DNA of 64,000 nt from the IMG/VR virus record IMGVR_UViG_3300031539_000005, positions 58,494 through 122,493 of that record; one strand, given 5' to 3'. The position numbers and the translations under genes were made by a program. Of this stretch, positions 1-64,000 are shown piece after piece (within the stretch, counting starts at the first letter, position 1; each line of letters opens with the position of its first letter). Under the pieces are notes generated by a model. The model worked only from the letters and a program-made list of their open reading frames with translations, made no database searches and was not told where the DNA came from. This DNA comes from a virus.

Positions 1-145
1 TTTTTAAAGAAGGTCGTATATACAATTAATGGTCAATGGTGAATAAAAAAATTAAAGAAGAGGAGGGCAATGTGCAGTATAGGTGAGGGATAGTGAAGTT
101 TAAGGGATTTTAATTCTAAATTTGAATTCAATCAGGAGGAAAGGT

Positions 146-1099
146 ATGGTTAAGAAGAAAGATGAAGAAGAAGATTTTGAACTTGATGAAGATCTTGAGT
201 TAGAAGAAGGTCTTGACGAGTTGGAAGATTCAGAGGATTTTGAAGAAAGCGTCGAAGAAGGAGAAGAGGGCGCGGAAGAGGAAGGTACAGAAGAAGAAAC
301 TACGGAAGAAGAAGGTACGGAAGAAGAAGGTACCGAGGAAGAAGGTACCGAGGAAGAAGGTGAAGAAGAGGAAGGCGAAGAAGAAGCCGGAGAAGAGGAA
401 GGCGCAGAGGAAGAAGGTGTAGAAGAAGGGGAAGAAGAACTTCCCGGAGAAGAAGCTCGTTTTCCTGGAGAAAAGATAGCTCCGCAGAAATCAAAGAGGG
501 CAGGAGGAGGAGCAAAGGTTAGCCGTTTGATAATCGGGGAAAAGCAAACCGTTGTTCCTTTGGCTTTCAAGCCTCTCGTTAGAGGTCTTGAAAAGTTTGG
601 AAAAGTTGTCCATAAGTCTTCAATCACCGCTGTTCTTCTGGAGTCGAAAGATGGTGCCAATTTCGTCAGTATTGTTCCTCAATTATCAACTGCCGAAACA
701 ACAAACCTCTGGCTTAATCAGTCCGTAAAGGGAGATGCCGTCTTCGCACCTTCCAAAAAGTCTTTACAGAAAATGTGTACTTTTTGGGAGAAGCCCAGAC
801 GAGCGGTAAGGGTCATTGTTACCAAGGACACTATAGAAGAAGCTCTGGCTATCGTAGCCGAATATGCGACATGGTTTAAAGCCAACGCAATGAGTACTGC
901 TAAGAAAAAAGAAGAGACGAAACCTGAAACAGGAAAAAAGGGACCGGTGGTAAGTAAACCTGCACCGGCTGGAGCTGGCGGCAAAGTGATTACCAAGAAA
1001 AAAGCTCCACCTCCGCCTCCAGTGGCAGCAAAGAAGACGGTTGCATCCAAACCTGGAACCGCTGGTAAGGTGTTAGTCAAGAAGAAACTTACCAAGTAG
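146..1099 (+). CDS. Acidic-repeat protein with basic tail
   Basis: I do not recognise this 317-aa protein. ATG 146 follows AGGAGGA at 134-140, so the upstream TTG at 122 is not needed. Residues about 5-115 are almost pure Glu/Asp/Gly with a repeated EEGT unit encoded by near-identical 12-bp repeats. Residues about 125-255 look like a folded domain rich in Val, Ile and Trp. The last 60 residues are Lys/Pro/Ala-rich with five consecutive prolines. The acidic-then-basic design suggests a nucleic-acid-mimic or scaffold-like protein, but that is inference. A strong terminator follows. Confidence 0.85.
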   Translation: MVKKKDEEEDFELDEDLELEEGLDELEDSEDFEESVEEGEEGAEEEGTEEETTEEEGTEEEGTEEEGTEEEGEEEEGEEEAGEEEGAEEEGVEEGEEELPGEEARFPGEKIAPQKSKRAGGGAKVSRLIIGEKQTVVPLAFKPLVRGLEKFGKVVHKSSITAVLLESKDGANFVSIVPQLSTAETTNLWLNQSVKGDAVFAPSKKSLQKMCTFWEKPRRAVRVIVTKDTIEEALAIVAEYATWFKANAMSTAKKKEETKPETGKKGPVVSKPAPAGAGGKVITKKKAPPPPPVAAKKTVASKPGTAGKVLVKKKLTK

Positions 1100-1126
1100 G
1101 TTAGGAATTGCATTTTTGGTCGGAAA

Positions 1127-1151
1127 GGGGCAGCTTGTCTGCCCCTTTTTA
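1127..1151 (+). terminator. Rho-independent terminator
   Basis: Perfect 7-bp stem GGGGCAG/CTGCCCC (1127-1133 with 1139-1145), 5-nt loop and a T5 run. It closes the poly-Glu gene and separates it from the glycosyltransferase operon. Confidence 0.9.
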
Positions 1152-1165
1152 TTGGAGAGAGGCCC

Positions 1166-2509
1166 ATGAGAGAAGTTTTTCTAGATAAGGATAGCGCCAG
1201 AGATTTTCTTACGAGAAAGAAAGTTCAAGATTATAAGTTTATGGATAGATATAATCTTGAATTATTGGTTAATTCAAAACTTTCATCAGGTAAAATACAC
1301 GCTAATGTTTTACCAGATCTTCTTAATCATTGTTTGGGAACCAGAGTAGCTTATGGATTCAACTATTGTCTTTCACATCCTATCACCAATAGAAATGTTA
1401 CTGAAAACCTTTTAGAAATTCCTGTTCTGAAAGAGTTTCTAGCTAGAGGATGTAAGATTTCTTTTATTGGGAAATCTAGTAAGAAGTTTGAAGGTTTTCA
1501 TCCTGATATGAAAGACTATAGTGGAGAATGGAAAAAACTTCCTACTCCATATAAGCCTATTGCTGATTGGATAGAAGACTGTTTGGAAAACTATGAGACT
1601 CGCTATGGAATGGAATTTCCTAAAGCAGACGTGGTAGTAACGAATGCTTTTCCTTCCTTTTTCTTTTCAAACATGATGTTTTATTTGATCAATTTGCATT
1701 ATGCAAAAACTCATACCCCTGTTTTCTTGTGGGATTATGAATTGAGGACTCTTAGAACAAGTGAAAAAGATAATCTTCCCAAGAAATATTTCAGATATTC
1801 TGGAGCAGATAAAATCTTTTCAGTTGATCAATTCAAAACTATTGCTGATAATGCTTATTGGCTATTACAAATTCCTGGTGAAGCTCTAGATAGAATCAAG
1901 AGTCTTAATCCTAGAATAAGAATTTTGCCATTTTTCCCACCTTATAGCTTTCAATTTGGTCAGTATAATATATGCCCAAAGACTATATATCGTCTTGCAT
2001 ACATCGGTAACGATTCAGAAAGAAGACAAACTTTTAGAAAGTTCTTTACTCCATTGGAGAAGAAGAATAGATTAGATCTTTTTGGAGGAGGGATGTCTAG
2101 AAGGGCAGAAGGCTACGAAAATTTTGAAAAGTATATAGGTAATACAGAGATGCATGGCCCTATTCCGCAAGGGGATGTATGGAAGACATATAATCAAGCA
2201 AGAACTTGTTTATCTATTGCAAGGCCCAGATATTATGAAATGGGATGGATTGTTCATCGCTGGTTTGAAGTGATTCTCAGTGGTTGCATTTTGTTAGTCC
2301 CAGGAGAGATGCATGGAATCAGGCGGTATATGAGTAAATATTTTATTGTCAATGATGCGAAAGAGCTAGATGAAAAAATTCAGTTCTTTAATGATAAACT
2401 CACACATTCAAAGCTATTGCAATTCCATCAATGGCAAAAGAGATTTATCTATCGACTCTTCAATTCAGAACGCTGTGTTGATGTTATCCTGAGGGTAATA
2501 GGAAAATGA
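1166..2509 (+). CDS. Putative GT-B fold glycosyltransferase
   Basis: A 447-aa protein starting at ATG 1166 behind GGAGAG. The C-terminal half has glycosyltransferase family-1-like features: a YIGND segment, a LFGGG turn, a HGPIP motif, and a closing RWFEVILSGCILLVPGE stretch resembling the nucleotide-sugar-binding Glu-containing loop of GT-B enzymes. The N-terminal half is divergent and aromatic-rich. It probably moves a sugar onto phage DNA, a virion protein or a host surface component; the substrate cannot be read. It overlaps the next gene by 4 nt (ATGA), implying translational coupling. Confidence 0.6.
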   Translation: MREVFLDKDSARDFLTRKKVQDYKFMDRYNLELLVNSKLSSGKIHANVLPDLLNHCLGTRVAYGFNYCLSHPITNRNVTENLLEIPVLKEFLARGCKISFIGKSSKKFEGFHPDMKDYSGEWKKLPTPYKPIADWIEDCLENYETRYGMEFPKADVVVTNAFPSFFFSNMMFYLINLHYAKTHTPVFLWDYELRTLRTSEKDNLPKKYFRYSGADKIFSVDQFKTIADNAYWLLQIPGEALDRIKSLNPRIRILPFFPPYSFQFGQYNICPKTIYRLAYIGNDSERRQTFRKFFTPLEKKNRLDLFGGGMSRRAEGYENFEKYIGNTEMHGPIPQGDVWKTYNQARTCLSIARPRYYEMGWIVHRWFEVILSGCILLVPGEMHGIRRYMSKYFIVNDAKELDEKIQFFNDKLTHSKLLQFHQWQKRFIYRLFNSERCVDVILRVIGK

Positions 2510-3132
2510 AAAAATTAGCTTATACAGAAACTAAAAACTTTCCTCCTTTTTTGGATCAAATTGTGCTTATGGATCCTAAGGATTTGGTGATTGATGCTTA
2601 TGCCAGAATTCTGTGTACTAATTGCGGATTATATAATCGCGGAATTCTTTGCCCTCCTTTGCTTCCTCTCACTTATCCACAATTTAAAACCATAGATTCT
2701 TCAAGGGAATATTTTGATTCTTTTGATGAAGCCTACCTTTATGTGTTTAAAAATGATGGAAGAAGGAGATGGTGGTATCAAAAAGAGTGGGGAGACTTTG
2801 CTCACATTAAACTTCAGGTTAGATTAGGAAGGCAGTTGAAGGGAGTAGAGGCGAGTAGTGCTCGGAAGCTAACGCATTTAATGAAGAAAGCTGAATTAGT
2901 GAATAAAAAGAGAGGCTTTACTGTTGCCACTTTTATTCAAGGCCACTGTGACAAGTGTGGCAAATGTCCTAATAGAAGCAATCCTCCTTGCAAAAAAGGA
3001 GGCCTTCCTAGTCTTGAAGCTACAGGCATCAATGTATATTCTCTTCTTAAAAAGTTAGGTATTCCTTATGAGTATCCGGTTCGTAATTATCTTACGCAAG
3101 TAGCATTAATGGTGAAAAAAAATGATTCTTGA
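2506..3132 (+). CDS. DUF2284-like metal-binding protein
   Basis: A 208-aa protein with two Cys clusters typical of the DUF2284 predicted metal-binding family. The first is CTNCGLYNRGILCPP near residues 35-52. The second is CDKCGKCPN with a following CKKGG near residues 148-166. Next comes the family's ATGINV segment. The Cys spacing would suit an Fe-S cluster or zinc. The family's biochemical role is unknown. The start overlaps the preceding stop, and the end overlaps the next start by 11 nt. Confidence 0.7.
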   Translation: MKKLAYTETKNFPPFLDQIVLMDPKDLVIDAYARILCTNCGLYNRGILCPPLLPLTYPQFKTIDSSREYFDSFDEAYLYVFKNDGRRRWWYQKEWGDFAHIKLQVRLGRQLKGVEASSARKLTHLMKKAELVNKKRGFTVATFIQGHCDKCGKCPNRSNPPCKKGGLPSLEATGINVYSLLKKLGIPYEYPVRNYLTQVALMVKKNDS

Positions 3133-3694
3133 TTTAGTAGACCATATAGAAATTAAAGAATGGATTCCTGAATTAAAAAAGCCTCATCCATGCTATCTGT
3201 ATGATTTTAAGGCAATGGGGATTACTCCGTATCAACTCGGAGAGATCTTGTGGGGAAAGGAAGCGCTTCTTTTTGAGCGTCCCTTTAGAGAAAAAATAGG
3301 AGGGGTGAAATGTCCCTGGTGTGACTACGATTCTCGAAAAATGATAAGAGGAATAAGAAGAGAATACTGGCGTGGATATAGACTCCAAGATCACATCCAA
3401 CAGCATAAGAAAAACATTCTTCATTATCAGATTTTGAAATTTCAGGGAGATTTATATTCCTTAAGATTAGGATTAGTGAGGCAAGGATGGCATGAATGTA
3501 TGATGTTCATGGTGCAGTATACTTGCCAACTTTGTCTTAACCCCAGAACAGAAGGTAGAATAGGAATGTGTGCTATTCCTTCTTCGACCAGGAATCGTCC
3601 TCGGTGTCTAAAAGTTCTTGGCTATCCCATTGAACATATAAAGAAAATGAGAAAACATGACTGGTCTGTCCTTGGAATAATTGTGTTGATGTAA
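3122..3694 (+). CDS. Cys-containing protein of unknown function
   Basis: A 190-aa protein translated from ATG 3122 inside the end of the previous gene. It contains CPWCDYD near residue 63 and CQLC near residue 137, so a four-Cys zinc site is plausible. It also has several His residues. I do not recognise the family. Overlap with the DUF2284-like gene suggests a shared operon and perhaps a shared role. Confidence 0.75.
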   Translation: MILDLVDHIEIKEWIPELKKPHPCYLYDFKAMGITPYQLGEILWGKEALLFERPFREKIGGVKCPWCDYDSRKMIRGIRREYWRGYRLQDHIQQHKKNILHYQILKFQGDLYSLRLGLVRQGWHECMMFMVQYTCQLCLNPRTEGRIGMCAIPSSTRNRPRCLKVLGYPIEHIKKMRKHDWSVLGIIVLM

Positions 3695-3772
3695 ACCTTG
3701 CCTACAGAATTTCGTATATGGGTTAGTAAAATGGTTTATTGTTTTTTTTTATCTCTAAAAGAGGATGACACA

Positions 3773-4015
3773 ATGAAGGATGAAAAGCTCACAGACTCTG
3801 AAATTCATGTAAGCGACAATTACAAAGATATTCTGAAATCGGTAGGGTGTGCTTTTATCTCTGGTTCACTTCTTACCAGAGGCTACGATTATTTTTTACA
3901 TCCTGGTACAACGGTTCCGATAATGCTTTACTTTGGATCATCTTTGTTTATCTTTTTCTTAGCTATTATTTTTGGAGCAAAGCACTTATTTCCCAGTGAG
4001 GCGAATCATGAGTAA
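3773..4015 (+). CDS. Small membrane protein
   Basis: An 80-aa protein. ATG 3773 is chosen because AGAGGATG lies just upstream; earlier in-frame starts lack a ribosome site. After about 25 polar residues there is a hydrophobic segment, then a clear transmembrane helix (about residues 49-69). A KHLFPSEANHE tail follows. Probably an inner-membrane protein of unknown role. It overlaps the next gene by 8 nt. Confidence 0.65.
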   Translation: MKDEKLTDSEIHVSDNYKDILKSVGCAFISGSLLTRGYDYFLHPGTTVPIMLYFGSSLFIFFLAIIFGAKHLFPSEANHE

Positions 4016-4241
4016 CGCAAAGGATCCTATTAATAATGATCCAATGGCCTCTATTTCAGAAATAATTAGTCTGGATTATATATCAATTCGCATTAGAATT
4101 TCAGATTTTTCTCGTTTTGCCAATATGGTCATGGGATTGAAAGACGGAGGGACTTTCTTTCTTGAAAGACGGAAAGAATATCGTGTAGTTAAGGTCATCT
4201 TTGAACACAATCTGGATGAAAGTAAAATAATCATTGCATAA
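4008..4241 (+). CDS. Hypothetical protein
   Basis: A 77-aa protein from ATG 4008 with GAGGCG upstream. It is a mix of predicted strands and one helix, without Cys clusters or membrane segments. The overlap with the upstream membrane protein suggests coupled translation. Function unknown. Confidence 0.65.
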   Translation: MSNAKDPINNDPMASISEIISLDYISIRIRISDFSRFANMVMGLKDGGTFFLERRKEYRVVKVIFEHNLDESKIIIA

Positions 4242-4264
4242 TGCATGAATAATGGAGGTAGGTA

Positions 4265-5491
4265 ATGGATGCTGATCTTACCAACTACGGGATAATAGAA
4301 GCTGATGGCGTGAATGATTGTTATTTACAAACAGTCAAGAGTCTTGTTCAATTTGGAGACATAGTTGTTTCAAGAGGAATGGAAACGAAAGAAGTCAGAC
4401 CTGTAGTTCTTATTCTTTCAGATCCTAGAAAAAGATTTTTAACTTGTCCTGGCCGATGGATTAATCCTTATTTTCAGGTAATGGAAGCTATTTGGATTCT
4501 TTCAGGTGGGTCGTCGGTAGAGTGGATTTCTTATTATCTGAAAGATATAGAAAAGTATTCAGATGGAGAAAAAGAATTTCATGCTCCGTATGGAAAGCGA
4601 ATTCGTGATTTTGGGGCTTACCGGGATGCGGTTTATACTCTTCGATCCGTAGTTGGTTATCCCCCCGATCAGTTAAAGAATTGTTTTGACTATCTTGATA
4701 TTGATCCTGATACTCGCCATGCGCTTGTTACACTTTGGAACCCTGCTTTTGACAATATTGGGATGGCTACTATTGATAGACCATGTAATTTTGCTCTTCA
4801 TTTTTTGATTCGCGAATCTGCTCTTCAGCTTACTGTCTATAACAGATCAAACGATATCCACTTGGGATTGTTTAATGCGAATGTAGTACAATTCAGTGTT
4901 ATACTTGAAGCGCTCACTATGTGTCTCGGAAGACCTTTAGGTAAGCAGATTCATTTAATTAATTCTCTCCATTTTTATACAGATAGCCCAATAACATCGC
5001 GAATTTTAGCCGAGGATCTTGAAAAAAGGCCCTTCAGTGTATATGATTACGTTGCTCCTAAGCCTTTTTGGCTAAATTTCAGAAGATATAAAGATCTTGG
5101 TATGAATTATTCAAATTATCAAATTTTAGACATAGAGCTTAAGAAATTTATGGCTCTTGAACAGGCGATAAGAAATGGTGACTCAGAAGAGATTGTGGAA
5201 AACTACACAAGGGAGACTCTGTTCTTTAATTTTCTAATTGATGCAATTTTCTTGGCTCTATCCTATAGAGCTCTTAAGAAAGGGGATTTATCCTTGGCGT
5301 TCATGTGTTTAGATAAGGTTGTGGCAGCCGATATTTTTATTTCTTGTCTTGAATATTTGGTCAGGAAAGGAACGAAGGAGAATTTAATTTCTCCTGAAGT
5401 AATTATTGCAAAAGCTATGATTCATGATCATTTTTCTTTTCTTGGTCCTGAAAAAATAGCTAAAATAGATGAATATATTTTCCATCATTAA
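4265..5491 (+). CDS. thyA: Thymidylate synthase family protein
   Basis: A 408-aa protein starting after GGAGGTAGGTA. It keeps thymidylate synthase landmarks. These are GRWINPYFQVMEAIWILSG near the N-terminus, the RPCN motif with the likely nucleophile Cys174, and the RSNDIHLG phosphate-binding motif. The following FNANVVQ carries the Asn typical of dUMP rather than dCMP enzymes. A SLHFYTD segment matches the later ligand region. About 150 C-terminal residues extend beyond the usual bacterial length of about 264. It likely makes dTMP from dUMP for phage replication. It sits 6 nt before the polymerase gene. Confidence 0.85.
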   Translation: MDADLTNYGIIEADGVNDCYLQTVKSLVQFGDIVVSRGMETKEVRPVVLILSDPRKRFLTCPGRWINPYFQVMEAIWILSGGSSVEWISYYLKDIEKYSDGEKEFHAPYGKRIRDFGAYRDAVYTLRSVVGYPPDQLKNCFDYLDIDPDTRHALVTLWNPAFDNIGMATIDRPCNFALHFLIRESALQLTVYNRSNDIHLGLFNANVVQFSVILEALTMCLGRPLGKQIHLINSLHFYTDSPITSRILAEDLEKRPFSVYDYVAPKPFWLNFRRYKDLGMNYSNYQILDIELKKFMALEQAIRNGDSEEIVENYTRETLFFNFLIDAIFLALSYRALKKGDLSLAFMCLDKVVAADIFISCLEYLVRKGTKENLISPEVIIAKAMIHDHFSFLGPEKIAKIDEYIFHH

Positions 5492-5497
5492 AAAGAT

Positions 5498-8400
5498 ATG
5501 TCTACCAATTTTCCACATCTTCATGTTCATACCTATTATTCCTTGTTGGATGGAGTTTTTGGTCCAGTATCTTATCTTAAAGCCTGTGAAGAATTAGAAA
5601 TTCCTGCCATAGCTTTTACCGACCATGGATCTATGGGATCTCATGCTGAAGCTAGTGTCGAGAGTTCAAAGTATAAAACCAAAGTTCTCTTGGGGTTAGA
5701 AGCTTATGTCTCTCCTGATGTTGAAAAAATACAGAAAGTACGACAAGCTCTAGATAAGACGAAAGACAAGAAAAAACAAGAAATCTATAAGGCATTCATT
5801 CAGGAGAATAGGAGGGCTTATCATCTTGTTTTGATTGCCAGGAATGCTCAGGGGTATAAGAATTTAATTGCGATTAACAATGATTCTTGGAGAGAAGGTT
5901 TTTATTATAGAAATAGGACAGACTTTGCTCACCTAAAAAAACATTCTGAAGGGCTTGTGGTTCTCAGTGCTTGTCAGTCCGGAGTAGTAAGTGCCTTATT
6001 ATTAAATGGTAAAAAAGAACGTGCAATTCAAGTTGCGAAACTTTTTAAAAAGATTTATGGAGGAAATTTCTTTTTAGAACTGCAATTTTTAGACATGCCA
6101 ATTCAGGATGAGCTGAATAAGATGCTTGTTGAACTTGGACTAATGCTTGAGATTCCCTTTGTGCTCACAAATGATGTGCATTATATAAAGAAAGGAGATC
6201 ATAAGTTGCAGTCCATTTTGTTGCACTTGGCAACAAAGAATAAGTTTAAAATGGATTCTGAATCAAACTTTCTTAAAACATTGGCAGATGCAGAAAAAGA
6301 TTTTATAGAACATAAGAGTGTTCCTAAGAAGATTTTTCATCAAGCCATAGATAATTTGTTTAGAATTGTTGACTCTGCAAATTATCTAGTTGAAACTGGT
6401 AAATTATACTTTCCTTCTTTTGATCATACTACGCATTTCCTCTACGAACAATTTCCAATATCAGATAAAGCCGAATTTTTTAAAAAGATTATTATTCATA
6501 GAGCAAAGCAAATGCTGAAAGAAAAAGTAAGAGATCCTATATATAAAGCTAGACTCTCAAACGAATTTTCAGTATTAAATAAGCTAGGAGGAATTGATTA
6601 TTTTTTGATAGTTGATGATCTGTTGCATTTTGTGCGAAGCAATGGAGCATTCAGTATGATTCGGGGAAGTGCTAATGGGAGTTTAATTGCTTTTGTTTTT
6701 GGATTTGGACTTATTGATCCAATAAGACATAGTATTATGTTTGAACGGTTTGTGAGTAAGTACAGAAGTCTTAATGATATAGATATAGATATTGATGTAA
6801 GGAGCGAGTTTAGGTCAAAAGCTGTTGAATATCTTAGAAAAAGATATGGTTCAGATAGAGTTATTTCAGTAGGAACTTATGGCCGAATGCAATTAAAATC
6901 TGCCATTAAAGATGTGACTAGAGTTTTAAAGGAACGTCTTGATGAGAGAATAGAAAATGCTAAAACTGAGAAAGATGCAGATAGACTGGCAGAAATGCAA
7001 AAGGATTTTACTTTCCAAGTTATTAATAAGGTCACATCCGTTATGGACGGAGACTTAACTGTTGATACAGCAAGACAATTTTATAATATTTTTGATAAAT
7101 GGTATTTGAATAATAAAAAGATAATGCAGCGTTATATAGAACCTCTTATCGGAAACATTAAGAATGTTTCATTGCATCCTGCTGGAGTAATAATTACTCC
7201 AGATTCTGTAGATAAAATCCTTCCCATTAGAACTCAAGTAGATCCTCATAGTAAAGAGCGTATAATTTCAACTATGTGGGAAAATTCTCATACAGGAAGA
7301 GAAGATTTGAATGAAATAGGAGTAATGGCTTTAGATATATTAGGAGTCAAGACTCTGTCTGTTGTTTCAGAAGTAATGGATCTTGTAAAGAAGACTCGCG
7401 GAACGTCAGTAGATCTCTACAAGCTTGACCTTGAAGATAAAAAAACTTTGCAGATGTTTAACCGGAAAGAATTAACAGGGGTATTTCAATTCAGTGGAGG
7501 CTCTGCCAGTCAAATTATTAATATGACTAAGATAACTGAGTTCAATGATCTTATTGTGATAAATGCTTTAGCCAGACCTGGGGCTTTAGCTGCTGGAGCA
7601 GATAAGACTTTTGCAGCACGGAAGGCTAATCCTTCTTTAATTGAATATGATCATCATTCACTTAAGAATATTCTAAATGACTCTCTTGGTGTGATTGTCT
7701 TTAGTGAACACATATTGCGTACAGCGAATGAATTTGCCGGACTGCCAATTAAAGAAGCAGATAAGCTTAGGAAAATTATTAAGGGAAAAAATCTTGATCT
7801 CTTTAAAGCTTATCGTCAAGTCTTTATTTCTGGGGCTATGAAGAAGTGGAGTGAAGAACCTGATATAAAAGAGGTTGCAAAGAAAATATGGAAAAAATTT
7901 AGTCAAGCAGGAAGTTATCTTTTTCCTAGGGGACATGCGAGTAGTTATGCTCTTCTTGGATTCATTTGTCAATACTTGAAGGTTCATTTTCCTGAAGAAT
8001 TTTTCACTTGTCATTTACGTTATCAGCCTCAGGCTAAATACGGACATGTTAAGGAGGTAGCAGGACGAATTTACAGCATTCAGTTTGCTATGCCTAACAT
8101 AAATGCACCCAAAATGCAATTTGAAGCAGCTATGGGCAAAATTTGGTGGCCCTTGACGGCATTAAAAAGCGTAGGAGATAAGGCTGTTGTTAGTATAGTA
8201 AAAAATGCACCATTTATTTCTATAGAAGATTTTTTAAACAGGGTAGATAAGAGATTATGTAATAAAAGAGTTGTTACTAATTTAATTCTAGCCGGAGCAT
8301 TTAAAGAATTCGGGAATAAACGTGCTGTTATGATGGAATATATTAGATTGCGTAAGGATAAAAGTCCTGATCTACCAGTTGCTTTTACTTCTAAAGAAAC

Positions 8401-8812
8401 AATGGCAGTGGCTATGGAAGATATCTTCGGGTTTGAATTACAATCCCTATCTAGCTTGTATAGTAGTCAGCTTAAAATGTTTAAAGGATTAATGGGTCAA
8501 AAAGAATATAGAGATACTTCTCCCGGAGAGAGAGTAATGGTTTTTGGAAGAATTTCTCGTCTTCATGTTATCCAAACTAAGAAGGGAGATAATATGGCCT
8601 TTGTCATCTTGAAAGATGGAAAGTCTGTATTTAATATTACTCTATTTCCTGAAAGTTATGAGTTGGCTAAGGATTATTTTAAGCAAGGATCTGTCTTGGT
8701 GGTCTCGGGAGTTAAGCATTTTTGGAACAAAGAGGATTCTATAATTTTGAATACTGATAGGTCTAAGCTGAAACTTGGCTTTGCAAGTGGGTCTTGGGTT
8801 AAGGAGTTGTGA
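5498..8812 (+). CDS. dnaE: DNA polymerase III alpha subunit (DnaE-type)
   Basis: A 1104-aa C-family replicative polymerase. The N-terminal PHP domain starts HLHVHT (7-12), with SLLDG, TDHG (41-44), CQSG and NDVHY, so its metal-binding residues look preserved, unlike E. coli DnaE. RGSANGS lies in the palm. D431 and D433 of the repeated Asp-Ile run before VRSEF match the catalytic pair. HPAGVII and FQFSGG follow. A helix-hairpin-helix and an OB-like segment (VMVFGRISRL) occupy the C-terminus. It should be the phage replicase. Its ribosome site is weak, so it is probably coupled to thyA. Confidence 0.95.
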   Translation: MSTNFPHLHVHTYYSLLDGVFGPVSYLKACEELEIPAIAFTDHGSMGSHAEASVESSKYKTKVLLGLEAYVSPDVEKIQKVRQALDKTKDKKKQEIYKAFIQENRRAYHLVLIARNAQGYKNLIAINNDSWREGFYYRNRTDFAHLKKHSEGLVVLSACQSGVVSALLLNGKKERAIQVAKLFKKIYGGNFFLELQFLDMPIQDELNKMLVELGLMLEIPFVLTNDVHYIKKGDHKLQSILLHLATKNKFKMDSESNFLKTLADAEKDFIEHKSVPKKIFHQAIDNLFRIVDSANYLVETGKLYFPSFDHTTHFLYEQFPISDKAEFFKKIIIHRAKQMLKEKVRDPIYKARLSNEFSVLNKLGGIDYFLIVDDLLHFVRSNGAFSMIRGSANGSLIAFVFGFGLIDPIRHSIMFERFVSKYRSLNDIDIDIDVRSEFRSKAVEYLRKRYGSDRVISVGTYGRMQLKSAIKDVTRVLKERLDERIENAKTEKDADRLAEMQKDFTFQVINKVTSVMDGDLTVDTARQFYNIFDKWYLNNKKIMQRYIEPLIGNIKNVSLHPAGVIITPDSVDKILPIRTQVDPHSKERIISTMWENSHTGREDLNEIGVMALDILGVKTLSVVSEVMDLVKKTRGTSVDLYKLDLEDKKTLQMFNRKELTGVFQFSGGSASQIINMTKITEFNDLIVINALARPGALAAGADKTFAARKANPSLIEYDHHSLKNILNDSLGVIVFSEHILRTANEFAGLPIKEADKLRKIIKGKNLDLFKAYRQVFISGAMKKWSEEPDIKEVAKKIWKKFSQAGSYLFPRGHASSYALLGFICQYLKVHFPEEFFTCHLRYQPQAKYGHVKEVAGRIYSIQFAMPNINAPKMQFEAAMGKIWWPLTALKSVGDKAVVSIVKNAPFISIEDFLNRVDKRLCNKRVVTNLILAGAFKEFGNKRAVMMEYIRLRKDKSPDLPVAFTSKETMAVAMEDIFGFELQSLSSLYSSQLKMFKGLMGQKEYRDTSPGERVMVFGRISRLHVIQTKKGDNMAFVILKDGKSVFNITLFPESYELAKDYFKQGSVLVVSGVKHFWNKEDSIILNTDRSKLKLGFASGSWVKEL

Positions 8813-9549
8813 AAAAATTAGATTTTGCCGAAGAGTTAACAAGAACTAAGGTATTATTGGGGACACTGAGGGAAGGTAGAGTGACTGGTAAGAGAAAACT
8901 GAGTCATAAGACTATGTATAATAAGTTAATTCCTACAGAAGATCTAATAAAAATTCTCTATAGTCCTTCTCATTTTAATTTTCCTTTCTATTATCTTGAA
9001 GTCAAAATTGTTGGAACAAGTTTTACAGAGAATAATCCTAGGGCTTCTCGGCCAGGAGAGCCAGTATTAATAAGAAGGGATGTATTAATTCATGAGTTTT
9101 TTGAAAATTTTGGTAGAATCTTCTTCTGGAGTCCAGAAGAAACTTTATTTGATATGATAAGGAATCAGCCATTTGAAAAAGTTTTATCTTTAGCCTATGG
9201 AATGGAGAATGCTATTAGGATTAAAGCTGATCCTAAAAATCCTTTTGATTCTAATGCTATTGCAGTCTATGTTGCTGTTGATATTTGGCGTGAATTTCTG
9301 CTAGTTGGTTATATTCCACGTGGGATATCGGAATTCATTGCAGAGCGAAATTGGAAAGATAAGTTCTTAGTTTTAGGGGCCAGGGCCGATGGATTAGGAA
9401 TGAAAGTGCAGATGCTTTTCCATAATTTTCCTATTACAAATGCGACAGGAGTTCGTTTAAACGCTAAGGATATGGAGGAAGAAGTTGCTAAGAATAATAA
9501 AGATTTTTTGTCATTGAATGAGTTGCGAAGAATTTTGGAGGATAAATAA
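8809..9549 (+). CDS. HIRAN-domain protein 1
   Basis: A 246-aa protein initiated at GTG 8809, which overlaps the polymerase stop (GTGA) behind AAGGAG. Residues about 140-200 show the HIRAN pattern: an IKADPKNPFDSNAIAVY core, then VGYIPRGISEFIAE. HIRAN domains bind DNA ends and stalled replication forks in known proteins. The N-terminal 130 residues are unrecognised. Coupling to dnaE and to a second HIRAN gene points to a role at the replication fork. Confidence 0.8.
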   Translation: MKKLDFAEELTRTKVLLGTLREGRVTGKRKLSHKTMYNKLIPTEDLIKILYSPSHFNFPFYYLEVKIVGTSFTENNPRASRPGEPVLIRRDVLIHEFFENFGRIFFWSPEETLFDMIRNQPFEKVLSLAYGMENAIRIKADPKNPFDSNAIAVYVAVDIWREFLLVGYIPRGISEFIAERNWKDKFLVLGARADGLGMKVQMLFHNFPITNATGVRLNAKDMEEEVAKNNKDFLSLNELRRILEDK

Positions 9550-9550
9550 A

Positions 9551-9898
9551 ATGGGAATGCGAACTAACGTAGTTGGAGTTACTTTTGCTAATGAGGAATA
9601 TGGAGTCAATAGACAAGAAATAATTAAGAAATTGTCTGGTAAAGAAAGAATTTTTCTGAAGAGAGAACCGAAAAATCGCTTTGATAAAAATGCTGTTGCT
9701 GTAATGCTAGATGGAAACACTCCTGTTAGAATTGGTTTCATTAAAGCAGAATTGGCTGGAATGCTTTCTGAAATGTGGAAAGAATATAAATTTCCTGTTA
9801 AAATTTCTGAAATCAGAGAAGGGGATGAAAGTTCAAATAGGCCCTGGGGAATATCCGTCGAGATTAAGAAAATAAGAATGTCCGGTTTCCGTCGTTAA
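9551..9898 (+). CDS. HIRAN-domain protein 2
   Basis: A 115-aa single-domain protein. ATG 9551 is preferred over an upstream in-frame ATG because GGAGG lies at 9537-9541. It contains LKREPKNRFDKNAVAVML and RIGFIKAELAGML, the same HIRAN signature as its neighbour. It is probably a DNA-end or fork-binding protein. It begins 1 nt after the preceding stop. Confidence 0.75.
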   Translation: MGMRTNVVGVTFANEEYGVNRQEIIKKLSGKERIFLKREPKNRFDKNAVAVMLDGNTPVRIGFIKAELAGMLSEMWKEYKFPVKISEIREGDESSNRPWGISVEIKKIRMSGFRR

Positions 9899-9907
9899 AA
9901 AAAGGGG

Positions 9908-10306
9908 GTGGTTAGAATTCCTATCTATGAATATCAGTGTGTAGCTTGTGGAAAAATTTTTGAGAACATTGAATCTGTGAGTATCAATGATTGGGAAAAT
10001 GAAAGGATCAGGGCAATTGAATGTATAGGGTGTAAAAAGTTTTCTGCCTATAAGATTGTTTCTAGATTCAAAATAGGAAGTAAAAGTTTAGATACTACAG
10101 GTAAGAGTGGGTATCAAGATGATACGCTTACTTTGGGTAAGATCATTGATAATGATGGAATCCCATACGAATTTAAAGCTGATTTGAAAAAGAGAGAAGA
10201 AAGAATCAAAGAAACAAAAAAGTATATAAAGGAAGTGAAAGAGAGAGGAAAGACATACGGCTTTGATCCTTTCTGTGGAGATGAAAAAATTGGAACTGAT
10301 ACTTGA
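9908..10306 (+). CDS. FmdB-like zinc ribbon protein
   Basis: A 132-aa protein beginning at GTG 9908 behind AAAGGGGG. The start, IPIYEYQCVACGKIFE, followed by IECIGCKKF, is the CxxC...CxxC zinc ribbon of the FmdB putative regulatory family. The C-terminal half is a highly charged helix. The known family is short and of uncertain function, often linked to regulation or ribosomes. Confidence 0.7.
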   Translation: MVRIPIYEYQCVACGKIFENIESVSINDWENERIRAIECIGCKKFSAYKIVSRFKIGSKSLDTTGKSGYQDDTLTLGKIIDNDGIPYEFKADLKKREERIKETKKYIKEVKERGKTYGFDPFCGDEKIGTDT

Positions 10307-10709
10307 TCTTAGATCTAAAGAGTATGGGTTTAGAAACTTCACTTCTTTCGTTTTCACATGCTATTATGGAAACAAGAAATCTGCGGTTGAATGTTCTAGA
10401 ATTCTTAAAGTCGGTAGATTGCGTTTTCATGATGCTTTGGAAAGCAGGGGGTGGCCTATTCGGAATAAAAGTCAGTCTAGTAGATTTGCAAAAAAGCCAA
10501 AAAAAAGAAAGTTGTATATTTATCAGAAGACAAGGATGAGAACTCCTTATATTTTTCCATGGTGCGCTATCCATACATATTATTGGAAATACCTAATGAC
10601 AACTTATGAAGTTGCTAAGGCATTAGGAATTAGCCAGACATCTGTGTTGAAATTAATGAGAATCTATGGCATTAAACGTAGAAATCAGGGGAAGAGGAAA
10701 TTTAGATGA
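10281..10709 (+). CDS. Putative HTH DNA-binding protein
   Basis: A 142-aa basic protein; ATG 10281 lies inside the end of the previous gene with GTGGAG upstream. Residues about 112-138 (TYEVAKALGISQTSVLKLMR) form a classic helix-turn-helix, as found at the start of intron-encoded or regulatory proteins. The centre is Lys/Arg-rich. It may be a regulator or the DNA-binding part of a homing-type protein; no nuclease motif is visible. Confidence 0.65.
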   Translation: MKKLELILDLRSKEYGFRNFTSFVFTCYYGNKKSAVECSRILKVGRLRFHDALESRGWPIRNKSQSSRFAKKPKKRKLYIYQKTRMRTPYIFPWCAIHTYYWKYLMTTYEVAKALGISQTSVLKLMRIYGIKRRNQGKRKFR

Positions 10710-11302
10710 ATAATCTTTTGGATTTTTTAAAAAGAACAAAAAGGATGGCCTTCATTGATAGATGTGCAAATACTCCTCACATTAGACCGTATTCTGTTGC
10801 AGAACATTCTTATTTCATAGCCTTATTTGCAATGTTTTTTGCTGATCTGGAAAATGAAAGGATTTCCAGCGGCCATTTGGTTCTTGAAGAGGATCTGTAT
10901 AATATAGCTGAAGTTGTTAAGAGAGCACTTCTTCATGATCTTGAGGAAAGTGAAACTGGAGATATATTGTATCCCCTTCATCATGAAAATTCTGAACTCA
11001 CAATTGCATTGAACAATATCCGAAAAAAAGTTGTTGAAGAGAGGCTCTTTAATGGACTGTCTGTTATTGTGAGAAATGGCTATATACGTTTATGGAAATG
11101 TTCTAAGGATAATTCAAAAGAGGGCCGGTTAGTTGCTTGCATGGATAAATTTGAAATTCTTATGTTCGCCATTAATGAACTCGATATGGGTAATCATGCA
11201 TTCCGTAGCTTGTATGATAATGCCATAAAAATAATTGATGCTGAGTTTAAAATTCCAACTGTTATGTTCGTCGTGAACGAAATAAAGATTCTTTATAAAT
11301 GA
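10706..11302 (+). CDS. HD-domain nucleotidase (YfbR-like)
   Basis: A 198-aa protein with an HD-domain layout: RPYSVAEHSYFIALFA, then ALLHDLEESETGDI, then CMDKFEIL. This order of His, HD and Asp ligands matches the YfbR-type 5'-deoxynucleotidases. Such an enzyme would dephosphorylate dNMPs and shape the nucleotide pool, which fits with thyA and dnaE nearby. Substrate not provable here. It overlaps the HTH gene by 4 nt. Confidence 0.75.
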   Translation: MNNLLDFLKRTKRMAFIDRCANTPHIRPYSVAEHSYFIALFAMFFADLENERISSGHLVLEEDLYNIAEVVKRALLHDLEESETGDILYPLHHENSELTIALNNIRKKVVEERLFNGLSVIVRNGYIRLWKCSKDNSKEGRLVACMDKFEILMFAINELDMGNHAFRSLYDNAIKIIDAEFKIPTVMFVVNEIKILYK

Positions 11303-11334
11303 AGATAAAGCCAGTAAGAAAGGAGGTGTGAACA

Positions 11335-11559
11335 ATGGGGGAGATAAGTGTTCTTGGTACCAAAGGAGATGTCAAAATTATATGGGATCCATCGGTAAAG
11401 GTGGAAGTTGATTCTGCCAAAAAGCAGTTTGAAGAACTTCTTAAAAAGGGCTATCTGGCTTTTTCTGTGGGGAAAGACCATGAGGCTAGTGAAGAAATTA
11501 AAAGCTTCAAGCCTGTTCTTGGCAAGATGATTCTTGTTCCTGCTCTCGTAGGAGGATAG
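11335..11559 (+). CDS. Hypothetical protein
   Basis: A 74-aa protein behind a strong AAGGAGGTG site, suggesting good expression. It has an N-terminal beta-rich part and a helix around KKQFEELLKKGYLAF, then a hydrophobic C-terminus ending VPALVGG. It is followed after 1 nt by the next gene, so the two are probably a unit. Function unknown. Confidence 0.75.
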   Translation: MGEISVLGTKGDVKIIWDPSVKVEVDSAKKQFEELLKKGYLAFSVGKDHEASEEIKSFKPVLGKMILVPALVGG

Positions 11560-11560
11560 A

Positions 11561-12196
11561 ATGGCATCATGGATATCCTGGACCAGTGGTAATGGTTCGC
11601 CAACGTCAACAGCAGCAACTTCAATAGACGATTCTACTGATTCTTTTTGTGCTGATTCTGCATGGTATTATTGGAATTCTCATTCCTCAACAACAGATTC
11701 TTTTACTGCAACTTGGAATTATTGGTCTAGCGGGACTGGACGGACTGTTATTGTGACTCCAATTCTTGCTGCTAGAGATCCTAAAGATCTTGAACGGTTT
11801 AGAACTATTCAGGCTGAGAGATTGGCTCGTGAAAAGAAATTGGCTGAGGAGAGAGAGGATGCAGAGAAGAGGGCTAAAGAATTGTTGCTTGATCTGATTG
11901 GCGAAGAGGAGTTAAAGATCTATGAAGAAACAGGCCGTATCTTGGTGAAGGGAAGAGAATATGATTACATTCTTTATAGCACCGGAACGGTAAGGAGACT
12001 TGAGAAAGATAAGATGTCTGATTTATGTATTCATTTAGTAGAGAAAGAGAAGTATCCCATGACAGATAATCTTATTGCTCTCAAGTTGCTGGCAGAAGCG
12101 AATGAAAAAGAATTTAACCGATTAGCAAATGTTCATAGGATAAATGATCGGCCGGAAGAGTTGCCGAAAATGGCATGTGCTAGGAGAAATAACTAA
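11561..12196 (+). CDS. Ser/Thr/Trp-rich N-terminus with coiled-coil and globular C-terminus
   Basis: A 211-aa protein in three parts. The first 60 residues are rich in Ser, Thr, Trp and Tyr. Residues about 68-110 are a charged coiled coil (RLAREKKLAEEREDAEKR). The C-terminal 90 residues form a domain with GREYDYILYSTGTVRRLE and CIHLVEKEKYPMTDN. The two halves look unrelated, as in a fusion. The C-terminal domain resembles conserved phage hypotheticals, but I cannot assign a function. Confidence 0.7.
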   Translation: MASWISWTSGNGSPTSTAATSIDDSTDSFCADSAWYYWNSHSSTTDSFTATWNYWSSGTGRTVIVTPILAARDPKDLERFRTIQAERLAREKKLAEEREDAEKRAKELLLDLIGEEELKIYEETGRILVKGREYDYILYSTGTVRRLEKDKMSDLCIHLVEKEKYPMTDNLIALKLLAEANEKEFNRLANVHRINDRPEELPKMACARRNN

Positions 12197-12217
12197 GCCG
12201 AAAGGAGAAGTGTATTT

Positions 12218-12568
12218 ATGTTTTCATTAGCAAAAGTCACAAACGAAGTTTATTTAAGAATCGAGCAGTCCCCGGATGTTCCTCCTCTCCGGAGACATGG
12301 AGTTTATCAAATGGGAAAAGCCTTTTTTGATGTCATCACAGCGGCCTTGGCTGCGGGAGAAGATGTTACCATTCCTCATTTTGGTAAATTCAAAGTAGAA
12401 GAACGAGCTGCCAGGGTCGGGAGAAATCCCCGGACTGGAGAGAAGATTAAGATTGCCGCGAAAACTGTTCCTCGGTTCAGGGCATCCCGAGTTCTTAGGG
12501 AAAGGGTGGAGGGAGAAAAGAAACCTTCAGTTCCGGTTGCTGTGAAGAAAAAACTTGTAAAGAAATAA
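12218..12568 (+). CDS. HU/IHF-family DNA-binding protein
   Basis: A 116-aa protein with the HU fold pattern: an N-terminal helix pair with MGKAFFDVITAALAAGEDVTI, then PHFGKFKVEERAARVGRNPRTGE, the HU beta-arm signature with its R-NP tip, and VPRFRASRVLRERV. The Lys-rich tail extends past the usual 90 residues. It likely bends or compacts phage DNA. Stand-alone start after GAAAGGAG. A hairpin follows. Confidence 0.9.
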   Translation: MFSLAKVTNEVYLRIEQSPDVPPLRRHGVYQMGKAFFDVITAALAAGEDVTIPHFGKFKVEERAARVGRNPRTGEKIKIAAKTVPRFRASRVLRERVEGEKKPSVPVAVKKKLVKK

Positions 12569-12590
12569 CAATACGGTCCCGGATTAAGTT

Positions 12591-12612
12591 AGGAGAGACT
12601 TTGGTCTCTCCT
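12591..12612 (+). terminator. Possible terminator hairpin after HU gene
   Basis: Perfect 9-bp inverted repeat AGGAGAGAC/GTCTCTCCT with a 4-nt loop, but no T-run directly after it. It could be an attenuator or an mRNA-stabilising hairpin instead. Confidence 0.45.
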
Positions 12613-12643
12613 AGCAGATTCTTTAAATCTAGGGGAAGATAAA

Positions 12644-13168
12644 ATGGCGAAGAAGAAACTGGATAAAAAACCAACAAGTAAAGATGGAGTGTGGCTTTAT
12701 GATCAGCTAACTAAAGTAAGATTCAGAGTTCGGGATAGGGCGTTTGAAGTAGATATGGGTTCGGAAATTCTAGTTACTGCTGAAGAAGATATTCATTTCC
12801 AGGTTGAAAAAATTCCAGCTATCTTAGGATATTTTGGTTCAATTACGGCATTGCTAGAAAAGGAACATAGGAATAAGGAAGACATCAAACGAAAACTTGA
12901 GGGGATGATAGACAAGGCGGTTAGAAATACTGGTATGACCGGAGAGGCTAGGATAGATAAAACAATTAAACGTCATCCAAAGTGGATAGAGGCGTGTGCA
13001 AGTGTCAATGCGGCGAGGGCAAATTGGCAACGTGCTAGATATCTTTATCAGGCATTAGTGATCAAGGCTTCTGTTTTGGAATCTAGGAGTGCCGATATTC
13101 GGAGGGTTCCTTCTGATAGCATTTTAGGAGTAGCTAAAGCAGATCTTTTGAAGATAGAAAGCGATTGA
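12644..13168 (+). CDS. Helical protein, possibly UvsY-like recombination mediator
   Basis: A 174-aa protein. The first 55 residues look beta-rich. The remainder is helical and coiled-coil-like, ending KWIEACASVNAARANWQRARYLYQALVIKASVLESRSADIRR. The repeated small and aromatic pattern in this helix resembles phage UvsY-like or recombination-mediator helical proteins. That is a pattern impression only. The gene lies between a hairpin and a terminator, so it may be transcribed alone. Confidence 0.7.
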   Translation: MAKKKLDKKPTSKDGVWLYDQLTKVRFRVRDRAFEVDMGSEILVTAEEDIHFQVEKIPAILGYFGSITALLEKEHRNKEDIKRKLEGMIDKAVRNTGMTGEARIDKTIKRHPKWIEACASVNAARANWQRARYLYQALVIKASVLESRSADIRRVPSDSILGVAKADLLKIESD

Positions 13169-13203
13169 TTCGAATAGCTATTAGAAGAATCTTCATTAAA
13201 ATA

Positions 13204-13235
13204 GGGGGGGAAATAAGCTCATTCTCCCCCTTTTG
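13204..13235 (+). terminator. Rho-independent terminator
   Basis: A G7 run at 13204-13210 pairs with TCTCCCCC at 13223-13230, followed by TTTT. Closes the transcription unit upstream of 13,331. Confidence 0.75.
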
Positions 13236-13330
13236 ATTATATAAATAGCGAAATGGGGTGCTTATGAAATGGGTATAATGCCCATATATACTTTAAACAA
13301 TAATATGAATATTGACGAGGATAGGAATTA

Positions 13331-13957
13331 ATGAGAATACTTCACATGGACTCAGACATTCCATCTGTGTTCTTCCCAATAGGGAAACTTTCAGATGGTG
13401 GAACCTGTGAATTTGCTACTAGTCAGTGCATGGAATTATGTCCATCCGGGGGGGAAGATGAGATAAATGAGCATGAGCGATTTGCTTATAATTTTTTTAA
13501 AACTCATACTGATGCGGAAATTTTAAAGAAGATGCTTGAAGATTATGAGTTTCTTTTGAGAGAAAAGTATAATGCTCACATGATCCAATGGTTTACTTGG
13601 GGAGATTGTCCGAGTAAATTGACACAAACAGTTGTATCAACTGTTATGAGTATAGAAAATAAAGGTATTCCTCAGTATGGTTTTACTAGAAATGAAGAAT
13701 TATGGAAAGCTGTTCATTCAAATGATATATTAAACATAGGTCTTTCTATTGATGAGTTATATAAGGCAAAAAAAGTATCAATAGAAAGTGGAAAAATGAT
13801 AGCGCATCCTGATTTTGTTTCAGGTTATGCAGAGATGATATTCAACGGAGAAATTGTTTCTCGCTGTAATGGATGGTGGTGTAAGACATCAACCGAAACA
13901 AGAAATAGCGATTGTACCCGATGCTTAATTAATGGTGAAGGTTGCTATTTTCATTAA
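13331..13957 (+). CDS. Phage gp88-like Cys-rich protein
   Basis: A 208-aa protein with a Cys pair near the N-terminus (CEFATSQCMELC) and a C-terminal cluster CNGWWCKTSTETRNSDCTRCLINGEGC. The pattern of early CxxxC-type cysteines, WFTWGDCP and a Cys-rich tail resembles phage gp88-type proteins, whose function is unknown. An Fe-S or zinc centre is likely. ATG 13331 follows GAGGATAGGA. Confidence 0.55.
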   Translation: MRILHMDSDIPSVFFPIGKLSDGGTCEFATSQCMELCPSGGEDEINEHERFAYNFFKTHTDAEILKKMLEDYEFLLREKYNAHMIQWFTWGDCPSKLTQTVVSTVMSIENKGIPQYGFTRNEELWKAVHSNDILNIGLSIDELYKAKKVSIESGKMIAHPDFVSGYAEMIFNGEIVSRCNGWWCKTSTETRNSDCTRCLINGEGCYFH

Positions 13958-13972
13958 TGCGGAGAAAAGAGG

Positions 13973-14197
13973 ATGGTGACCCTTGAAGGACAAAATTTAT
14001 TATTTGAGAATTTGTGCTTACATAAAAATCACTATAGCCATTTTCCAATAACTTGTGAAGAGAAAGGGTGCGATTTTAATTGGCAAGAATGTAGAGATTG
14101 TATTCTCCACAAAGTAGAATATGATATGGGTAAGGATTTTCTGGGACTACCGTGGTCTAGAGATTTGTGCTTTGTTCATTGGCATTGTGGAAGATAA
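13973..14197 (+). CDS. Small Cys-rich protein
   Basis: A 74-aa protein with nine Cys or closely placed His ligands (CEEKGCDFNWQECRDC and a C-terminal HWHCGR). Likely a zinc-binding small protein. The ATG is preceded by GGAGAAAAGAGG. No family recognised. Confidence 0.65.
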   Translation: MVTLEGQNLLFENLCLHKNHYSHFPITCEEKGCDFNWQECRDCILHKVEYDMGKDFLGLPWSRDLCFVHWHCGR

Positions 14198-14233
14198 CAG
14201 TTTGGGAATTTATAAAGAAAGGAGAAAATTATT

Positions 14234-14575
14234 ATGAATGCAGACCAAAAACAATTACAAAGTATTGACGTAGATAAATTCCGGATCATTACCATTGATA
14301 ATAAGGTTTGGCTTAGTCTACCGGAAGAAGATACTCAGTCTGGTGGTGCTTTTTATTGTGGAACCAGTTTTGATTTTTCTAAAGACTTAAGAAATTGGTT
14401 GGCGAATTGGAACATAGATCGATTAGAAAATATGCAATTATCGGCATCAGCGTCATTTGTGTCACGGAAACTTATAGTCGAAGAAAAGGAGATTTTTGAG
14501 ACACTAAGAGCTAAGTTACTCAGGTGCAAACAATATGCACTCAATTATTATGAGAATTCCCTTTTCAAAAATTAA
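14234..14575 (+). CDS. Hypothetical protein
   Basis: A 113-aa soluble protein behind AAAGGAG. The N-terminal half is beta-like; the C-terminal half (SRKLIVEEKEIFETLRAKL) is helical. No recognisable motif. Confidence 0.65.
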   Translation: MNADQKQLQSIDVDKFRIITIDNKVWLSLPEEDTQSGGAFYCGTSFDFSKDLRNWLANWNIDRLENMQLSASASFVSRKLIVEEKEIFETLRAKLLRCKQYALNYYENSLFKN

Positions 14576-14603
14576 GATGGAATATAATAGCTAGGAGAGA
14601 TAT

Positions 14604-14855
14604 ATGTCTACAATTGATTCTATTTGTCCAGGACCAATTGCTTTTTTCTTTAAGGCTATCTTGAGAAAGTTTTACGGAAAGAATATGGAGAACAATGAGT
14701 CACTGAAGAGATCTCTTTGTGATCATATTCTTGAAGGCGGGTATGGTCTTATGGGGGATGCTCTTCAATGTACGAAATGCGGGTATAGTAAATATCCAGA
14801 AGTTTTTCCTAATCTTTATTTCTATAGGCTACGTGGTAGAATTAAATGGAATTAG
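14604..14855 (+). CDS. Small protein with partial zinc ribbon
   Basis: An 83-aa protein. After a hydrophobic N-terminal stretch it has CDHILEGGYGLMGDALQCTKCGYSKYPE, which looks like a treble-clef or zinc-ribbon knuckle. Starts after AGGAGAG; overlaps the next gene by 10 nt. Confidence 0.6.
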   Translation: MSTIDSICPGPIAFFFKAILRKFYGKNMENNESLKRSLCDHILEGGYGLMGDALQCTKCGYSKYPEVFPNLYFYRLRGRIKWN

Positions 14856-15094
14856 GGCAGAAGGTCAGAGTTGATTTTAAGGAGGTCCCTAAGTATGAAC
14901 GTGATTGCGAGGTGGGGACTGTGATAAAGAAAGAGCTTCGGTTTTGGGGAACGCTGAGAGAAGCTGTTATGGTTACAATCCGGTTTGATCCGAACTATGT
15001 CAAGAAGCAGTTCCGCATGGCGTGGGGAATTGGTCAGATAGTTCTCAAGGAAGACGATCCCAGGATTGAAGTTTTAGAAATAAGTAAAGGGTAG
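14846..15094 (+). CDS. Hypothetical small beta-rich protein
   Basis: An 82-aa protein with predicted beta strands (KVRVDFKEVP, AVMVTIRFDP). The start lies within the previous gene and has only a weak ribosome site, which suggests coupling. Function unknown. Confidence 0.6.
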   Translation: MELGQKVRVDFKEVPKYERDCEVGTVIKKELRFWGTLREAVMVTIRFDPNYVKKQFRMAWGIGQIVLKEDDPRIEVLEISKG

Positions 15095-15153
15095 GAAGAT
15101 AGTATATACTAATAGCATAAAGAAAAAATTAATTCTATTGAGGGAGGAAAAAT

Positions 15154-16287
15154 ATGGGTAAGTTTTCAGGAGAAAAAGTTAGGGAAAAGACTAAGGAGAT
15201 CGCGGCTCAAAGGAAGCGACAAAAGAAGAAGAGTTCAAGTCGTTTTGCCAGAAGACTTGTTGTCGTGGATGGGAAAAATTATTTTAGATTTAAGGAGACT
15301 GCGACAGAAAGTGAGTTTCCTTGGGAGGAGATGGGGATTCATTACAATTGTGGTCCAGACCGAAAGGCACAAATAAGGTGTATTAGAGATCATGTTGAAG
15401 AGAATTTTAAAGGCTTTGAGCCTTTTGATCTATGTCCGCAGTGCCTTTCTCTAGAGGAGGATAGAAAACGTGGGGGGGCAAAGGCTAAGGCAAGACTCAA
15501 GTTGAGGTACCGAAAACAGCGTTGTCTCCTAGAGGGAATTAACTTGACTCCCTTGCACAAGTTTTTTGAAGATGATGAAAAGAAATTTCCGAAGCCAAGA
15601 GAGTGTTTTGGAAATTATATCTTTCGCGAAGAGGATGAGGGCCATGATGTTTGTGAAAAATGTGTAGCTAAGACATCTTGGGGGAAAGTTTGTCAATCAG
15701 GACTTGGCTATCTTACTGTTGGCCCGACCGTAAGAGATCCTCTGATTTCAATGGCTAATAAAATACATAAGGAGATTGGGCATAATCCTTTCAGTATTAC
15801 GGAAGGTCATAACTTTGAATTTTCTAGATCTGGAGAAAAGATAAAAACTACCTATTCTGATGTAGGCTTTTCGTTAACGACTTTTATTCTCCCCAAGGTT
15901 GTTAGAAAATATATGAGCGAAAACGCTCTTGATTGGAGTATTATTTATCCCAAATTAACGAGCGAAGAAATTTTGGCGGTAATGAAGGGAGTTGAGCTTG
16001 AACCTGATGAAGATCTTGATGAGGATGAAGATCTTAATGAGGAAGAAAAAACTGACGATCTAGAAGAGGAAGGAGGAGAAGAAGATGGTGAAGAAGAAGA
16101 AAGCGCAGGAGAAAAAGAAGGAGAAAGCGAAGAGGAAAAAGAGGAAGGAGACGAAGACGAAGAGTTCTTCAACGAAATAGATAAAGAGCTCAGCGAAGAT
16201 GAAGATCTTGATGCAGAAGAAGAAGCAGTTAGTTCTTCTTTAAAAAAGAAACTTGAAACGCATTCGGCTAAGAAAAAAGCGAAATAA
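15154..16287 (+). CDS. Cys-rich protein with long acidic tail
   Basis: A 377-aa protein with a strong GGGAGGAAA site. The N-terminus is basic. Residues about 65-185 hold several paired cysteines (CGPDRKAQIRC, CPQC, CEKC) suggesting two zinc sites. Residues about 285-360 are nearly all Glu/Asp, and the last 15 are basic. The composition matches the poly-Glu gene at 146 and the acidic linker of the VWA protein. I do not recognise the core domain. Confidence 0.75.
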   Translation: MGKFSGEKVREKTKEIAAQRKRQKKKSSSRFARRLVVVDGKNYFRFKETATESEFPWEEMGIHYNCGPDRKAQIRCIRDHVEENFKGFEPFDLCPQCLSLEEDRKRGGAKAKARLKLRYRKQRCLLEGINLTPLHKFFEDDEKKFPKPRECFGNYIFREEDEGHDVCEKCVAKTSWGKVCQSGLGYLTVGPTVRDPLISMANKIHKEIGHNPFSITEGHNFEFSRSGEKIKTTYSDVGFSLTTFILPKVVRKYMSENALDWSIIYPKLTSEEILAVMKGVELEPDEDLDEDEDLNEEEKTDDLEEEGGEEDGEEEESAGEKEGESEEEKEEGDEDEEFFNEIDKELSEDEDLDAEEEAVSSSLKKKLETHSAKKKAK

Positions 16288-16294
16288 AATACAC

Positions 16295-16435
16295 GCTGGC
16301 AGTAAAGGAGGAGATGGGCAGTAGTAAAGATGGTTCAAGGTAGTTGGAGGATTGCTTCCTCTGTGCCACGGAACGAAGCAGCATAGCAAGCGCGTCTTTC
16401 CATCTCTTCTCTCTCTCAGAGTAGAGGCTGCCAGC
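16295..16435 (+). ncRNA. Candidate structured RNA (long-range closed stem)
   Basis: GCTGGCAG at 16295-16302 is perfectly complementary to CTGCCAGC at 16428-16435. Inside it, 16308-16317 pairs with 16400-16409 over 10 bp with one G-U. A further hairpin GAGGA-TTGC-TTCCTC lies in the middle. No ORF with a ribosome site covers the segment. Such nested closure over 141 nt is typical of a structured RNA. Its class is unknown; it could instead be an mRNA processing element. Confidence 0.5.
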
Positions 16436-16447
16436 ACAAATTAAACT

Positions 16448-16753
16448 ATGAAAACAGAATTAACTATTGAGCAAAAACTTCAAAGGGATATAGCGATGCA
16501 GTCTCTTGGTTTAAGTATCCATAATACTAGCAAAGCTATTGAAGAATTGAGCACAATTATGTCAGAAGTTGCTTTATGTTTTAAAAATTATCAAGATACC
16601 GTTAGTTTCCAATACTTGAAAAATAGAATGTGGAATGGACGTGCTGGCAATGGCGGAATGAGGCAAGCAAGAGCACAGTTTGCTAAGGCGAAAAGATGTA
16701 CTGATCCCTTCATCGCACGGAAGGGCTTGCCTCGTGGTAGACGCAATGACTGA
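16448..16753 (+). CDS. Hypothetical protein, doubtful
   Basis: A 101-aa reading frame with no Shine-Dalgarno site, between two structured segments. The first 60 residues look protein-like and helical (EQKLQRDIAMQSLGL). The last 40 are Gly/Arg-rich and fall in GC-richer DNA that resembles the neighbouring structured RNA. A shorter real gene or no gene are both possible. Confidence 0.4.
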   Translation: MKTELTIEQKLQRDIAMQSLGLSIHNTSKAIEELSTIMSEVALCFKNYQDTVSFQYLKNRMWNGRAGNGGMRQARAQFAKAKRCTDPFIARKGLPRGRRND

Positions 16754-16999
16754 GGGTATATGAGAAGTGATCCACTCCGACGGGGACTTTAAGAGGGTGT
16801 CTGCGTCTTGCGTGATCTCAGGAAAGTAACCCCGCTGCAAAATCCAATATAGGAGAAAGTGTCTCGTCCGGGTTCGAATCCTGGCTCAGTAATGAGTGGC
16901 GGAATCTGTCGCTGCCAGTACATGCAGAAGGGTAAGTAAAGCTCCGGCCGTAGCTGGATCGTAGACCTCAATGTGAACGCTGCTTATCTCTTCTGCTAA
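16745..16999 (+). ncRNA. tRNA-like / structured RNA segment
   Basis: A canonical T-arm is visible: CCGGG-TTCGAAT-CCTGG at 16868-16884, followed by CTCAGTA. ACTGAG at 16749-16754 could pair with CTCAGT at 16885-16890 as an acceptor-type stem enclosing about 130 nt, too long for a plain tRNA. GACG...CGTC closes an inner hairpin before 16806. A second stem pairs 16924-16936 with 16983-16996 (13 bp, one bulge). I could not fit a D-arm, anticodon arm or encoded CCA. It may be a split, intron-bearing or degenerate tRNA, or a tRNA-like regulatory RNA. Confidence 0.45.
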
Positions 17000-17013
17000 T
17001 TAAAAGGGGAAAA

Positions 17014-17172
17014 ATGGTTTGGAAATGGCTAAGATGGCAAGCACAATCTTATCATCCGTTTGGTTTAGATAATGATTCATGGTGTAGCTGTCATACTTGC
17101 ATAGGTCATCACGATTGCGAATTTGATGGAGATCTATATAATACAAACGGTGATTGTTTAGCATTAAAATAA
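17014..17172 (+). CDS. Small Cys/His-rich protein
   Basis: A 52-aa frame from ATG 17014 behind AAAAGGGGAA. It carries WCSCHTCIGHHDCEF, a dense Cys/His cluster that would suit zinc binding. Its start abuts the structured RNA segment. No family recognised. Confidence 0.55.
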   Translation: MVWKWLRWQAQSYHPFGLDNDSWCSCHTCIGHHDCEFDGDLYNTNGDCLALK

Positions 17173-17205
17173 GAGAAGAAGTACAAAAATCTAAAGGAAG
17201 TAAAA

Positions 17206-17442
17206 ATGATAATAAATGTTCTTTTAATTGATGAGCAAAATGGAAGATGGGGATGGACTGTTTCTGGAGATGGAATTGAAGGTGGTGGAAAAAAAACTGC
17301 AAGCGATAAAGAAGAGGCTGAGCAACAAGCAAAGGAATTTGTGAAAATGCTGATAAATACTGAGAAAGTAAGTCTTGCTACTGATTCAGTTATTCTTTCT
17401 ATTCAGGGGCGACCTGTGCTTAATGCGGAGATAGAGACATGA
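17206..17442 (+). CDS. Hypothetical small protein
   Basis: A 78-aa protein with alternating predicted strand and helix (INVLLIDEQNGRWGWTVSGD, then EEAEQQAKEFVKML). Resembles a small dsRBD-like or ferredoxin-like fold by pattern only. Overlaps the next gene by 4 nt. Confidence 0.6.
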   Translation: MIINVLLIDEQNGRWGWTVSGDGIEGGGKKTASDKEEAEQQAKEFVKMLINTEKVSLATDSVILSIQGRPVLNAEIET

Positions 17443-17846
17443 AAGTTGGCACAAGGGTAAGGAATAAGTTGACAGGAGCTATAGCTCATGTGGTTTCAGA
17501 TTCTTTTGGTGTATGTGGTGATAGCGAAGAGCTCTTAGTATATGATGGAACATCTTATGGTTGCGGCACAGATAAAGATGAAATAGAAGAAATAGAACAA
17601 ATAGTTCCAATTCCTAATCCTGAGGAGTGTGGAGCGGGAAAGGGTGAGAAGTGCTGCATATTTCTAACGGTAAGCGCAAAAGGATTTGAGTGTGAGAGAT
17701 TTTCTGGGCTAAGAGATACATTAATTTTTCGGACTATGAATGCTAAAAGGCATCCTGAAGAACCGTATCCAGACTGTATGGAATTTGGGATATGTAAAGT
17801 TATAGTAAGTCTGGCAGTCAGTTCTTTTGTGGAGAGCAAGTCATGA
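17439..17846 (+). CDS. Hypothetical protein with Cys cluster
   Basis: A 135-aa protein. The first 45 residues (VGTRVRNKLTGAIAHVVSD) look like a small beta-barrel. The rest has PEECGAGKGEKCC, a single Cys, then PYPDCMEFGIC, a possible metal site. Its stop overlaps the start of a 10-codon minigene. Confidence 0.6.
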   Translation: MKVGTRVRNKLTGAIAHVVSDSFGVCGDSEELLVYDGTSYGCGTDKDEIEEIEQIVPIPNPEECGAGKGEKCCIFLTVSAKGFECERFSGLRDTLIFRTMNAKRHPEEPYPDCMEFGICKVIVSLAVSSFVESKS

Positions 17847-17875
17847 GTGAATGCGGAGGAGAGGGCTTATGCTAA
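17843..17875 (+). pseudogene. Ten-codon minigene, remnant start of the 18,025 gene
   Basis: ATG 17843 opens a frame encoding MSECGGEGLC and a stop. Its leader and first codons (GTGGAGAGCAAG, then ATGAGTGAATGCGGA) almost repeat the leader and start of the gene at 18,025, whose protein begins MSECGCEGSC. This looks like a truncated duplicate of that gene's 5' end, or a small translated leader. Confidence 0.5.
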
Positions 17876-17997
17876 ATAACAGACCTTTTTTAAAGATGCG
17901 AACACTTAAAAAGAAACAACACAGGAATCTTCTTTTTTGGTTCGCTGCTATCTTTCTGATATGGGCACCCTTATTTGCCTATCTAGCATCGAAATGA
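17869..17997 (+). CDS. Single-pass membrane peptide
   Basis: A 42-aa frame from ATG 17869, with GGAGGAGAGG upstream. A basic N-terminus (KMRTLKKKQHR) is followed by one hydrophobic helix, LLFWFAAIFLIWAPLFAYL. Inside-positive topology is likely. Function unknown. Confidence 0.6.
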   Translation: MLNNRPFLKMRTLKKKQHRNLLFWFAAIFLIWAPLFAYLASK

Positions 17998-18024
17998 AGG
18001 ATAGTGGTTCGTGGAGAGCAAGCT

Positions 18025-18207
18025 ATGAGCGAATGTGGATGTGAAGGAAGTTGTCCTATTTGTAGGGTTGGTGAAGTTGATGATCATAAGTGTGATCGGT
18101 GTGGAGCTGAATTCTGTACAAAGTGTCATGGCTCAACCAATAGACGTTATAGTTCTAATGTGTTATCGTGTAAGTGTGTAGATAGTATAATTGTAACAAA
18201 TAAATAG
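18025..18207 (+). CDS. Small zinc-finger-like protein
   Basis: A 60-aa protein with CPIC, CDRCGAEFCTKCHG and CKC, a RING- or LIM-like density of metal ligands. ATG 18025 is chosen over the upstream GTG because GGAGAG sits ahead of it. The leader is duplicated upstream at 17,843. Its role is unknown; possibly a protein-binding zinc module. Confidence 0.65.
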   Translation: MSECGCEGSCPICRVGEVDDHKCDRCGAEFCTKCHGSTNRRYSSNVLSCKCVDSIIVTNK

Positions 18208-18217
18208 AGGAGATAAG

Positions 18218-18430
18218 ATGGGTCCTACGAAATGCAGTGTAGTGGTTGTTGCAGGGATTCTAGTTGGAGAACCAATGAGTCGGTATACAAGAGTGTGGGA
18301 TTTCACTCAAGAAGATCTAGATAATCCACCAACCTACATTGATAAAACTGGCGCTGCTCTAAATTATGCTATGAGCTTACAAAATCCATCTAATGTGAAT
18401 TGGGTTAAGTTTGAATGGATTTGGTATTGA
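18218..18430 (+). CDS. Hypothetical small protein
   Basis: A 70-aa protein after GAGGAGATAAG. A hydrophobic start (CSVVVVAGILVG) precedes an aromatic C-terminus ending VKFEWIWY. Could be a signal-like sequence or a buried strand. No family recognised. Confidence 0.55.
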   Translation: MGPTKCSVVVVAGILVGEPMSRYTRVWDFTQEDLDNPPTYIDKTGAALNYAMSLQNPSNVNWVKFEWIWY

Positions 18431-18441
18431 AGGGAGAAAAA

Positions 18442-18849
18442 ATGAATAAGTGGGCGGCACGTATGATCATACTGTCTATAATTTTAGCTTTATCTTGTTG
18501 GACTATCTATTCATATATTAACAGCGATAAATTCATTGTTGTCTTAAAATGGGAACCTATCATTTATGATTCTTCATGCGAACTTTTACCAGAATCATTG
18601 CTTGATGAAGTCGTTTATCATGTTTATGTTAGAACATTAAACGGATTTAAGGTGGAATTAATAGGAGTAACGAAGTCAACACATTTTGAGATTGATCTCG
18701 GCAAATATCAGAGGTGTGATATAGGAGTGTCAGCTACATTGCTCAAACGTAGTTCTCCTATATCGTGGGTAAGTGATCTAAAAAACAGAAGTGAATCTCC
18801 TTGTCCTCATAACGAATATCCTCATAAAGAAAAATGTATATGGTTATAA
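18442..18849 (+). CDS. Membrane-anchored hypothetical protein
   Basis: A 135-aa protein. ATG 18442 follows AAGGGAG; the longer frame lacks a site. Residues about 8-26 are a signal anchor (MIILSIILALSCWTIYSYI), and the remainder appears extracytoplasmic, with a beta-rich pattern and C-terminal cysteines. It overlaps no known domain. May act in the envelope. Confidence 0.6.
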   Translation: MNKWAARMIILSIILALSCWTIYSYINSDKFIVVLKWEPIIYDSSCELLPESLLDEVVYHVYVRTLNGFKVELIGVTKSTHFEIDLGKYQRCDIGVSATLLKRSSPISWVSDLKNRSESPCPHNEYPHKEKCIWL

Positions 18850-18860
18850 GGAGAACCAGA

Positions 18861-19100
18861 ATGAAGAGAACAGGAGTAAAGGCATCAAAAGAGGATTTGG
18901 AAAAATTGATAAATCTATCAAGAAGAGGCTGGATACCAGGAAAGTGTATGATTGTATTTTCAGTTGGTGAAGGAATTAGAAGAGATGCGGCTACTGTTGA
19001 TGCTGTGAAAACATGTCATCAGCTTGCATTGGTTTATGGATTGCCTGAAATTCCTGGTTATTATGGCATTACAGAAGATGGAGAATTTATTACTGCATAA
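18861..19100 (+). CDS. Hypothetical protein
   Basis: A 79-aa protein from ATG 18861 behind AAGGAG. Basic N-terminus and two short helices. No recognisable motif. Confidence 0.6.
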   Translation: MKRTGVKASKEDLEKLINLSRRGWIPGKCMIVFSVGEGIRRDAATVDAVKTCHQLALVYGLPEIPGYYGITEDGEFITA

Positions 19101-19117
19101 GAAGAAAGGAAAAAGAA

Positions 19118-19879
19118 ATGCCTTGGGATTGGTTTTGTCCAAATTGCGGAACTGATATAGATGGCGGTATGGCAGATGGTGAAGAAATGGAGCGTGAAAT
19201 GGAAGCAGCTAAAGGCACAAGAAGAAGATGTCTTAGTTGTGGAGTCCTTGTTGATCACGATACAGATGAAATAATCCCAGACCATTTTTTGGAGGTAAGC
19301 ATGGGATCAGAAACAGATAAATGTCGTAATCGTATAGCTAAGTATTGTGAGGGAATGGGTCTGGATTTAGGGTTCGGCGGAGATGTCGTTGTTCCTTGGG
19401 CTATAACTCTGGATCTTCCAAAGCCCTATACGAAGGTCGGAAATTCCCCTCAGAATTTAAGGGGAGATGCAAGGGACTTGTATTGGTTTAGAGATGGCGT
19501 GTTTGATTTTGTTTTTTCTTCACATCTTTTTGAAGATTTCTCACCGGAAGAAATGCCTTTTGTTCTTATAGAATGGCTTAGAGTGATAAAGCCAGGAGGA
19601 TTTCTTATTTTATTCCTTCCTGATGAACAGCGCTACAGAGCTTCTTGTGAATCAAAACAGCGACCACGAAATGAGAGTCATAAAGTTGAAAACTTCAGCT
19701 TGCATTGGTTTCTTGAAAATATATTTCCAAAAACTATTAGACTATATACTCTCGAAGTTGTAGAATCGTATAATGTTTACAATGATTATTGTTTTGGGAT
19801 TGTTATAAAAGTAGGAGGAACTAATAAAGATGAAGCTACAAAGCACACTTCTCTCGGAGACAATTCTTGCTGCCATTGA
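19118..19879 (+). CDS. Zinc ribbon fused to SAM-dependent methyltransferase
   Basis: A 253-aa protein. Residues 1-50 contain CPNCG and CLSCG, a zinc ribbon. From about residue 75 there is a class I methyltransferase pattern: GLDLGFGGD, LRGDARDLYW, FDFVFSSHLFEDF and EWLRVIKPGGFLILFLPD. The target is not readable; a zinc ribbon fused to a methyltransferase suggests a nucleic acid or protein substrate. The 3' end overlaps recA by 50 nt in another frame. Confidence 0.75.
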   Translation: MPWDWFCPNCGTDIDGGMADGEEMEREMEAAKGTRRRCLSCGVLVDHDTDEIIPDHFLEVSMGSETDKCRNRIAKYCEGMGLDLGFGGDVVVPWAITLDLPKPYTKVGNSPQNLRGDARDLYWFRDGVFDFVFSSHLFEDFSPEEMPFVLIEWLRVIKPGGFLILFLPDEQRYRASCESKQRPRNESHKVENFSLHWFLENIFPKTIRLYTLEVVESYNVYNDYCFGIVIKVGGTNKDEATKHTSLGDNSCCH

Positions 19880-20891
19880 AAAGAGGAAAGAACCAGTGGG
19901 AATAATGAGTCTCGCTGATCCTTCTACTCCTCTTGTTGTGGAAGATGTTTTGTCTACTGGATTGCCAAATCTAGACAGAATTCTTGCTAGGTCTAAGGAT
20001 GGCAGATGGGGTCTTCCCGTAGGAAGGATAGTAAGTATTAAGTCTAAACCTAATGTCGGTAAATCTTCTTTTCTTTTAAAGGTTGCCCTTGAAGCTTATA
20101 AGAGAGGGGGAGCAGTTCATATTGTTGAATCAGAACATGCTTTAGATCTTGACTATGCAAGGAAAATTTGTGCTCCAGTTAAATCCTTTTTAATTAGCCA
20201 GCCCGATACTCTAGAGGATGCTTTTAGAGCCATTGAGATAGCTGTAGACATGTGTTTGCTGGCTCGGCAGAAAACTGGTATTGCTGCACCCTATTTGATA
20301 ATAATGGATTCTTTTAGTGGGTTCACAACACAGGCTGAATCAGACGGAGATTTCACCACTAAAGGAAAATCGCTAGGAGAACATGCGAGACTTGCAGCAT
20401 TAGCTTGTCGTAAATTGACTGGTCCTATCGCTAAGTCCAAAGCTATTTTTTTGATTAGTCATCAGACGAAATCTAAATTGGGTGTATTCTGGGGGAATCC
20501 TGAAACGAACATAGGAGGAGATGCTTTTAATTTTCATGACTCTATTTGTCTCAGTTTATATAGAACGAATGCTATTAAAGATTCTAAGAAAAGAATTGCT
20601 GGACATTTTGGACTGATAAAGACAACAAAGAATAAACTTTTTCCACCTCATCGGTCGGTTAAGTTTAAAATTATTAATGGGAGGGGGTTTAGCCGGAATT
20701 TTGCAGTCCTTGACTTTTTGCTTGAAAGAAAATATATTGTGAGAAGAGGAGGATGGTTTAAAATGAAAGCTGATCCCACATTGAAATTCCAGGGCATAAA
20801 TGAATTTTCTCAGTTCTTAAAAGATAACAAAGAAGCTAAGACAATAATTTTAGGATATTTGGCGAAACCTGTTGCGCTCGAGGAACTTTAA
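19830..20891 (+). CDS. recA: RecA-like recombinase
   Basis: A 353-aa protein from ATG 19830, with GTAGGAGGAAC upstream inside the previous gene. SKPNVGKSSF near residue 75 is the Walker A, and ESEHALDLDYAR matches RecA's DAEHALD strand. LIIMDSFSGF is the Walker B, and FLISHQTKSK matches the RecA loop. It should form the strand-exchange filament for recombination-dependent replication, with sbcD, sbcC and ruvC downstream. About 353 aa is the usual RecA length. Confidence 0.9.
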   Translation: MKLQSTLLSETILAAIEKRKEPVGIMSLADPSTPLVVEDVLSTGLPNLDRILARSKDGRWGLPVGRIVSIKSKPNVGKSSFLLKVALEAYKRGGAVHIVESEHALDLDYARKICAPVKSFLISQPDTLEDAFRAIEIAVDMCLLARQKTGIAAPYLIIMDSFSGFTTQAESDGDFTTKGKSLGEHARLAALACRKLTGPIAKSKAIFLISHQTKSKLGVFWGNPETNIGGDAFNFHDSICLSLYRTNAIKDSKKRIAGHFGLIKTTKNKLFPPHRSVKFKIINGRGFSRNFAVLDFLLERKYIVRRGGWFKMKADPTLKFQGINEFSQFLKDNKEAKTIILGYLAKPVALEEL

Positions 20892-20894
20892 AGG

Positions 20895-21167
20895 ATGGCT
20901 GCTGAAGAAGGAATTCCAGAATTATATGGGCAATTAAAAGAATTGTTTGAAGGAGTTTTGACGATCACATTAATGGCAATTATTTTAAATCCTAAAGCTA
21001 TAGAAGAAGAAGGAAAAGCGAGAGATTGGGGTGAAGTTGGGGATCTATCTAGAGAAAAAGCTGTTGAAATAACATTAGGATTCTATTCAGATTTTTTTGA
21101 AGCTCTTAAGAAAATAGCTAATGAGATTAAGAAGGATATCGATGGAGAAGAAAAAGTGTTTCATTAG
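20895..21167 (+). CDS. Hypothetical helical protein
   Basis: A 90-aa acidic, helical protein immediately after recA. It overlaps the sbcD gene by 26 nt. Position suggests a recombination accessory role, but no motif proves it. Confidence 0.65.
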   Translation: MAAEEGIPELYGQLKELFEGVLTITLMAIILNPKAIEEEGKARDWGEVGDLSREKAVEITLGFYSDFFEALKKIANEIKKDIDGEEKVFH

Positions 21168-22257
21168 AATTGCTGCCATAGGAGACCCTCATTTAACAAA
21201 TTCCCTCCCTTATACTTCCGTTGGATCAGATTATCGTAAATATCAACTTATGGAATTTTTAGGGTCTTCATTCCAAAAAATAGTCAAAAAATCAGTGGAT
21301 TTAATCGTTGTTCCTGGAGATTTATGCCATACTACTCTTCTAGATAGTGATACATTATTCTTGCTTATTCATTTTCTAGAACTCTGTCGAGTCAATAGAA
21401 TCCCGACCGTAATCGTTTCTGGGAATCATGATATAGACCATAAAACTTCAATCCTAGATTTTTTAACTATCTATAGGAAGCAATGTAGAAATATTTATTT
21501 CAAGCAAGGAGATTTGGGAATATATCTTTTCAAGGAAACGGATACTCCAATTAGAGTGGTGGCGATAAGTCATTGTTCTGATGAAAAGTTTCTTCTTTTA
21601 ATGCGTAACAATGGGGCTCCTGTTGATCGTATTTACTATAACATTTTAGTCGGCCATGCAGGAATTAAGGGAACATTGCATGGATCAACTAAAAGTATCA
21701 GGGGGATCAAGCCAGAAAATCTTGAAGGTATAGCGGATGGTTATGATTTAATGATTTTTGGTCATCATCATTATTTCCAACGTATTATTCCTAATGCTTT
21801 TTATTCTGGATCAATTCAGCAGACAAGAATGGATGAACGAAATACTCATCCGGGGATTGCTTTTTTTGATCTTCCTGCTTTAAAAGTTTCTAGATTATCC
21901 AACAAATATAGTCCACGATTTGTAGTTATAGATGATTATTCTGTAGACCGTGAAATAATAAGGAATAATATAGTCAAACTCGTATTGGATCTAGATAAAA
22001 AAACAGAAGAAGAAAATATTGATTTTATTAAAAGAGTTTCTGAATGCGAACCTTATTACTTAATCATGCCACGTACAAAAAAGATCCATAAGTTGTCTTC
22101 TGCTGGTAAAGAAAGAACAATGCTTGCGAAATCCAGTAAGGAGAAGGTTTTATATACTGTAGTAAAAGGGTTAGCCGAACAGTCAGCTAGAATACCAAAG
22201 TTTGAAGAACATGTAATGTCTTTATATAAAAGAATGAAGGAAGGAGAAATTAGATGA
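21142..22257 (+). CDS. sbcD: SbcD/Mre11-like nuclease
   Basis: A 371-aa protein. ATG 21142 has AAGGAT ahead; an upstream in-frame ATG is also possible. Metallophosphoesterase motifs run in order: AIGDPHL, VVPGDLCH, VSGNHDID, LVGHAG and FGHHHYF. This is the Mre11/SbcD nuclease, comparable to T4 gp47. With the SbcC-like protein encoded 3 kb on, it should process DNA ends for recombination. Confidence 0.9.
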   Translation: MEKKKCFIRIAAIGDPHLTNSLPYTSVGSDYRKYQLMEFLGSSFQKIVKKSVDLIVVPGDLCHTTLLDSDTLFLLIHFLELCRVNRIPTVIVSGNHDIDHKTSILDFLTIYRKQCRNIYFKQGDLGIYLFKETDTPIRVVAISHCSDEKFLLLMRNNGAPVDRIYYNILVGHAGIKGTLHGSTKSIRGIKPENLEGIADGYDLMIFGHHHYFQRIIPNAFYSGSIQQTRMDERNTHPGIAFFDLPALKVSRLSNKYSPRFVVIDDYSVDREIIRNNIVKLVLDLDKKTEEENIDFIKRVSECEPYYLIMPRTKKIHKLSSAGKERTMLAKSSKEKVLYTVVKGLAEQSARIPKFEEHVMSLYKRMKEGEIR

Positions 22258-22433
22258 GCATAGCTGAAAACAGACAATGCCCTTTGTGTGAACAAATTGT
22301 TCCGATTACAATAAAAGGTGTTCCCGTTATGAATGCTCCTGATAAGAAAGTTGTTTTTCATCCAGGTTGTATTGATAAGATTATAGAAGCTAAGAGAAGA
22401 TATGACGAAGAAATTGCCAAGTCCTCGGGGTAA
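22254..22433 (+). CDS. Small CxxC protein
   Basis: A 59-aa frame starting at ATG 22254, overlapping the sbcD stop (ATGA) behind AAGGAG. It contains CPLC and, later, HPGC, which can form one zinc site. The C-terminus is a charged helix. Function unknown. Confidence 0.65.
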   Translation: MSIAENRQCPLCEQIVPITIKGVPVMNAPDKKVVFHPGCIDKIIEAKRRYDEEIAKSSG

Positions 22434-22779
22434 AAAGGCCAAGCAAGGAAAGCTTTATGTGGTGCGGAATGAAGAAGGAATGGTTGTAAACATTCTGGAT
22501 TCTTCGGGAAGAAGAATTGATGGAATAAAAACTTTTAAATATTCTGCTACTGCTGACTGTTTCGATTATGCTGTTATAGAAGTAGAAAGTAGTTCTTTAG
22601 TTTTTCTTGATGAAGATAAAACAAAATGTCTTTTTGAAAATGAACTTGTTTTCGAGAGGGCTAAGTCTCCTGTTTATTCGCCAGAGATTCCAATTAGTGG
22701 TACTATTACAGTTGAGGGAAAAGCTATTAGTTTTGTGAGTGAAAAGAGAAAATTTGTTCCTGTTAAGAAGAAAAAATAA
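22402..22779 (+). CDS. Hypothetical protein
   Basis: A 125-aa protein with a basic N-terminus (TKKLPSPRGKKAKQGK) and a predicted all-beta core with a basic end (VPVKKKK). Starts inside the previous gene. No family recognised. Confidence 0.6.
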   Translation: MTKKLPSPRGKKAKQGKLYVVRNEEGMVVNILDSSGRRIDGIKTFKYSATADCFDYAVIEVESSSLVFLDEDKTKCLFENELVFERAKSPVYSPEIPISGTITVEGKAISFVSEKRKFVPVKKKK

Positions 22780-22856
22780 TTAATGACTAAAATGATTATA
22801 GAAAGGAGGTAAGTTAATTTATTGTTTCTTTTTCTAACGAGAGAAAGGAGTGAAAA

Positions 22857-23669
22857 ATGGGAGATTTGTTGAAGCTAGAAGGCATTAACATAACTCTCAA
22901 GGACGGGAAAAGGCTAACGGCTAAGGAATATTTACACCTGCATGAAGGAATTCCATCAGAAAATTTAATGATAGAAGCAGTAAAGGAAAGTAAAAAGTAT
23001 GGAAAATCTATTATTAAGCACCGGAGACCATCTCGTCCAGCGACAGAACTTAGAGGAGTATTACAGACTAAGGTTTTTTCCATAAGAGAAATCAGAGAGG
23101 AGGAATCAAAAATGGCAAATCATGGCACCGCTGCAAAGCAATCATTCAGAAGGGATCTTCTACTTTTCTTTATGAAGCATCCTAGGGAATGGTTTTCTTT
23201 AGAAGACTTAGCTCACGCGATAGGAATGAAAAATCCCCGCAGTTTGTCTTCATATCTGACAAAGTTCATGAGATTTTTTGGAGATCAAAAGGGACTGTTA
23301 GATAAAAAGAATCTTGTTGGAACCAGAAATTATGTTTTTTCTTGGAAAGCTGAGTCGGAAAATCCAAAACAAGAAACTGACATTCTATATTTAAAATTTC
23401 TTGAGGACCAAAACAGACAAAGAAAATCTATTAAGCGTTCGGGGGGAAAATTGTCTTCAGAACTTGAAGGAGCGGTAAAGGCTTCAACTAGGGAAAGACT
23501 TCCTAGTGCTATTCTTGAAAGTCCTGAGTTCACGGTTCTGCTTAAGCAAACAATTGGTCAAATAATTCAAGAGATTCGTCCGTCTGTAACTAATTCGGGC
23601 ATAGATATCAATATAAAGGTTGGAGGATATGTAGATATTCTTTTCGGATTTGCCAAAGATGTCAGGTAG
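22857..23669 (+). CDS. Winged-helix-like protein
   Basis: A 270-aa protein after AAAGGAG. Residues about 92-160 (RDLLLFFMKHPREWFSLEDLAHAIG, SSYLTKFMRFFG, then a YVFSW wing) fit a winged helix-turn-helix. The C-terminal 60 residues are helix then beta. Probably a DNA-binding regulator or replication accessory factor. Confidence 0.6.
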   Translation: MGDLLKLEGINITLKDGKRLTAKEYLHLHEGIPSENLMIEAVKESKKYGKSIIKHRRPSRPATELRGVLQTKVFSIREIREEESKMANHGTAAKQSFRRDLLLFFMKHPREWFSLEDLAHAIGMKNPRSLSSYLTKFMRFFGDQKGLLDKKNLVGTRNYVFSWKAESENPKQETDILYLKFLEDQNRQRKSIKRSGGKLSSELEGAVKASTRERLPSAILESPEFTVLLKQTIGQIIQEIRPSVTNSGIDINIKVGGYVDILFGFAKDVR

Positions 23670-23823
23670 ATTGATAAGAATAGTAGCTCCGCATTTTGTA
23701 GCTGGTTTGGTAACAGATGGATCTCAGTGTGCTCCTATTATTTCCTATATGAGAAGATGGTCTCTTGGAGATATAATAAGATATTGTAAAAAGAAAAGAT
23801 GGGAGTACCAATTTCTTAAATGA
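23659..23823 (+). CDS. Small conserved-looking phage protein
   Basis: A 54-aa basic protein from ATG 23659, overlapping the preceding stop. IVAPHFVAGLV, CAPIISYMRRW and YCKKKRWEYQF match a small protein pattern I have seen in many phages, of unknown role. No Shine-Dalgarno, so probably coupled. Confidence 0.6.
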   Translation: MSGRLIRIVAPHFVAGLVTDGSQCAPIISYMRRWSLGDIIRYCKKKRWEYQFLK

Positions 23824-23836
23824 TCTGGAGAATTCT

Positions 23837-24427
23837 ATGCGTGTTAAGAAATCTACTGTTCCCGAGGGGAAGTGTGGTGATTGGGAGGTGAAGAGATTTA
23901 CAATTGATAATAGGGGAGCATTTATTCATAATTTGAGAGAATTAATGCATAATACTCACAGGTATGTTTCTCCAGAAGTCTATACGATGTTGACACATAG
24001 GGGAGGTTTGATTTGTAGTGATACACCTGCTGAAAGAAGAGACATGCTTCCTTTTATGAAGAATGCAATGGGAACAGTTTTAATTAGTGGACTTGGATTG
24101 GGCGTTGTAGTTGTAGCGTTATGTGAACTTGATGGAGTAGATAAAGTAATTGTCAACGAAATTTCTAAAGAAGTAATAGACCTTGTTTACCCTCATATTC
24201 AGCATGAAAAACTTGTCATAAACCATGCCGATGTTTGGAAGTGGCATCCTGGAAAAGAAAGATTTAATACGATGTGGCATGATATTTGGCCTGTAATTAG
24301 TGAAGATTTGGTTGAAGATTCTAAGAAACTTCATAGGCGTTATGCTCATTGGTTAAAGAAAGGAGGTTGGCAAAAAAGTTGGGGAAGAGATCTTTTACGC
24401 TGCTACTATAAAGAGGAGATTCTGTAA
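23837..24427 (+). CDS. Class I SAM methyltransferase-like protein
   Basis: A 196-aa protein. GTVLISGLGLGVVVVAL is motif I of the Rossmann methyltransferase fold, VDKVIVNEISKEVIDL is the next strand with an acidic end, and ADVWKW and FNTMWHDIW follow. It resembles the spermidine-synthase-like branch. The usual catalytic NPPY is absent, so a DNA amino-methyltransferase is unlikely. Overlaps the next start (TAATG). Confidence 0.65.
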   Translation: MRVKKSTVPEGKCGDWEVKRFTIDNRGAFIHNLRELMHNTHRYVSPEVYTMLTHRGGLICSDTPAERRDMLPFMKNAMGTVLISGLGLGVVVVALCELDGVDKVIVNEISKEVIDLVYPHIQHEKLVINHADVWKWHPGKERFNTMWHDIWPVISEDLVEDSKKLHRRYAHWLKKGGWQKSWGRDLLRCYYKEEIL

Positions 24428-24960
24428 TGAAAGTATTTATGGGCAGATTAGAAAGAAAAGTTGAAAGAAGGAACAGAGGCGAAATAGACTACATACTGGA
24501 TGAAATTATTAAAATTAGAAAAAAGATGTTTAATCTTTGTCATGATCCTAGCTGTAAGGCAAAATATAGTTCTGATCTCTGCTGTCCAAGAAATTGTGAT
24601 AACCAAGCGTGTGAAGACAGATTAGATCTAGAAACCGCAATACTTTGGCAAATTTTTGAACTGACTAGTTTTTTTTCAGATATGGTGGAAAAAAGCAAAG
24701 AACAAAAAGGCAGAATTACTGTTGGAATTGAACGCAAACAGTTTTTGAATGAACTTGGAATCTTTCGGAATATTATACATTTTGCTTTTGTAGTTATAGG
24801 ACTTCATGATGAAAAATATGAAAAAGTTTGTTTTTTAATTGATAACTTACTGACTGAGATTCGTCATCTTTTTAAAGAACTTCATCCCGGTAGATCTAAA
24901 AATATATATTATGTCAAAGGGAAAAGTGAGAGAAAAAAGAAAATAAATGCAAGTTATTGA
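24427..24960 (+). CDS. Hypothetical helical protein with Cys cluster
   Basis: A 177-aa protein, mostly helical. CHDPSCKAKYSSDLCCPRNCDNQAC at residues about 38-62 (spaced cysteines) suggests a metal site. The end overlaps the DUF4326 gene. Function unknown. Confidence 0.6.
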   Translation: MKVFMGRLERKVERRNRGEIDYILDEIIKIRKKMFNLCHDPSCKAKYSSDLCCPRNCDNQACEDRLDLETAILWQIFELTSFFSDMVEKSKEQKGRITVGIERKQFLNELGIFRNIIHFAFVVIGLHDEKYEKVCFLIDNLLTEIRHLFKELHPGRSKNIYYVKGKSERKKKINASY

Positions 24961-25183
24961 AATCAAAAACAGACGAGTTTATCGAGGTCCTGGATTTTAT
25001 GTCGGCAGACCTAGTCCTCTAGGCAATCCTTTCTCTGTGAAAGTGTATGGCAGGGAAAATGCTATTAAAAAGTATAAAGTATGGTTCTATAAAAATAAAG
25101 ATAGTTTAAAGATCTCTCAAGTATTGGACCATTTAATTGAAGAAGTCAAGGCTAAGGGAAAATTAATTCTTATCTGCTGGTGA
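24947..25183 (+). CDS. DUF4326-like protein, interrupted by in-frame TGA
   Basis: The 78-aa frame has the DUF4326 layout (RVYRGPGFYVGRPSPLGNPF, then LILICW). The family continues with Cys-Ala-Pro and a later Cys-His. Here the next codon is TGA (25181-25183), and the same frame then encodes APQSCHVEIL and reads on to a stop at 25,256-25,258. So the stop replaces exactly the conserved Cys. Either the gene was broken by one base change, or TGA is read as selenocysteine. AATCT and AGATT (25194-25198 and 25209-25213) can form a small hairpin after the TGA. Confidence 0.75.
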   Translation: MQVIEIKNRRVYRGPGFYVGRPSPLGNPFSVKVYGRENAIKKYKVWFYKNKDSLKISQVLDHLIEEVKAKGKLILICW

Positions 25184-25262
25184 GCTCCTCAATCTTGCCA
25201 CGTAGAGATTCTGCGTGATTATATCTTTAAAGAATTAAGTAGAAAAAAAGAGAAGTGAATAT

Positions 25263-27182
25263 ATGCTTATTCCAATTCGGATGAAGGCAACAAACTTTGT
25301 TTTCTATGAAACTTTAGATCTAAATTTTGGAAGTTTCAAAGATAACTTAGTCTTCATTACTGGAACGAATCTAGATACCGCAGGTTCTGAAAGTAATGGG
25401 GCGGGAAAATCGATCCTTGGAGATTTGCTTACAGATCTCCTTTTTGACAAAACAATTCGTCGTCACAGTCCAGAAAGCTTTATTGGAAAATTTGCAAAGT
25501 GGACGTATGAGTATATTGCTTTCAAGGATCCTGCCTTAAAATGTTATTGGTATATCAAAAAATATCGCAATCATCATGTGTTCGGGAGTAAAGTTTTCTT
25601 TCTTAAAAAGATGGGTGAAGAAGTCTATGATCTGAGTAGGAAAACAAAAGCGGATACATATACTGTTATTAATAGGGAATTAAATATAAATTGGGGAACA
25701 TTTTGTAACCGAAATTTCTTCGGTCAGAGAGATTTTAATAGATTCTTAAACGTCGCTGATACCAGGAAAGCTGAAATCATTATTGATATCCGTGACTTAC
25801 ATGATCTTCAGAAGTGTAAAAAACTTTCTCATGAGACTTTTAGGAAAGTTAGAGATGAAAAAGAAAATGTAGTTGTTACTCTTAATAAATTCGAAGGAGA
25901 GCTTAGAGTTCTAGAGGACACGGAAAATAGATTATGTAAAGAGGTTGAAAGATTTAAGGAAGCTGCCAGTGTAGCAATGAAAGAGTTAAAAGATTCAGAG
26001 ATAGAGGTGGCTGACAAATTAAAGTATGCTATTTTACAAACAGTAGGAATAGAAAAACTACGTTTTAGAATCAGTTCTCTGAAGCATGACATAGAAGAGG
26101 CGAATGAAATAATAAATAAACTTGCTCGCGTTCGAGACATGGTGGCTAGGGAAAAAGCCCAAATTAGTCTGAAAACTCAAGAAAAAGGAAAGGTTTCTGT
26201 CAAAATTTCGCAGATGATTTTAGAGGTTCGTGACCTCAGAAGCCATAAGTCCACTGTATGTGATAAATGTGGCGTTAAACTCACCCCTGAGAGGGTTGAA
26301 AAGGTTATAAATGATGATAAAGTAAAGATTAAGGAGTGTAGAAAAGAAGTTGAGAATCTTGAAATTGAAATTGAAACTCTGGAAAAGACCATTGTGAAGA
26401 GTAGAAAAGAATTAGAGCTAATTACAGAAAGATATAAACGCTTAGGACCAAAAATTCAGCATAGAGAAAGTCTCTTAAAAGGATTGCGTATTGCTGAAAA
26501 ATGGGAGGCAATGGTGGCATCTTTTAAAAGAGATTTAGGCAAAAACAGTGAAGAAATAAAAAGAATTCAAAAGCAAATTGAATTTCCTAGCGGAAAATCT
26601 ACGCTTGAAACTATAATGATTAAAAAGAATGAATTATTAGTCAGAATAAATACTGTCCAAATGCTTTTAAAGGGAATCAGTATAGAAGAGGCAAAGCATG
26701 AACTATCGGAAGTAGCATACGATAAAACGATGCGAGAGCTCTTTGATGATTTTCTTACTAATCTTAATCTCCATTCTTCTGATTTTCTTGATGTTTTGTC
26801 GGATAATGACATCTCGGTTTTTTTCAAACCTAAAAAAGAAATGAAGTCAAAGAAAGTTGTAGATGAAATAACCGTTGAAGTAAGTGTTAATGGAGAAAAG
26901 CCGCGAGATGTAAGAACATATTCGGGAGGAGAAATTTCTAAAATAGAATTCAGTACGCAAATGGCTCTCTTTAGTTCTGCTGAAAGTCCTATTGCTTTGC
27001 TTTGGTTTGACGAACCTTTTGTCGGTACGGATGGACCAGGCAGAGATAGGATGGTGGAATTATTGCGTCAAAAGGCAGATGAAGGGACAAAGGTGTTAGT
27101 TATTACTCATCATGATGTTGTCTCTGGCTACGGAGAAACGATCAATATTGTAAAAAAAGATGGAAAGAGCTATATAGAATAA
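25263..27182 (+). CDS. sbcC: SbcC/Rad50-like ATPase
   Basis: A 639-aa SMC-type protein. SNGAGKSILGD near residue 46 is the Walker A. Two long coiled-coil arms flank CDKCG near residue 333, the zinc hook. RTYSGGEISKIEF is the ABC signature and LLWFDEPF the Walker B, followed by ITHHD. At 639 aa it is short, like T4 gp46. It should pair with the SbcD-like nuclease at 21,142. The gap after the DUF4326 reading frame is only 4 nt. Confidence 0.9.
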   Translation: MLIPIRMKATNFVFYETLDLNFGSFKDNLVFITGTNLDTAGSESNGAGKSILGDLLTDLLFDKTIRRHSPESFIGKFAKWTYEYIAFKDPALKCYWYIKKYRNHHVFGSKVFFLKKMGEEVYDLSRKTKADTYTVINRELNINWGTFCNRNFFGQRDFNRFLNVADTRKAEIIIDIRDLHDLQKCKKLSHETFRKVRDEKENVVVTLNKFEGELRVLEDTENRLCKEVERFKEAASVAMKELKDSEIEVADKLKYAILQTVGIEKLRFRISSLKHDIEEANEIINKLARVRDMVAREKAQISLKTQEKGKVSVKISQMILEVRDLRSHKSTVCDKCGVKLTPERVEKVINDDKVKIKECRKEVENLEIEIETLEKTIVKSRKELELITERYKRLGPKIQHRESLLKGLRIAEKWEAMVASFKRDLGKNSEEIKRIQKQIEFPSGKSTLETIMIKKNELLVRINTVQMLLKGISIEEAKHELSEVAYDKTMRELFDDFLTNLNLHSSDFLDVLSDNDISVFFKPKKEMKSKKVVDEITVEVSVNGEKPRDVRTYSGGEISKIEFSTQMALFSSAESPIALLWFDEPFVGTDGPGRDRMVELLRQKADEGTKVLVITHHDVVSGYGETINIVKKDGKSYIE

Positions 27183-27199
27183 AAAGCTGGAGATGACAA

Positions 27200-27916
27200 A
27201 TGACCAAAAAACTTTCTATTTATGAACAAAGGGAATCTTTTGTAATAGGATGTAAGCTCATTGAACAAGTTAGGAAGACTTATTGTCAGGAATTTTTGAC
27301 AATGGGAGTTGATCCAAGTATAAATTCTACTGGATGGGCTATAAGAAATTCAGATATTTCTGTTAAAGTAGGCACTATTACAGCTAAGAGTTCTGGATTC
27401 AGTAGGCTAATAAGGATAGAAAGAAGGCTGCGTAAAATATTAGATGGTATTTCTCCTTTTATTGGAATTGAAGGTTATGCCTACAATAAAAAATATGGTC
27501 GGGAACAAGCAGGTGAACTTGGAGGAGTAATTAGGCGATTATTCTTTTTCAAGAAAAGACCTCTCTTAGTCATAAGTCCTCTTACCGTAAAAGCCTGGGT
27601 TAAGGCTGCTAAAAAAAATCAAATTTTGTTAGAGATTTACGATCAATTCAAGATTAAAATAACAAATGACGATGCTGCCGATGCATTTCTGCTTTCAGAA
27701 ATAACCAGAAATGCTCTTTTATTAGCCCATCATGTTGTTACCCTTAAGTTAGATTCAGATAATATTAAGGATTATTTCGGAGATTGTGAATATATTGAAC
27801 AAAAGGGATTGAAGAAATTATTAAAGTATCAAGCAAGTTCCTTATTTAGACTCATCCTTAGTCATGGGAAACAGGTAGCCTTTTTCCTAAAATCTCCCAC
27901 TCTCTTGAAAAAATAA
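27200..27916 (+). CDS. ruvC: RuvC-like Holliday junction resolvase
   Basis: A 238-aa protein. GVDPSINSTGWA begins the RNase H fold with the first catalytic Asp. GIEGYAYNKKYGREQAGELGG gives the second acidic residue, and DDAADAFLLS the last two. It likely cuts branched DNA before packaging. It has an N-terminal extension of about 35 residues; a start at ATG 27302 would remove it. A C-terminal extension of about 60 residues is unexplained. Confidence 0.85.
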   Translation: MTKKLSIYEQRESFVIGCKLIEQVRKTYCQEFLTMGVDPSINSTGWAIRNSDISVKVGTITAKSSGFSRLIRIERRLRKILDGISPFIGIEGYAYNKKYGREQAGELGGVIRRLFFFKKRPLLVISPLTVKAWVKAAKKNQILLEIYDQFKIKITNDDAADAFLLSEITRNALLLAHHVVTLKLDSDNIKDYFGDCEYIEQKGLKKLLKYQASSLFRLILSHGKQVAFFLKSPTLLKK

Positions 27917-27950
27917 AATAGAATATTGTATATTATTTTGGGTAATAAAT

Positions 27951-28406
27951 ATGGATACTGACTCGGAAAGAGTAAAGCGACTTCTAAAGTTGTATAGTGA
28001 AAAGATTGAGAATTTTAGTAAGAGACATTTTGTTGATATCACTTGCTTTCCGCAAGGAAGGAAGAAGACGCTAGGGGGAATTTATAAATGTCGTGTTTTG
28101 AAACGGCATATTTATTTGTGCAAAAGTTCTTGTCGCAGGAAATGTCCTGAATTTCTTAGTAAAGTCTACTTATGCATGGAGTTAAATTGTACTTCATGGC
28201 CTGTTTGTACTAATTCTAACTCAGAGAAAGAAGTTAGAAAAAGGTGTAAAGATCTTGGGTTTTATGATAGACGTAAGAAATTAGATAAAGTTTATGATCA
28301 ATTCTTTTTATTATTTAGAGTATATCGTGGATTAAAGATTGATTCAGAAAGGACACTTACATTTTTGAATAAAAGAAAGGCCAGATCTGAAAATGGGAAA
28401 GTTTGA
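27951..28406 (+). CDS. Cys-rich basic protein
   Basis: A 151-aa basic protein with CKSSCRRKC and CMELNCTSWPVC, so zinc binding is likely. Helical C-terminus. Overlaps the next gene by 14 nt. No family recognised. Confidence 0.65.
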   Translation: MDTDSERVKRLLKLYSEKIENFSKRHFVDITCFPQGRKKTLGGIYKCRVLKRHIYLCKSSCRRKCPEFLSKVYLCMELNCTSWPVCTNSNSEKEVRKRCKDLGFYDRRKKLDKVYDQFFLLFRVYRGLKIDSERTLTFLNKRKARSENGKV

Positions 28407-28773
28407 TCCAAAAGCAATAGCGAAGAGAATCAAGCGATTAGAAGAAGAATCAAGAGACAGGATGAAAATAATTCTGAAATCAAAAGAATTACTTCAATTA
28501 ATACCTCCGAAGTCCACTTCGCCCACCGATGCAATTCTGTTATTCGGATCACATAGGGGAGAAAAGATCTCTAGTCTTTTATCTAGATTTGAAACTGCTC
28601 CTTATGTTATGAGATATCTAGCCCAAGATCCAACGATTCCTCCAAAGATTAGAAAAATCGTACAGAATCTAATTCAATTTTACGACCCATTTGCCGAAGA
28701 TCACTCTCGACTCAGTGAAGGACTGAACGTAAGAGAAATTTCTCCGGAAGAGGAGGATAATATTCCATGGTAA
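28393..28773 (+). CDS. DUF3820-like small protein
   Basis: A 126-aa protein. The core LLFGSHRGEKISSLL followed by YVMRYLAQD resembles the DUF3820 motif (FG-x-x-x-G, then a Y...W/L helix) seen in exonuclease X-associated and phage proteins. N-terminal coiled coil. Function unknown; overlaps the kinase gene by 7 nt. Confidence 0.6.
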   Translation: MGKFDPKAIAKRIKRLEEESRDRMKIILKSKELLQLIPPKSTSPTDAILLFGSHRGEKISSLLSRFETAPYVMRYLAQDPTIPPKIRKIVQNLIQFYDPFAEDHSRLSEGLNVREISPEEEDNIPW

Positions 28774-29780
28774 TCCAAAATTTTAAAAGTTTTTTTGATG
28801 GAGTTTCTGGACTAAAGATTTTAGTGATAGGAGACTTAATCCTGGATGAATATATCTGGGGACAAGTATTTCGTATCTCTCCAGAGGCTCCTGTTCCGAT
28901 AGTCACAGTTGATCATTTGTCTTATAGACTTGGAGGCGCAGGGAATGTTGCAAGTAATATTGAAAGTCTTGGTGGATATCCTATTCTTTGTGGAGTATTA
29001 GGAGACGATAGAGAAGGGCAGATATTCAGAGATATCGTGGAACATAGAAAAATGGGGAAGGCAGGAATCTGTACTGAACTTTCAAGATGGACTTCTAAAA
29101 AGACTAGAATTATTGCTCATAGTCAGCAAGTGGTTCGTCTTGATAGAGAGAGTAATTACCAAATAGAGTTAGAAACTTATCAGCAAATAAAGCAGAATTT
29201 AAGCAGATTGACAGATTGCGGAATAAAAGCCATAGTCATTTCTGATTATAATAAAGGAGTTATCAGTAGCGATCTGATGAGAGATATAAGAGAATTTGCT
29301 GCGGGAATAGGAGCTCCTATTATTTCAGATCCAAAGGGCAAGAATATGCAACTTCATAAATATTTAGATTTAATAACTCCTAGTTATGTAGATGCTGCGC
29401 ATTTTTGTCATGTTGACCCGATTTCTAAACGAGGTGTGTATCTTACAGGACTGAAATTGTTAGGGGTTTTGAAATGTGGATCGGTACTCTTAACTCAAGG
29501 ATCACTTGGGATGACTCTTTTCAAGAAGGAGCCAAGGATTACAGAAACTAATATTCCGGCAGTTGCTAAAGAAGTTAGCGATGTCACTGGGGCTGGCGAT
29601 ACGGTGTCTGCGGTTATGGCCTTGGGATTGGGAGCCGGCTTAGATATGGAAAATACTGCTATTCTTGCGAATGTAGCTGCGGGAATCGTTGTAGGGAAAG
29701 TCGGTACAAGTACAGCTTCAATGGCAGAGCTTGAAAAAGCATTGTCTCGGGAAATAGAAAATAATAAGAACAAAGCGTAA
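28767..29780 (+). CDS. PfkB-family sugar kinase (HldE/RfaE N-domain type)
   Basis: A 337-aa protein. VIGDLILDEYIWGQVFRIS, RLGGAGNVASNI and DVTGAGDTVSAV match the heptose-7-phosphate kinase domain of HldE. The nucleotidyltransferase half of bifunctional HldE is absent. It would phosphorylate a sugar phosphate for an activated-sugar pathway. Next to an epimerase/dehydratase gene, and with a glycosyltransferase at 1.2 kb, it suggests the phage makes or alters a sugar. Confidence 0.85.
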   Translation: MVIQNFKSFFDGVSGLKILVIGDLILDEYIWGQVFRISPEAPVPIVTVDHLSYRLGGAGNVASNIESLGGYPILCGVLGDDREGQIFRDIVEHRKMGKAGICTELSRWTSKKTRIIAHSQQVVRLDRESNYQIELETYQQIKQNLSRLTDCGIKAIVISDYNKGVISSDLMRDIREFAAGIGAPIISDPKGKNMQLHKYLDLITPSYVDAAHFCHVDPISKRGVYLTGLKLLGVLKCGSVLLTQGSLGMTLFKKEPRITETNIPAVAKEVSDVTGAGDTVSAVMALGLGAGLDMENTAILANVAAGIVVGKVGTSTASMAELEKALSREIENNKNKA

Positions 29781-29789
29781 GGAGAAAAA

Positions 29790-30782
29790 GTGAATAAAAT
29801 TATTATTACCGGAGGCTGTGGCTTTATTGGGAGTCATGTAGTGGAGCATTTCCTGAAGAATACGAATTGGGAAATATGCATTCTGGATAAACTTACTTAT
29901 GCTTCCAGAGGATTTGAGCGCATAAGGGACATCAATGCATATCATGAAGATAGAGTTCTTCTTCTCACTACAGATATAACAAGGGAAATTCCAGAAGGAA
30001 TTTTGCACGAAGTCAGAGGTGCGAATTGGCTTTTTCATCTTGCTGCGGAGACTCATGTTGATAATAGTATTCTGGATCCTAAGCCATTTGTTATGAGTAA
30101 TTTGCTTGGTACATTCAATATTTTGGAATTTGTAAAGAAGTTACCTAATTTAAAGGGGATGCTTTATATGAGTACTGATGAAGTCTTTGGTCCGGCTTCA
30201 GCATACGATGCCTTTAATGAATGGGATAGATATAATTGTACGAATCCATATAGTGCTACTAAAGCCGGAGCAGAAGAACTCTGTTTGGCTTATGCGAATA
30301 CATATAGCCTACCTATATTTATCGTTCATACTATGAACGTGTTTGGAGAAAGACAGCATCCTGAAAAATTTATTCCAATGTGTATTCGTAAGATTCTAAG
30401 AGATGAAACTGTAACTATTCATTCTGATATAACAGAAACTATTTCGGGGTCAAGGTTCTATATTCATGCCAGAAACTTTGCGAATGCAGCTCATTTTCTC
30501 TTAGGCAAATTTGAAAGAAGACAGAAATATAATATTGTCGGAGAATGTGAAATTAAAAATTATGTCTTGGCTCAAACCATAGCTGAAATTATGGGTAAGA
30601 AGTTGCATTTTGAAATGGTAAATTTCCATGAGAGTAGGCCAGGTCATGATTTACGCTATGCTCTTGATGGATCTAAAATGGCTGCGATGGGATGGAGGGT
30701 TCCAATGACTTTTAGAGAATCGTTTGAGCGAACAATCAAGTGGACTTTGGATAATCCACGTTGGTTAGATTGGAGTATCTAA
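29790..30782 (+). CDS. NAD-dependent sugar epimerase/dehydratase
   Basis: A 330-aa extended short-chain dehydrogenase from GTG 29790 behind AAGGAG. TGGCGFIGSHVVEH is the dinucleotide-binding start, LAAETHVDNS follows, STDEVFG and PYSATKAGAEEL hold the catalytic Tyr/Lys. The pattern is closest to dTDP-glucose 4,6-dehydratase. Substrate is inferred. Overlaps the next ATG by 1 nt. Confidence 0.85.
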   Translation: MNKIIITGGCGFIGSHVVEHFLKNTNWEICILDKLTYASRGFERIRDINAYHEDRVLLLTTDITREIPEGILHEVRGANWLFHLAAETHVDNSILDPKPFVMSNLLGTFNILEFVKKLPNLKGMLYMSTDEVFGPASAYDAFNEWDRYNCTNPYSATKAGAEELCLAYANTYSLPIFIVHTMNVFGERQHPEKFIPMCIRKILRDETVTIHSDITETISGSRFYIHARNFANAAHFLLGKFERRQKYNIVGECEIKNYVLAQTIAEIMGKKLHFEMVNFHESRPGHDLRYALDGSKMAAMGWRVPMTFRESFERTIKWTLDNPRWLDWSI

Positions 30783-30994
30783 TGCAAGAACTTCAAATTA
30801 AGAAAGTAAAGAACTTTATTAAGGTCTTAAGTCATCTTGAAGATCTTGAGGCTAAACTTAAGAAAAGTAAAGATGAACAAACTTTTTTTGAAAAAGAAAT
30901 TCGTGATCTCGAAAGTAGGCTGGAAGCTATAGCCTGTCAACTTAATGGTCAAAAATTGGATTTATATCCACTTAAGAAACTTGAAAAGGAGTAA
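30782..30994 (+). CDS. Coiled-coil small protein
   Basis: A 70-aa charged, helical protein. ATG 30782 overlaps the dehydratase stop (TAATG). Heptad-like spacing in LEDLEAKLKKSKDEQTFFE suggests a coiled coil. Function unknown. Confidence 0.65.
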   Translation: MQELQIKKVKNFIKVLSHLEDLEAKLKKSKDEQTFFEKEIRDLESRLEAIACQLNGQKLDLYPLKKLEKE

Positions 30995-30998
30995 GGTA

Positions 30999-31208
30999 AT
31001 GAGTGGAAAATGTATGATTAAAAAGGTGGGGCACAAATTAGGTTCAAGTTTTAGATATACTGAGATCGATGGATGGAAAATTGCTTTTGAGATTTTAAAG
31101 ATTCTTAAAAGACAGGGGTTTAAGGCTATTATCACTGAAAAATTAGTTCAAGACGAAGACTATGAACGCATGCCTCCGGAGGCTTATATTGAAGTTAGAT
31201 GGGAGTAA
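30999..31208 (+). CDS. Hypothetical small protein
   Basis: A 69-aa protein; ATG 30999 follows GGAGTAAGG. Contains predicted helix AFEILKILKRQGFKAII and a beta end AYIEVRWE. No family recognised. Confidence 0.6.
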   Translation: MSGKCMIKKVGHKLGSSFRYTEIDGWKIAFEILKILKRQGFKAIITEKLVQDEDYERMPPEAYIEVRWE

Positions 31209-31211
31209 GGT

Positions 31212-31403
31212 ATGCCAGGAGCTACGACTAGAGCAACAGATGCTGGACAACAAACTGCGCAAGGTATTATCCAAACAGTTCATTTAATGTATCAAAATCA
31301 TACTGCACTTTCTTATCTTCGTTCTCTTATTAGATTCTTGCAGGAAGAAGCTCAGCGTCGTGAAAAAGAAGAAGTTCTTAAAGGTCTTGAGAAGATGAGG
31401 TAG
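31212..31403 (+). CDS. Hypothetical small helical protein
   Basis: A 63-aa helical protein 3 nt after the previous stop. Gln/Glu-rich C-terminal helix. Function unknown. Confidence 0.55.
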   Translation: MPGATTRATDAGQQTAQGIIQTVHLMYQNHTALSYLRSLIRFLQEEAQRREKEEVLKGLEKMR

Positions 31404-31405
31404 CT

Positions 31406-31888
31406 ATGAAGGAAGGAACAAAAAGCTTGTTGTTTGGTTGTCATCAATTTTTCTTGCATCCTTTATGGGTGCTTTTTGCATGGAGACTTGAATACAAAGA
31501 ATGGCCTAAATTCTGGGAAATTGTTTGTATTTTTCTTCATGATGTTGGACTTTGGGGCTTAGATTATTTAACTGATCCTTATCAGAAAAAAGCTCATTGG
31601 GAATTAGGAACGTGGTATGGATGGAAGCTCTTTGGCATGAAAGGACTTTCGCTCATTGCCGGACATACTCCTTATTCTGATTGGCCTAAAAGTAGATTAT
31701 GGAAAGCTGATAAAAGAAGTTGGCTTGTGGCTCCTATTTGGTGGCTAAATTTGAATTTTCATATTGAAAATTTTCAAACTGAAGCTGCACGTCCTAGGAT
31801 ATGGAAGAAATTAGTAGCTGAGGAATTGAAGAAGAAAGAATTTTTCAGTTGTAATGATCTACATCGGAAGAATATACCTGTTCAATAG
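31406..31888 (+). CDS. HD-like metallohydrolase-type protein
   Basis: A 160-aa Trp-rich protein. CIFLHDVGLWG followed by KKAHWELG and AGHTPYS gives a His-Asp arrangement like an HD domain, although the first His ligand is uncertain. Possibly a small phosphohydrolase. Last plus-strand gene of this block before a noncoding gap. Confidence 0.6.
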   Translation: MKEGTKSLLFGCHQFFLHPLWVLFAWRLEYKEWPKFWEIVCIFLHDVGLWGLDYLTDPYQKKAHWELGTWYGWKLFGMKGLSLIAGHTPYSDWPKSRLWKADKRSWLVAPIWWLNLNFHIENFQTEAARPRIWKKLVAEELKKKEFFSCNDLHRKNIPVQ

Positions 31889-32177
31889 TGCTCTTTTTTA
31901 TATACCTATCTAGATGAATCAGTCTTTTAGGGCATGGTTAGGTATGGCTTGCCTTTAAAAGATTGTCTGTGGGCCGTCTGGATGGCCTTAAAAAATACCG
32001 GAACATAGGGGCTTAAGCCTATTTTGCTAATTTAGGGCGCTGTTGCGTCTATTTTTAAAAGGTATGGCATAATACACTTTATGGCCGGACTTGCAGTGTG
32101 GGTTGTCTCGAGGGTGCAGAGCAAGCTGTTTTTTTTAGGGCGCAGTGGTAGTAAACCCTTTTTTTGATAGGATTGTT
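31889..32177. repeat. Noncoding segment with repeated element GTGGGCCGTCTG
   Basis: No gene is seen. Two related elements occur at 31949-31980 and 32091-32109, and a third at 51171-51202. They share a TTGCCTT-AAAAG lead-in and/or the GTGGGCCGTCT (GTGGGTTGTCT) core. TTTAGGGCGC also occurs twice here. It separates the plus-strand block from the minus-strand block, so it may hold terminators, promoters or an RNA. Confidence 0.6.
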
Positions 32178-32330
32178 ATGCGAATATCATTCATTTTTGC
32201 TTGGTATGATTTTTGGATTGGCTGGTATTTTAATAGAAAAAGTAGACAGCTTTATATTCTTCCAATACCGATGCTAGGGATTAAAATTCAGCTTGGTGTA
32301 AAAGAGGGTTTTTTGCCAGATATTTTTTAA
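32178..32330 (+). CDS. Small conserved-looking phage protein
   Basis: A 50-aa protein starting ATG 32178. IFAWYDFWIGWYF, then LYILPIPMLGIKIQL, match a small phage protein pattern I recognise as recurring but of unknown role. Its 3' end meets the convergent sigma-like gene by 4 nt. Confidence 0.65.
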   Translation: MRISFIFAWYDFWIGWYFNRKSRQLYILPIPMLGIKIQLGVKEGFLPDIF

Positions 32331-33196
32331 TAAAGATCCCTGCTTTGTAGCTTTTTTGCTTTTAAATCTTTTTCAAGCGCTTTAATCTGTTTTCCTGTTA
32401 ATATGTTTAACATTTCTTCTCTATCAATAATGTACCTATCTACATAGCCTAGACCGCATATCATTATTTTTGCTGTATCTGCGAGCATATTTGCTTCTTT
32501 AATGGAAATATTGCCTAGAACGCATAATACTTCATAAATATCTTTTTCGTGCAAATGATCATGTCCTTCTTCTTGTAATTCACTTTTTATACGTCTATCT
32601 AATTCTAAAATTTCCATTAGTGTTTTGTCGGGGAAGATTTTGTTGTGGATATATTGGTATGTTTCTGAATTCAGGTGGGATTTAAGATAGCTTAAAATTG
32701 AAAATAAAAAAAAGCTTTCTTCTGGAGTCTCTGGCGTAGTTCCAAAAGCAGGTCTTCCATCTGGTGTGCCGACATAATTATCTTCAATAGAATATGTTTG
32801 GTCTTGAAGATCTCTTACTTCACTGAAGCTATAATTGTATACTGGAATTTCTTCTCCATCTATCTCTGAGAGAATGTGGCAAGCTCTTATTGGTTTGAGA
32901 GCATGGTTCCAAATTCCATCAAGAGTTTTAATTATAACATTCATAACCCAAGTATATTCGCTTGCTCTTTCTGGGTCAAATAAATGATAACCTGCAAGGA
33001 TCCTAATTTTACATTCCTGCATCAGGTCATCCAGATCCATGCTTGGAATATAACTTCTTTTTCTACATTCAAACATGATTTGTTTAGAATATTTCTTTAA
33101 AAGCTTTTCAGCTTCTTCATTACTTAAAACTGTAAGCTTTGCGCCAAGATTGTCAGCTTGAACTTGAGAGGCTTTTTTCTTTTTTCTTAGCTTCAT
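32327..33196 (-). CDS. Sigma-70-family-like factor
   Basis: A 289-aa protein. MDLDDLMQECKIRILAGYHLFDPERASEYTWVMNVIIKT near residues 53-92 is the region-2 pattern of sigma factors (core binding and -10 recognition). A long linker and a helical C-terminus follow; a clear region 4 was not found. It may direct late phage transcription or be a diverged remnant. It is the last gene of a minus-strand operon with the VWA and AAA+ genes and overlaps the VWA stop by 4 nt. Confidence 0.65.
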   Translation of the reverse strand: MKLRKKKKASQVQADNLGAKLTVLSNEEAEKLLKKYSKQIMFECRKRSYIPSMDLDDLMQECKIRILAGYHLFDPERASEYTWVMNVIIKTLDGIWNHALKPIRACHILSEIDGEEIPVYNYSFSEVRDLQDQTYSIEDNYVGTPDGRPAFGTTPETPEESFFLFSILSYLKSHLNSETYQYIHNKIFPDKTLMEILELDRRIKSELQEEGHDHLHEKDIYEVLCVLGNISIKEANMLADTAKIMICGLGYVDRYIIDREEMLNILTGKQIKALEKDLKAKKLQSRDLY

Positions 33197-35277
33197 CTGC
33201 GTTGCCTTTCTCTATTATTATAATTATTTTTCAGTTTCATTAGGAGCGCTTTGTATACTTTTGCGGATATATGGCTTGTCTCGCTTATTATTTCAAATGT
33301 GGGATAAAATTTACGAACTGAATTGTCTATTAGGCCAATGCCTATAACTTCAATTCCGCTTCTTTCTATCTTACGTATTTGTTCTTTAAGGTCTTTTTCA
33401 AGTAAGTTATCATCAGTATAAGCTGCACTCGGCATACCATCACTGAGAACAAAAAGTATTTTTCTCTCTTCTCTGCGTTCTGCTAATCTTTTTGCTGCCC
33501 AGACTATAGCTTCATTGTCAAAGTTATTTCTTCTGGCTTGAATTAAAGGGATTAGCTTGCGCACATTATAATAATTTTCATTAAAGGCTTTCACTATAAT
33601 ATGTTCTACAGGTTCTACCCGATTATATCGGTAATGGGCACACATTCTTTCATATTCACTCTGTAGCTTAAAGACTTCTTTTGAACTTTCGGCCTCAAGT
33701 TCAGCGGTTGTAAAGGTTAAAATTTCAAAGGGAATTTTAAGTGCAAAGAGGGCATCTGAAATAGAAAGTAAGGTTGGTCTTAACATATCTATTTTTCTTC
33801 CACCCATTGAGCCAGATACATCGTTAAGTATAGTCACAGCAGTATTTACTTTTCTTCCGGGAATTTTTCTTTTGTAGATTTTACCATTTCCTAAAAGAAG
33901 TTTGTAGATATAGGCATCATCAATTATGCCTTCGCTTTGTTCAAATAAATAGCTTGATCTTTTTTCTGAAATAAGTAGTGGCAAAATTTTTGTCTTTAGT
34001 CTTTCTACTTCTTTATCTATTTTGGCAACTATGTCGGCATGTTTCTTTTCTAAAACTTTGATTTGGGTCTCGGTAGTATCGTTAACTAATCTATTCTTGA
34101 AAGGATTGTCAATATGTTCTTCTACATCATATATAAGAATTCTTGGGTGAGGAATATGTTTTTCTCGGTCACTGTTCCAGTTTTGAACTCTTCTGCCAAT
34201 TTCATCTGTCAGCATTTGCATTAATCCTTCAGATAGGATCAATGGCTTTTCAAAGTCAGAATCGTCAGAGGATAATTCTGTTGGGTTAAGTATTTTTTCT
34301 AAATCTTTTTCAAGATTTTTGCCATCATAGCCTGAACCTTTATCTGCACCCCTTTTTCCTTCTCCTTCTCCTTCTTCTCCTTCATCCCCTTCCCCGCTTT
34401 CGCCACTTTTTTCACTTTCCTCATCTTCTTCTTCCTCATCTTCTTCCTCATCATCCTCTTCTTTTTCTCCTTTTTCTCCTCCTTTCCCTCCTACTTTTCC
34501 CATTTCTCCTTTATCTTCATCTTCCCCTTCTCCTTCTTCATCTCCTCCTTCTCCTTTCTTTTCTCCTTCTTCTTCTGCTTCTCCTCCTTTTTCTTCTCCT
34601 TCTCCTTTTTCTCCCTTTTCTCCTTCCTTTCCTTTTTCTTTTTTATAATCTTCAAAAAAGTCTTTGAGTTTTTGGAGAATCTGGTCAGTTATTTTATCTG
34701 CTTGAATTGAACCTTCATGACCTGCTTTCCATCTGACATTTTCCCAAATGGATTGTGTTATGTCTGCCATTTCATTTACAGTTTTTGGCAAGAAATCTGT
34801 TTCCATTTCCGATATTCGGTAATGGATACATATTCCTAAAAGACTAGCTAGATCAATATTTACTCTTTTTTCTGGGGGGGCGCATTCATCTAAGGTGGGA
34901 ATAAGAAGAATATCTCTAATGAATGTAAGTCCTGCTTTTTGAAGTCCTTTATATCCTGGATATTCTCTTAGGCCAAGTTTATATAGTCTACTATCATTAA
35001 TGTTGTTATATAGTCCTTTGTATTTCAAGAACTTCGGGTTCTTGAACGCTTCACGGAGGGACAAAAATTTAGTATGTTTAACTTCCATGCATTCATGCAA
35101 TAATCCGGCGAGACTAGGATCTCTTAATTCTTTATTTAGTTCTTCGGGAATTTCGGCGACAATTATTCTATCTTTATCAGTAAAGAAGGTATCTCCTTTA
35201 ACGATGACTTCAATGCCTGACTTTTTAGTATACATGCGAGCAAGGCGTTCATACGAAGTTTGCAAATCACTTGACAT
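33193..35277 (-). CDS. CobT-like VWA-domain protein
   Basis: A 694-aa protein. The N-terminal 200 residues carry a metallohydrolase-like or CobT-type domain. Residues about 215-320 are Glu/Gly/Lys low complexity. The C-terminal VWA domain has the MIDAS motif DVSGSMGG, an AREALxx-type helix and FVLSDGMPS. With the upstream AAA+ protein it resembles the CobS/CobT pair seen in several phages, where it is unlikely to make cobalamin. Its target is unknown. Confidence 0.85.
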   Translation of the reverse strand: MSSDLQTSYERLARMYTKKSGIEVIVKGDTFFTDKDRIIVAEIPEELNKELRDPSLAGLLHECMEVKHTKFLSLREAFKNPKFLKYKGLYNNINDSRLYKLGLREYPGYKGLQKAGLTFIRDILLIPTLDECAPPEKRVNIDLASLLGICIHYRISEMETDFLPKTVNEMADITQSIWENVRWKAGHEGSIQADKITDQILQKLKDFFEDYKKEKGKEGEKGEKGEGEEKGGEAEEEGEKKGEGGDEEGEGEDEDKGEMGKVGGKGGEKGEKEEDDEEEDEEEEDEESEKSGESGEGDEGEEGEGEGKRGADKGSGYDGKNLEKDLEKILNPTELSSDDSDFEKPLILSEGLMQMLTDEIGRRVQNWNSDREKHIPHPRILIYDVEEHIDNPFKNRLVNDTTETQIKVLEKKHADIVAKIDKEVERLKTKILPLLISEKRSSYLFEQSEGIIDDAYIYKLLLGNGKIYKRKIPGRKVNTAVTILNDVSGSMGGRKIDMLRPTLLSISDALFALKIPFEILTFTTAELEAESSKEVFKLQSEYERMCAHYRYNRVEPVEHIIVKAFNENYYNVRKLIPLIQARRNNFDNEAIVWAAKRLAERREERKILFVLSDGMPSAAYTDDNLLEKDLKEQIRKIERSGIEVIGIGLIDNSVRKFYPTFEIISETSHISAKVYKALLMKLKNNYNNRERQRR

Positions 35278-35340
35278 TTTGGTTTCCCTTTCCCATTGCG
35301 CGTATGTGGCATAATACTATAAAGGTTAGATTTTGTCCTC

Positions 35341-36381
35341 CTAATCTACCTCAACATTAAGGTGAGTCCGAATGAGACTCTTAACGGTATGTCTATCTGT
35401 CATATTGCAGTAATTTAAGACAGCTAGTTGACTGGCTTCTTCTTTAGGGATTAATTGCCAGTATTTCGCCCAAGATAATAACCTTCGTAAGGAAAATTGA
35501 AAAACCATATCGTGGTCTTTTTCATTACGGCAGAGATTAGCTACTTCTACCATTTGTCCGGCAATTGTTTTTTCAATGCCTGTTTTTACGTTAAGAATTT
35601 CTACTTCTTCATCGCGGGTTTTGTATCCAACATTCATAATTATTTCATATCTATCTCTGCTTGCTGCATTCATATACTGTGTGCCATGAAAAGCAAACAG
35701 GTCATCTCCATACCCGACTGTGTTTGCGGTGCTTACCCATCTAAAAGATGGATGTTTGGTAACTAATTCTCTGAAGGGTTGGCCTGTTTCTACATGGATG
35801 GTGGTAAGGGAAATAGTTCCTCTGTTTTCCATAACTCCATGGATTTCTCCACGTAGTTCAGGGCGCATGAAATCTACTTCATCTTCAAGTAGGATAAGAC
35901 CTTTGCGCATAGCAGTAGTAATGTGCCCATCTATCCATTGCATTTCCTTTCCTACAGCTATCCATTGCCCAATGATTTTAGCCGAACTCGTTTCCTCTGA
36001 GCAATCATATTGCTCAACTCCCCAATTGCATATCGCTGCGATCTGTTTTACGAGGGAAGTTTTACCTGTTCCGGGAGGCCCGACCATAAGAAGGTTTCCT
36101 CCGCCCTGAAGGGCAAAGGCAAGAACTTCACTTTCAAATGACGGGAGAAGATATTGGTTATCATATTCTGGCACGAAAGGAGAATGCCCTGCGTAATATG
36201 CGCATTCTTCATCTATTCCCTTACATGCCTTGGAAGGAGTCTTGGTAAAAATTGCTTTTTGCTTTTCTTTGATTTTGGGGTTGAAACACATGCACCGTTT
36301 CTTACCGAAATGAACACATGCGCCATCCTTATACGACTGAATTTCAACTTTAGCCCTGCCGATTTTTAGCTTTTTCCCCAT
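35341..36381 (-). CDS. CobS/MoxR-like AAA+ ATPase
   Basis: A 346-aa ATPase. VGPPGTGKTSLVKQIA is Walker A, GLILLEDEVDFM Walker B, and a sensor-1 WVSTANTVGYG follows. The N-terminus has a Cys-rich part (CMCFNPK, CAYYAGH). MoxR-type ATPases work with VWA partners to remodel proteins; the neighbour at 33,193 is the expected partner. A minus-strand promoter lies upstream. Confidence 0.85.
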   Translation of the reverse strand: MGKKLKIGRAKVEIQSYKDGACVHFGKKRCMCFNPKIKEKQKAIFTKTPSKACKGIDEECAYYAGHSPFVPEYDNQYLLPSFESEVLAFALQGGGNLLMVGPPGTGKTSLVKQIAAICNWGVEQYDCSEETSSAKIIGQWIAVGKEMQWIDGHITTAMRKGLILLEDEVDFMRPELRGEIHGVMENRGTISLTTIHVETGQPFRELVTKHPSFRWVSTANTVGYGDDLFAFHGTQYMNAASRDRYEIIMNVGYKTRDEEVEILNVKTGIEKTIAGQMVEVANLCRNEKDHDMVFQFSLRRLLSWAKYWQLIPKEEASQLAVLNYCNMTDRHTVKSLIRTHLNVEVD

Positions 36382-36438
36382 GCTGTGCCTCGTCTTTCCT
36401 GCTGGTGGGTGGATGCCTGGTGCCTTTAAAGTTACCTA

Positions 36439-36468
36439 TTTATACACTGCCAATATTAAAGAAAGCAA
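36439..36468 (-). promoter_or_regulatory. Sigma-70-type promoter for the AAA+/VWA/sigma operon
   Basis: On the minus strand: -35 TTGCTT (36463-36468), 18-bp spacer, -10 TATAAA (36439-36444). It lies 58 nt before the AAA+ start codon. Confidence 0.6.
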
Positions 36469-36553
36469 GTAAAAAAATTTCTTAAATAAAGTTAATAATT
36501 TATGCCCAAATAACAACTATCTACCCCTTTTTGACCTACTACAATGTAACACT

Positions 36554-37219
36554 CTATTTGTTAGAAGAAGGGGCCATGTTTTGCCCTCTGATCTTAAGTG
36601 CCAGACCTACAACATTTTCTGGCTGCATGTCTGCTGTGTATTCATCATGTGCAATTGCTCCTAAAACCATGACATTTGCTTCATCCTTACTGAAGCCAAG
36701 TTGTGTAAACATTGGACCAGTTTTTTCTAGAATTTTTCTAAGACTGTGTTGTTGTTCTAAGTCATAGGTTTTTAATGTTTCTTGGAACTTTTCGTCCATA
36801 GATACTGATTTTTCTAAAGCTGCGCGGTCTGCTAGAACTTTGGTTATTGTTCTTAAGTCCAGAAGTAGTTCATTTGTTTTACTTTCGTAGGAAAATTTAA
36901 AGGAAGGTTCTAGAATTACACCGTGGTATAAGACAAAAAGTCTGCCAGTAAAGTCTGTTATTTTTTCTTCTTCTTTAACTATTCCGCTTTCAGTTATGCA
37001 GTTGATACTCTGAAGGCGAATTCTCCAATCTTCTGAAGACCAGAAATCTGGCGTAAACCATATCTTTTGTTCCTTTTGAATTATTTCATCTTTTAGGAGA
37101 GCAGCGTGAATTGCTTGAAATAGTTTTTTATCTATGTGGGCTAGTTTTGCTTGAATTTCTTCAAGCATTTCCTGGAAGGGCCATGTTGCTTCTATACTTG
37201 GGTCTTTCAATACCTTCAT
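36554..37219 (-). CDS. Hypothetical helical protein
   Basis: A 221-aa protein, helical with one beta-rich section (LFVLYHGVILEPSFKFSYES). The end has NVMVLGAIAHDEYTA. Starts behind GGGAGCAAGG. No family recognised. Confidence 0.65.
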   Translation of the reverse strand: MKVLKDPSIEATWPFQEMLEEIQAKLAHIDKKLFQAIHAALLKDEIIQKEQKIWFTPDFWSSEDWRIRLQSINCITESGIVKEEEKITDFTGRLFVLYHGVILEPSFKFSYESKTNELLLDLRTITKVLADRAALEKSVSMDEKFQETLKTYDLEQQHSLRKILEKTGPMFTQLGFSKDEANVMVLGAIAHDEYTADMQPENVVGLALKIRGQNMAPSSNK

Positions 37220-37303
37220 GTCCTTGCTCCCATAACACTTTATTTTATAAATAATAACATACTGAGCAAGGAGTTAAAGTAAAAAAGCATTGATATCACT
37301 AGT

Positions 37304-37720
37304 CTATTGGACTAATGGATCATGCCAATTCGTCTTTATTAAAGCTTTTTTGCAGATGAATTTTTTACATCTTCCACTTTCCCACCCCGAACACCCTTGC
37401 TCTTGTCCTTTTCTAGCTTCCTCTTTATGCCATTCTTTACATTGTGCTCTTTTGCAGAAATAGCAAGGAATTTTTTGGCAAGTATAACAAATTTCTTGAA
37501 CAGTTTTTCCTCTACTGTTTTGACGTAGAAGACTTTTATATTTTTTCCCCACAGGAGGTAGAGGAATTGGTATTGAAAACTCCCAAGCGATGAAGGCGGT
37601 TTCTAAATTCTGCTTGCAAAAAAAGCAATCTGCACTTGAACATTCTATTTCCACGCTATCCACCACGTGAACTCTTTTATTTTCGCTTGTTATGCGAACT
37701 GGTAATATTAATCTAGCCAT
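37304..37720 (-). CDS. Cys-rich zinc-binding protein
   Basis: A 138-aa protein with CSSADCFFC, CYTCQKIPCYFCKRAQC and CSGWESGRCKKFIC, a density of Cys pairs typical of two or three zinc sites. It ends 2 nt past the start of the gene region that precedes it on this strand. Function unknown. Confidence 0.7.
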   Translation of the reverse strand: MARLILPVRITSENKRVHVVDSVEIECSSADCFFCKQNLETAFIAWEFSIPIPLPPVGKKYKSLLRQNSRGKTVQEICYTCQKIPCYFCKRAQCKEWHKEEARKGQEQGCSGWESGRCKKFICKKALIKTNWHDPLVQ

Positions 37721-37721
37721 T

Positions 37722-38243
37722 TTATTTTCTCTCTGTGTACTTTTTGTCTAGTTCGTCAAAGATTTTTGTTGCCAGTATCGTGGTTCGTGTTTCGTTTCTG
37801 CCAAAAACCTTAACTGTGAATTCTACATCTCCTCTGATATTTCTTTTTATTTCTACAGAAGATTCTTGGTTGATTTTCAATGCTGTGTCTTCTGAGAGTT
37901 TAAGTGTTACGGTATTTGAATGTTTTTTATCTTCTTCTTTTTTAGATGCTGAATCATCGACACCGAAGTCTTCTTCATCTTCATCATTATATTTTACTTC
38001 ATCCTCATCCTCCTCTTCATCCGCATCTTCATCCATATCTTCATCTATTTCTACTATTTCATCATCATCATCTTCTTTGGGATCCTCCGCAATCTTACTT
38101 AATTCGTCATTTGCGTCTGCTATTTCTGTTATTATTTTTTTAGTTTCGCTTGAGAAGAATTCTTTAGTCTCTGAATCTAATTTCTTTTTTGGGGAGAAAA
38201 TTGTTTTCTTTGCTCGCCTACTATGTGGTCTCCTGGGTGCCAT
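37722..38243 (-). CDS. Acidic-linker protein
   Basis: A 173-aa protein. A basic N-terminus (PRRPHSRRAKKT) is followed by an Asp/Glu-rich run (about residues 60-100) and a beta-rich C-terminal domain (VTLKLSEDTALKI). It resembles the other acidic proteins in the window in composition. Starts behind GAGGAGG. Confidence 0.7.
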   Translation of the reverse strand: MAPRRPHSRRAKKTIFSPKKKLDSETKEFFSSETKKIITEIADANDELSKIAEDPKEDDDDEIVEIDEDMDEDADEEEDEDEVKYNDEDEEDFGVDDSASKKEEDKKHSNTVTLKLSEDTALKINQESSVEIKRNIRGDVEFTVKVFGRNETRTTILATKIFDELDKKYTERK

Positions 38244-38991
38244 CCGGCTCTTCCTCCTCTTCGGATACCATTGCTCCTCTTAATTCATCTAGTCTAAAGA
38301 AGCCTTTAAATATCTTAGTAGTTTTTATTAAATCTATAATTTCAGCTTTTACTTCATCTGCGAGTTTTTGGCAATATTCTGAAGACATACATGTTAGGCA
38401 ATTTTCGTTTGCATGATCAAAATTTTCTTCATCAGAAGCAGTATTGAAATAAATACATTCTTTAGAAGGAATTATTCCCTTTATGCGTCTACACCGGATG
38501 GCAAGTTCACATTCTTTCCAGCATATTTCTAAAAAGTTAAAATTTCCAAGGCAACTTTCTTCAGCTTTTAATTCTTCAAGTTGTTCTTCAAGTTTTGATA
38601 CTGCTTCTTTATAGCTGCGTTCTAAATTAGCTACAATGATACTTGCTTCTTCACATTGATTAAATTGCATACAGAGGCAGCATTCTTCAGACATGATAGG
38701 TAGGCCAAAACATTCTTTCTGTTTTGTTTTTTGCTTTAGCCATAAGATGTTATTGCATCGTTTTCTTTTTGCAATAGAGCAGGGGCTATATCTTGTAGAG
38801 TCTGCGCAACTTTCGCTTCCGCTTTCCAGAGTTCTAACTAAGCAGTGCTCACTTGCAGCTTCTAGAGTCTTTATGAAGCACGGAATATTGTCTAGGCATA
38901 AATCGCATTCGGTTCGTTCTTCAGTATAATTCCCTTCGCAAGCCTGTTCTTCTCCTCTGTTTTTAAAAATGCTCCGGAATTTTTCCGTCAT
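38221..38991 (-). CDS. Three-repeat CxxCx5C protein
   Basis: A 256-aa Cys-rich helical protein. A unit of CxxC-x5-C followed by a helix occurs three times: CDLCLDNIPC, CCLCMQFNQC and CLTCMSSEYC. Other cysteines are interspersed. This regular repetition suggests three metal- or disulfide-stabilised modules. I know of no named family with this pattern. Acidic C-terminus. Confidence 0.7.
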   Translation of the reverse strand: MTEKFRSIFKNRGEEQACEGNYTEERTECDLCLDNIPCFIKTLEAASEHCLVRTLESGSESCADSTRYSPCSIAKRKRCNNILWLKQKTKQKECFGLPIMSEECCLCMQFNQCEEASIIVANLERSYKEAVSKLEEQLEELKAEESCLGNFNFLEICWKECELAIRCRRIKGIIPSKECIYFNTASDEENFDHANENCLTCMSSEYCQKLADEVKAEIIDLIKTTKIFKGFFRLDELRGAMVSEEEEEPDGTQETT

Positions 38992-39236
38992 TTTTTGAGT
39001 TCTCCTTCAAAAGAAGTCAGTAGGGCTTTGAGCTTCTGTGCTTCTTCTTGAGTCGTGATAGCTGGCATTTTGGATGTGAAAAAAGAAGTACCGTTTCGTC
39101 TCTTTGTTACGAAAAGTATTTTAAATTTCGGTTCTCCTCCGCCGTAAGTATACAATTTTCCTCTGGCTGCATAAGTTGAATTGAATTCAACTTCCTCTGT
39201 TCGGATTTCTTTTTCTTTTTCTGGTTCGTATGCCAT
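38988..39236 (-). CDS. Hypothetical protein
   Basis: An 82-aa protein behind GGAGG. Beta-rich centre (KFKILFVTKRRNG). Its stop overlaps the next gene's ATG. Function unknown. Confidence 0.65.
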   Translation of the reverse strand: MAYEPEKEKEIRTEEVEFNSTYAARGKLYTYGGGEPKFKILFVTKRRNGTSFFTSKMPAITTQEEAQKLKALLTSFEGELKK

Positions 39237-39324
39237 CTCTTGTTGCCTCCTTACATTTATTATTTAATGCTATGTGCTATATACTATATTGAATTAGAGA
39301 AATAAAGCTTTTTTTTTGCTCTTT

Positions 39325-40134
39325 TTAGTTTTCAGAATCTTCAGAAATTATTAATCTCTTCCTCCATTCTGCCAGAGTTAATATTTTCCTTACTGGCTTC
39401 TTTTTAAGTTCAAGTTCGGGTAGACTTTTTTGATATTCTTCATCACTATCTAGATCTTCAAAATTTGTTTCATCTTTAAACGGGCGCTCACCGCGCCCGT
39501 ATGGGAAGCTGAAGCCGTATGCTCCTTTTTCTCTTCTTCCTCCTCCTCCTGATTCTAGAATCTCCCGATATTCAGGAATCAAATTTCTTAATGCAATTAT
39601 AGCCTCCGTTTTATCAACTTTGTAGGTCTTGAAGACAGAAGGAGAAATATGAACAAGGACAAGGTCATTGACGATATTAGATATTTTTTCGCGGGTTGAG
39701 TCAGATAATTCAGTAGCACGTTCAGTTGTTCCTTTTGTTAGGAAACTGGCAAAGCCTTTCTGTTTGGAAGTTAAATATCCCCAAGTGATATAGAATTTAA
39801 GCATGTCTGCCAATATTTCATTATCCTTTCTGAGTCCATCATCTTCGCATAGCCTTGAAATCATTCTGGTCAAAAGACGACGATATTTGGGACAATACCC
39901 TTCTAATGGATTATTTATTTCGTCTTGTGAAAAGTTTTCTTTTCTTTTCTTTGCCATTTCTATGAAAGTTTTGTCAACTCTCCGGATAGCAATGGCTCTG
40001 TCTACTTTATTTCTCATTATTGGATCATTGAATTTTTCTAAATAGTTCCATATAAAATCTAGAAGTTCTGTTGCGCTTTTTTCATTTATTCCTTTTTCAA
40101 ATTCTACGCGCCATTCCAATTTTTTTGTGGTCAC
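39325..40134 (-). CDS. Hypothetical helical protein
   Basis: A 269-aa helical protein with a Gly/Arg-rich stretch (GGGGRREKGAYGFSF) around residues 196-215, then a charged tail. Overlaps the HTH-like gene by 4 nt. No family recognised. Confidence 0.7.
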   Translation of the reverse strand: MTTKKLEWRVEFEKGINEKSATELLDFIWNYLEKFNDPIMRNKVDRAIAIRRVDKTFIEMAKKRKENFSQDEINNPLEGYCPKYRRLLTRMISRLCEDDGLRKDNEILADMLKFYITWGYLTSKQKGFASFLTKGTTERATELSDSTREKISNIVNDLVLVHISPSVFKTYKVDKTEAIIALRNLIPEYREILESGGGGRREKGAYGFSFPYGRGERPFKDETNFEDLDSDEEYQKSLPELELKKKPVRKILTLAEWRKRLIISEDSEN

Positions 40135-40589
40135 TTTCTAACTCCCGAAGCAAGTTTTTTCTTTAGCTTTTTAGCATATATCATTAGATTGTTATACTTG
40201 CGTTCTAGATCCTCTTTTTCTTCTATGATTTTTGCCATGATCGTGAGAATATTTTCTTTTGTGACTTCAATTTTTTGTGGGATTATTTCTGTTCCAGGAC
40301 CTTTGAGTTTATGAACACCTTTATTCTTGATTGCGCTGCGGTATGAACGAGCTTTAATTCTAGTTTGCTGATCAAACTCTTCATAGTCTGATGGAAGATG
40401 GACCACAACATAGTTGCCCAGATTGTTAATGCTTAGAAATCCTGCATCTCTTGAACTTTTAAGAATGGAAGTTACATGAATTAATGTGCAGCCGATAACT
40501 TTAGAGATTTTTGTGGGATCCAGGGGGCGACCTGGAGTAACTTTTCTTAATTTTGACCAGATTTGTCTTTTGTATAGTCCTTTTTTCAT
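40131..40589 (-). CDS. HTH-like basic protein
   Basis: A 152-aa basic protein. DPTKISKVIGCTLIHVTSIL near residues 22-43 fits a helix-turn-helix. A C-terminal coiled coil (EEKEDLERKYNNLMI) follows. It may be a DNA-binding regulator of the minus-strand operon. Confidence 0.6.
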   Translation of the reverse strand: MKKGLYKRQIWSKLRKVTPGRPLDPTKISKVIGCTLIHVTSILKSSRDAGFLSINNLGNYVVVHLPSDYEEFDQQTRIKARSYRSAIKNKGVHKLKGPGTEIIPQKIEVTKENILTIMAKIIEEKEDLERKYNNLMIYAKKLKKKLASGVRK

Positions 40590-40603
40590 TGTATATCTCC
40601 TGT

Positions 40604-41041
40604 TTAAATTCTTTTTTTCTTGGGTGTGACTGCTGCTTTTTCTGATTCTAAAATAGCAAAGTTTTCTATTGCCATTCTTTCAGAGGCTGTCCGCATTTTT
40701 GCATTGCGGATTCTGTTACTTTGAACAGCAATGTGAAATAAAATTTTCATCATTTCATCATAGTTCTCTTCTGTTAAAGGAGCTCCAACCCAATCATTTT
40801 TTCCTTTTGCTCTTTTGCCCCTTAGAGCTTGGATTGCGGAATCTGAAAGCTTACGATAAATTGCTACTCCTCTATGCTTGAATGGATTAGCAATTTTAAG
40901 AACTTTGAATAAAGCTATTCCATTCAGTTTAATTACTTCCCCATTCACAGGACCACCGCATTTGATGATAGCTTTAATCCCTGCTGCTTCCAATTTTGTT
41001 TTGAGTTCATCATAGAACTTTTTCCTAATATCTTCCACCAT
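40604..41041 (-). CDS. Hypothetical protein, first gene of minus-strand operon
   Basis: A 145-aa protein behind GAGGAGGATAG. Alternating helix and strand with a basic C-terminus. First gene downstream of the promoter at 41,113-41,141. Function unknown. Confidence 0.7.
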   Translation of the reverse strand: MVEDIRKKFYDELKTKLEAAGIKAIIKCGGPVNGEVIKLNGIALFKVLKIANPFKHRGVAIYRKLSDSAIQALRGKRAKGKNDWVGAPLTEENYDEMMKILFHIAVQSNRIRNAKMRTASERMAIENFAILESEKAAVTPKKKRI

Positions 41042-41112
41042 TTTTACTATCCTCCTCTGCTATTGGTGTTGATTTTATTTTTAAATTATACTGCTTTCTT
41101 ATAAGCATTAAT

Positions 41113-41141
41113 AGCATAACAAAACCTTTAGGCGATTACAA
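41113..41141 (-). promoter_or_regulatory. Sigma-70-type promoter for minus-strand operon
   Basis: Minus strand: A-tract then CCTTGTAATC, -35 TTGTAA (41136-41141), exactly 17 bp, -10 TATGCT (41113-41118). Belongs to the window's A-tract/GC/TTG promoter family. Confidence 0.8.
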
Positions 41142-41223
41142 GGCTTTTTTTTATCTCAAATCCGAAAAGGGTTGAATTAAATCTATACCTTTATATTAGT
41201 ATATAGGGGCGTTTTAAAGCTTT

Positions 41224-41253
41224 TTGGGAACTATTTTGCTATGAAATTAGTAT
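41224..41253 (+). promoter_or_regulatory. Possible promoter for plus-strand gene 41,305
   Basis: -35 TTGGGA (41224-41229), 18 bp, -10 TAGTAT (41248-41253), with AAAGCTT upstream. Weaker fit; divergent to the minus-strand promoter. A TATAAT at 41266-41271 without a good -35 is an alternative. Confidence 0.4.
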
Positions 41254-41304
41254 ATGCGAAAAAAGTATAATACATAAAAACAAAACAGGGGCTTGAAGAA
41301 GCGT

Positions 41305-41550
41305 ATGGGAATTTCAAAGGAAAAAATTGATAAGATATTGTTAGAGCTTTCAGCAAAAGAAAAATTAAGTATTCTTAGAGATTGGAATGAATATTCAAAA
41401 AAACTTCCTGCCGAAGGTCAAAAAATCATGAAAGAGAGAATAGCTTGGCTGAGGGAAAGTCTCCCTGAAAAAGTTAAAAAGCTCTTGAATCAAGGAAGAG
41501 GAATAAAGAAAAAGGAAACAAAAACTGAGATCTTAAATCCCATCCCCTAG
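41305..41550 (+). CDS. Hypothetical helical protein
   Basis: An 81-aa charged, helical protein. ATG 41305 is chosen over a TTG 12 nt upstream; the ribosome site is weak. First plus-strand gene of the early-like block. Confidence 0.6.
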   Translation: MGISKEKIDKILLELSAKEKLSILRDWNEYSKKLPAEGQKIMKERIAWLRESLPEKVKKLLNQGRGIKKKETKTEILNPIP

Positions 41551-41976
41551 TTCTTTATGAAGAAGCTTTCAAGAAAATTAAGAAGGGCGGTCTAGGATTA
41601 ATGCCCCTTAACTTGGCCCTTAAAATTCCAACAGAGCTGGCTTCGAGGATGATAGATGCTCTGATAAAGCTAAAAAACTTTAGCGCATCCCATTTTGTGC
41701 CACCTATTTTTTTGTTACCTTTTCTCTTTCTCCACTCTAATTCTTCCGGCCAAAATCTTTTTAAAATCTACTCTTCGAGTCAGTCGATCTACGAACAAAA
41801 ATCTTTTTTAGAAGTTTGTGATAGTAAAGATCTCAGACAGGAAAGAAGAGCGCGGATTCACCGATTCAAAAAAAAAGCATCTAAGGCAAAAAAAACACTT
41901 GTATTCTATTGTTCTATGTATTATTGTGTATGCGTAATACTTAATAAGGTAATAAACAGTAGAAGGAGGTTAGGCA
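41551..41976. other. Noncoding gap before the 41,977 gene
   Basis: Holds a promoter (41,899-41,927) and a leader shared with 51,939-52,016. The open frame at 41,601-41,993 crosses the promoter and has no ribosome site, so I do not call it a gene. Confidence 0.55.
41899..41927 (+). promoter_or_regulatory. Sigma-70-type promoter
   Basis: -35 TTGTAT (41899-41904), 17 bp, -10 TATTGT (41922-41927), preceded by an A-tract. About 50 nt before the 41,977 start. Confidence 0.75.
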
Positions 41977-42378
41977 ATGGAAGCAAGTGTTGAAGAAAAG
42001 GGGGCTGGAAGCAGAGTGTTTTTTAAAGATGCTCAAACTTTTACCGCTTTGTTCACTGCTGAAAACAGATTGTCTTATATGGAGGAAAAGTTTTTTGATG
42101 CTAGGGGGCTAAAGGCCATTGAAGCATTTGAGGGCGATATTGCAAACAACTTGATTAAATGGGCCTTCACTGACAATTCTATCTATTACGACTGCGGACA
42201 ATACTGGTATTGCTTTACTCTTGTTCCAGAACGAAAGGTGGTAACTTGTACTCGTTTTGAAAGGGGTACTTGGAAAAGATGGGACACATGGATGAATGCA
42301 CATTCTTGCTATGTTGGCAAGAAGTGGTTGGCAGAAAAACATAAAGACAAGTATGTCACGTTATTTTACTCAAAATAA
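41977..42378 (+). CDS. Hypothetical protein
   Basis: A 133-aa protein behind AGAAGGAGGT. The C-terminal half is aromatic (YYDCGQYWYCF, WKRWDTWMN). No family recognised. Its promoter and leader are nearly the same as those of the 52,017 gene. Confidence 0.75.
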   Translation: MEASVEEKGAGSRVFFKDAQTFTALFTAENRLSYMEEKFFDARGLKAIEAFEGDIANNLIKWAFTDNSIYYDCGQYWYCFTLVPERKVVTCTRFERGTWKRWDTWMNAHSCYVGKKWLAEKHKDKYVTLFYSK

Positions 42379-42399
42379 AAAATAGGAAGGAGAAGAAAA

Positions 42400-42783
42400 G
42401 TGAAAGGAAAAAACCAAGGTGTAGAGTTAGATGATTTACTGGCTAGTTCAGGGATTAAAACTAAATTCTCTAGCAAAACAAAAGGACTCATGGTATATTT
42501 TGGCGGGAAAAGCGGCAATTACAGAAAAATTCTTTCCGCAGTTGTTGAGGCAAAAGTTCCTCCTAAATACAGAAAGGCTGTAACTTGTTCTTTGCTTAAT
42601 GGCTATATGAATGGAAGAGTGAATGTCTCTTCAGGATTCTTTTGTAGAACAGTTAGCGAAGCATTTAGGGTCATGACTAATCCAAAAAAGATTCCGGAGA
42701 TTTTTGGGGTGATGAAGATGGATTCATTGGATGAATGGAATAAAGCAATTGATGTGATTGACATATATAAGAAATCTAAATAA
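42400..42783 (+). CDS. Hypothetical protein, paralogue of 52,017
   Basis: A 127-aa protein from GTG 42400 behind AAGGAG. Shares VYFGG-K/R-S, then KAV-CSLLNGYMNGR, with the 132-aa protein at 52,017, along most of the length. Mostly helical. The pair is a duplicated small early-region gene of unknown role. Confidence 0.75.
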   Translation: MKGKNQGVELDDLLASSGIKTKFSSKTKGLMVYFGGKSGNYRKILSAVVEAKVPPKYRKAVTCSLLNGYMNGRVNVSSGFFCRTVSEAFRVMTNPKKIPEIFGVMKMDSLDEWNKAIDVIDIYKKSK

Positions 42784-42800
42784 GAAAGGAGGTGAACCCA

Positions 42801-43163
42801 ATGACAATCTATACAGTACCCTTTTTCAAAGAACATTCGCTAATCACTAATCCAGAAGTGATAACTGTTCTGGTTATTAAGAAAAAGTTTGTTGAACAAT
42901 TGCCCCAGAAGATTTTTATATTAGGAAGCTTACGAGAAAATCTACACTCTTGGCCTTTTGGTTCTAGCGAAGTGGAAATTCTTGGTGTCTGTGATGGATT
43001 CAGGGTGATTGTTAGAAATCCTGAAGACGGGAAGCTGGCATGGATTCAGGCAACGGACTATGTGAATTATGTAAAATCTAAAATGTCAGAGCTTTCAGCA
43101 CAAGAAAAATGGGATGCAGCAGTCGACCTTGTGGATAAGATCCCTCAAATCTTTATTGATTAA
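42801..43163 (+). CDS. Hypothetical protein
   Basis: A 120-aa protein; ATG 42801 follows AAGGAGGTG. Beta-rich N-terminal half, helical C-terminus (SAQEKWDAAVDLVDKI). Function unknown. Confidence 0.7.
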   Translation: MTIYTVPFFKEHSLITNPEVITVLVIKKKFVEQLPQKIFILGSLRENLHSWPFGSSEVEILGVCDGFRVIVRNPEDGKLAWIQATDYVNYVKSKMSELSAQEKWDAAVDLVDKIPQIFID

Positions 43164-43190
43164 GAAAAAGCTTGATGCGGAGGGAGAATA

Positions 43191-43430
43191 ATGCCTTTTA
43201 ATGAAAAACATGATGTACTTTCGAGCTATGCAGGTGAACTTGGCGATGCATTTGCAGAAGATCTTGCCAAGTTGCAAAAACCATTCGCTGATATGTTGAG
43301 AAAAGCTGCTAAGATTGCTGACTTACAAGAAGATATTCCTATGATCGCAGCTTTTCTTTGGTTTGAAATCACAGCGCTTTGGTCAGCAGCTTGTGAAGTA
43401 GAACATTCTAAACACAAAGAAATCTTTTAA
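43191..43430 (+). CDS. Hypothetical helical protein
   Basis: A 79-aa helical protein after GGAGGGAG. Ala-rich with a hydrophobic stretch (MIAAFLWFEITALWSAAC), possibly membrane-peripheral. Function unknown. Confidence 0.65.
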   Translation: MPFNEKHDVLSSYAGELGDAFAEDLAKLQKPFADMLRKAAKIADLQEDIPMIAAFLWFEITALWSAACEVEHSKHKEIF

Positions 43431-43444
43431 GAAAGGAGAGAAGT

Positions 43445-43909
43445 ATGATTAATGTAATGAGTCTTGATTTAATTAAGAGAGGCGATTTTTCCCAGGTATC
43501 ATTTCCTATTATTGGAGAATTACAAACTGAAATTGATGAGTATAGACGAGTAGGTATGTGGAAGAAGGTTAAGATGTTACAGAGTCGGTGTAAACGTGCT
43601 GTTATAGCTACTCTTCTTGCTCAACAAGGATTCAGATTATTTAAGGGATGTGGATGGAAGGACTGTGATAAAGAAGTTAATTTGGCTTACGTTTCTGAGA
43701 ATGGTCTCGTTGGAAAGAGCAATTACTGGAGAAAGATTAAACTGACAAAATTTGTTGGCAATATTCCTCCAGATATATTGACTAAGTTACCTGATGGATC
43801 CGCAAAAAAAGCAGTAGTTTTTGTAAAAAGACAGGATCCAATAATTGCTGTTTCTGGTGGCCATATTGATGGAAAGCATTATTATATTGGCCTATTTCAA
43901 TGGGAATAG
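43445..43909 (+). CDS. Hypothetical protein
   Basis: A 154-aa protein behind AAAGGAGAG. Mixed alpha/beta with a KAVVFVKRQDPIIAVSGGH segment near the end. No family recognised. Confidence 0.7.
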   Translation: MINVMSLDLIKRGDFSQVSFPIIGELQTEIDEYRRVGMWKKVKMLQSRCKRAVIATLLAQQGFRLFKGCGWKDCDKEVNLAYVSENGLVGKSNYWRKIKLTKFVGNIPPDILTKLPDGSAKKAVVFVKRQDPIIAVSGGHIDGKHYYIGLFQWE

Positions 43910-43933
43910 AGGAAGAAATAACGAGAGGGAATA

Positions 43934-44140
43934 ATGGGGAAAAAGAAAAAAGAAGAAGAAAGACTCTATATTATTTATGACCAAAGAGCATATACTTTAG
44001 ATCCTGCTGAATGTGCAATTATGGATACTGAGTTTTCCTTACATATTGCAAGAAGAGAAAGAGATAAGTTTTACCCAAATTATCCAATTTATTCTTATAA
44101 GATGACAAGCCCTTTATCAGATCAAAGGTTGGAGGAATAA
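43934..44140 (+). CDS. Hypothetical small protein
   Basis: A 68-aa protein with a basic, charged N-terminus (GKKKKEEERLYIIYD). Precedes the NADAR gene by 1 nt. Function unknown. Confidence 0.65.
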   Translation: MGKKKKEEERLYIIYDQRAYTLDPAECAIMDTEFSLHIARRERDKFYPNYPIYSYKMTSPLSDQRLEE

Positions 44141-44141
44141 A

Positions 44142-44567
44142 ATGACTGTTAAATACTTTCGAGGAAGATTTTTCTTTCTTTCAAATTTCTATCCTACCCC
44201 TATTATTCTTGACGGAATAAAATATCCTACACTGGAGCATGCGTTTCAGGCAGCTAAGACTCTAGACCTAGAAGAGAGAATGGAGATTTTAGCTTGTCCT
44301 ACTCCTGGGAGAGCTAAGAGAGCTGGTAAGAGAGTCACTCAAAGACCAGGCTGGCTAAATCGGAGGATTGATGTTATGACATCTCTCGTGTCACAGAAAT
44401 TTCAACGCAATACGAAATTGGGACAGCTTCTTCTTTCAACGGGAGAGAAAGAGTTAATAGAAGGAAATAATTATAAAGATACCTTTTGGGGAATCTTTAA
44501 AGGAAGAGGAGAAAATAACTTAGGCAAAATTCTAATGGAGGTTCGTGCAACTCTTAGAAAAAAATGA
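44142..44567 (+). CDS. NADAR (YbiA-like) domain protein
   Basis: A 141-aa protein matching NADAR: FRGRFFFLSNFYPTPIILDG, YPTLEHAFQAAKT, and NYKDTFWGIFKGRGENNLGKIL. Members act on NAD-derived or ADP-ribose substrates, and some remove ADP-ribose from nucleic acid bases. In a phage it may counter a host ADP-ribosylating defence or salvage nucleotides. Confidence 0.9.
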   Translation: MTVKYFRGRFFFLSNFYPTPIILDGIKYPTLEHAFQAAKTLDLEERMEILACPTPGRAKRAGKRVTQRPGWLNRRIDVMTSLVSQKFQRNTKLGQLLLSTGEKELIEGNNYKDTFWGIFKGRGENNLGKILMEVRATLRKK

Positions 44568-44588
44568 TTCTAGAGCGTTTAAAAAAGC

Positions 44589-44617
44589 TTGTAATCCTAT
44601 TAGTCCTATATTAAATT
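44589..44617 (+). promoter_or_regulatory. Sigma-70-type promoter
   Basis: -35 TTGTAA (44589-44594), 17 bp, -10 TAAATT (44612-44617), A-tract and GC upstream. Drives the gene at 44,668. Confidence 0.7.
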
Positions 44618-44667
44618 GTGTATATGCGCTTATTATAAAGGTAAAAAGCTTTTGAAGGAGGTAAAAC

Positions 44668-45057
44668 ATGTTTGAGGATGGGAAAAGATATCCAATGGAA
44701 GATTTGCAAATTATTCAATGCAAAATGATAGCTAGTGATTCAGAAGCACCTGTTCCTGGAGATGAAAAAGGCGAAGTTAGGTTCATCTCTCATTCTCCAA
44801 CAGGTACTTTTTTATTAGTAGCTTCTACGCTTGATGTTGAAACGCAAGAAAAATGCCCATCATGCGGTGGTCTTTTTACAAATGGGCTATTAGTCGTAGG
44901 AAGTGGATTTGCTTTTGTGACTATAGCTTGCTTTGACTGTAAGATAGCCAAAGTCATGGCACAGAAAGATACTACCGATTTTCCAGAAGAGATAAAGGCT
45001 TGGAAGGAAATTGATTGGGTGCCCATGAAAAAAGCTATGCTTAAAGACTTTAACTGA
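44668..45057 (+). CDS. Zinc-knuckle protein, paralogue of 56,939
   Basis: A 129-aa protein behind GAAGGAGGT. MFEDGKRYPMEDL and CPSCGG...GLLVVGSGFAFVTIACFDC are mirrored in the 56,939 protein (MFRDGAKYNIDD, CSCGE...GVLVVGNEHAFVVYDCTEC). A four-Cys zinc site seems shared. Function unknown. Confidence 0.75.
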   Translation: MFEDGKRYPMEDLQIIQCKMIASDSEAPVPGDEKGEVRFISHSPTGTFLLVASTLDVETQEKCPSCGGLFTNGLLVVGSGFAFVTIACFDCKIAKVMAQKDTTDFPEEIKAWKEIDWVPMKKAMLKDFN

Positions 45058-45070
45058 TAGGAGGGCCAAG

Positions 45071-45268
45071 ATGAGCCAGAAAAGAAGAACAAAGGAACAA
45101 CTTATTGAATCAATAATGGATAAGCTAGTTGGTCCATACGGTGCTGCTGCTCCTGTGTGCATTGTGTTAAGAAGTGAATTCCCCAGATTGACTCGGCCTG
45201 GGTTAGTTGCTATAGAAGCATTGCTTATGAGCAAGGGCTTAGTAGGATCAAAAGATAATAAAAAATAA
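45071..45268 (+). CDS. Hypothetical small protein, possible wHTH
   Basis: A 65-aa protein behind AGGAGGG. SIMDKLVGPYG, then FPRLTRPGLVAIEALLMSKGLV, has a winged-helix-like helix order. Function unknown. Confidence 0.6.
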   Translation: MSQKRRTKEQLIESIMDKLVGPYGAAAPVCIVLRSEFPRLTRPGLVAIEALLMSKGLVGSKDNKK

Positions 45269-45281
45269 AGGAGGAAAGATA

Positions 45282-45554
45282 ATGAATGTATATCAGGTCA
45301 CTTTTTGTTGGGAATGCAAAAAGTTGGTTGATGTCGGTTCTACTTTGTATTTACATGGAGCTGCTAATGTGGAGAAGGCTAATGAGTTATATTCAAAGAT
45401 TCCGGCACAAGATTTATCAGATCCCGAAAAGAGACAGAAACATTTAAAACTTCTATGGTCTCAATTCTGTGCGAATTGTGGTGGCTTCATTAAAGATAGA
45501 AAGTGTGGGTGTAGGGTTGGGACTAGGCCGCAGACTTATTGTAATCCTAACTAA
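45282..45554 (+). CDS. Cys-rich zinc protein
   Basis: A 90-aa protein behind GGAGG. CWECKK near the start and CANCGGFIKDRKCGC later give four to five zinc ligands. Function unknown. Confidence 0.65.
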   Translation: MNVYQVTFCWECKKLVDVGSTLYLHGAANVEKANELYSKIPAQDLSDPEKRQKHLKLLWSQFCANCGGFIKDRKCGCRVGTRPQTYCNPN

Positions 45555-45572
45555 AAGAGGAAAGGAAAGGAT

Positions 45573-45755
45573 ATGGAAAAAACTGGAGCTCTGGAATGGG
45601 ATAGGTGGTTTGCTTGGTATCCAGTTAAAATGAAGGATGGGACAAAGTACAGATGGGCCTGGTTAATTTATGTAGAAAGAAAGATAGAAGGGTTTGCTCA
45701 TCCTACTGATGGGTGGGAGGCACGTTCTTATAGGAAGTTAAAGAAATGGAGCTAA
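45573..45755 (+). CDS. Hypothetical small protein
   Basis: A 60-aa Trp/Arg-rich protein (WDRWFAWYPVKM). Behind GGAAAGG. Function unknown. Confidence 0.6.
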   Translation: MEKTGALEWDRWFAWYPVKMKDGTKYRWAWLIYVERKIEGFAHPTDGWEARSYRKLKKWS

Positions 45756-45756
45756 T

Positions 45757-46086
45757 ATGGATCTAGAAACAGGAAGAAGAAAGTTTAGGGCCTTGTATAG
45801 TAAGAACTTCAGCGAAAGTATAATGGGAGATCAAAAATTGTCTTTAGAGACTTTAGTTGATACCCATGTTTTTGTTCGTTCTGTAGTAGCCCAGGATTTA
45901 GAAGAAGCATATATGTTCATGCAAGGAGAAGTCTGGTCTCCTCATGGAGAAGGTCGTCTTCTGATTAGAGAACTTGGATTAAAGCATACTTCAATGTCTG
46001 TAGGCGATGTTCTCCATGATGAACAAGAAGATAAATACTTTAAAGTGCAAAATACAGGGTGGGAAGAGATAAAGCCAGAAAGTTAG
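45757..46086 (+). CDS. Hypothetical protein
   Basis: A 109-aa protein 1 nt after the previous stop. Mixed alpha/beta; RSVVAQDLEEAYMFMQGEVWS resembles a small fold, unassigned. Confidence 0.65.
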   Translation: MDLETGRRKFRALYSKNFSESIMGDQKLSLETLVDTHVFVRSVVAQDLEEAYMFMQGEVWSPHGEGRLLIRELGLKHTSMSVGDVLHDEQEDKYFKVQNTGWEEIKPES

Positions 46087-46101
46087 CTTGGAGGAAAGAA
46101 A

Positions 46102-46287
46102 ATGGGTAGAGATTTAGAAAGAATTGATTGGCAGAAAATTGTAATGGGAATTCCAGGAGGATTGAAAATGTATCCTATCAAGGAAAGAGTGTATAAATGC
46201 TTGCGAGGAATTCCTGAGTTTAATTCTCTTTCAATGGATCGCCAGGGAGAAATTGTTCTTAAAGTAGTTGAGCTTATAAAGGAGTAG
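46102..46287 (+). CDS. Small helical protein, tandem paralogue
   Basis: A 61-aa protein behind GGAGG. IVMGIPGGLKMYPIKERVYKC, then NSLSMDRQGEIVLKVV, match its neighbour at 46,301. Tandem duplication. Function unknown. Confidence 0.65.
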   Translation: MGRDLERIDWQKIVMGIPGGLKMYPIKERVYKCLRGIPEFNSLSMDRQGEIVLKVVELIKE

Positions 46288-46300
46288 GAGGAAGGAAAAA

Positions 46301-46576
46301 ATGAATGAAAAGGAAAATGACAGGGCTGAATTTAAAAGGTTTCTGGCGGGAATTCCAGGAAAAATTGAAAAACAATCCTTAACAGATCGGCTGTATAGGG
46401 TTATGCAAAAGATTAGAGAATTTAAAGCTCTCTCTATGGACCAACAGGAAGAAGTTGTTTTGGGGATTATGAAGCTTATAAATGAAAGAAAAGAGGAGAA
46501 GGAAAGTAAACTGGCAACGATTGTTGCCCAAAACTCAAGGAGGAGAGAAAATGGAACTAGAAAGGAAGAGGTATGA
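46301..46576 (+). CDS. Small helical protein, tandem paralogue
   Basis: A 91-aa protein. FLAGIPGKIEKQSLTDRLYRV and ALSMDQQEEVVLGIM parallel 46,102. A shorter echo (LGTVPMGKDVYAKFILAKM) begins the next gene too. Overlaps that gene by 26 nt. Confidence 0.65.
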   Translation: MNEKENDRAEFKRFLAGIPGKIEKQSLTDRLYRVMQKIREFKALSMDQQEEVVLGIMKLINERKEEKESKLATIVAQNSRRRENGTRKEEV

Positions 46577-47261
46577 TGTTGAACTTTTAGAGATGGCTTT
46601 GGGAACGGTCCCGATGGGAAAAGATGTGTATGCTAAATTCATCTTGGCTAAGATGAAAGAACTGAAAATACCAGCCGAAGAGAAAGAGGCAAATGAAGAA
46701 GAGGAACTTGCAACAATGGTAGACTTGGAAGAAAAAGGCTGGAGCACCTTTCACAGAGATGAAGAGGGCTTGTTTCTTTACAATTACCAGATCAAAGGCT
46801 TCATAAAAGAAGCGATTGGAACCTTGATAGAGATAAAGAAACTCACTGCAACTGCGTTTAAAGCTTATAAAAAATGGACGGATAGATTGGTGTTCATTGA
46901 ACCAAGGAGAATTCATTTCGGTAAGATGGTGCCGGATGGAACCCTTGAAAGATCTATCCGTTTTATGACCAAGGATGGCCCGAGGATAGCTCTTAAGAGA
47001 TCGGACTATGTTAATGCTGGAACAAGATTCTCCTTTACGGTTGCGCTCCTGGCTGGTGGCCGGATCACGATGGAAGTGATTAATATGTGCATGGAATATG
47101 GAGAATTGGTAGGTGTTGGGGAATGGCGAGGTTCTGGCGGATTTGGTGCTTTTAGAATTCTTAGTCCTAAGGAGCAGACCCCAACGGTCGTGAAGAAGAG
47201 GAAAGTAAAGGCAAAGGTAATGTCAGGTATCCCGAAAAATCGCAGTGGCAATGTCGGGTAG
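46551..47261 (+). CDS. Protein with RAMP-like glycine-rich loop
   Basis: A 236-aa protein; ATG 46551 follows AGGAGGAG. After a helical N-terminus similar to the two upstream small genes, residues about 115-215 are beta-rich. They end GVGEWRGSGGFGAFRI, a loop resembling the G-rich loop of RAMP-fold proteins. I know of phage proteins of this type with unknown function. It directly precedes the repeat field at 47,262. Confidence 0.6.
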   Translation: MELERKRYDVELLEMALGTVPMGKDVYAKFILAKMKELKIPAEEKEANEEEELATMVDLEEKGWSTFHRDEEGLFLYNYQIKGFIKEAIGTLIEIKKLTATAFKAYKKWTDRLVFIEPRRIHFGKMVPDGTLERSIRFMTKDGPRIALKRSDYVNAGTRFSFTVALLAGGRITMEVINMCMEYGELVGVGEWRGSGGFGAFRILSPKEQTPTVVKKRKVKAKVMSGIPKNRSGNVG

Positions 47262-48535
47262 CGCTAAGAATTGCTAAGTCAAGCATAGGCAAAGTCAAGC
47301 AGGGCAGTTCTTTGCATAGGCACAGCGGAGCGAGGCAAAGGCACAGCGGGGTGACGCTTGATCACGCACCGGCATAGTCTTGCATAGACTAGTATTGCGT
47401 TGGCGGTGAGTCGTGCGGTAGAGCAGAGCGGAGGCAAGGCGAGGTAAAGTCCTACAGTGAATTGCAAGGGCGCAGTAGAGTAAAGAAAGGCATAGAATCG
47501 CAACGGTGGCGATAAGTTATGTTATGAGGTGCAAAGGCATTGCGAGGAGGTGCACTGAATGGCGGTGGCGAAGTGAGGTGGAATTGGGCAAAGCGTTGGC
47601 GACGTTAGGATTAGTATATTTCAGCAATGCGTTGGCTAAGTCATGTTACGCGAAATGGTGCGATGCGATGGTGTCGTCGCGCTCAGTATAGACATGCAAT
47701 GCGTTGGCAAAGTCGGGTAAGGTTCAATAGGGCAAAGGCAGAGTATGGCGGCGAGAAGCATGGGTATAGAAAAGCGTGGTATAGATCAGCAGAGGCATGG
47801 AATGGAGTGGTGTAGTACAGCTTCGGTGGCGCGTTGTTAGGTGCGGAGTCGTTAAGCACCGGCAGAGTCCGGTTTTACGGTGTATAGCATCGGCATAGTC
47901 GGGTAAAGTCTGGTTAGACACTGTAACGCGAAGGCGTTGCGAGATAGCGCACCGAAAGGCAAGGCGGTGGCAAAGTCTACCTAAGTAATGAAATGTTTGG
48001 TATGGCGGAGGCGTAGTTCCACAAAGCAAAGTGCAGCAAAGGCATAGCACTGTGAAACTAGGTTCAGTAGCGCTATGGCAAAGTCGTGTAAGATTCGGCA
48101 GGGCAAAGGCGACGTGAAGTACTGAAGGGTGAGACAAGGTGATGCTGGGTGATGGCGGAGTTTGGACCCGCAGGGTTTGGAGTAGCAGAGCTATGGCAGA
48201 GTTTAGCTCAGTATAGTATCGCAACGGTATAGGCGATGGCGGAGTAAAGTGTGGACAGGTATAGTCTTGCAGAGGCAGAGTTTAGACAAGCATAGTCAAG
48301 CATGGGCAGAGTTTGGCTCAGTACGACATCGCAACGGCTTGGTTTAGTTTGGTACGGCTTGGAACGGCATCGGCATAGTCCAGTCTTGTAAAGCTTTGCG
48401 TTGGCATAGTTCGGGTTCGTAAAGCTTTGGCAATGTGATGCAGAGTCGGGTTCCGTAGAGCATAGGCATTGTTTCTCAGAGTAAAGCGGAGCGGAGGCAA
48501 AGCGAAGTAGAGCAAAGATATGTAAGGCCAGGGAG
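47262..48535. repeat. GC-rich degenerate repeat field
   Basis: A 1.27-kb noncoding block, visibly richer in G and C than its surroundings. It is built from a loose unit like GCRYYGGCAWAGTCNGG. Exact or near-exact forms start at 47,288, 47,371, 47,631, 47,701, 47,888, 48,071, 48,369 and 48,410. A 34-bp segment at 48,191 recurs at 48,303; another of about 40 bp at 47,701 recurs at 48,071. Open frames inside (both strands) lack ribosome sites and I reject them. Role unknown. Confidence 0.75.
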
Positions 48536-48542
48536 GAGTAAA

Positions 48543-48755
48543 ATGAGCTGGAAAAAGTTATATGTGAAAAGTTGTCCATCGAGGAAAGAGGATTTGTGTG
48601 GTGAGGACTATCACTGTACTTTGTTAAGAACTGTTCCTGATCCTACTATGTCGGAAAACTCTTATTCTCAATTCTACAGACCATGTACAGAAGGGAATTG
48701 TACTCCTTTCTACTGGATGATGCAACTAAAAGAACAGAAAGGAGAAGGAGGATGA
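48543..48755 (+). CDS. Hypothetical small Cys-containing protein
   Basis: A 70-aa protein behind GGGAGGAG, the first real gene after the repeat field. Contains paired Cys (CPSRKEDLCGEDYHC, CTEGNC). Function unknown. Confidence 0.65.
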   Translation: MSWKKLYVKSCPSRKEDLCGEDYHCTLLRTVPDPTMSENSYSQFYRPCTEGNCTPFYWMMQLKEQKGEGG

Positions 48756-49237
48756 TAAACTTTATAGAGATAAGCGGAGAATCTGTAAAAACAGTTTCTC
48801 TCAAGACATCAAACAAGTGGTGTGGACTCTTTTATCCTAGGCATAAGCGCGGATGTCCGAATGTTGAAGCTTGTAGATATGCTATGAAACACAGATATCA
48901 TGCTACGCAGCTCTTTAATTTCAGTGCTCCAGTTTATATTGTCTGGGTAGAATTTGACTTAGAGGCTCAAGCTAGAAGGATGAAGAAGAAGCATCCTGAT
49001 TGGTCACCTGTGCAATGCAGAAATCTACTCTACTGGCAGCGTGGAGTAGATGGGAAATTAGGAAGACGGATAGAGGACTTTAAAAGATTAAAGAGGTTGA
49101 GGAACTATCATTCAATAATTGAGGGCTATGGAATCAATGTATATGCTACTTGTCGCAAGGCAGGTCTTAAACTGGATCGTATGGATGACATGAAACAGGT
49201 AAGGAAGTTAGGTATCTTAATGAAAAGAATAACGTGA
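48752..49237 (+). CDS. DUF2284-like C-terminal-domain protein
   Basis: A 161-aa protein from ATG 48752 behind GAAGGAGG. CGLFYPRHKRGCPNVEAC is a Cys cluster, and EGYGINVYATCRKAGL echoes the ATGINV segment of the DUF2284-like protein at 2,506. YWQRGVDGKLGRRIEDF is a new part. Probably metal-binding. Overlaps the preceding stop. Confidence 0.6.
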   Translation: MINFIEISGESVKTVSLKTSNKWCGLFYPRHKRGCPNVEACRYAMKHRYHATQLFNFSAPVYIVWVEFDLEAQARRMKKKHPDWSPVQCRNLLYWQRGVDGKLGRRIEDFKRLKRLRNYHSIIEGYGINVYATCRKAGLKLDRMDDMKQVRKLGILMKRIT

Positions 49238-49287
49238 GGTAGGTGAACAAGAGAGCAAAAAAAAAGCATAAAAAACAAAAAAAAAGC

Positions 49288-49316
49288 TTGTTTTCTTAGA
49301 ATCCTTGGGGTATACT
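49288..49316 (+). promoter_or_regulatory. Sigma-70-type promoter
   Basis: -35 TTGTTT (49288-49293), 17 bp, -10 TATACT (49311-49316), with a long A-tract upstream. Drives 49,355. Confidence 0.8.
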
Positions 49317-49354
49317 TGCCTATAATATAAAAGGTACAAAGTAAGGAGAAGAAA

Positions 49355-49537
49355 ATGCCAGACATAACAATTTATACCTCTATCATAGTTGAGCTTGCAG
49401 AATGGGCAAAAGGTCAACAAGATAATCTGGATACGACAGAAATAAGGATGAACTTTAAGACTGGAGAAATAGAGCTATACGATTATGAAAGCGGAGTCGT
49501 AATAAGCAGTCGTCCGCTTGTCTATTTCAAGGCTTAA
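49355..49537 (+). CDS. Hypothetical small protein
   Basis: A 60-aa protein behind AAGGAG. Helical start (SIIVELAEWAKGQQDNL), beta end. First gene of this transcript. Function unknown. Confidence 0.65.
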   Translation: MPDITIYTSIIVELAEWAKGQQDNLDTTEIRMNFKTGEIELYDYESGVVISSRPLVYFKA

Positions 49538-49547
49538 GGAGGAGAAG

Positions 49548-50042
49548 ATGCCAAAAGAAAAACTATGGCCCCGAGCAGAGGCAGAAGCAATCTGGAAAGA
49601 AGTTCTGCCTGAATTGAAAGGATATTCCAGAATGGAGGTATGTGGCAGTTATCGCAGAAAATGTGATGAGGTGCATGATTTAGATGTGGTGGTGGTTGTG
49701 AGTAGCATAGATGAGTTTGTGAATAGCGTAACTAAGGTCGCCAGTGAAGTTCTTTCCAGTGGACCGGCGCTCATTTACATGCAAACTAAAAGCGGAATGC
49801 AGATAGATTTCATGTTCTCTCGGCCAGAAGAGATTGAGCCAATGATGCTGCACTTTACAGGTTCTAAGATGTTTAATATCTTTTGTCGGTCAGATGCAAA
49901 GAAAAGAGGATGGAAGCTGAATCAGTATGGACTATACGATGTAAGAAATATGTTAGGTTCTCCTGTAGCTCTTACTGAAGAAGGAATATTGACAGCATTA
50001 GGAAGGTATTGGTTTATAGATCCTAAAAGGCGTAGTTTATAG
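49548..50042 (+). CDS. Minimal PolX-like nucleotidyltransferase
   Basis: A 164-aa protein; ATG 49548 follows AAGGAGGAG. CGSYRRKCDEVHDLDVVV is the Pol-beta palm signature with two Asp, MQIDFMF gives the third Asp, and FTGSKMFNIFCRSDAKKRG, then LNQYGLYD, match the thumb of family X. The 8-kDa lyase and fingers are missing, so it is a palm-thumb core. Likely adds nucleotides or fills gaps; activity unproven. Confidence 0.85.
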   Translation: MPKEKLWPRAEAEAIWKEVLPELKGYSRMEVCGSYRRKCDEVHDLDVVVVVSSIDEFVNSVTKVASEVLSSGPALIYMQTKSGMQIDFMFSRPEEIEPMMLHFTGSKMFNIFCRSDAKKRGWKLNQYGLYDVRNMLGSPVALTEEGILTALGRYWFIDPKRRSL

Positions 50043-50140
50043 GAAAGATTTGGGCAAAAAAGCGCTTATTATATATAATGTGGTGAGTTTAAAAATTGAA
50101 GTGACAGACATAAAAAGGGCAAAAAAAGCAAAAAAAATGC

Positions 50141-50169
50141 TTGCAATCTCGGAATCTGAACTTTATAAT
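50141..50169 (+). promoter_or_regulatory. Consensus-like strong promoter
   Basis: -35 TTGCAA (50141-50146), 17 bp, -10 TATAAT (50164-50169), the best match in the window. Upstream is a run of A-rich DNA. It precedes the 50,285 gene. A second TATAAT at 50074-50079 has only a weak -35. Confidence 0.85.
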
Positions 50170-50284
50170 GGGGTTAACATTAAATAAGGTTTTAAGTTGA
50201 CGGAAAGGGGGTGAAGAAAGTAGGATGGAGGGAAGTAAAAAAATGGTCAATCAAGACCGGATAAAAGAAAGGGAGGAATTTGCC

Positions 50285-50764
50285 ATGACAGCAAAATTCA
50301 CATTCATGTCCAAAGATGGACAGGCTACCGACATTATGAAGGGGCCGCACGAAACGTGCAAGGCAAGCCAGATCGTATGGGATGTCCTGAATGCGGGACC
50401 AGTCCCAGACGGACTCAAGCTCCAGTATGCACCTTCTTACGGAGCGCACTTTGTCTCCAAGAAGGGCAAAAACGCGCTCGGGTTCTTTAACACTAACAAC
50501 ATGCTCGTAGTCAACGGCATTGCGGACGAGCTGAAAGAGGCAGGGTTTGGAGATAAGCTCATTGTTCCCCAAAAGGGCAAGAGCTATTTTGCCATTCGCG
50601 TTGCCGACCTTACCGCAGAAGAGATCAAGAAGGTAACAAAAACCGCCGCTCGTATTCTAGGGTTTGTCGGTGGCCCTTCTCCAGTTTCTAAGAAGAAACG
50701 GATCAAGAAGGAGAAAGCCCCCAAGACAGCACCCAAGGTCAGCGAAGTGGTTGTTCCCGCGTAG
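50285..50764 (+). CDS. Probably highly expressed hypothetical protein
   Basis: A 159-aa protein; ATG 50285 is chosen from three in-frame starts because GGGAGG precedes it. Basic C-terminus (KKKRIKKEKAPKTAPK). Codon use is richer in G/C, with C-ending codons, than its neighbours. It sits between the strongest promoter and the strongest terminator, suggesting high expression and codon adaptation, or transfer. The fold is unknown. Confidence 0.8.
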   Translation: MTAKFTFMSKDGQATDIMKGPHETCKASQIVWDVLNAGPVPDGLKLQYAPSYGAHFVSKKGKNALGFFNTNNMLVVNGIADELKEAGFGDKLIVPQKGKSYFAIRVADLTAEEIKKVTKTAARILGFVGGPSPVSKKKRIKKEKAPKTAPKVSEVVVPA

Positions 50765-50791
50765 ATCTTAGGCCGTGAAAACCCCCTTACC

Positions 50792-50842
50792 AAGCGCATC
50801 TCTTATCCAAAGTATTAAGGATAGGAGGTGCGCTTTTCTTTT
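50792..50842 (+). terminator. Strong rho-independent terminator
   Basis: 17 consecutive base pairs (with G-U) between 50792-50808 and 50819-50835, a 10-nt loop, then TTCTTTT. Confidence 0.9.
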
Positions 50843-50855
50843 ATAGAGGTGAAAG

Positions 50856-51146
50856 ATGATCTGTCTACGCTGTGGATATTGTTGTATGTATATGATGGTG
50901 GCGGTTGTGGATGATCCCGAAAAAGGAATAGATTTAGACAACTTTATACTCTACAGGGGAGATGGAACGCGATGTAAGCATCTCGTAGGAAATAAGGTTG
51001 GAGAATATAGTTGTGCAATCCATGATTATCCTTGGTATAAAGAAACCCCTTGCGCAGCTCATACCCAAATTGAAGAAGACCTAAGTAACCCATGCAGAAT
51101 GGGTGAGTATCTTGTCAAATTAGAGGAAATAAATCTAGTCTATTAA
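50856..51146 (+). CDS. CxxCxxCC protein (YkgJ-like)
   Basis: A 96-aa protein beginning ICLRCGYCC, the CxxCxxCC pattern of YkgJ-type zinc/iron-chelating proteins. A later CKHL, CAIHDYPWYKETPCAAH and C complete the set. Similar to the protein at 58,440. Role in phage unknown. Confidence 0.7.
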   Translation: MICLRCGYCCMYMMVAVVDDPEKGIDLDNFILYRGDGTRCKHLVGNKVGEYSCAIHDYPWYKETPCAAHTQIEEDLSNPCRMGEYLVKLEEINLVY

Positions 51147-51170
51147 AATGGGGTGGTAGTTGGTTATGCC

Positions 51171-51202
51171 TTGCCTTAAAAGAATGCAGTGTGGGCCGTC
51201 TG
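51171..51202. repeat. Repeat element, copy of 31,949
   Basis: TTGCCTTAAAAG followed by GTGGGCCGTCTG, matching the intergenic element at 31949-31980. It lies in the leader between 51,146 and 51,275. Confidence 0.55.
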
Positions 51203-51274
51203 AGGCAGTCTGGCTAGGGTCTTTTAGTTGCCCTATTGCCCTATTTTGCCCTTAAATTATTTTTTGGAGGGGTC

Positions 51275-51589
51275 ATGAAAAAAGAAGAGATTGACACATA
51301 CCTTCTGGAGAAGGTTGGCAAGGAAATGATGGAACGAATAACTAGGATGATAAATGCAACTTGGAACTATATAGGAGCTGATTGTCTGGTTGATGAGGAA
51401 GGAGAAATGGACGAATCAAGAGTAATGTTAAGAGACGAAGTATGGGAAGTTTGTTTAGATGCTGACCGTGCGCTAATTCACGGAGGAGATAAAGAAGCTG
51501 CAAAAGTCCTGTATGGATTACCTACAGAAATTCGAGATAGTGTTGAACTAAAGACAATCTGTTTACCCTTTATCAATTATGGGTGGTAA
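51275..51589 (+). CDS. Hypothetical helical protein
   Basis: A 104-aa acidic, helical protein; ATG 51275 follows GGAGGGG. Function unknown. Confidence 0.7.
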   Translation: MKKEEIDTYLLEKVGKEMMERITRMINATWNYIGADCLVDEEGEMDESRVMLRDEVWEVCLDADRALIHGGDKEAAKVLYGLPTEIRDSVELKTICLPFINYGW

Positions 51590-51590
51590 C

Positions 51591-51743
51591 ATGAAAGAAT
51601 GGGAACTTGAAAAGAAAAGAAGGAATGCTGGATCCTTTACCCTTATAGTCGTTGTTGGTGCAGGTATAGCTTTTCTTCTACTCGCTATCCCTTGGCTATA
51701 TGGATGTATCCAGATTTTGACTAGGTTTGGAATCCTAAAGTGA
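51591..51743 (+). CDS. Single-pass membrane peptide
   Basis: A 50-aa frame from ATG 51591. A charged start (EWELEKKRRN) precedes the hydrophobic helix LIVVVGAGIAFLLLAIPWLY. Likely an inner-membrane peptide. Function unknown. Confidence 0.6.
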   Translation: MKEWELEKKRRNAGSFTLIVVVGAGIAFLLLAIPWLYGCIQILTRFGILK

Positions 51744-51938
51744 ATGTCGAAGGAAGATCTTAAAAAGGGGTAATCCGCCTACCCCCTAACGAAACCGACT
51801 TTCTATGTATATGTTTTTTTTCTGGGGTCGAGCCTCTAAAAGACCGAACGCTTAAAATGATTCTTTGAAAATGAAATCAAAAAGGACTAGGAGTCTTTGG
51901 ACTAAAGAAAAAAAAGATTTAAAATGCTTTAAAAAAGC

Positions 51939-51967
51939 TTGTATTCCATAGCTCTATGTATTACTAT
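51939..51967 (+). promoter_or_regulatory. Sigma-70-type promoter with shared leader
   Basis: -35 TTGTAT (51939-51944), 17 bp, -10 TACTAT (51962-51967). The following leader (AATACTTAATAA, GGTAAT) nearly copies that after 41,899. Confidence 0.75.
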
Positions 51968-52016
51968 TATGTGCAATACTTAATAAAGGTAATTAATAAT
52001 AGAAGGAGGTAAGGCA

Positions 52017-52415
52017 ATGGAATTTACAAAAAAAGAATTAGATGAGTTGATTGAGAAGTCGGGGATGGAGACAACAATGTCCAGTAGGACAAAGAGTCTC
52101 CAAGTGTATTTCGGTGGTCGGTCTAAAAGGTTTGCTGAAGTCTATTTTGCGGTCAGTAAATCAAGTGTTCCTACTGAGTTAGGAAAGGCCGTTGCTTGTT
52201 CTTTGCTAAATGGATATATGAATGGGCGAATTGGCTTTCCGGGTAGAGTGAATTGTAAACCCCCCTATGTACAAGAGATGAGGGATGTGCTTGCTTTAAT
52301 GACTGATAGTAAGGCGATTTCAAAAGCATTTCCCTTTATGAACGAGGAATCGCTGCGCAAGTGGAAAGAAATGATTGACTTTATAGATAAATATAAACAA
52401 GAAAAGGGAAAGTAA
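52017..52415 (+). CDS. Hypothetical protein, paralogue of 42,400
   Basis: A 132-aa protein behind GAAGGAGGT. VYFGGRSKRF and CSLLNGYMNGRIG align with the 42,400 protein. Its leader resembles that of 41,977, upstream of the paralogue, so a promoter-plus-gene cassette seems duplicated. Confidence 0.75.
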   Translation: MEFTKKELDELIEKSGMETTMSSRTKSLQVYFGGRSKRFAEVYFAVSKSSVPTELGKAVACSLLNGYMNGRIGFPGRVNCKPPYVQEMRDVLALMTDSKAISKAFPFMNEESLRKWKEMIDFIDKYKQEKGK

Positions 52416-52621
52416 TGAAGACAGAACCTGGAGTAAAGTTGCTGATGAAGTTTCGCTTAGACTGGCTGATTGTAAAGGCTAAGGAACTTGGGATCTTGAA
52501 AAGAGAGGGGGTCAGGAAAGAGGAGTTAGCCCGCGAGATCAACAAGGCCCAAGAAAAAGAGCAGACTAGAATTTGGAGAGCAATTGCGGACGGTGGACTT
52601 TCTAAGAGAAGAAAGGACTAA
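52415..52621 (+). CDS. Hypothetical basic protein
   Basis: A 68-aa basic, helical protein whose ATG shares a base with the previous stop (TAATG). DWLIVKAKELGILKREG may be a short helix-turn-helix. Function unknown. Confidence 0.6.
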   Translation: MKTEPGVKLLMKFRLDWLIVKAKELGILKREGVRKEELAREINKAQEKEQTRIWRAIADGGLSKRRKD

Positions 52622-52633
52622 GGAGACAAGGAC

Positions 52634-53179
52634 ATGGATGAGAAAACAAGGACGGAATTGGTAAAGGCAAGCTTGATTGCAGGATTAAAGCTATGGGGAC
52701 TACCGAACACGCGGATGCGACAACAGGATACTAAAATCCAAGACTATGCCAAGAAATTTGGCATTAATCTTAAAGATTTTAGGCCAGTTAAAAAAGGAAT
52801 GATGGATAGCGGCTTGTGTTGGTATTGGGATGAGAAAGGGCGGTATGGCATTGAAGAGAAGAAATTCTCAGAAAGAATATATGCCCAGAGCGAGGCTGTG
52901 GGTTTTGAAGATCTTGAGGAGTGTATGGGCAATTCTATGGTGGATAGCTTTGAATATGTGTTCTGGCCTGATGGTACTGGCTTCACAGGTTTTTCAACAG
53001 AGGACTGTTTGTTGGAGCCTACCCTGCGCTGGACAGATGGTAAGCTTTATACATATTGGGCAGAAGGATTGATCTCCATATATACTATGGATATTAAAAC
53101 AATGGAAGAAGCGAATGTGTTTGTGAAAAAGTTAATAGAGACGAAAGGAGAACTGAATGGAAAGCGCCGAATTGAATAA
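52634..53179 (+). CDS. Hypothetical protein, tandem paralogue A
   Basis: A 181-aa protein. VKASLIAGLKLWG, YAKKFGIN, CWYWDE, FSERI and ISIYTMDI recur in the next gene. Tandem duplicate with moderate identity. Function unknown. Overlaps the second copy by 23 nt. Confidence 0.75.
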   Translation: MDEKTRTELVKASLIAGLKLWGLPNTRMRQQDTKIQDYAKKFGINLKDFRPVKKGMMDSGLCWYWDEKGRYGIEEKKFSERIYAQSEAVGFEDLEECMGNSMVDSFEYVFWPDGTGFTGFSTEDCLLEPTLRWTDGKLYTYWAEGLISIYTMDIKTMEEANVFVKKLIETKGELNGKRRIE

Positions 53180-53657
53180 AGAGGAGATAGTAAAGGCAAG
53201 CCTGATTGGGGGACTCAAGTTGTGGGGACCACCGGCAGGTGATTATGGAGATGCTTTTACCTTATACACAAAGAAGTTTGGAATTAACCCAAAAGATTTC
53301 GGCCCTTCTTACGATAGTGGGCTGATATGGTATTGGGATAATGAATGCCCTATCGCAGAGATAAACTTCTCTGAAAGACTATTGTCTCTAAATGTAAAAG
53401 ATATTCTTGTAAATCCAATGGCTTGCATGGGCAACATCCAGATATCGGAAGAAGAGTATGTGTTTAGACTTGATGGGACTGGTTCTGGAGGCTATGATTC
53501 AGATGAGGAGTTACTAGATCCTGCGCTTCGTTCAGCAGACGGTAAGATGTATATTTATTACATAGAAGGAGCGATAAATATATACAACATGGATATTGGT
53601 TCTAGAGAAGAAGCTTTAGCCTGTATTAAAAAGTTTGTAGAAGAGAATAAGAAATAA
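53157..53657 (+). CDS. Hypothetical protein, tandem paralogue B
   Basis: A 166-aa protein with VKASLIGGLKLWG, YTKKFGIN, IWYWDN, FSERLL and INIYNMDI, matching paralogue A. GTGSGGYDSD differs. Behind AAAGGAGAA. Function unknown. Confidence 0.75.
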   Translation: MESAELNKEEIVKASLIGGLKLWGPPAGDYGDAFTLYTKKFGINPKDFGPSYDSGLIWYWDNECPIAEINFSERLLSLNVKDILVNPMACMGNIQISEEEYVFRLDGTGSGGYDSDEELLDPALRSADGKMYIYYIEGAINIYNMDIGSREEALACIKKFVEENKK

Positions 53658-53673
53658 TAAAGGAGGGAGTTGA

Positions 53674-54045
53674 ATGAAACTAGAGACCTACCGTACTAAA
53701 GCAAACTGGGATCAGAAGCCAAAAGATGATAAAACATGGTGGCTTAGGAGTCATTGTACGCCAGGAACACTGGATGAAAAAGCGATGTGTGCTTTTTGCG
53801 GAGAGACGCACGAAAAGTGTGCCAAGGAAAATACTGAATCAATCAAGGAAAAGCATAAACAGAATTGTGGGGGTAGTGGATTCTGGTGTCCAGGATGTGG
53901 GTTATTCTTTCCCCAAGATACCTGTGGGGAACAAAGTGGCGAAGATTATAAAACACTATCAGGGAAAAGAGTACACCTAGTTAATCTAGTTAGCGGTGAA
54001 AAGTTTTTCTGTCATTGTGGTGAATATTTGTTTGACCTAAAATAA
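53674..54045 (+). CDS. Zinc-ribbon protein
   Basis: A 123-aa protein after GGAGGG. CAFCGETHEKC, then CPGCGLFF, and CHCGEYLF at the end supply several metal ligands. Function unknown. Confidence 0.7.
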   Translation: MKLETYRTKANWDQKPKDDKTWWLRSHCTPGTLDEKAMCAFCGETHEKCAKENTESIKEKHKQNCGGSGFWCPGCGLFFPQDTCGEQSGEDYKTLSGKRVHLVNLVSGEKFFCHCGEYLFDLK

Positions 54046-54066
54046 GAAAAACTAAAGGAGAGGAAA

Positions 54067-54240
54067 ATGGAATGTATATGTGGTGAGGATCTATATTTTC
54101 GTAAGGCGACCTTAATTATGAGCGATAGGAACGTTGCAATTACGAGCCTAATTTGTCCAAAGTGCGGGGCGGCTCATCAACTCACTTATGGTATTCAGGC
54201 TTATGTTAGAATCTTTGACAAAGATGGAAAGGAACTCTAG
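54067..54240 (+). CDS. Small zinc ribbon
   Basis: A 57-aa protein from ATG 54067 after AAAGGAGAGG. CICGEDLYF, then CPKCGAAHQL, give a four-Cys zinc ribbon. Function unknown. Confidence 0.65.
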   Translation: MECICGEDLYFRKATLIMSDRNVAITSLICPKCGAAHQLTYGIQAYVRIFDKDGKEL

Positions 54241-54252
54241 AAGGAGGGAAAA

Positions 54253-54549
54253 ATGGCAGAGATACTTAAATCATGGGAAGAGATAAAGGAAGTTTTTGAG
54301 GTAGGAGCCGAAGAGGTGGAGATTCCGGATGAATATTATCCAGCCGATGAAAATGGGTTTGATGAATCTGAAGTCGCGACTATTATAGCAGATATTAGGA
54401 AATTGAAGCCAGATATTGAAATTTGCCACGAAGAGGATTATATAATAACTTATGTGAAAATTAATTCTCTTGAGGATCACCAAGTAGTTTTTACGGCTCT
54501 AATCCAATCAGTACAAAGTGGTAAATATCACAAAGAAGGAGGAAAGTAA
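54253..54549 (+). CDS. Hypothetical acidic protein
   Basis: A 98-aa acidic protein behind AAGGAGGG. Ends sharing one base with the next start. Helix-strand mix; unassigned. Confidence 0.7.
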   Translation: MAEILKSWEEIKEVFEVGAEEVEIPDEYYPADENGFDESEVATIIADIRKLKPDIEICHEEDYIITYVKINSLEDHQVVFTALIQSVQSGKYHKEGGK

Positions 54550-54752
54550 TGGCAAAGGTAATGGTAGAGATTAATATTCATAATCAGTCTTATGAACAAT
54601 TGAAAGAACTTTTACTTAAGCACCCTGACCCTGGATGGTTTCAGGATCGTGATCCAAGTACTCACCGAGTTGTAATTGATGAAGCATACCTTAACCGTGA
54701 TGCGATGGATGATGATTTCTTTGTGTTTCAACTAATAGGAGTAAGGCCATAA
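54549..54752 (+). CDS. Hypothetical small protein
   Basis: A 67-aa protein with ATG overlapping the previous stop behind GAGGAAAG. No family recognised. Confidence 0.65.
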   Translation: MAKVMVEINIHNQSYEQLKELLLKHPDPGWFQDRDPSTHRVVIDEAYLNRDAMDDDFFVFQLIGVRP

Positions 54753-54781
54753 AGGATAGAAAATAGTAGGAGGATAGAAAA

Positions 54782-55354
54782 GTGAGTATAGAAAAAAGCT
54801 TTGCGAAACTGGGAAGGAATAGGATTGGAGCAAGACGAAAGAAATATCTGTTCGCAGCCTTTGAGATTGCGAAGGGAATAACGGAAAACGAAGAAGATGC
54901 TAAGGCCCTATCAACTTACTATCTCTTCAGGTGGATGGATGGGAACCTGAAGTATTTTGGTGGGATTCTGAGGCTCAAGAAACATCTTAATGCTATTCGG
55001 CTTATTGGGATTTCACTCATGGCAGATGCAGAGTACTTACGGAAGATAAGAACAGGGCAGCTTGAGCGAGCTAAAGAAATAGACTGCCTAACAGAGACGC
55101 GTAAGGCCGAACTTTCTGAAACGGAAACAGCAGAAGGCCGAGGTAGAATGCGGGATAAATATGAAGCAATAGCCCAAGGCCGAAAGACATGGGCCAGAGA
55201 AATGTTACAGGAAATGCATGAGAATCCCGATATGATTGAGGTAAAGATTCGGGACGATCTCCTTTTCTTAAAGAAAAACCCTGGCTGGCAGACTCATTAT
55301 GACAGATTAATTAAATACTTTAATGAGTATGTAAGCCTATCTAAAAAGCATTAA
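54782..55354 (+). CDS. Hypothetical protein, paralogue of 55,444
   Basis: A 190-aa protein from GTG 54782 behind GTAGGAGG. Starts MSIEKSFAKLGRNRIG; DAKALSTYYLFRWMDGNLK and LFLKKNPGWQTHYDRL also match the next gene. A long charged helical middle. Duplicate pair, function unknown. Confidence 0.75.
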   Translation: MSIEKSFAKLGRNRIGARRKKYLFAAFEIAKGITENEEDAKALSTYYLFRWMDGNLKYFGGILRLKKHLNAIRLIGISLMADAEYLRKIRTGQLERAKEIDCLTETRKAELSETETAEGRGRMRDKYEAIAQGRKTWAREMLQEMHENPDMIEVKIRDDLLFLKKNPGWQTHYDRLIKYFNEYVSLSKKH

Positions 55355-55369
55355 AAGCATTAAAAAAGC

Positions 55370-55398
55370 TTGCTTTCTATAGCTCTATGTAGTATGCT
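55370..55398 (+). promoter_or_regulatory. Sigma-70-type promoter
   Basis: -35 TTGCTT (55370-55375), 17 bp, -10 TATGCT (55393-55398), A-tract and GC upstream. Drives the 55,444 copy independently of the 54,782 copy. Confidence 0.8.
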
Positions 55399-55443
55399 GT
55401 ATTTGCCTTTTAAAAAGGTAATTTAATAATGGAGGTAACAAAG

Positions 55444-56004
55444 ATGAGTTTAGGAAACAGTTTTGCGAATCATGGCAGAAATAAGGTTGGGCCGATACGG
55501 CTTGCACATCTTAAAAAAATCTATGAGAATGCAAAGGTTGTGACTGTAACCGCAGATGATGCGAAGGCGCTATCCACTTACTATCTTTTCAAGTGGATGG
55601 ATATGAGTTTAAAACGCTATGAGGGAATGTATATTTGGCGCGAGTTCCTCAAGGCTCAGCGACTTGAAACTCTTTCAGTAGAAAAGTATGCAGCCCTTCT
55701 CCTGAATAACCGTAAGCGGCATCTCCAGGACTGGGCGAGGAATCATCTTCTAAGTGAAGTTAATAAAACAGAATTGGCAGCGTTTGAAAGCGGCACTGGC
55801 CTTGAAGCTGTTAACGAAGAAGTAATGAAGTATGCTACATGGAGTAAGGAATATTCCACAAAGCTTTTGCAAAAGTTTAAAGCTACCCCATCCAAGATAG
55901 ATAAAGCCTTCCAAAATGATATTAAATTCTTAAAGAACCGACCTGGGTGGCTCAAGCATCGGGAAAGACTAATTGCCTGGTTTAATAAGCATACGTTGAT
56001 ATAA
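55444..56004 (+). CDS. Hypothetical protein, paralogue of 54,782
   Basis: A 186-aa protein; ATG 55444 aligns with the paralogue's start (MSLGNSFANHGRNKVG). DAKALSTYYLFKWMDMSLK and IKFLKNRPGWLKHRERL match. GGAGGT precedes. Function unknown. Confidence 0.75.
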   Translation: MSLGNSFANHGRNKVGPIRLAHLKKIYENAKVVTVTADDAKALSTYYLFKWMDMSLKRYEGMYIWREFLKAQRLETLSVEKYAALLLNNRKRHLQDWARNHLLSEVNKTELAAFESGTGLEAVNEEVMKYATWSKEYSTKLLQKFKATPSKIDKAFQNDIKFLKNRPGWLKHRERLIAWFNKHTLI

Positions 56005-56016
56005 CAGTAACCAGAA

Positions 56017-56041
56017 CGTAAGGCGGATTGATTGCCTTACG
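56017..56041 (+). terminator. Possible terminator hairpin
   Basis: CGTAAGGC/GCCTTACG (56017-56024 with 56034-56041) without a T-run directly after. Confidence 0.4.
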
Positions 56042-56212
56042 AACTTATTATGTCAGAAGATCTCTTTTCTTACTTCGAGCCAGATAGTATTGAACGCATG
56101 TGTCTTGATCATAACTTTAAGATATTGCCTCTTCAGGTCTTTAGTCGATTTCCGAGAGACTAAAGCTCTTTAGACTAAGGATAAAAAAGATTTAAAAGAC
56201 TAAAAAAAGAAG

Positions 56213-56241
56213 TTGCACTCACCCCTAATACCTTATATACT
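56213..56241 (+). promoter_or_regulatory. Sigma-70-type promoter
   Basis: -35 TTGCAC (56213-56218), 17 bp, -10 TATACT (56236-56241). The DNA ahead of it (GACTAA...AAAAAAGATTTAAAA) echoes the segment before 51,939. Confidence 0.75.
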
Positions 56242-56275
56242 AAAACAAAAAAAGGCAATATAAGGGGGCGAGGAG

Positions 56276-56455
56276 ATGCAAGATTGGCAAAAAAAACTTA
56301 AAAAGATTAAAAAGCAATTACCCATGCAAAGCTTATCGCAAGAGAGTAAGCGCTTGTCTTATCAGGAAATCGTCACTGAGACGGTTGTAACTGAAAAGCG
56401 TAATGGAGATATAATCCTTAGAAAAAAGGGGTACTCAAATGAAAAAAGAAACTAA
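56276..56455 (+). CDS. Small basic protein
   Basis: A 59-aa Lys-rich protein from ATG 56276 behind GGGGGCGAGGAG, first gene after the 56,213 promoter. Overlaps the next gene by 17 nt. Function unknown. Confidence 0.6.
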   Translation: MQDWQKKLKKIKKQLPMQSLSQESKRLSYQEIVTETVVTEKRNGDIILRKKGYSNEKRN

Positions 56456-56924
56456 AGGCGAAGAGAGAGAAAAAATACGTGATGCAAAAACCCTACGTGA
56501 GCTTGCTAAAGAATATGGGGCAATTGATGATGAGATTGCCAATTTGGATATTTCCTCAGCAGAACAGTTTGGCAAGGTCTTCTCAGATGATGTGGAACTT
56601 GGGAGTTGGTTATCTATGTTGGCTATTAATAGCCCTGCTGATCAAAAGAAAATAGCTAACTGGCTTACTGAGAATATGCCAAAAGATGCTGTTTGTGCGT
56701 ATGATGGAGATGCAGATATTAACTTGCTCGGTACTGATTGGCACGATAAGCTTACTACTACAGAAGCTTTTTCGGTAGGAGATGATAGGCATTATTTTCT
56801 TGGTAGGACAGAAGACCATAATGGTGTGCCAGTCTGTGATTTTGGTTGGGGTTCTTTTTTGGCGAGTGCGCTGACAGTAGCCTATGTATTAAAGAGTGAT
56901 GTAGGTAAACTAAAAGCTAAGTAA
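56439..56924 (+). CDS. Hypothetical protein
   Basis: A 161-aa protein. Charged N-terminus, then mixed alpha/beta; LGTDWHDKLTT and CDFGWGSFLASALTVAYVL at the end. Function unknown. Confidence 0.65.
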   Translation: MKKETKGEEREKIRDAKTLRELAKEYGAIDDEIANLDISSAEQFGKVFSDDVELGSWLSMLAINSPADQKKIANWLTENMPKDAVCAYDGDADINLLGTDWHDKLTTTEAFSVGDDRHYFLGRTEDHNGVPVCDFGWGSFLASALTVAYVLKSDVGKLKAK

Positions 56925-56938
56925 TAGAAAGGAGAAAA

Positions 56939-57355
56939 ATGTTTAGGGACGGTGCAAAATACAATATTGATGATGGCTTAGACCTTATTGAATGGGGACT
57001 ACTAATAACAGACGGAGGGAAACAAAAGCCTGGGTGTATGCGATTTATAATGCACAAAGAGACGAACACATTTATGATCTTGATAACTTTAATCGATGAG
57101 GTTGCTAAAGCGAAACGCTGTTCTTGCGGGGAGCCGTATACTGGTGGAGTGCTAGTCGTAGGAAATGAACATGCCTTTGTAGTTTACGATTGTACTGAGT
57201 GCCGTACGATCACGACAATTCAACAGAAAGAGATTGGGTTCTTCCCTCAACTTGTAAAAGAGCTTATGCATATAGATTGGGATACACTGAGACAGGTAAT
57301 GAGGCCTGGCCTAGATGTAAAGTTAGGGGAAGCCTGGATGAGGGAACTTAAATGA
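56939..57355 (+). CDS. Zinc-knuckle protein, paralogue of 44,668
   Basis: A 138-aa protein behind AAAGGAG. MFRDGAKYNIDD and CSCGEPYTGGVLVVGNEHAFVV parallel 44,668. Ends with extra 10 residues. Overlaps the next gene by 4 nt. Confidence 0.75.
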   Translation: MFRDGAKYNIDDGLDLIEWGLLITDGGKQKPGCMRFIMHKETNTFMILITLIDEVAKAKRCSCGEPYTGGVLVVGNEHAFVVYDCTECRTITTIQQKEIGFFPQLVKELMHIDWDTLRQVMRPGLDVKLGEAWMRELK

Positions 57356-57588
57356 AAGAGGTAAACGTGGAAGAGGTAAGAGAAACAATATTTCAACTGA
57401 ACTTAAGATTAGGGTTAACCTGTAAAGATCATGATTGTAGTGCGGTAAGAATGGCCGCTATTTCTAACGAGCCAGCAGTTGTCTATTATAATAAGAAAGA
57501 GTTAGCGACTATAGGCCATCCAACTATGCCTGATCCTTCTGGCCTGTGCTACTATCATCTAAAGAAGAAACATGGGTTTATAAAGTAG
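57352..57588 (+). CDS. Hypothetical small protein
   Basis: A 78-aa protein with ATGA overlap. CKDHDC and a C-terminal HLKKKHGF; possible metal site. Function unknown. Confidence 0.65.
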   Translation: MKEVNVEEVRETIFQLNLRLGLTCKDHDCSAVRMAAISNEPAVVYYNKKELATIGHPTMPDPSGLCYYHLKKKHGFIK

Positions 57589-57616
57589 TTGAAATGAGAT
57601 AAAGGAGAGGGTAAAA

Positions 57617-57970
57617 ATGGTAACAAATGAAAAAGTAATCAAGGGATTCCTAAATAAAGAAGGAACATCTGATGCAAATACTTATCATGCTTTGCTAAGG
57701 TATGGATGGGAAGCAAACCCCGAAGAGTGCTTGTATGAGGATCCAGAATGGAGAAAGGCTAATCCTACTGCGTGGTTCCATCCTTTTCTTCATGAGAACC
57801 TACCCGGAGTGAAGATTGTAGTATTTAACGGAGGGGGAATTTGTATCTTAGCCGGTGGAGGAAATATTGGCCGAAAAGAAGTCGCTGCTGAGGAAGTATC
57901 TGGAACTTTAGAATTATTGAATGTACTTTCTCAAGCTATTGAGGTTGGGGGGAGAGATGATAACGAATAA
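57617..57970 (+). CDS. Hypothetical protein
   Basis: A 117-aa protein behind AGGAGAGG. N-terminus TNEKVIKGFLNKEG resembles that of the next gene. GGGICILAGGGNIGRKE suggests a strand-turn region. Function unknown. Confidence 0.65.
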   Translation: MVTNEKVIKGFLNKEGTSDANTYHALLRYGWEANPEECLYEDPEWRKANPTAWFHPFLHENLPGVKIVVFNGGGICILAGGGNIGRKEVAAEEVSGTLELLNVLSQAIEVGGRDDNE

Positions 57971-58154
57971 AGAAGTAATTAAAGGACTACTAAAAAGATA
58001 TGAAGGTCTTAAAGTAGAAGATCTCAGCGCTAAGAATCCTTTATATAGTTGCGTAATTTGTACAAAGATGGAAGAATGCGGATATCCTGAAGGCTGCTGC
58101 GAAAAGGCTACACACTGTGATCCTGAGGTATTCGCAAGGAGAAAAGGGAAATGA
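57957..58154 (+). CDS. Hypothetical small Cys-rich protein
   Basis: A 65-aa protein; ATG 57957 follows GGGGGGAGAG. TNKEVIKGLLKRYEG matches the previous gene's start. C-terminal CVICTKMEECGYPEGCCEKATHC is a dense Cys cluster. Function unknown. Confidence 0.65.
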   Translation: MITNKEVIKGLLKRYEGLKVEDLSAKNPLYSCVICTKMEECGYPEGCCEKATHCDPEVFARRKGK

Positions 58155-58450
58155 ATGAGAAAAAAAGAGAGCAGGAAAGAAGGTTAAATGAGTTAATGAT
58201 TGAATTCGAGAAGCTAGTTAAGAAAGCTATTCTTATAAAGATATGCCTTTCTTTTGCTATTGGTTCTGCTGCCAGTCTTATACTATCTTTCATTACCCAT
58301 AATTATGCTTTTCTATTCTTTGCTATAGTCTTCTTTCTTGGAGGTAAGCTGGCTGAAGCTTATTACGAAAAACTAGGTCCTCTCGGGGAGAGTCTTGTAA
58401 ATAACTGGAAAAATGATGACTATGTAAAGAAATATAAAGATGATGAATAA
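58151..58450 (+). CDS. Two-helix membrane protein
   Basis: A 99-aa protein with a charged start, then two hydrophobic helices (AILIKICLSFAIGSAASLIL and FLFFAIVFFLGGKL). Likely inner membrane. ATGA overlap with the previous gene. Confidence 0.65.
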   Translation: MNEKKREQERRLNELMIEFEKLVKKAILIKICLSFAIGSAASLILSFITHNYAFLFFAIVFFLGGKLAEAYYEKLGPLGESLVNNWKNDDYVKKYKDDE

Positions 58451-58682
58451 AAAAATGACGAATAGCGACTGTGTAGGCTGTGGATATTGTTGCTTGAAAG
58501 CAATGTGTTCAACTGGAATAGGATTCTATGGTCGTAGTGTAGAGCGATGTCCTTATTTGATTTGGATTGAAGATAAGTATAGGTGTCAGTTAGTCCTTGA
58601 TAATAAAGCCAAAGTCGCGACTGGATTTGGGTGTTCTTCTAGTCTAAACAGTTGGAGACAGGATGTTAAATTCAGAGGATAA
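58440..58682 (+). CDS. CxxCxxCC-type protein
   Basis: An 80-aa protein with CVGCGYCC, then CPYL and CQLV, like the protein at 50,856. ATG 58440 is one of three closely spaced starts. Function unknown. Confidence 0.65.
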   Translation: MMNKKMTNSDCVGCGYCCLKAMCSTGIGFYGRSVERCPYLIWIEDKYRCQLVLDNKAKVATGFGCSSSLNSWRQDVKFRG

Positions 58683-59487
58683 AGGCTCTTCTCTCTATCC
58701 AGAAGCTCTGTTCTAGTCCTCTATATCTTCAAGATCTGAAGTTAGACCTCATTTCTAATCCCCCCCTCTCTTCATTCCCTTCTCCTTATTCCCTATATTC
58801 CTCTAGAATAATATCTTTGATATTATTAAGCCGAAGAGAACATCCCCTTTAATCTCCTGCTTATTCATCGTATTGGTCACAGTTATAGGGTATATCTCAA
58901 TCTCTATTCTCTCTTCTCTTCTTCTCTTCAATTCTCTCCATCTTAAATCTTAATTCAAGAAGAAAAGAAACCAATATCGACGAAGGGAATGGAGATGTCA
59001 CTCTGTCTGTCCGTACGGAAAAGCTAATGTTTATGGTGACGATCAAAGATCAAAAGTCATGTCTCCTTAAATTGACTAAGAATGTTTATGCCCCTTATTG
59101 AAAGTCCCCGATCTGAGATCAATCTGGAACTATACTGAGAGACTTACTTTCTGTTTATCGACCAGCGATCGATAATCCCAGATCTAAAGGACAGATTACG
59201 AGAGAAAAACATTAAATGCTTAATGTGCTTTACTTGCTCTTTTTAGAAACAAGTTCCAAGGGGGTATACCGGCAATACACAAAATTTCTGTTAAATGCCT
59301 GTAATCACTCTCTTCTTTTGAAAAGGGGTTTTTTCAAATATTGGATCAGTCGGGAAGAATGAAATTGTCCTCTAAGGACAAGACTGGGATTATGCTTTTT
59401 TGTCTAAAATTGGATCAAAAATCGGGAGGCATGATCGAAGATCAAAGATCGGGAGGAATGGGGCCTAAAAAAAATTTAAAAAAAGGC

Positions 59488-59516
59488 TTGCAATCGATGT
59501 ATCCATGTGTTATGCT
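59488..59516 (+). promoter_or_regulatory. Sigma-70-type promoter of candidate sRNA
   Basis: -35 TTGCAA (59488-59493), 17 bp, -10 TATGCT (59511-59516), A-tract and GC upstream. Confidence 0.8.
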
Positions 59517-59522
59517 TATTAT

Positions 59523-59610
59523 GCTTTTAAGTTAGGTTTATGCTTTACCCATGTCTTAGCTTGAAGCACCGCTGTCGGTAGTTTTACCCCTGACTACCGG
59601 CAGCATTTTT
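59523..59610 (+). ncRNA. Candidate small RNA
   Basis: A near-consensus promoter ends at 59,516 and a strong terminator lies at 59,571-59,612, with no ORF between. The predicted transcript is about 90 nt, half of it the terminator stem. No known sRNA family recognised. Confidence 0.6.
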
Positions 59611-59612
59611 TT
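59571..59612 (+). terminator. Strong rho-independent terminator
   Basis: 12-bp stem GCTGTCGGTAGT/ACTACCGGCAGC (one G-U), 10-nt loop, then ATTTTTTT. Confidence 0.9.
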
Positions 59613-59871
59613 GTTAAGGGCAGCGATGATCTCAGATTGAAGATCTCCCTCAGATCGAATAATGATCCAACCATTTACTAAATCATCTCTCGAGTCTCTC
59701 TTATACGGAACAAAAGTCTTTTTCCTATCATTCTATCTCAGAAAAGAACTTAAATTTAAGATTTAGTTTAACTTTTACAAGAACTCTAGATCTTGGATCC
59801 AGAACCCTGGTTTTCACAGTCGATATCAGATTTAAGGATCTAAACTATTTTTAAATCAATGCTTTTTATGC

Positions 59872-59900
59872 TTTACTTCCTTATGTCCACGTGTTATGCT
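59872..59900 (+). promoter_or_regulatory. Sigma-70-type promoter for 60,008
   Basis: -35 TTTACT (59872-59877), 17 bp, -10 TATGCT (59895-59900), about 107 nt upstream of the start. Confidence 0.7.
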
Positions 59901-60007
59901 TTAAGTGCTTAAAGGGTAATAGAAATGAAAAACTTAACAGCAGAACTTTTTAACTTTTTATCAACCTGTAGACTTGCGGTTAACATTCTAAGATAAGGGG
60001 ATTTAAC

Positions 60008-60568
60008 ATGGGTAAGATAAAGCCTAAGAAGATAGAGGCAAAAGCGGCAAAGGAAAAAGTTGTAGCTAGTCCTATTGCTGAAGTGCATGTTTTCAGTAAT
60101 AAGCTGCATCCATTTACAGCACCTATTACACTGAGCGGCAAGGTAGTAGATCTGGATGTAAACAAGGTGCATAGGGTAAATGTTGGGAATCTGGATATGC
60201 TGAGTCCAACATTGCAAACCTTGTTCACAGAACTTAACACAGATGCGCTGCCCAAGTACGCTCGCTATGGGTATACTCAGGCACACAGGCAAACTTTCGG
60301 TCTTTGTTTAGCCAGTGCTCACAGCAAGAGTTTTAAGGGTATTGTCATGTATCATGGAGTTTTTGCAGGGCAGATGCGCATTGCCTTCAACAACACAACT
60401 CAGGGATTGTTTGCTACCCAGGCACAAAAAGTCCTAGAAGGGGCCAAAGATGTTGTAGTCTATCCCTTTAAGACTTACTGCTTTGTAGCCTTTAAAGAAA
60501 CTGCCCTACCCGTGATCGTAAGCACTTGTAAGAAAGTGCTTGGCATGGCCGGTAATCCTAAAGAGTAA
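60008..60568 (+). CDS. Paralogue 1 of the GA/TC pair
   Basis: A 186-aa protein behind TAAGGGG. Basic N-terminus (KIKPKKIEAKAAKEK), then a domain with PITLSGKV, TPLQTLF-type helix, GYTQAHRQTFGLCL, VMYHGVFAGQ and YPFKTYCFVAF. Unrecognised. It carries twelve Asp/Glu and normal GA/TC use. A terminator follows. The homologue at 61,171 is about 60% identical by eye. Confidence 0.85.
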   Translation: MGKIKPKKIEAKAAKEKVVASPIAEVHVFSNKLHPFTAPITLSGKVVDLDVNKVHRVNVGNLDMLSPTLQTLFTELNTDALPKYARYGYTQAHRQTFGLCLASAHSKSFKGIVMYHGVFAGQMRIAFNNTTQGLFATQAQKVLEGAKDVVVYPFKTYCFVAFKETALPVIVSTCKKVLGMAGNPKE

Positions 60569-60584
60569 CAGTTCCTCCTAAGAA

Positions 60585-60622
60585 AAGCACTGTGCAAGAT
60601 TCACCGCATGGTGCTTCTTTTT
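60585..60622 (+). terminator. Rho-independent terminator
   Basis: 11-bp stem AAGCACTGTGC/GCATGGTGCTT (G-U pairs), 10-nt loop, then CTTTTT. Confidence 0.8.
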
Positions 60623-60895
60623 ATCCCCCCCCCTATATCCATATACCCATATAGAAAGAAAGTTTCTCTTCTGGGATTTAAGATCTTTGATCATCTCTCG
60701 ACTCCGGTATAGACCGACCAATATTTCTTTTCTTATCATTCATTCGCAGAAAAGAGATTAAGTCTTAGATCTTCACTATGAATCTTTTTTAGAATCATAC
60801 AGAATTAGGTAGATCAAAGATCTTTGATCTTCTCGACTCCCATATTAACTGACCAAAAAGGCTCCTTACTCTCGGGACGCGAGGGAAAAGATCGT

Positions 60896-60923
60896 ATACC
60901 ACTTTGTAACATACCACTATGTA
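60896..60923. repeat. ATACCACnnTGTA motif, left pair
   Basis: ATACCACTTTGTA (60896-60908) and ATACCACTATGTA (60911-60923), 15 bp apart. They mark the left edge of the GA/TC-depleted island. Matching copies, one inverted, are at its right edge. Confidence 0.6.
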
Positions 60924-60980
60924 GTATAAGGCAAAAAAACAAGAAATAAGCTTTTAAATTTTATTTTTTGCTTTTTTTGC

Positions 60981-61009
60981 TTGCAATTGCTTTTTTAAAA
61001 GCTTATAAT
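60981..61009 (+). promoter_or_regulatory. Consensus-like promoter inside the island
   Basis: -35 TTGCAA (60981-60986), 17 bp, -10 TATAAT (61004-61009). No GA or TC in it. Drives 61,171. Confidence 0.8.
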
Positions 61010-61052
61010 GTTTTTTATGCTTAATACATTAAATATGTTTTATATGCTTTTT

Positions 61053-61081
61053 TTGGCATTACAATTGCATTACATTATATA
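61053..61081 (+). promoter_or_regulatory. Second possible promoter for 61,171
   Basis: -35 TTGGCA (61053-61058), 17 bp, -10 TATATA (61076-61081). The TTGGCAT...CAATTGCA core recurs at 62,073. Confidence 0.45.
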
Positions 61082-61170
61082 CATGTTTACACCTAAACTA
61101 AAAACTAAAACTTGTAACTACTTAATAACCTGTAAAGCGCAGCTAACAATTTAATAAAGGGGTTTTAATT

Positions 61171-61785
61171 ATGGGTAAAGCAATAGTACCAAAAAAAATA
61201 AGGGCAAGGGCAAGCACTGTGCAAGGCAATAATATTGCGCAAGTGCATGTATACGCTAACAAAGTTAACCCATTTAACGCGCCAATTACTTTAAATGGTA
61301 AAGTAGCACAATTGGCAGTAAACAAAGCGCACAATGTTAATATAAGCGCTTTAGACCTGTTAACGCCAACACTGCAAACCTTGTTTACTGCGCTTAACAG
61401 TGCAAGCTTGCCTAAATACGCGCATTTTGGGTATACACAAGCGCATAGGCAAACGTTTGGCCTATGCCTAACCAGTGCGCACAGTGCAAGCTTTAAGGGC
61501 GTTATAATGTATCACGGTGTATTTGCAGGGCAAAATAAAATAACGTTTAACAATACTGCGCAGGGTTTATTTTGCACACAAGCACAAGCACTGTTTAGCG
61601 GTGTAAACGATGTTGTTGTATACCCATTTAAAACCTATTGCTTTGTGGCATTTAAAGCAAGTGCATTGCCCACTGTGCTTAAGGTATGCAATAAGGTTTT
61701 AGGTATTAGTAACAAAGCAAGCGCAGTGCCTACTGTGCAAGTACCTACTGTGCAAGTACCTACTGTGCAAGTGCCTACTGTATAG
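61171..61785 (+). CDS. Paralogue 2, GA/TC-purged gene
   Basis: A 204-aa homologue of the 60,008 protein with no Glu and only two Asp. All Ser codons are AGY, Leu CTC, Phe TTC, Ile ATC, Val GTC and Gly GGA are absent. Where the paralogue has acidic residues, this one has Gln, Ala, Arg or Ser. The C-terminus adds a four-fold VPTVQ repeat from a 15-bp tandem repeat. The ribosome site is AAAGGGG. Function unknown; same as paralogue 1, presumably. Confidence 0.85.
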   Translation: MGKAIVPKKIRARASTVQGNNIAQVHVYANKVNPFNAPITLNGKVAQLAVNKAHNVNISALDLLTPTLQTLFTALNSASLPKYAHFGYTQAHRQTFGLCLTSAHSASFKGVIMYHGVFAGQNKITFNNTAQGLFCTQAQALFSGVNDVVVYPFKTYCFVAFKASALPTVLKVCNKVLGISNKASAVPTVQVPTVQVPTVQVPTV

Positions 61786-61799
61786 GCAAACAATAAAAC

Positions 61800-61842
61800 A
61801 AGGTACCATGTAAAGCATATTAAACATGGTACCTTATTTTTT
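61800..61842 (+). terminator. Rho-independent terminator free of GA and TC
   Basis: 11-bp perfect stem AAGGTACCATG/CATGGTACCTT (61800-61810 with 61825-61835), then ATTTTTT. Confidence 0.85.
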
Positions 61843-61871
61843 ATACACATAAGCCCGATTTTATACACTAT

Positions 61872-61908
61872 TGCCCATTTTTGCACACAAGATGCCCATT
61901 TTTGCACA
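61872..61908. repeat. Iteron-like direct repeat
   Basis: TGCCCATTTTTGCACA occurs at 61872-61887 and 61893-61908, 21 bp apart, i.e. two helix turns. TTTTATACACTATTGCCC precedes. Could be a protein-binding iteron pair or a duplicated operator. Confidence 0.5.
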
Positions 61909-62072
61909 TAGTATGTATAAATTACAACACACATAAAACAAGCGCTTTTGCTTTTGCCCTTGCTTTGTATAGGGTATATAGTTAGAAGCTTGCTATGGCG
62001 CTATTAGATGCCTTTAAGCGCTTGTTTAGCAAGCGCAGTGCCTATAGTATAAAGCGCTTAAAACAAAAATTT

Positions 62073-62102
62073 TTGGCATAGCAATTGCAGTGTATGTATA
62101 GT
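62073..62102 (+). promoter_or_regulatory. Possible promoter for 62,142
   Basis: -35 TTGGCA (62073-62078), 18 bp, -10 TATAGT (62097-62102), similar core to 61,053. 40 nt ahead of the start codon. Confidence 0.5.
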
Positions 62103-62141
62103 ATGGGTTTTAATGCTAACATAAAAACAAGGGGTTTTAAA

Positions 62142-62267
62142 ATGGTAAGCTTAAAAAAATTTTTTGTTGCGCTTGTTACTTTGTTAATGCCTAAACAACA
62201 ACCAGTGGTTACTTATAACAGTTTACGTTATGCTAACTATACGCAAAAGCGCGTATACAAAATTTAA
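62142..62267 (+). CDS. Small basic protein in the island
   Basis: A 41-aa protein from ATG 62142, ribosome site AAGGGG. SLKKFFVALVTLLMPKQQ looks amphipathic; ends RVYKI. No Asp or Glu. Function unknown. Confidence 0.6.
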   Translation: MVSLKKFFVALVTLLMPKQQPVVTYNSLRYANYTQKRVYKI

Positions 62268-62287
62268 TTACAAGGGGCTAACATACT

Positions 62288-62413
62288 ATGTATAATAAAG
62301 CAAATATAACACCTAAAGCAAGCGCAGTACCTACAACACAATGGCAAGCGCTTATAATACTAACTAAACAATACAACATGCTTTATTGTTTTGCAAATAG
62401 CATTAAATACTAA
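62288..62413 (+). CDS. Small protein in the island
   Basis: A 41-aa frame from ATG 62288 behind AAGGGG. KASAVPTTQ echoes the C-terminus of the 61,171 protein (KASAVPTVQ). No Asp or Glu. Function unknown. Confidence 0.55.
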   Translation: MYNKANITPKASAVPTTQWQALIILTKQYNMLYCFANSIKY

Positions 62414-62420
62414 TACTAAC

Positions 62421-62467
62421 TTATACCACATTGTAGTATTACTAATTTGTATTACAATGTGGTATAA
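62421..62467. repeat. 15-bp inverted repeat, right copies of the edge motif
   Basis: TTATACCACATTGTA (62421-62435) and its exact reverse complement (62453-62467), 17 bp apart. Contains ATACCACATTGTA in both orientations, matching 60,896-60,923. It can form a hairpin and may be an operator or module boundary. Confidence 0.6.
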
Positions 62468-62671
62468 CTAACTAGTAACTAACTTTTAACAAATACAAAG
62501 TGAATTGTTTACATATATGCACAAAATTTTTTTGTGTAAAAGTGGGTTAGGAGACTCTCTTCTAATTCCATGATGAAAAATTTCAGATAAAGCATTTTAA
62601 GCAAATTAAACTTTGTTTAATACATTAAAAGCATATTAAGCTATGAAAATTTCAGAGAAAATTCGGAGATG

Positions 62672-62708
62672 AAAAAAAAGAGGGGATGCCTAAAAATGGC
62701 TCCCCCTC
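62672..62708 (-). terminator. Rho-independent terminator for the radical-SAM gene
   Basis: On the minus strand GAGGGGGAGCC pairs with GGCATCCCCTC (two internal mismatches), 7-nt loop, then T8. Confidence 0.65.
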
Positions 62709-62739
62709 AACTTATTCTACTCTCGATATTATGTTTTTA

Positions 62740-63615
62740 CTATCCGTTTTTAAGAGCGCAGATAGTATTCGCAGCATTTGCCGCAGCTTGTGTGAATTTC
62801 AAGGCATCATCAGATTTGATGTCACCCGTGATTTTATCCGCAAGGACTTCAATCGCCTTAACCAATCTCCACACCGATTTCCCTATAGGTCGCCCTTTTA
62901 TTCTAAACCCCTGCGGACAAACTGTAGCCATTCCATCCGGAAAGATCCACAACGCCTTCAATGTTATACATCTACGATTACAGCCATCACACGCCCTTCC
63001 CCTATTCCTTTGTATGCCAGTGTAACGAAACTGGATGTCATGCCTGTAGACGTTCATCAATTTTATTCCCATATTTTCAGCCCAGATATTAAACAACTTA
63101 TGATACTTTGCAGAACCATAGAAATTGGAGAAAATTTTTACAGAAAAGAAGGGCGAATAAAGATCGATGATTTTCTCAGAATTCTCAAAATCGGTTTCGT
63201 TCGCGACAACATAAACTACTTGATCGAATTCTCGAAGAGAGGATATTAGGTTAAGATTGGGAGAGAAGACATGAACTTTAAAACAGTTCACGAATGGATA
63301 GGCTTCAGGAAGGAGGGCGGTTCCGTTCGTGTTCACGAAGACCCGAGCTCCTAGTTCATGAGCGAAACGAATTATAGAAAGGAAATCGGGATGTAGACCA
63401 GGTTCTCCGCCGCTTATGTTCACGATAGGATGGTCTATTACAGAGGTATAGGCTGAAATAGCCTGAATTGCGATTTCTGTAGGGAGATAATCTGAGCCAG
63501 GTTCTTGAAAGTCGTTTAAGCAATACTCACAACTTCTGTTACAATCGTTCGTTAAGAGAACTCTTAAACGGAATTCATCTTTATGAACCTCTTTATTAAA
63601 GACAGATTTTATCAT
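62740..63615 (-). CDS. Radical SAM protein
   Basis: A 291-aa protein with CNRSCEYC (Cys25, Cys29, Cys32), the CxxxCxxC Fe-S motif, then ISGGEPGLHP and VNTNGT. A C-terminal CDGCNRRC, then CPQGF, suggests a second cluster as in SPASM-like enzymes. The substrate is unknown. The 10-nt gap to the upstream small gene suggests they work together. Overlapping plus-strand frames here are shadows. Confidence 0.85.
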   Translation of the reverse strand: MIKSVFNKEVHKDEFRLRVLLTNDCNRSCEYCLNDFQEPGSDYLPTEIAIQAISAYTSVIDHPIVNISGGEPGLHPDFLSIIRFAHELGARVFVNTNGTALLPEAYPFVNCFKVHVFSPNLNLISSLREFDQVVYVVANETDFENSEKIIDLYSPFFSVKIFSNFYGSAKYHKLFNIWAENMGIKLMNVYRHDIQFRYTGIQRNRGRACDGCNRRCITLKALWIFPDGMATVCPQGFRIKGRPIGKSVWRLVKAIEVLADKITGDIKSDDALKFTQAAANAANTICALKNG

Positions 63616-63625
63616 TTTTTTCTTT

Positions 63626-63856
63626 CTAATTTTTTTCTTTCCAATATAGATTTATAGCTTCGATGAACTCATCATGAACCTTTTGGGCTTCTTCAAGTGT
63701 TCGATATGAAAAATATTCAAAAACTTGAGAAGTGTATTTAAATCCCCAAAACCAATAATCTAGTTCTTTTTCAACTCCATACACATTTTGAACATGAAGA
63801 AGAACAGCATGATACCCTTCAATTTCAAATGTTGCTAATGATTCTTTTTTACTCAT
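63626..63856 (-). CDS. Small protein upstream of radical SAM gene
   Basis: A 76-aa protein, aromatic-rich (LDYWFWGFKYTS). Beta strands then a helix (EEAQKVHDEFIEAINLY), so more like a folded partner than a leader peptide. Its ribosome site and start codon lie in the first unit of the 22-bp tandem repeat. Function unknown. Confidence 0.7.
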   Translation of the reverse strand: MSKKESLATFEIEGYHAVLLHVQNVYGVEKELDYWFWGFKYTSQVFEYFSYRTLEEAQKVHDEFIEAINLYWKEKN

Positions 63857-64000
63857 AATATCCTTTTATTACTCTCATAATATCCTTTTATTACTCTCAT
63901 AATATCCTTTTATTACTCTCATAATATCCTTTTATTACTCTCATAATATCCTTTTATTACTCTCATAATATCCTTTTATTACTCTCATAATATCCTTTTA
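63851..64000. repeat. 22-bp tandem repeat running off the window
   Basis: About 6.8 copies of ACTCTCATAATATCCTTTTATT from 63,851 to the end. Each unit, read on the minus strand, holds AAAAGGATATTATGAG, a ribosome site plus ATG. The first unit provides the real start of the 63,626-63,856 gene. Confidence 0.85.

Follow-up and report, generated by a model that had tools for sequence, protein, structure and literature searches.

Near-complete loss of GA and TC from a 1.6-kb genic island in an uncultivated phage, possibly a segment kept free of thymine hypermodification

The phage record IMGVR_UViG_3300031539_000005 (G000, 122,493 bp) contains a stretch of genes and spacers from which the dinucleotides GA and TC are almost completely missing, and the question raised by this locus is what acts against a single double-stranded word, and why there. 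Coordinates refer, unless stated otherwise, to the window, i.e. the whole 64,000-nt stretch that was analysed (positions 58,494 to 122,493 of the record). The contigs considered here come from uncultivated phages and are known from their sequence.

Extent and uniqueness of the purged island

The original prediction reported 7 GA and 1 TC at 60,945-62,550, where about 170 would be expected together. The recount confirmed both numbers, with expectations of 93.0 for GA and 87.3 for TC, that is 8 observed against 180. In 20,000 mononucleotide shuffles of the island the sum averaged 180.4 (sd 10.5) and its minimum was 138, which excludes chance and base composition. A dinucleotide-preserving shuffle, proposed earlier as a refutation, is no test, since it conserves the GA/TC counts by construction. 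The best segment in a change-point search was 60,892-62,551 (9 GA/TC versus 226 at the rate of the rest of the genome), with two sharp edges, the left one lying between 60,893 and 60,943. The longest GA/TC-free runs in the island measure 495 and 411 bp, versus 59 bp elsewhere in the window. Outside it, every 300-bp window of the complete record reached at least 0.57 of the expected GA/TC; the island is the sole stretch of its kind in the 122,493-bp record. The flanks, described beforehand as rich in both words, are slightly rich in part and otherwise normal (o/e 1.1-1.4). An assembly artefact, which would have undone the observation, is ruled out: the same island with both of its junctions recurs in a second contig (IMGVR_UViG_3300031669_000204), at 99.96% over 12.8 kb, so that a chimera is excluded. 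GA and TC are equally depleted, both strands alike as had been claimed, in coding as in non-coding DNA, which identifies the avoided object as a double-stranded dinucleotide.

The island and its surroundings comprise the following features; the expectations given for small ORFs come from a synonymous-codon test, in which synonymous codons were redrawn with the protein sequence fixed.

60,008-60,568, + strand: paralogue of the island gene without the purge, 186 aa at 67% identity, with 12 acidic residues
60,893-62,550, no strand: GA/TC-purged island, 8 GA+TC versus 180 expected
60,981-61,009, + strand: predicted sigma70-like promoter TTGCAA-17-TATAAT, consensus match, ranked 8th across the record under a simple PWM
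61,050-61,069, + strand: motif TTTTTGGCATTACAATTGCA, with a repeat copy (90%) at 62,070-62,089
61,171-61,785, + strand: island gene, 204 aa, basic product (pI 10.0) with 2 acidic residues, stop TAG
61,795-61,840, + strand: GA/TC-free inverted repeat (94% complementary) with a T-rich tail, likely terminator, missing from the terminator-prediction list
62,073-62,102, + strand: predicted sigma70-like promoter TTGGCA-18-TATAGT, consensus match
62,142-62,267, + strand: 41-aa ORF free of acidic residues, preceded by the GA-free ribosome site AAGGGG, 0 GA/TC versus 9.0
62,288-62,413, + strand: 41-aa ORF free of acidic residues, 0 GA/TC versus 5.6
62,411-62,477, no strand: inverted repeat with 28-nt arms, from a repeat search
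62,514-62,525, + strand: right-end motif TATATGCACAAA, containing the 10-mer TATGCACAAA

The signals themselves are spelled without GA. Indeed, TTGCAA corresponds to TTGACA without GA, the ribosome sites are of the AAGGGG type (AAAGGGG for the island gene), where GGAGG would include GA, and the ORFs stop at TAA or TAG. The 10-mer TATGCACAAA is present in one copy per record in G000 and in the related phages G003 and G007, every time inside the island, and ATGCCAAAAA is found in the G003 and G007 islands too. The island protein has no match in Pfam or PHROGs, and a fold search with two weak models (pLDDT 46 and 59) gave no significant fold match; a recurrent, sub-significant likeness to T4 MotA serves only as a lead.

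Several other elements surround the island. GATC-containing palindromes (GATCTTTGATC and similar) are repeated at 60,675-60,900, on its left, and GATC-rich DNA also lies left of the islands in contigs L021 and L013. A Radical SAM protein adjoins it (62,740-63,615, - strand), with prokaryotic viperin as best NCBIfam match, far under the cut-off, and was not found in the compared relatives. A perfect 22-bp tandem repeat (6.8 copies, 63,852-64,000) occupies the end of the record, where the assembly broke; contig L001 runs beyond this repeat into terminase genes.

The purge is selection acting at the DNA level

In the synonymous-codon test the island gene shows 3 GA/TC versus 50.6±5.0. Among 126 ORFs it ranks lowest in GA/TC (z -9.1; next -2.6). 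Codon usage, already set aside in the original prediction, and protein composition are excluded by this codon redraw and by the equal purge of non-coding DNA. The paralogue, situated 1.2 kb upstream, is nearly normal under the same test (46 GA/TC versus 56, z -2.1), which indicates that selection follows position; its apparent depletion (0.65) is mostly due to amino-acid composition. The sites that read GA or TC in the paralogue read AA, GC, TT, TA, AC, CC, GT and others in the island, a mixture of transitions and transversions that argues for selection rather than one mutational route and excludes a single deamination pathway. It is thus at the level of DNA that selection has acted.

Islands in related phages

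Relatives were sought via the terminase, whose sequence was read from the second contig, giving 21 loci. An island is present upstream of the terminase in four of them, purged of GA/TC in G003, G007 and G010 and of CA/TG in G009. The GA/TC purge is near-total in G010 (terminase 41% identical), with 2 GA/TC versus 92 in 740 bp and 2 versus 48.8 in the gene (L049:2700-3314, + strand). It is about half in G003 (o/e 0.45; gene 34 versus 58.6) and in G007 (o/e 0.45; first 248 bp GA/TC-free; gene 32 versus 42.9), which has an island-protein homologue (E 2.4e-10). In G009 (terminase 51%) GA/TC is normal and the gene lowest in CA/TG (73,076-73,672) has 24 versus 63.6 (z -7.1; next -3.6), or 17 versus 50.1 counted from an internal start, a partial depletion in a single genome. 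The earlier suggestion to look for related phages with the same depletion was therefore borne out for three of them, two partially, with TG/CA instead in the fourth. The purged word differs among relatives, and TC and TG have only the T (or its partner A) in common. Against the island-protein profile, the G003 protein is a marginal match, that of G010 is not significant and G009 has none, so the DNA property is better conserved than the protein.

Three fragments (G008, G011 and G012) have neither island nor hydroxymethylase gene, a search through DUF2284 recovered only phages already known, and a host search found no terminase relative among genome contigs. Just left of the G003 island (L013:2620-3320), repeats of the GAAATCA type extend over about 500 bp and contain GA/TC at twice the expectation. 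In G010 another, milder GA/TC dip (o/e 0.4-0.5) lies at 106,951-107,551 (L050:6951-7550). A search of the open-access literature found no report of such islands, and we know of none.

Candidate modification genes and a proposed role of the island

Several genes that could be involved in DNA modification, and one possibly involved in transcription, are encoded in the window.

1,166-2,509, + strand: glycosyltransferase (PF13524), within the hydroxymethylase cluster
2,506-3,132, + strand: DUF2284 protein, kept in G003, G009 and G010
3,122-3,694, + strand: Cys/His-rich 190-aa protein near the hydroxymethylase, no Pfam match, kept in G003, G009 and G010
4,265-5,491, + strand: dUMP-hydroxymethylase homologue (SPO1 gp29: 34% over 350 aa, E 3.5e-58)
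10,706-11,302, + strand: 5'-deoxynucleotidase, YfbR-like
28,767-29,780, + strand: HldE-type heptose-7-phosphate kinase homologue, 312 bits, below the NCBIfam cut-off of 345
29,790-30,782, + strand: NDP-sugar epimerase/dehydratase
32,327-33,196, - strand: sigma-factor-like protein, Sigma70_r2 just over the curated cut-off

The hydroxymethylase homologue shares with SPO1 gp29 and M6 gp58 the Asn of the motif RSNDxxxGxxxxNxxxFS; Asn rather than Asp at this position marks dUMP use. Its best PDB match is MilA, a CMP 5-hydroxymethylase. Homology and the shared Asn motif thus point to a dUMP hydroxymethylase, the gene expected of a hydroxymethyluracil phage. The homologue is encoded in G000, G003, G009 and G010 (G007 being a 20-kb fragment), and in these four phages it clusters with the DUF2284 protein and the Cys/His-rich protein, the latter a candidate for the site-selecting part. 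Several further glycosyltransferases are encoded outside the cluster in G000, along with the heptose kinase homologue and the epimerase; the glycosyltransferases could have other roles. A CobT-like VWA protein and a MoxR/CobS-like AAA ATPase form a pair at 33,193-36,381 (- strand), kept in G003 and G009.

With M6 gp49-gp56, gp58 and gp59 as phmmer queries, the hydroxymethylase and a nucleotidase were the sole matches; homologues of the 5hmdU DNA kinase and of the follow-on enzymes were not found with these queries, and no TpC-specific enzyme was identified. As for a C5-methylase/TET route, PF00145 (C5-methylase) has no match in the seven contigs, versus 10 positive controls, and the PF12851 (TET/JBP) search is uninformative, with no match in the contigs or in any control. 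PF01702 (TGT/DpdA) was found in 0 of 7 contigs (the record and six related, incomplete ones) and in 14 of 14 control genomes. The statement that no modifying enzyme is visible in the window therefore stands for TGT/DpdA and fails for the hydroxymethylase homologue, which clusters with a glycosyltransferase.

A gene set with a hydroxymethylase homologue and a glycosyltransferase points to modified T, and the phage probably swaps T for a modified form. It would make 5-hydroxymethyl-dUMP, so that 5-hydroxymethyluracil replaces T in its DNA, and the T of TpC would be hypermodified further, probably by sugars, with TpG taking the place of TpC in G009. Each GA or TC would then put one modifiable T on one strand, and only DNA without both words would be unmodifiable on either strand, since each carries one such T. 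Virion DNA would enter already modified, and the island alone, having no target word, would stay unmodified. It resembles a self-contained transcription block, with GA-free promoter-like sites, ribosome sites, stops and a terminator-like hairpin, encoding a small basic protein and two micro-proteins. Such a block would have to work on incoming virion DNA and would most likely be the first region read by the host RNA polymerase in its unaltered state, whereas the majority of the remaining genes could wait for phage factors such as the sigma-like protein. We infer hypermodification, its TpC context and early transcription, and give about even chances to the whole proposal of TpC-directed (TpG in G009) T hypermodification with an island kept unmodifiable for early reading by the host polymerase. 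Taken separately, the mechanism of a stretch kept unmodified has roughly an even chance of being correct, and a purpose in early transcription has a slightly lower one. The first suggestion, that a factor recognising the dinucleotide is being avoided, is supported, with a base-modifying enzyme the best of the three candidates named (nuclease, PAM or such an enzyme).

Dinucleotide-directed modification of T has a precedent, since restriction-resistant sites in phages M6, ViI and phiW-14, whose hypermodified T derives from hydroxymethyluracil through a 5hmdU kinase pathway, pointed to hypermodified T in TG/TC (PMC6449724). These phages share with the present one a dUMP-hydroxymethylase homologue and would share the TpS dinucleotide logic (PMC6449724); however, no 5hmdU kinase homologue was detected here and their genomes have no purged island. 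The closest characterised hydroxymethylase is that of the SPO1 group (E 3.5e-58), which, unlike the present phage, has no GA/TC or CA/TG island. Indeed, no comparable island was found in SPO1, M6, ViI, phiW-14, P26218, MW202557 or Emery; P26218 and MW202557 are other phages with a hydroxymethylase, so this enzyme does not imply an island. A TG/TC-free 200 bp of SP-15 is a tandem repeat. Since the modified-T phages SPO1, M6, ViI, phiW-14 and SP-15 have no island, it answers no general need. To our knowledge, the hydroxymethyluracil of SPO1 is not hypermodified further.

Bulky 5-substituents typically block bacterial RNA polymerase while 5hmU is tolerated, and phosphorylated 5hmU turns transcription off; glucosylated 5hmC permitted in vitro transcription, so not every sugar blocks the enzyme (PMC11550810). 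With this tolerance of 5hmU, the block by bulky groups and a sigma-like protein for later genes, the island is best read as first-transcribed. Top-scoring sigma70-like sites are enriched in the islands of G000 (4 of the top 60 versus 0.9), G003 (3 versus 1.2) and G007 (12 versus 5.1) and not in those of G010 and G009, a weak enrichment overall. Blockage of the template strand alone would not require a purge of both strands.

The main rival to early transcription is that the island is kept unmodified for the start of replication, for packaging or for protein binding to virion DNA, the inner gene tolerating the purge. Non-coding DNA and both strands are purged as strongly as coding DNA, the island contains inverted repeats as well as the conserved motifs TATGCACAAA and ATGCCAAAAA, and the islands of relatives are likewise upstream of the terminase; but a whole transcription block with coding DNA exceeds the needs of an origin or pac site and the terminase genes are several kb distant, which leaves this role unlikely. 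Modification of another base, the G of GA (7-deazaguanine) or the A of GA/CA, appears less likely again. The G of GA is one of two contexts reported for 7-deazaguanine in Escherichia phage CAjan, and A is likewise common to GA and CA, but TGT-family proteins and PF00145 methylases are absent from the seven contigs and the gene set points to T. The 7-deazaguanine idea raised at the outset, with its proposed search for tgt/dpdA homologues, is not supported, given the PF01702 result in these incomplete contigs; furthermore, a G-centred rule fits the TG/CA avoidance of G009 poorly. A nuclease cutting unmodified GA/TC, with the island as DNA that modification cannot protect and that must be site-free, would account for the strand symmetry. 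It is very improbable: no unmodified DNA would survive a two-base cutter, dozens of sites remain in the islands of relatives, and a protected genome has no reason to keep an unprotectable stretch. The rest of the genome is GA/TC-rich and relatives tolerate partial depletion, which makes nuclease or PAM, both put forward originally, unlikely causes. Least probable of all, and scarcely credible, is a mutational bias (cytosine deamination specific to TC, or the like) or the recent arrival of the segment from a genome devoid of GA/TC. Deaminases preferring a TC context exist and the edges are sharp, but many changes are transversions, TT/AA show no clear excess, diverged relatives have islands of different sequence at the matching place, the island gene is a local paralogue and a TG/CA version exists in G009.

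Hypermodified T with an unmodifiable island can be compared with three further systems. In base J, the glucosylated hydroxymethyluracil of kinetoplastids, a bulky modified T likewise affects RNA polymerase, according to one account (PMC4150806); this system, unlike ours, is eukaryotic. The first-step-transfer DNA of T5, which has no restriction sites, is also an early region selected to be without a short recognition word, whereas six-base sites and host restriction are concerned there, versus a dinucleotide and self-modification here. Vertebrate CpG islands, too, are regions kept free of a dinucleotide-directed modification, but they retain the dinucleotide, and here the word itself is removed. 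For base J, we know of no sequence-purged islands.

Whatever the mechanism, it is unusual for 1.6 kb of genes to be selected against a single dinucleotide on the two strands and to have counterparts in phages that have diverged, and selection was strong enough to leave the main island protein with 2 acidic residues versus 12 in its paralogue. Tentatively, and with somewhat less than even confidence, the phage may represent a new design, in which T would carry a bulky modification at one dinucleotide and an island free of that word on both strands would let the host polymerase start the infection. On this equally tentative reading, whichever word is purged, TC or TG, would report the specificity of the modifying enzyme. 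If true, the presence of hypermodification in a phage and the dinucleotide concerned could be read from DNA sequence alone, which would allow metagenomes to be searched for unknown modification systems. It would also show how infection starts in a phage whose DNA the host polymerase may be unable to read, namely from a single stretch out of reach of the phage's own enzyme.

Follow-up and report, generated by a model that had tools for sequence, protein, structure and literature searches.

In phage T5, the pre-early region, which is the first to enter the cell, is free of restriction sites, and TC-specific cytosine deaminases of the DddA type, which act on double-stranded DNA, are expected to leave only TC>TT and GA>AA changes. 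Other phages modify their own bases in a sequence-specific manner. CAjan carries dPreQ0 at GA/GGC (PMC8306585), and for Iggy-type phages a single GA motif for dPreQ0 is given in the title of an article cited in two papers (PMC11945000, PMC11008142). In phages M6, ViI and PhiW-14, hypermodified T occurs in a TG/TC motif and is linked to resistance (PMC6449724).

Here we describe an island of phage DNA from which GA and TC have nearly vanished. As in T5 and other cases of restriction-site avoidance, a short motif is avoided locally around presumed early genes; unlike those cases, the motif has only 2 nt, it is avoided almost throughout a stretch of 1.66 kb, a protein is altered, and first entry is an assumption. 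With the action of DddA-type deaminases the island shares the dinucleotide and the involvement of both strands, but its outcomes are mixed. M6, ViI and PhiW-14, as well as the 5hmU phage SPO1, have a dUMP hydroxymethylase related to a protein of this phage, and the TC within the modified motif of the former three is the very word that the island avoids. M6, ViI and PhiW-14 differ from this phage in that they show neither a GA/TC nor a TS desert, and the helical domain of 5hmU DNA kinase was not found here.

The GA/TC-depleted island

The window, that is, the whole stretch of DNA analysed, makes up the right-hand 64 kb of a viral record that is 122,493 bp long (IMGVR_UViG_3300031539_000005). 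Contig L003, from another metagenome in IMG/VR, matches it at 99.97% across positions 50008-63949 and runs past the window end, where it reaches genes resembling those of a 5'-3' exonuclease and a terminase; this indicates a tailed phage with a genome of about 135 kb or more. Where the record ends there is a 22-nt tandem repeat (ACTCTCATAATATCCTTTTATT, 63850-64000), which L003 spans. Elsewhere in the window, at 47001-48600, GC rises to 0.51 in a genome of 37% GC, and two minus-strand ORFs lie among plus-strand genes; this may be an insertion.

The original prediction held that a protein, P2, had been bent to avoid GA/TC. The observation is genuine and bigger than claimed: the avoidance covers 1.66 kb, for which base composition would give 186 GA/TC and in which 9 are present (observed/expected 0.05, versus 1.15 in the remaining window). 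The effect is order-specific, with AG/CT at 0.90 in the island and 1.16 in the remaining window. The surviving sites are eight GA and one TC, and we call the depletion symmetric. The longest stretches without GA/TC measure 495 and 411 nt inside the island and about 59 nt outside it in the known genome, which has no second GA/TC-poor island and is otherwise normal. In none of 121 contigs from unrelated viruses and bacteria (1.05 Mb) did a 500-nt window fall below 0.38. Coding and noncoding DNA of the island are depleted alike, including about 90 nt 5' of the promoter-like site of P2. Synonymous shuffles and the noncoding depletion rule out chance or protein composition, and an assembly artefact is ruled out by L003, which carries the same island and differs from the record near it by a single base, in a T run. 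The island contains the following features:

60893..62550, no strand: GA/TC-depleted island, from dinucleotide counts; same in L003
60896..60927, + strand: two copies of ATACCACWWTGTA at the left island edge, from sequence
60981..61009, + strand: promoter-like TTGCAA-17-TATAAT upstream of P2, consensus match only
61171..61785, + strand: P2, a 204-aa basic protein with C-terminal VPTVQ repeats
61795..61840, + strand: inverted repeat followed by a T run, likely P2 terminator, from sequence
61872..61913, + strand: 21-nt repeat in two tandem copies that begin TGCCCATTTTTGCACA, immediately preceded by a degenerate third
62073..62102, + strand: promoter-like TTGGCA-18-TATAGT upstream of ORF X, consensus match only
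62142..62267, + strand: ORF X (MVSLKKFF...), 41 aa, no GA/TC, AAGGGG motif resembling a ribosome-binding site upstream
62267..62296, + strand: promoter-like ATTACA-18-TATAAT overlapping the ORF Y start, consensus match only
62288..62413, + strand: ORF Y (MYNKANITPKASAVPT...), 41 aa, no GA/TC, AAGGGG motif upstream
62423..62466, no strand: two inverted ATACCACWWTGTA copies, a hairpin near the right island edge, from sequence

The AAGGGG that precedes P2, ORF X and ORF Y is itself a GA-free ribosome-binding-like site. Under synonymous shuffling, 13.5 GA/TC would be expected in the ORF after P2, where there are none. The three top promoter-like matches of the region all fall in the island on the + strand; the total number of matches is not above that in shuffles. 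The 21-nt repeat was not found elsewhere in the phage, and an Rfam scan of the region returned nothing above the gathering score. Searches for relatives through the edge motif, the 21-nt repeat and a 20-nt repeat gave chance matches only, none with a GA/TC desert, and searches through the neighbouring genes (radical SAM, CobT-like) found none close enough in IMG/VR.

Duplication and recoding of P2

Upstream of the island lie a paralogue of P2 and two stretches of related noncoding DNA:

59682..59845, no strand: noncoding DNA preceding P1, the first of the two duplicated copies
60008..60568, + strand: P1, 186-aa paralogue of P2 (67% identity), near-normal GA/TC
60690..60859, no strand: noncoding DNA preceding P2, rich in GA/TC and homologous to 59682-59845

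The two noncoding copies, both rich in GA/TC, align with a local score of 42, compared with 15.6 ± 2.8 and a maximum of 30 in 500 shuffles. This homology indicates that P1 and P2 are the product of a tandem duplication made in this lineage. The GA/TC depletion begins at 60893, within the second duplication unit. Duplication in place, with the left boundary of the depletion in the second copy, makes it less likely that a block already free of GA/TC was imported, although the island DNA may have been replaced by recombination. Since no homologue that could give the ancestral state was found beyond this phage (IMG/VR, GTDB genomes, INPHARED, PLSDB, Pfam, PHROGs and PDB), we infer the direction of change, from P1-like to P2-like, from the genome-wide norm and from the GA/TC-rich homologous DNA upstream of both genes. 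P1 is itself mildly poor in GA/TC (46 against 56.5 expected, z -2.3), and on that account could be a copy relaxing from depletion.

From synonymous shuffling, 50 GA/TC would be expected in P2; the gene has 3 (z -9.2), and two of the three lie inside two Asp codons common to P1. Its codon choice is correspondingly narrow: all 12 Phe codons are TTT, Ser is always AGY, Ile never ATC, Gly never GGA, Arg only AGG, and the stop codon is TAG. Our recount of acidic residues agrees with the numbers first put forward, namely 12 in P1 (5 Asp and 7 Glu) and, in P2, two Asp, both conserved with P1, and no Glu. Ten of the P1 residues have an aligned partner in P2; two Asp are retained and eight residues are replaced (E>R, E>Q, D>Q, D>A, E>A, D>A, E>S, E>A), so that Arg, Gln, Ala and Ser, the substitutes originally named, are the only ones. 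Acidic residues were replaced more often than others (8/10 versus 51/171; Fisher P=0.002). The net charge (K+R-D-E), which it had been suggested to model, is +12 for P1 and +15 for P2.

Classification of the substitutions in the P1/P2 alignment also bears on their cause. None of the eight replaced acidic residues became Lys or Asn, and among the 39 GA/TC sites of P1 altered in P2, 11 are GA>AA or TC>TT. The sites changed in every direction, to GC, AA, TT, TA, CC, CA, GT, AG, AC, TG and others. A cytosine-deamination scar at TC is thus ruled out, as the original prediction had argued. Its preference for selection on the dinucleotide is borne out insofar as the protein was recoded along with all flanking noncoding DNA and with a non-deamination spectrum; it is qualified insofar as a mutational process with many outcomes could, formally, do the same.

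The AlphaFold model of P1 has a mean pLDDT of 45 and a fold search gave no match at E<=0.001, and we claim no fold. By eye, KTYCFVAF in the C-terminal half of P1/P2 resembles RNP1 of an RRM, the structure model being poor.

Several further features of the region are recorded here. Counting both strands, 60893-62550 has 19 copies of AAGCGC/GCGCTT, against 1.6 predicted from dinucleotide content, and the related 20-nt repeat AAAGCAAGCGCAGTGCCTAC has copies in P2, ORF Y and noncoding DNA. GATC is abundant in the noncoding DNA at 58684-60007 and 60569-60892 (25 against about 10 under a first-order Markov model), and these flanks are the opposite extreme to the island. The P1/P2 alignment, with flanking bases also compared, lends no support to a derivation of GCGC from GATC. 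Finally, 59480-59615 may hold a small RNA gene, with a promoter-like TTGCAA..TATGCT, no ORF and a strong terminator hairpin at 59571-59604.

Candidate modification genes and the Iggyvirus desert

Two genes in the window are relevant to base modification:

4265..5491, + strand: dUMP-hydroxymethylase homologue of the TS family, putative source of 5hmU
10706..11302, + strand: YfbR-like 5'-deoxynucleotidase, compatible with dTMP removal

The best match of the 4265-5491 protein is SPO1 gp29 (33% over 85%, E 3e-52), annotated in its record as dUMP hydroxymethylase. Homologues from M6, ViI and PhiW-14 follow at E 2e-21 to 5e-18 and that of T4 at 5e-7, and in PDB a CMP hydroxymethylase outscores every thymidylate synthase. 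A warning applies, as dUMP hydroxymethylases are hard to distinguish from thymidylate synthase by sequence (PMC5977210). Taken together, the hydroxymethylase homology and the YfbR-like deoxynucleotidase suggest that the phage probably carries 5hmU or a derivative in its DNA.

Other modification genes were sought with less success. The A5 profile of DpdA, positive for 4/4 controls, gave no match in the two contigs G000 and G001, the genome being incomplete and a DpdA2-type enzyme possible. Pfam TGT was dropped as a test for DpdA because of its insensitivity (it missed 7/7 DpdA phages). QueC, for preQ0 synthesis, is absent from G000, and some phages use host preQ0. The helical domain of 5hmU DNA kinase (PF18723, HMUDK_hel) is likewise absent from G000, an incomplete genome in which other kinases are possible. 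A PfkB-family kinase adjoining a nucleotide-sugar epimerase (28767-30782) makes these candidate genes for DNA or surface sugars.

A second desert came to light when DpdA phages were used as controls. At about 59900-60628 of Iggy (MN029011; L076:9900-10628), 500-nt windows drop to 0.15 for GA/TC, with AG/CT at 0.7-0.8. This desert is noncoding and lies between divergent genes, its core is gene-free in the PBPA162 annotation, and it is common to Iggy, PBPA162, Pa-X and Knedl (including L143, L152 and L153). Pairs of these phages differ by 33-36 substitutions in the 620-nt core, and these create 0-1 new GA/TC where about 11 would be expected; none of 2000 trials with randomly placed substitutions was as low. 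The same substitutions show no deficit of new AG/CT, CA/TG, AC/GT or GG/CC and a weak one of AA/TT. These data are direct evidence that the Iggyvirus desert is under active selection against GA/TC, in a phage reported, according to the title mentioned above, to be GA-modified. The desert is possibly undescribed, as a limited literature search located no earlier description.

The Iggyvirus desert resembles the island in its local, order-specific depletion of GA/TC on both strands, and offers independent evidence that the dinucleotide can be locally selected against. It differs in being about 620 nt long with a noncoding core, in its milder GA/TC ratio (0.14-0.27 versus 0.05) and in that its phage encodes DpdA. 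Vibrio phage CA8 (MN102376, L212), also DpdA-positive, has about 870 nt of noncoding DNA (about 46650-47500) with GA/TC at 0.27-0.5 and near-normal AG/CT. Among the other DpdA phages (CAjan, 9g, NP1, MMDA13, MiCath, BcepGomr and JenK1), no desert was as strong. Low windows in R7M and one in Iggy were rejected as part of a low-complexity gene for a ssDNA-binding protein or similar coding repeats, and the 39.3-kb run in Iggy was rejected as a repetitive Ala/Pro linker-like stretch.

Alternative explanations and a possible role

That one base order is avoided on either strand, whether or not the DNA is coding, suggests that what is recognised is the double strand, as with modifying enzymes. The explanation that we consider best, with confidence just short of an even chance, holds that GA/TC-directed base modification is kept off the island so that this DNA can serve as a plain template. 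Phage DNA would be modified at GA/TC, either as hypermodified T in TC or as modified G or A in GA, and avoidance on both strands would keep 1.66 kb unmodified, with its promoters, ribosome-binding sites, P2, two 41-aa genes, repeats and terminator. Host RNA polymerase and regulators could then use the island like any unmodified DNA, for instance as soon as it has been injected, making it a small, self-contained three-gene expression unit for which we propose early expression. Dinucleotide selection would have recoded P2 wherever the protein tolerated it, and the loss of eight of ten comparable acidic residues would be a by-product. We infer three elements of this explanation: that the phage DNA is modified, that GA/TC is the motif of the modification, and that an unmodified template is the selected property. 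In its favour are the published use of GA and TC in modification motifs, the dUMP-hydroxymethylase homologue, the deserts of Iggyvirus and CA8, and the promoter-like and GA-free ribosome-binding-like sites of the island. Counting against it are the missing DpdA and 5hmU-kinase domain here, the lack of a desert in M6, ViI and PhiW-14 and of an equally strong one in the other DpdA phages, the difficulty of telling a dUMP hydroxymethylase from thymidylate synthase, and the gene-free core of the Iggyvirus desert.

The main rival, which we regard as unlikely, is that a host nuclease, a CRISPR system with the 2-nt PAM TC/GA, a deaminase or a similar agent attacks GA/TC, and that the site-free island survives to express P2, ORF X and ORF Y, which protect the GA/TC-rich remainder. 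The T5 pre-early region would be a parallel, and several features would suit such a zone: three genes that form an autonomous unit, with its promoter-like sites and its tiny ORFs that are orphans, order-specific and strand-symmetric avoidance, and a P2 and paralogue without known relatives. However, the core of the Iggyvirus desert is noncoding, clearing nearly all sites singly requires an attack on each, first entry of the island is only assumed, and we know of no nuclease or PAM that uses exactly GA/TC alone. Import of the island from a replicon with wholly GA/TC-free DNA, followed by incomplete drift to the phage norm, is more doubtful still. It would account for the sharp boundaries, for ATACCACWWTGTA at both edges and for a block unlike the remaining genome, but the tandem duplication includes GA/TC-rich upstream DNA, with depletion beginning within the second unit, and neither a relative nor a GA/TC-free donor was found among phages, plasmids, IMG/VR and GTDB. 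The combination that would mark a foreign element, breakpoints unrelated to resident sequence together with a donor, was not found.

Two further readings do without selection on a DNA dinucleotide. Targeted damage at GA/TC with error-prone repair could produce many outcomes locally, and both the diversity of changes at these positions and the two kept Asp codons, which resemble purifying selection against such a process, are in keeping with it. It is nonetheless improbable: the process would have to be confined to 1.66 kb and, within it, to strike either strand and coding as well as noncoding DNA almost completely; the single-change spectrum of a cytosine deaminase is excluded; and Iggyvirus substitutions avoid newly made GA/TC. 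Alternatively, transcripts might shun GA and UC owing to an RNase or RNA-binding protein, as the GA-free ribosome-binding-like sites and a possibly mostly transcribed island would allow. This we consider very improbable, as the DNA upstream of the P2 promoter is depleted too, equal loss of GA and UC is not required by selection on RNA, and AG/CT is unaffected.

To return to the explanation of the island as an unmodified template, its extension to other phages is held to be somewhat less likely than not: islands free of the modification motif may be a general device of phages with sequence-specific base modification, strong enough to alter a protein. A regulatory stretch in Iggyvirus and a whole three-gene unit here would then stay chemically plain within a hypermodified genome. 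In a limited literature search we found no described counterpart to a near-complete loss of a 2-letter word over 1.66 kb that strips a protein of acidic residues. The Iggyvirus case makes the idea testable in cultivable Pseudomonas phages in which, to judge from the cited title, the modification has already been mapped. If it is true, motif-free islands could predict unknown modification motifs from sequence alone, and if the island must stay unmodified, a plain stretch of genome is the price that the phage pays for its base modification.
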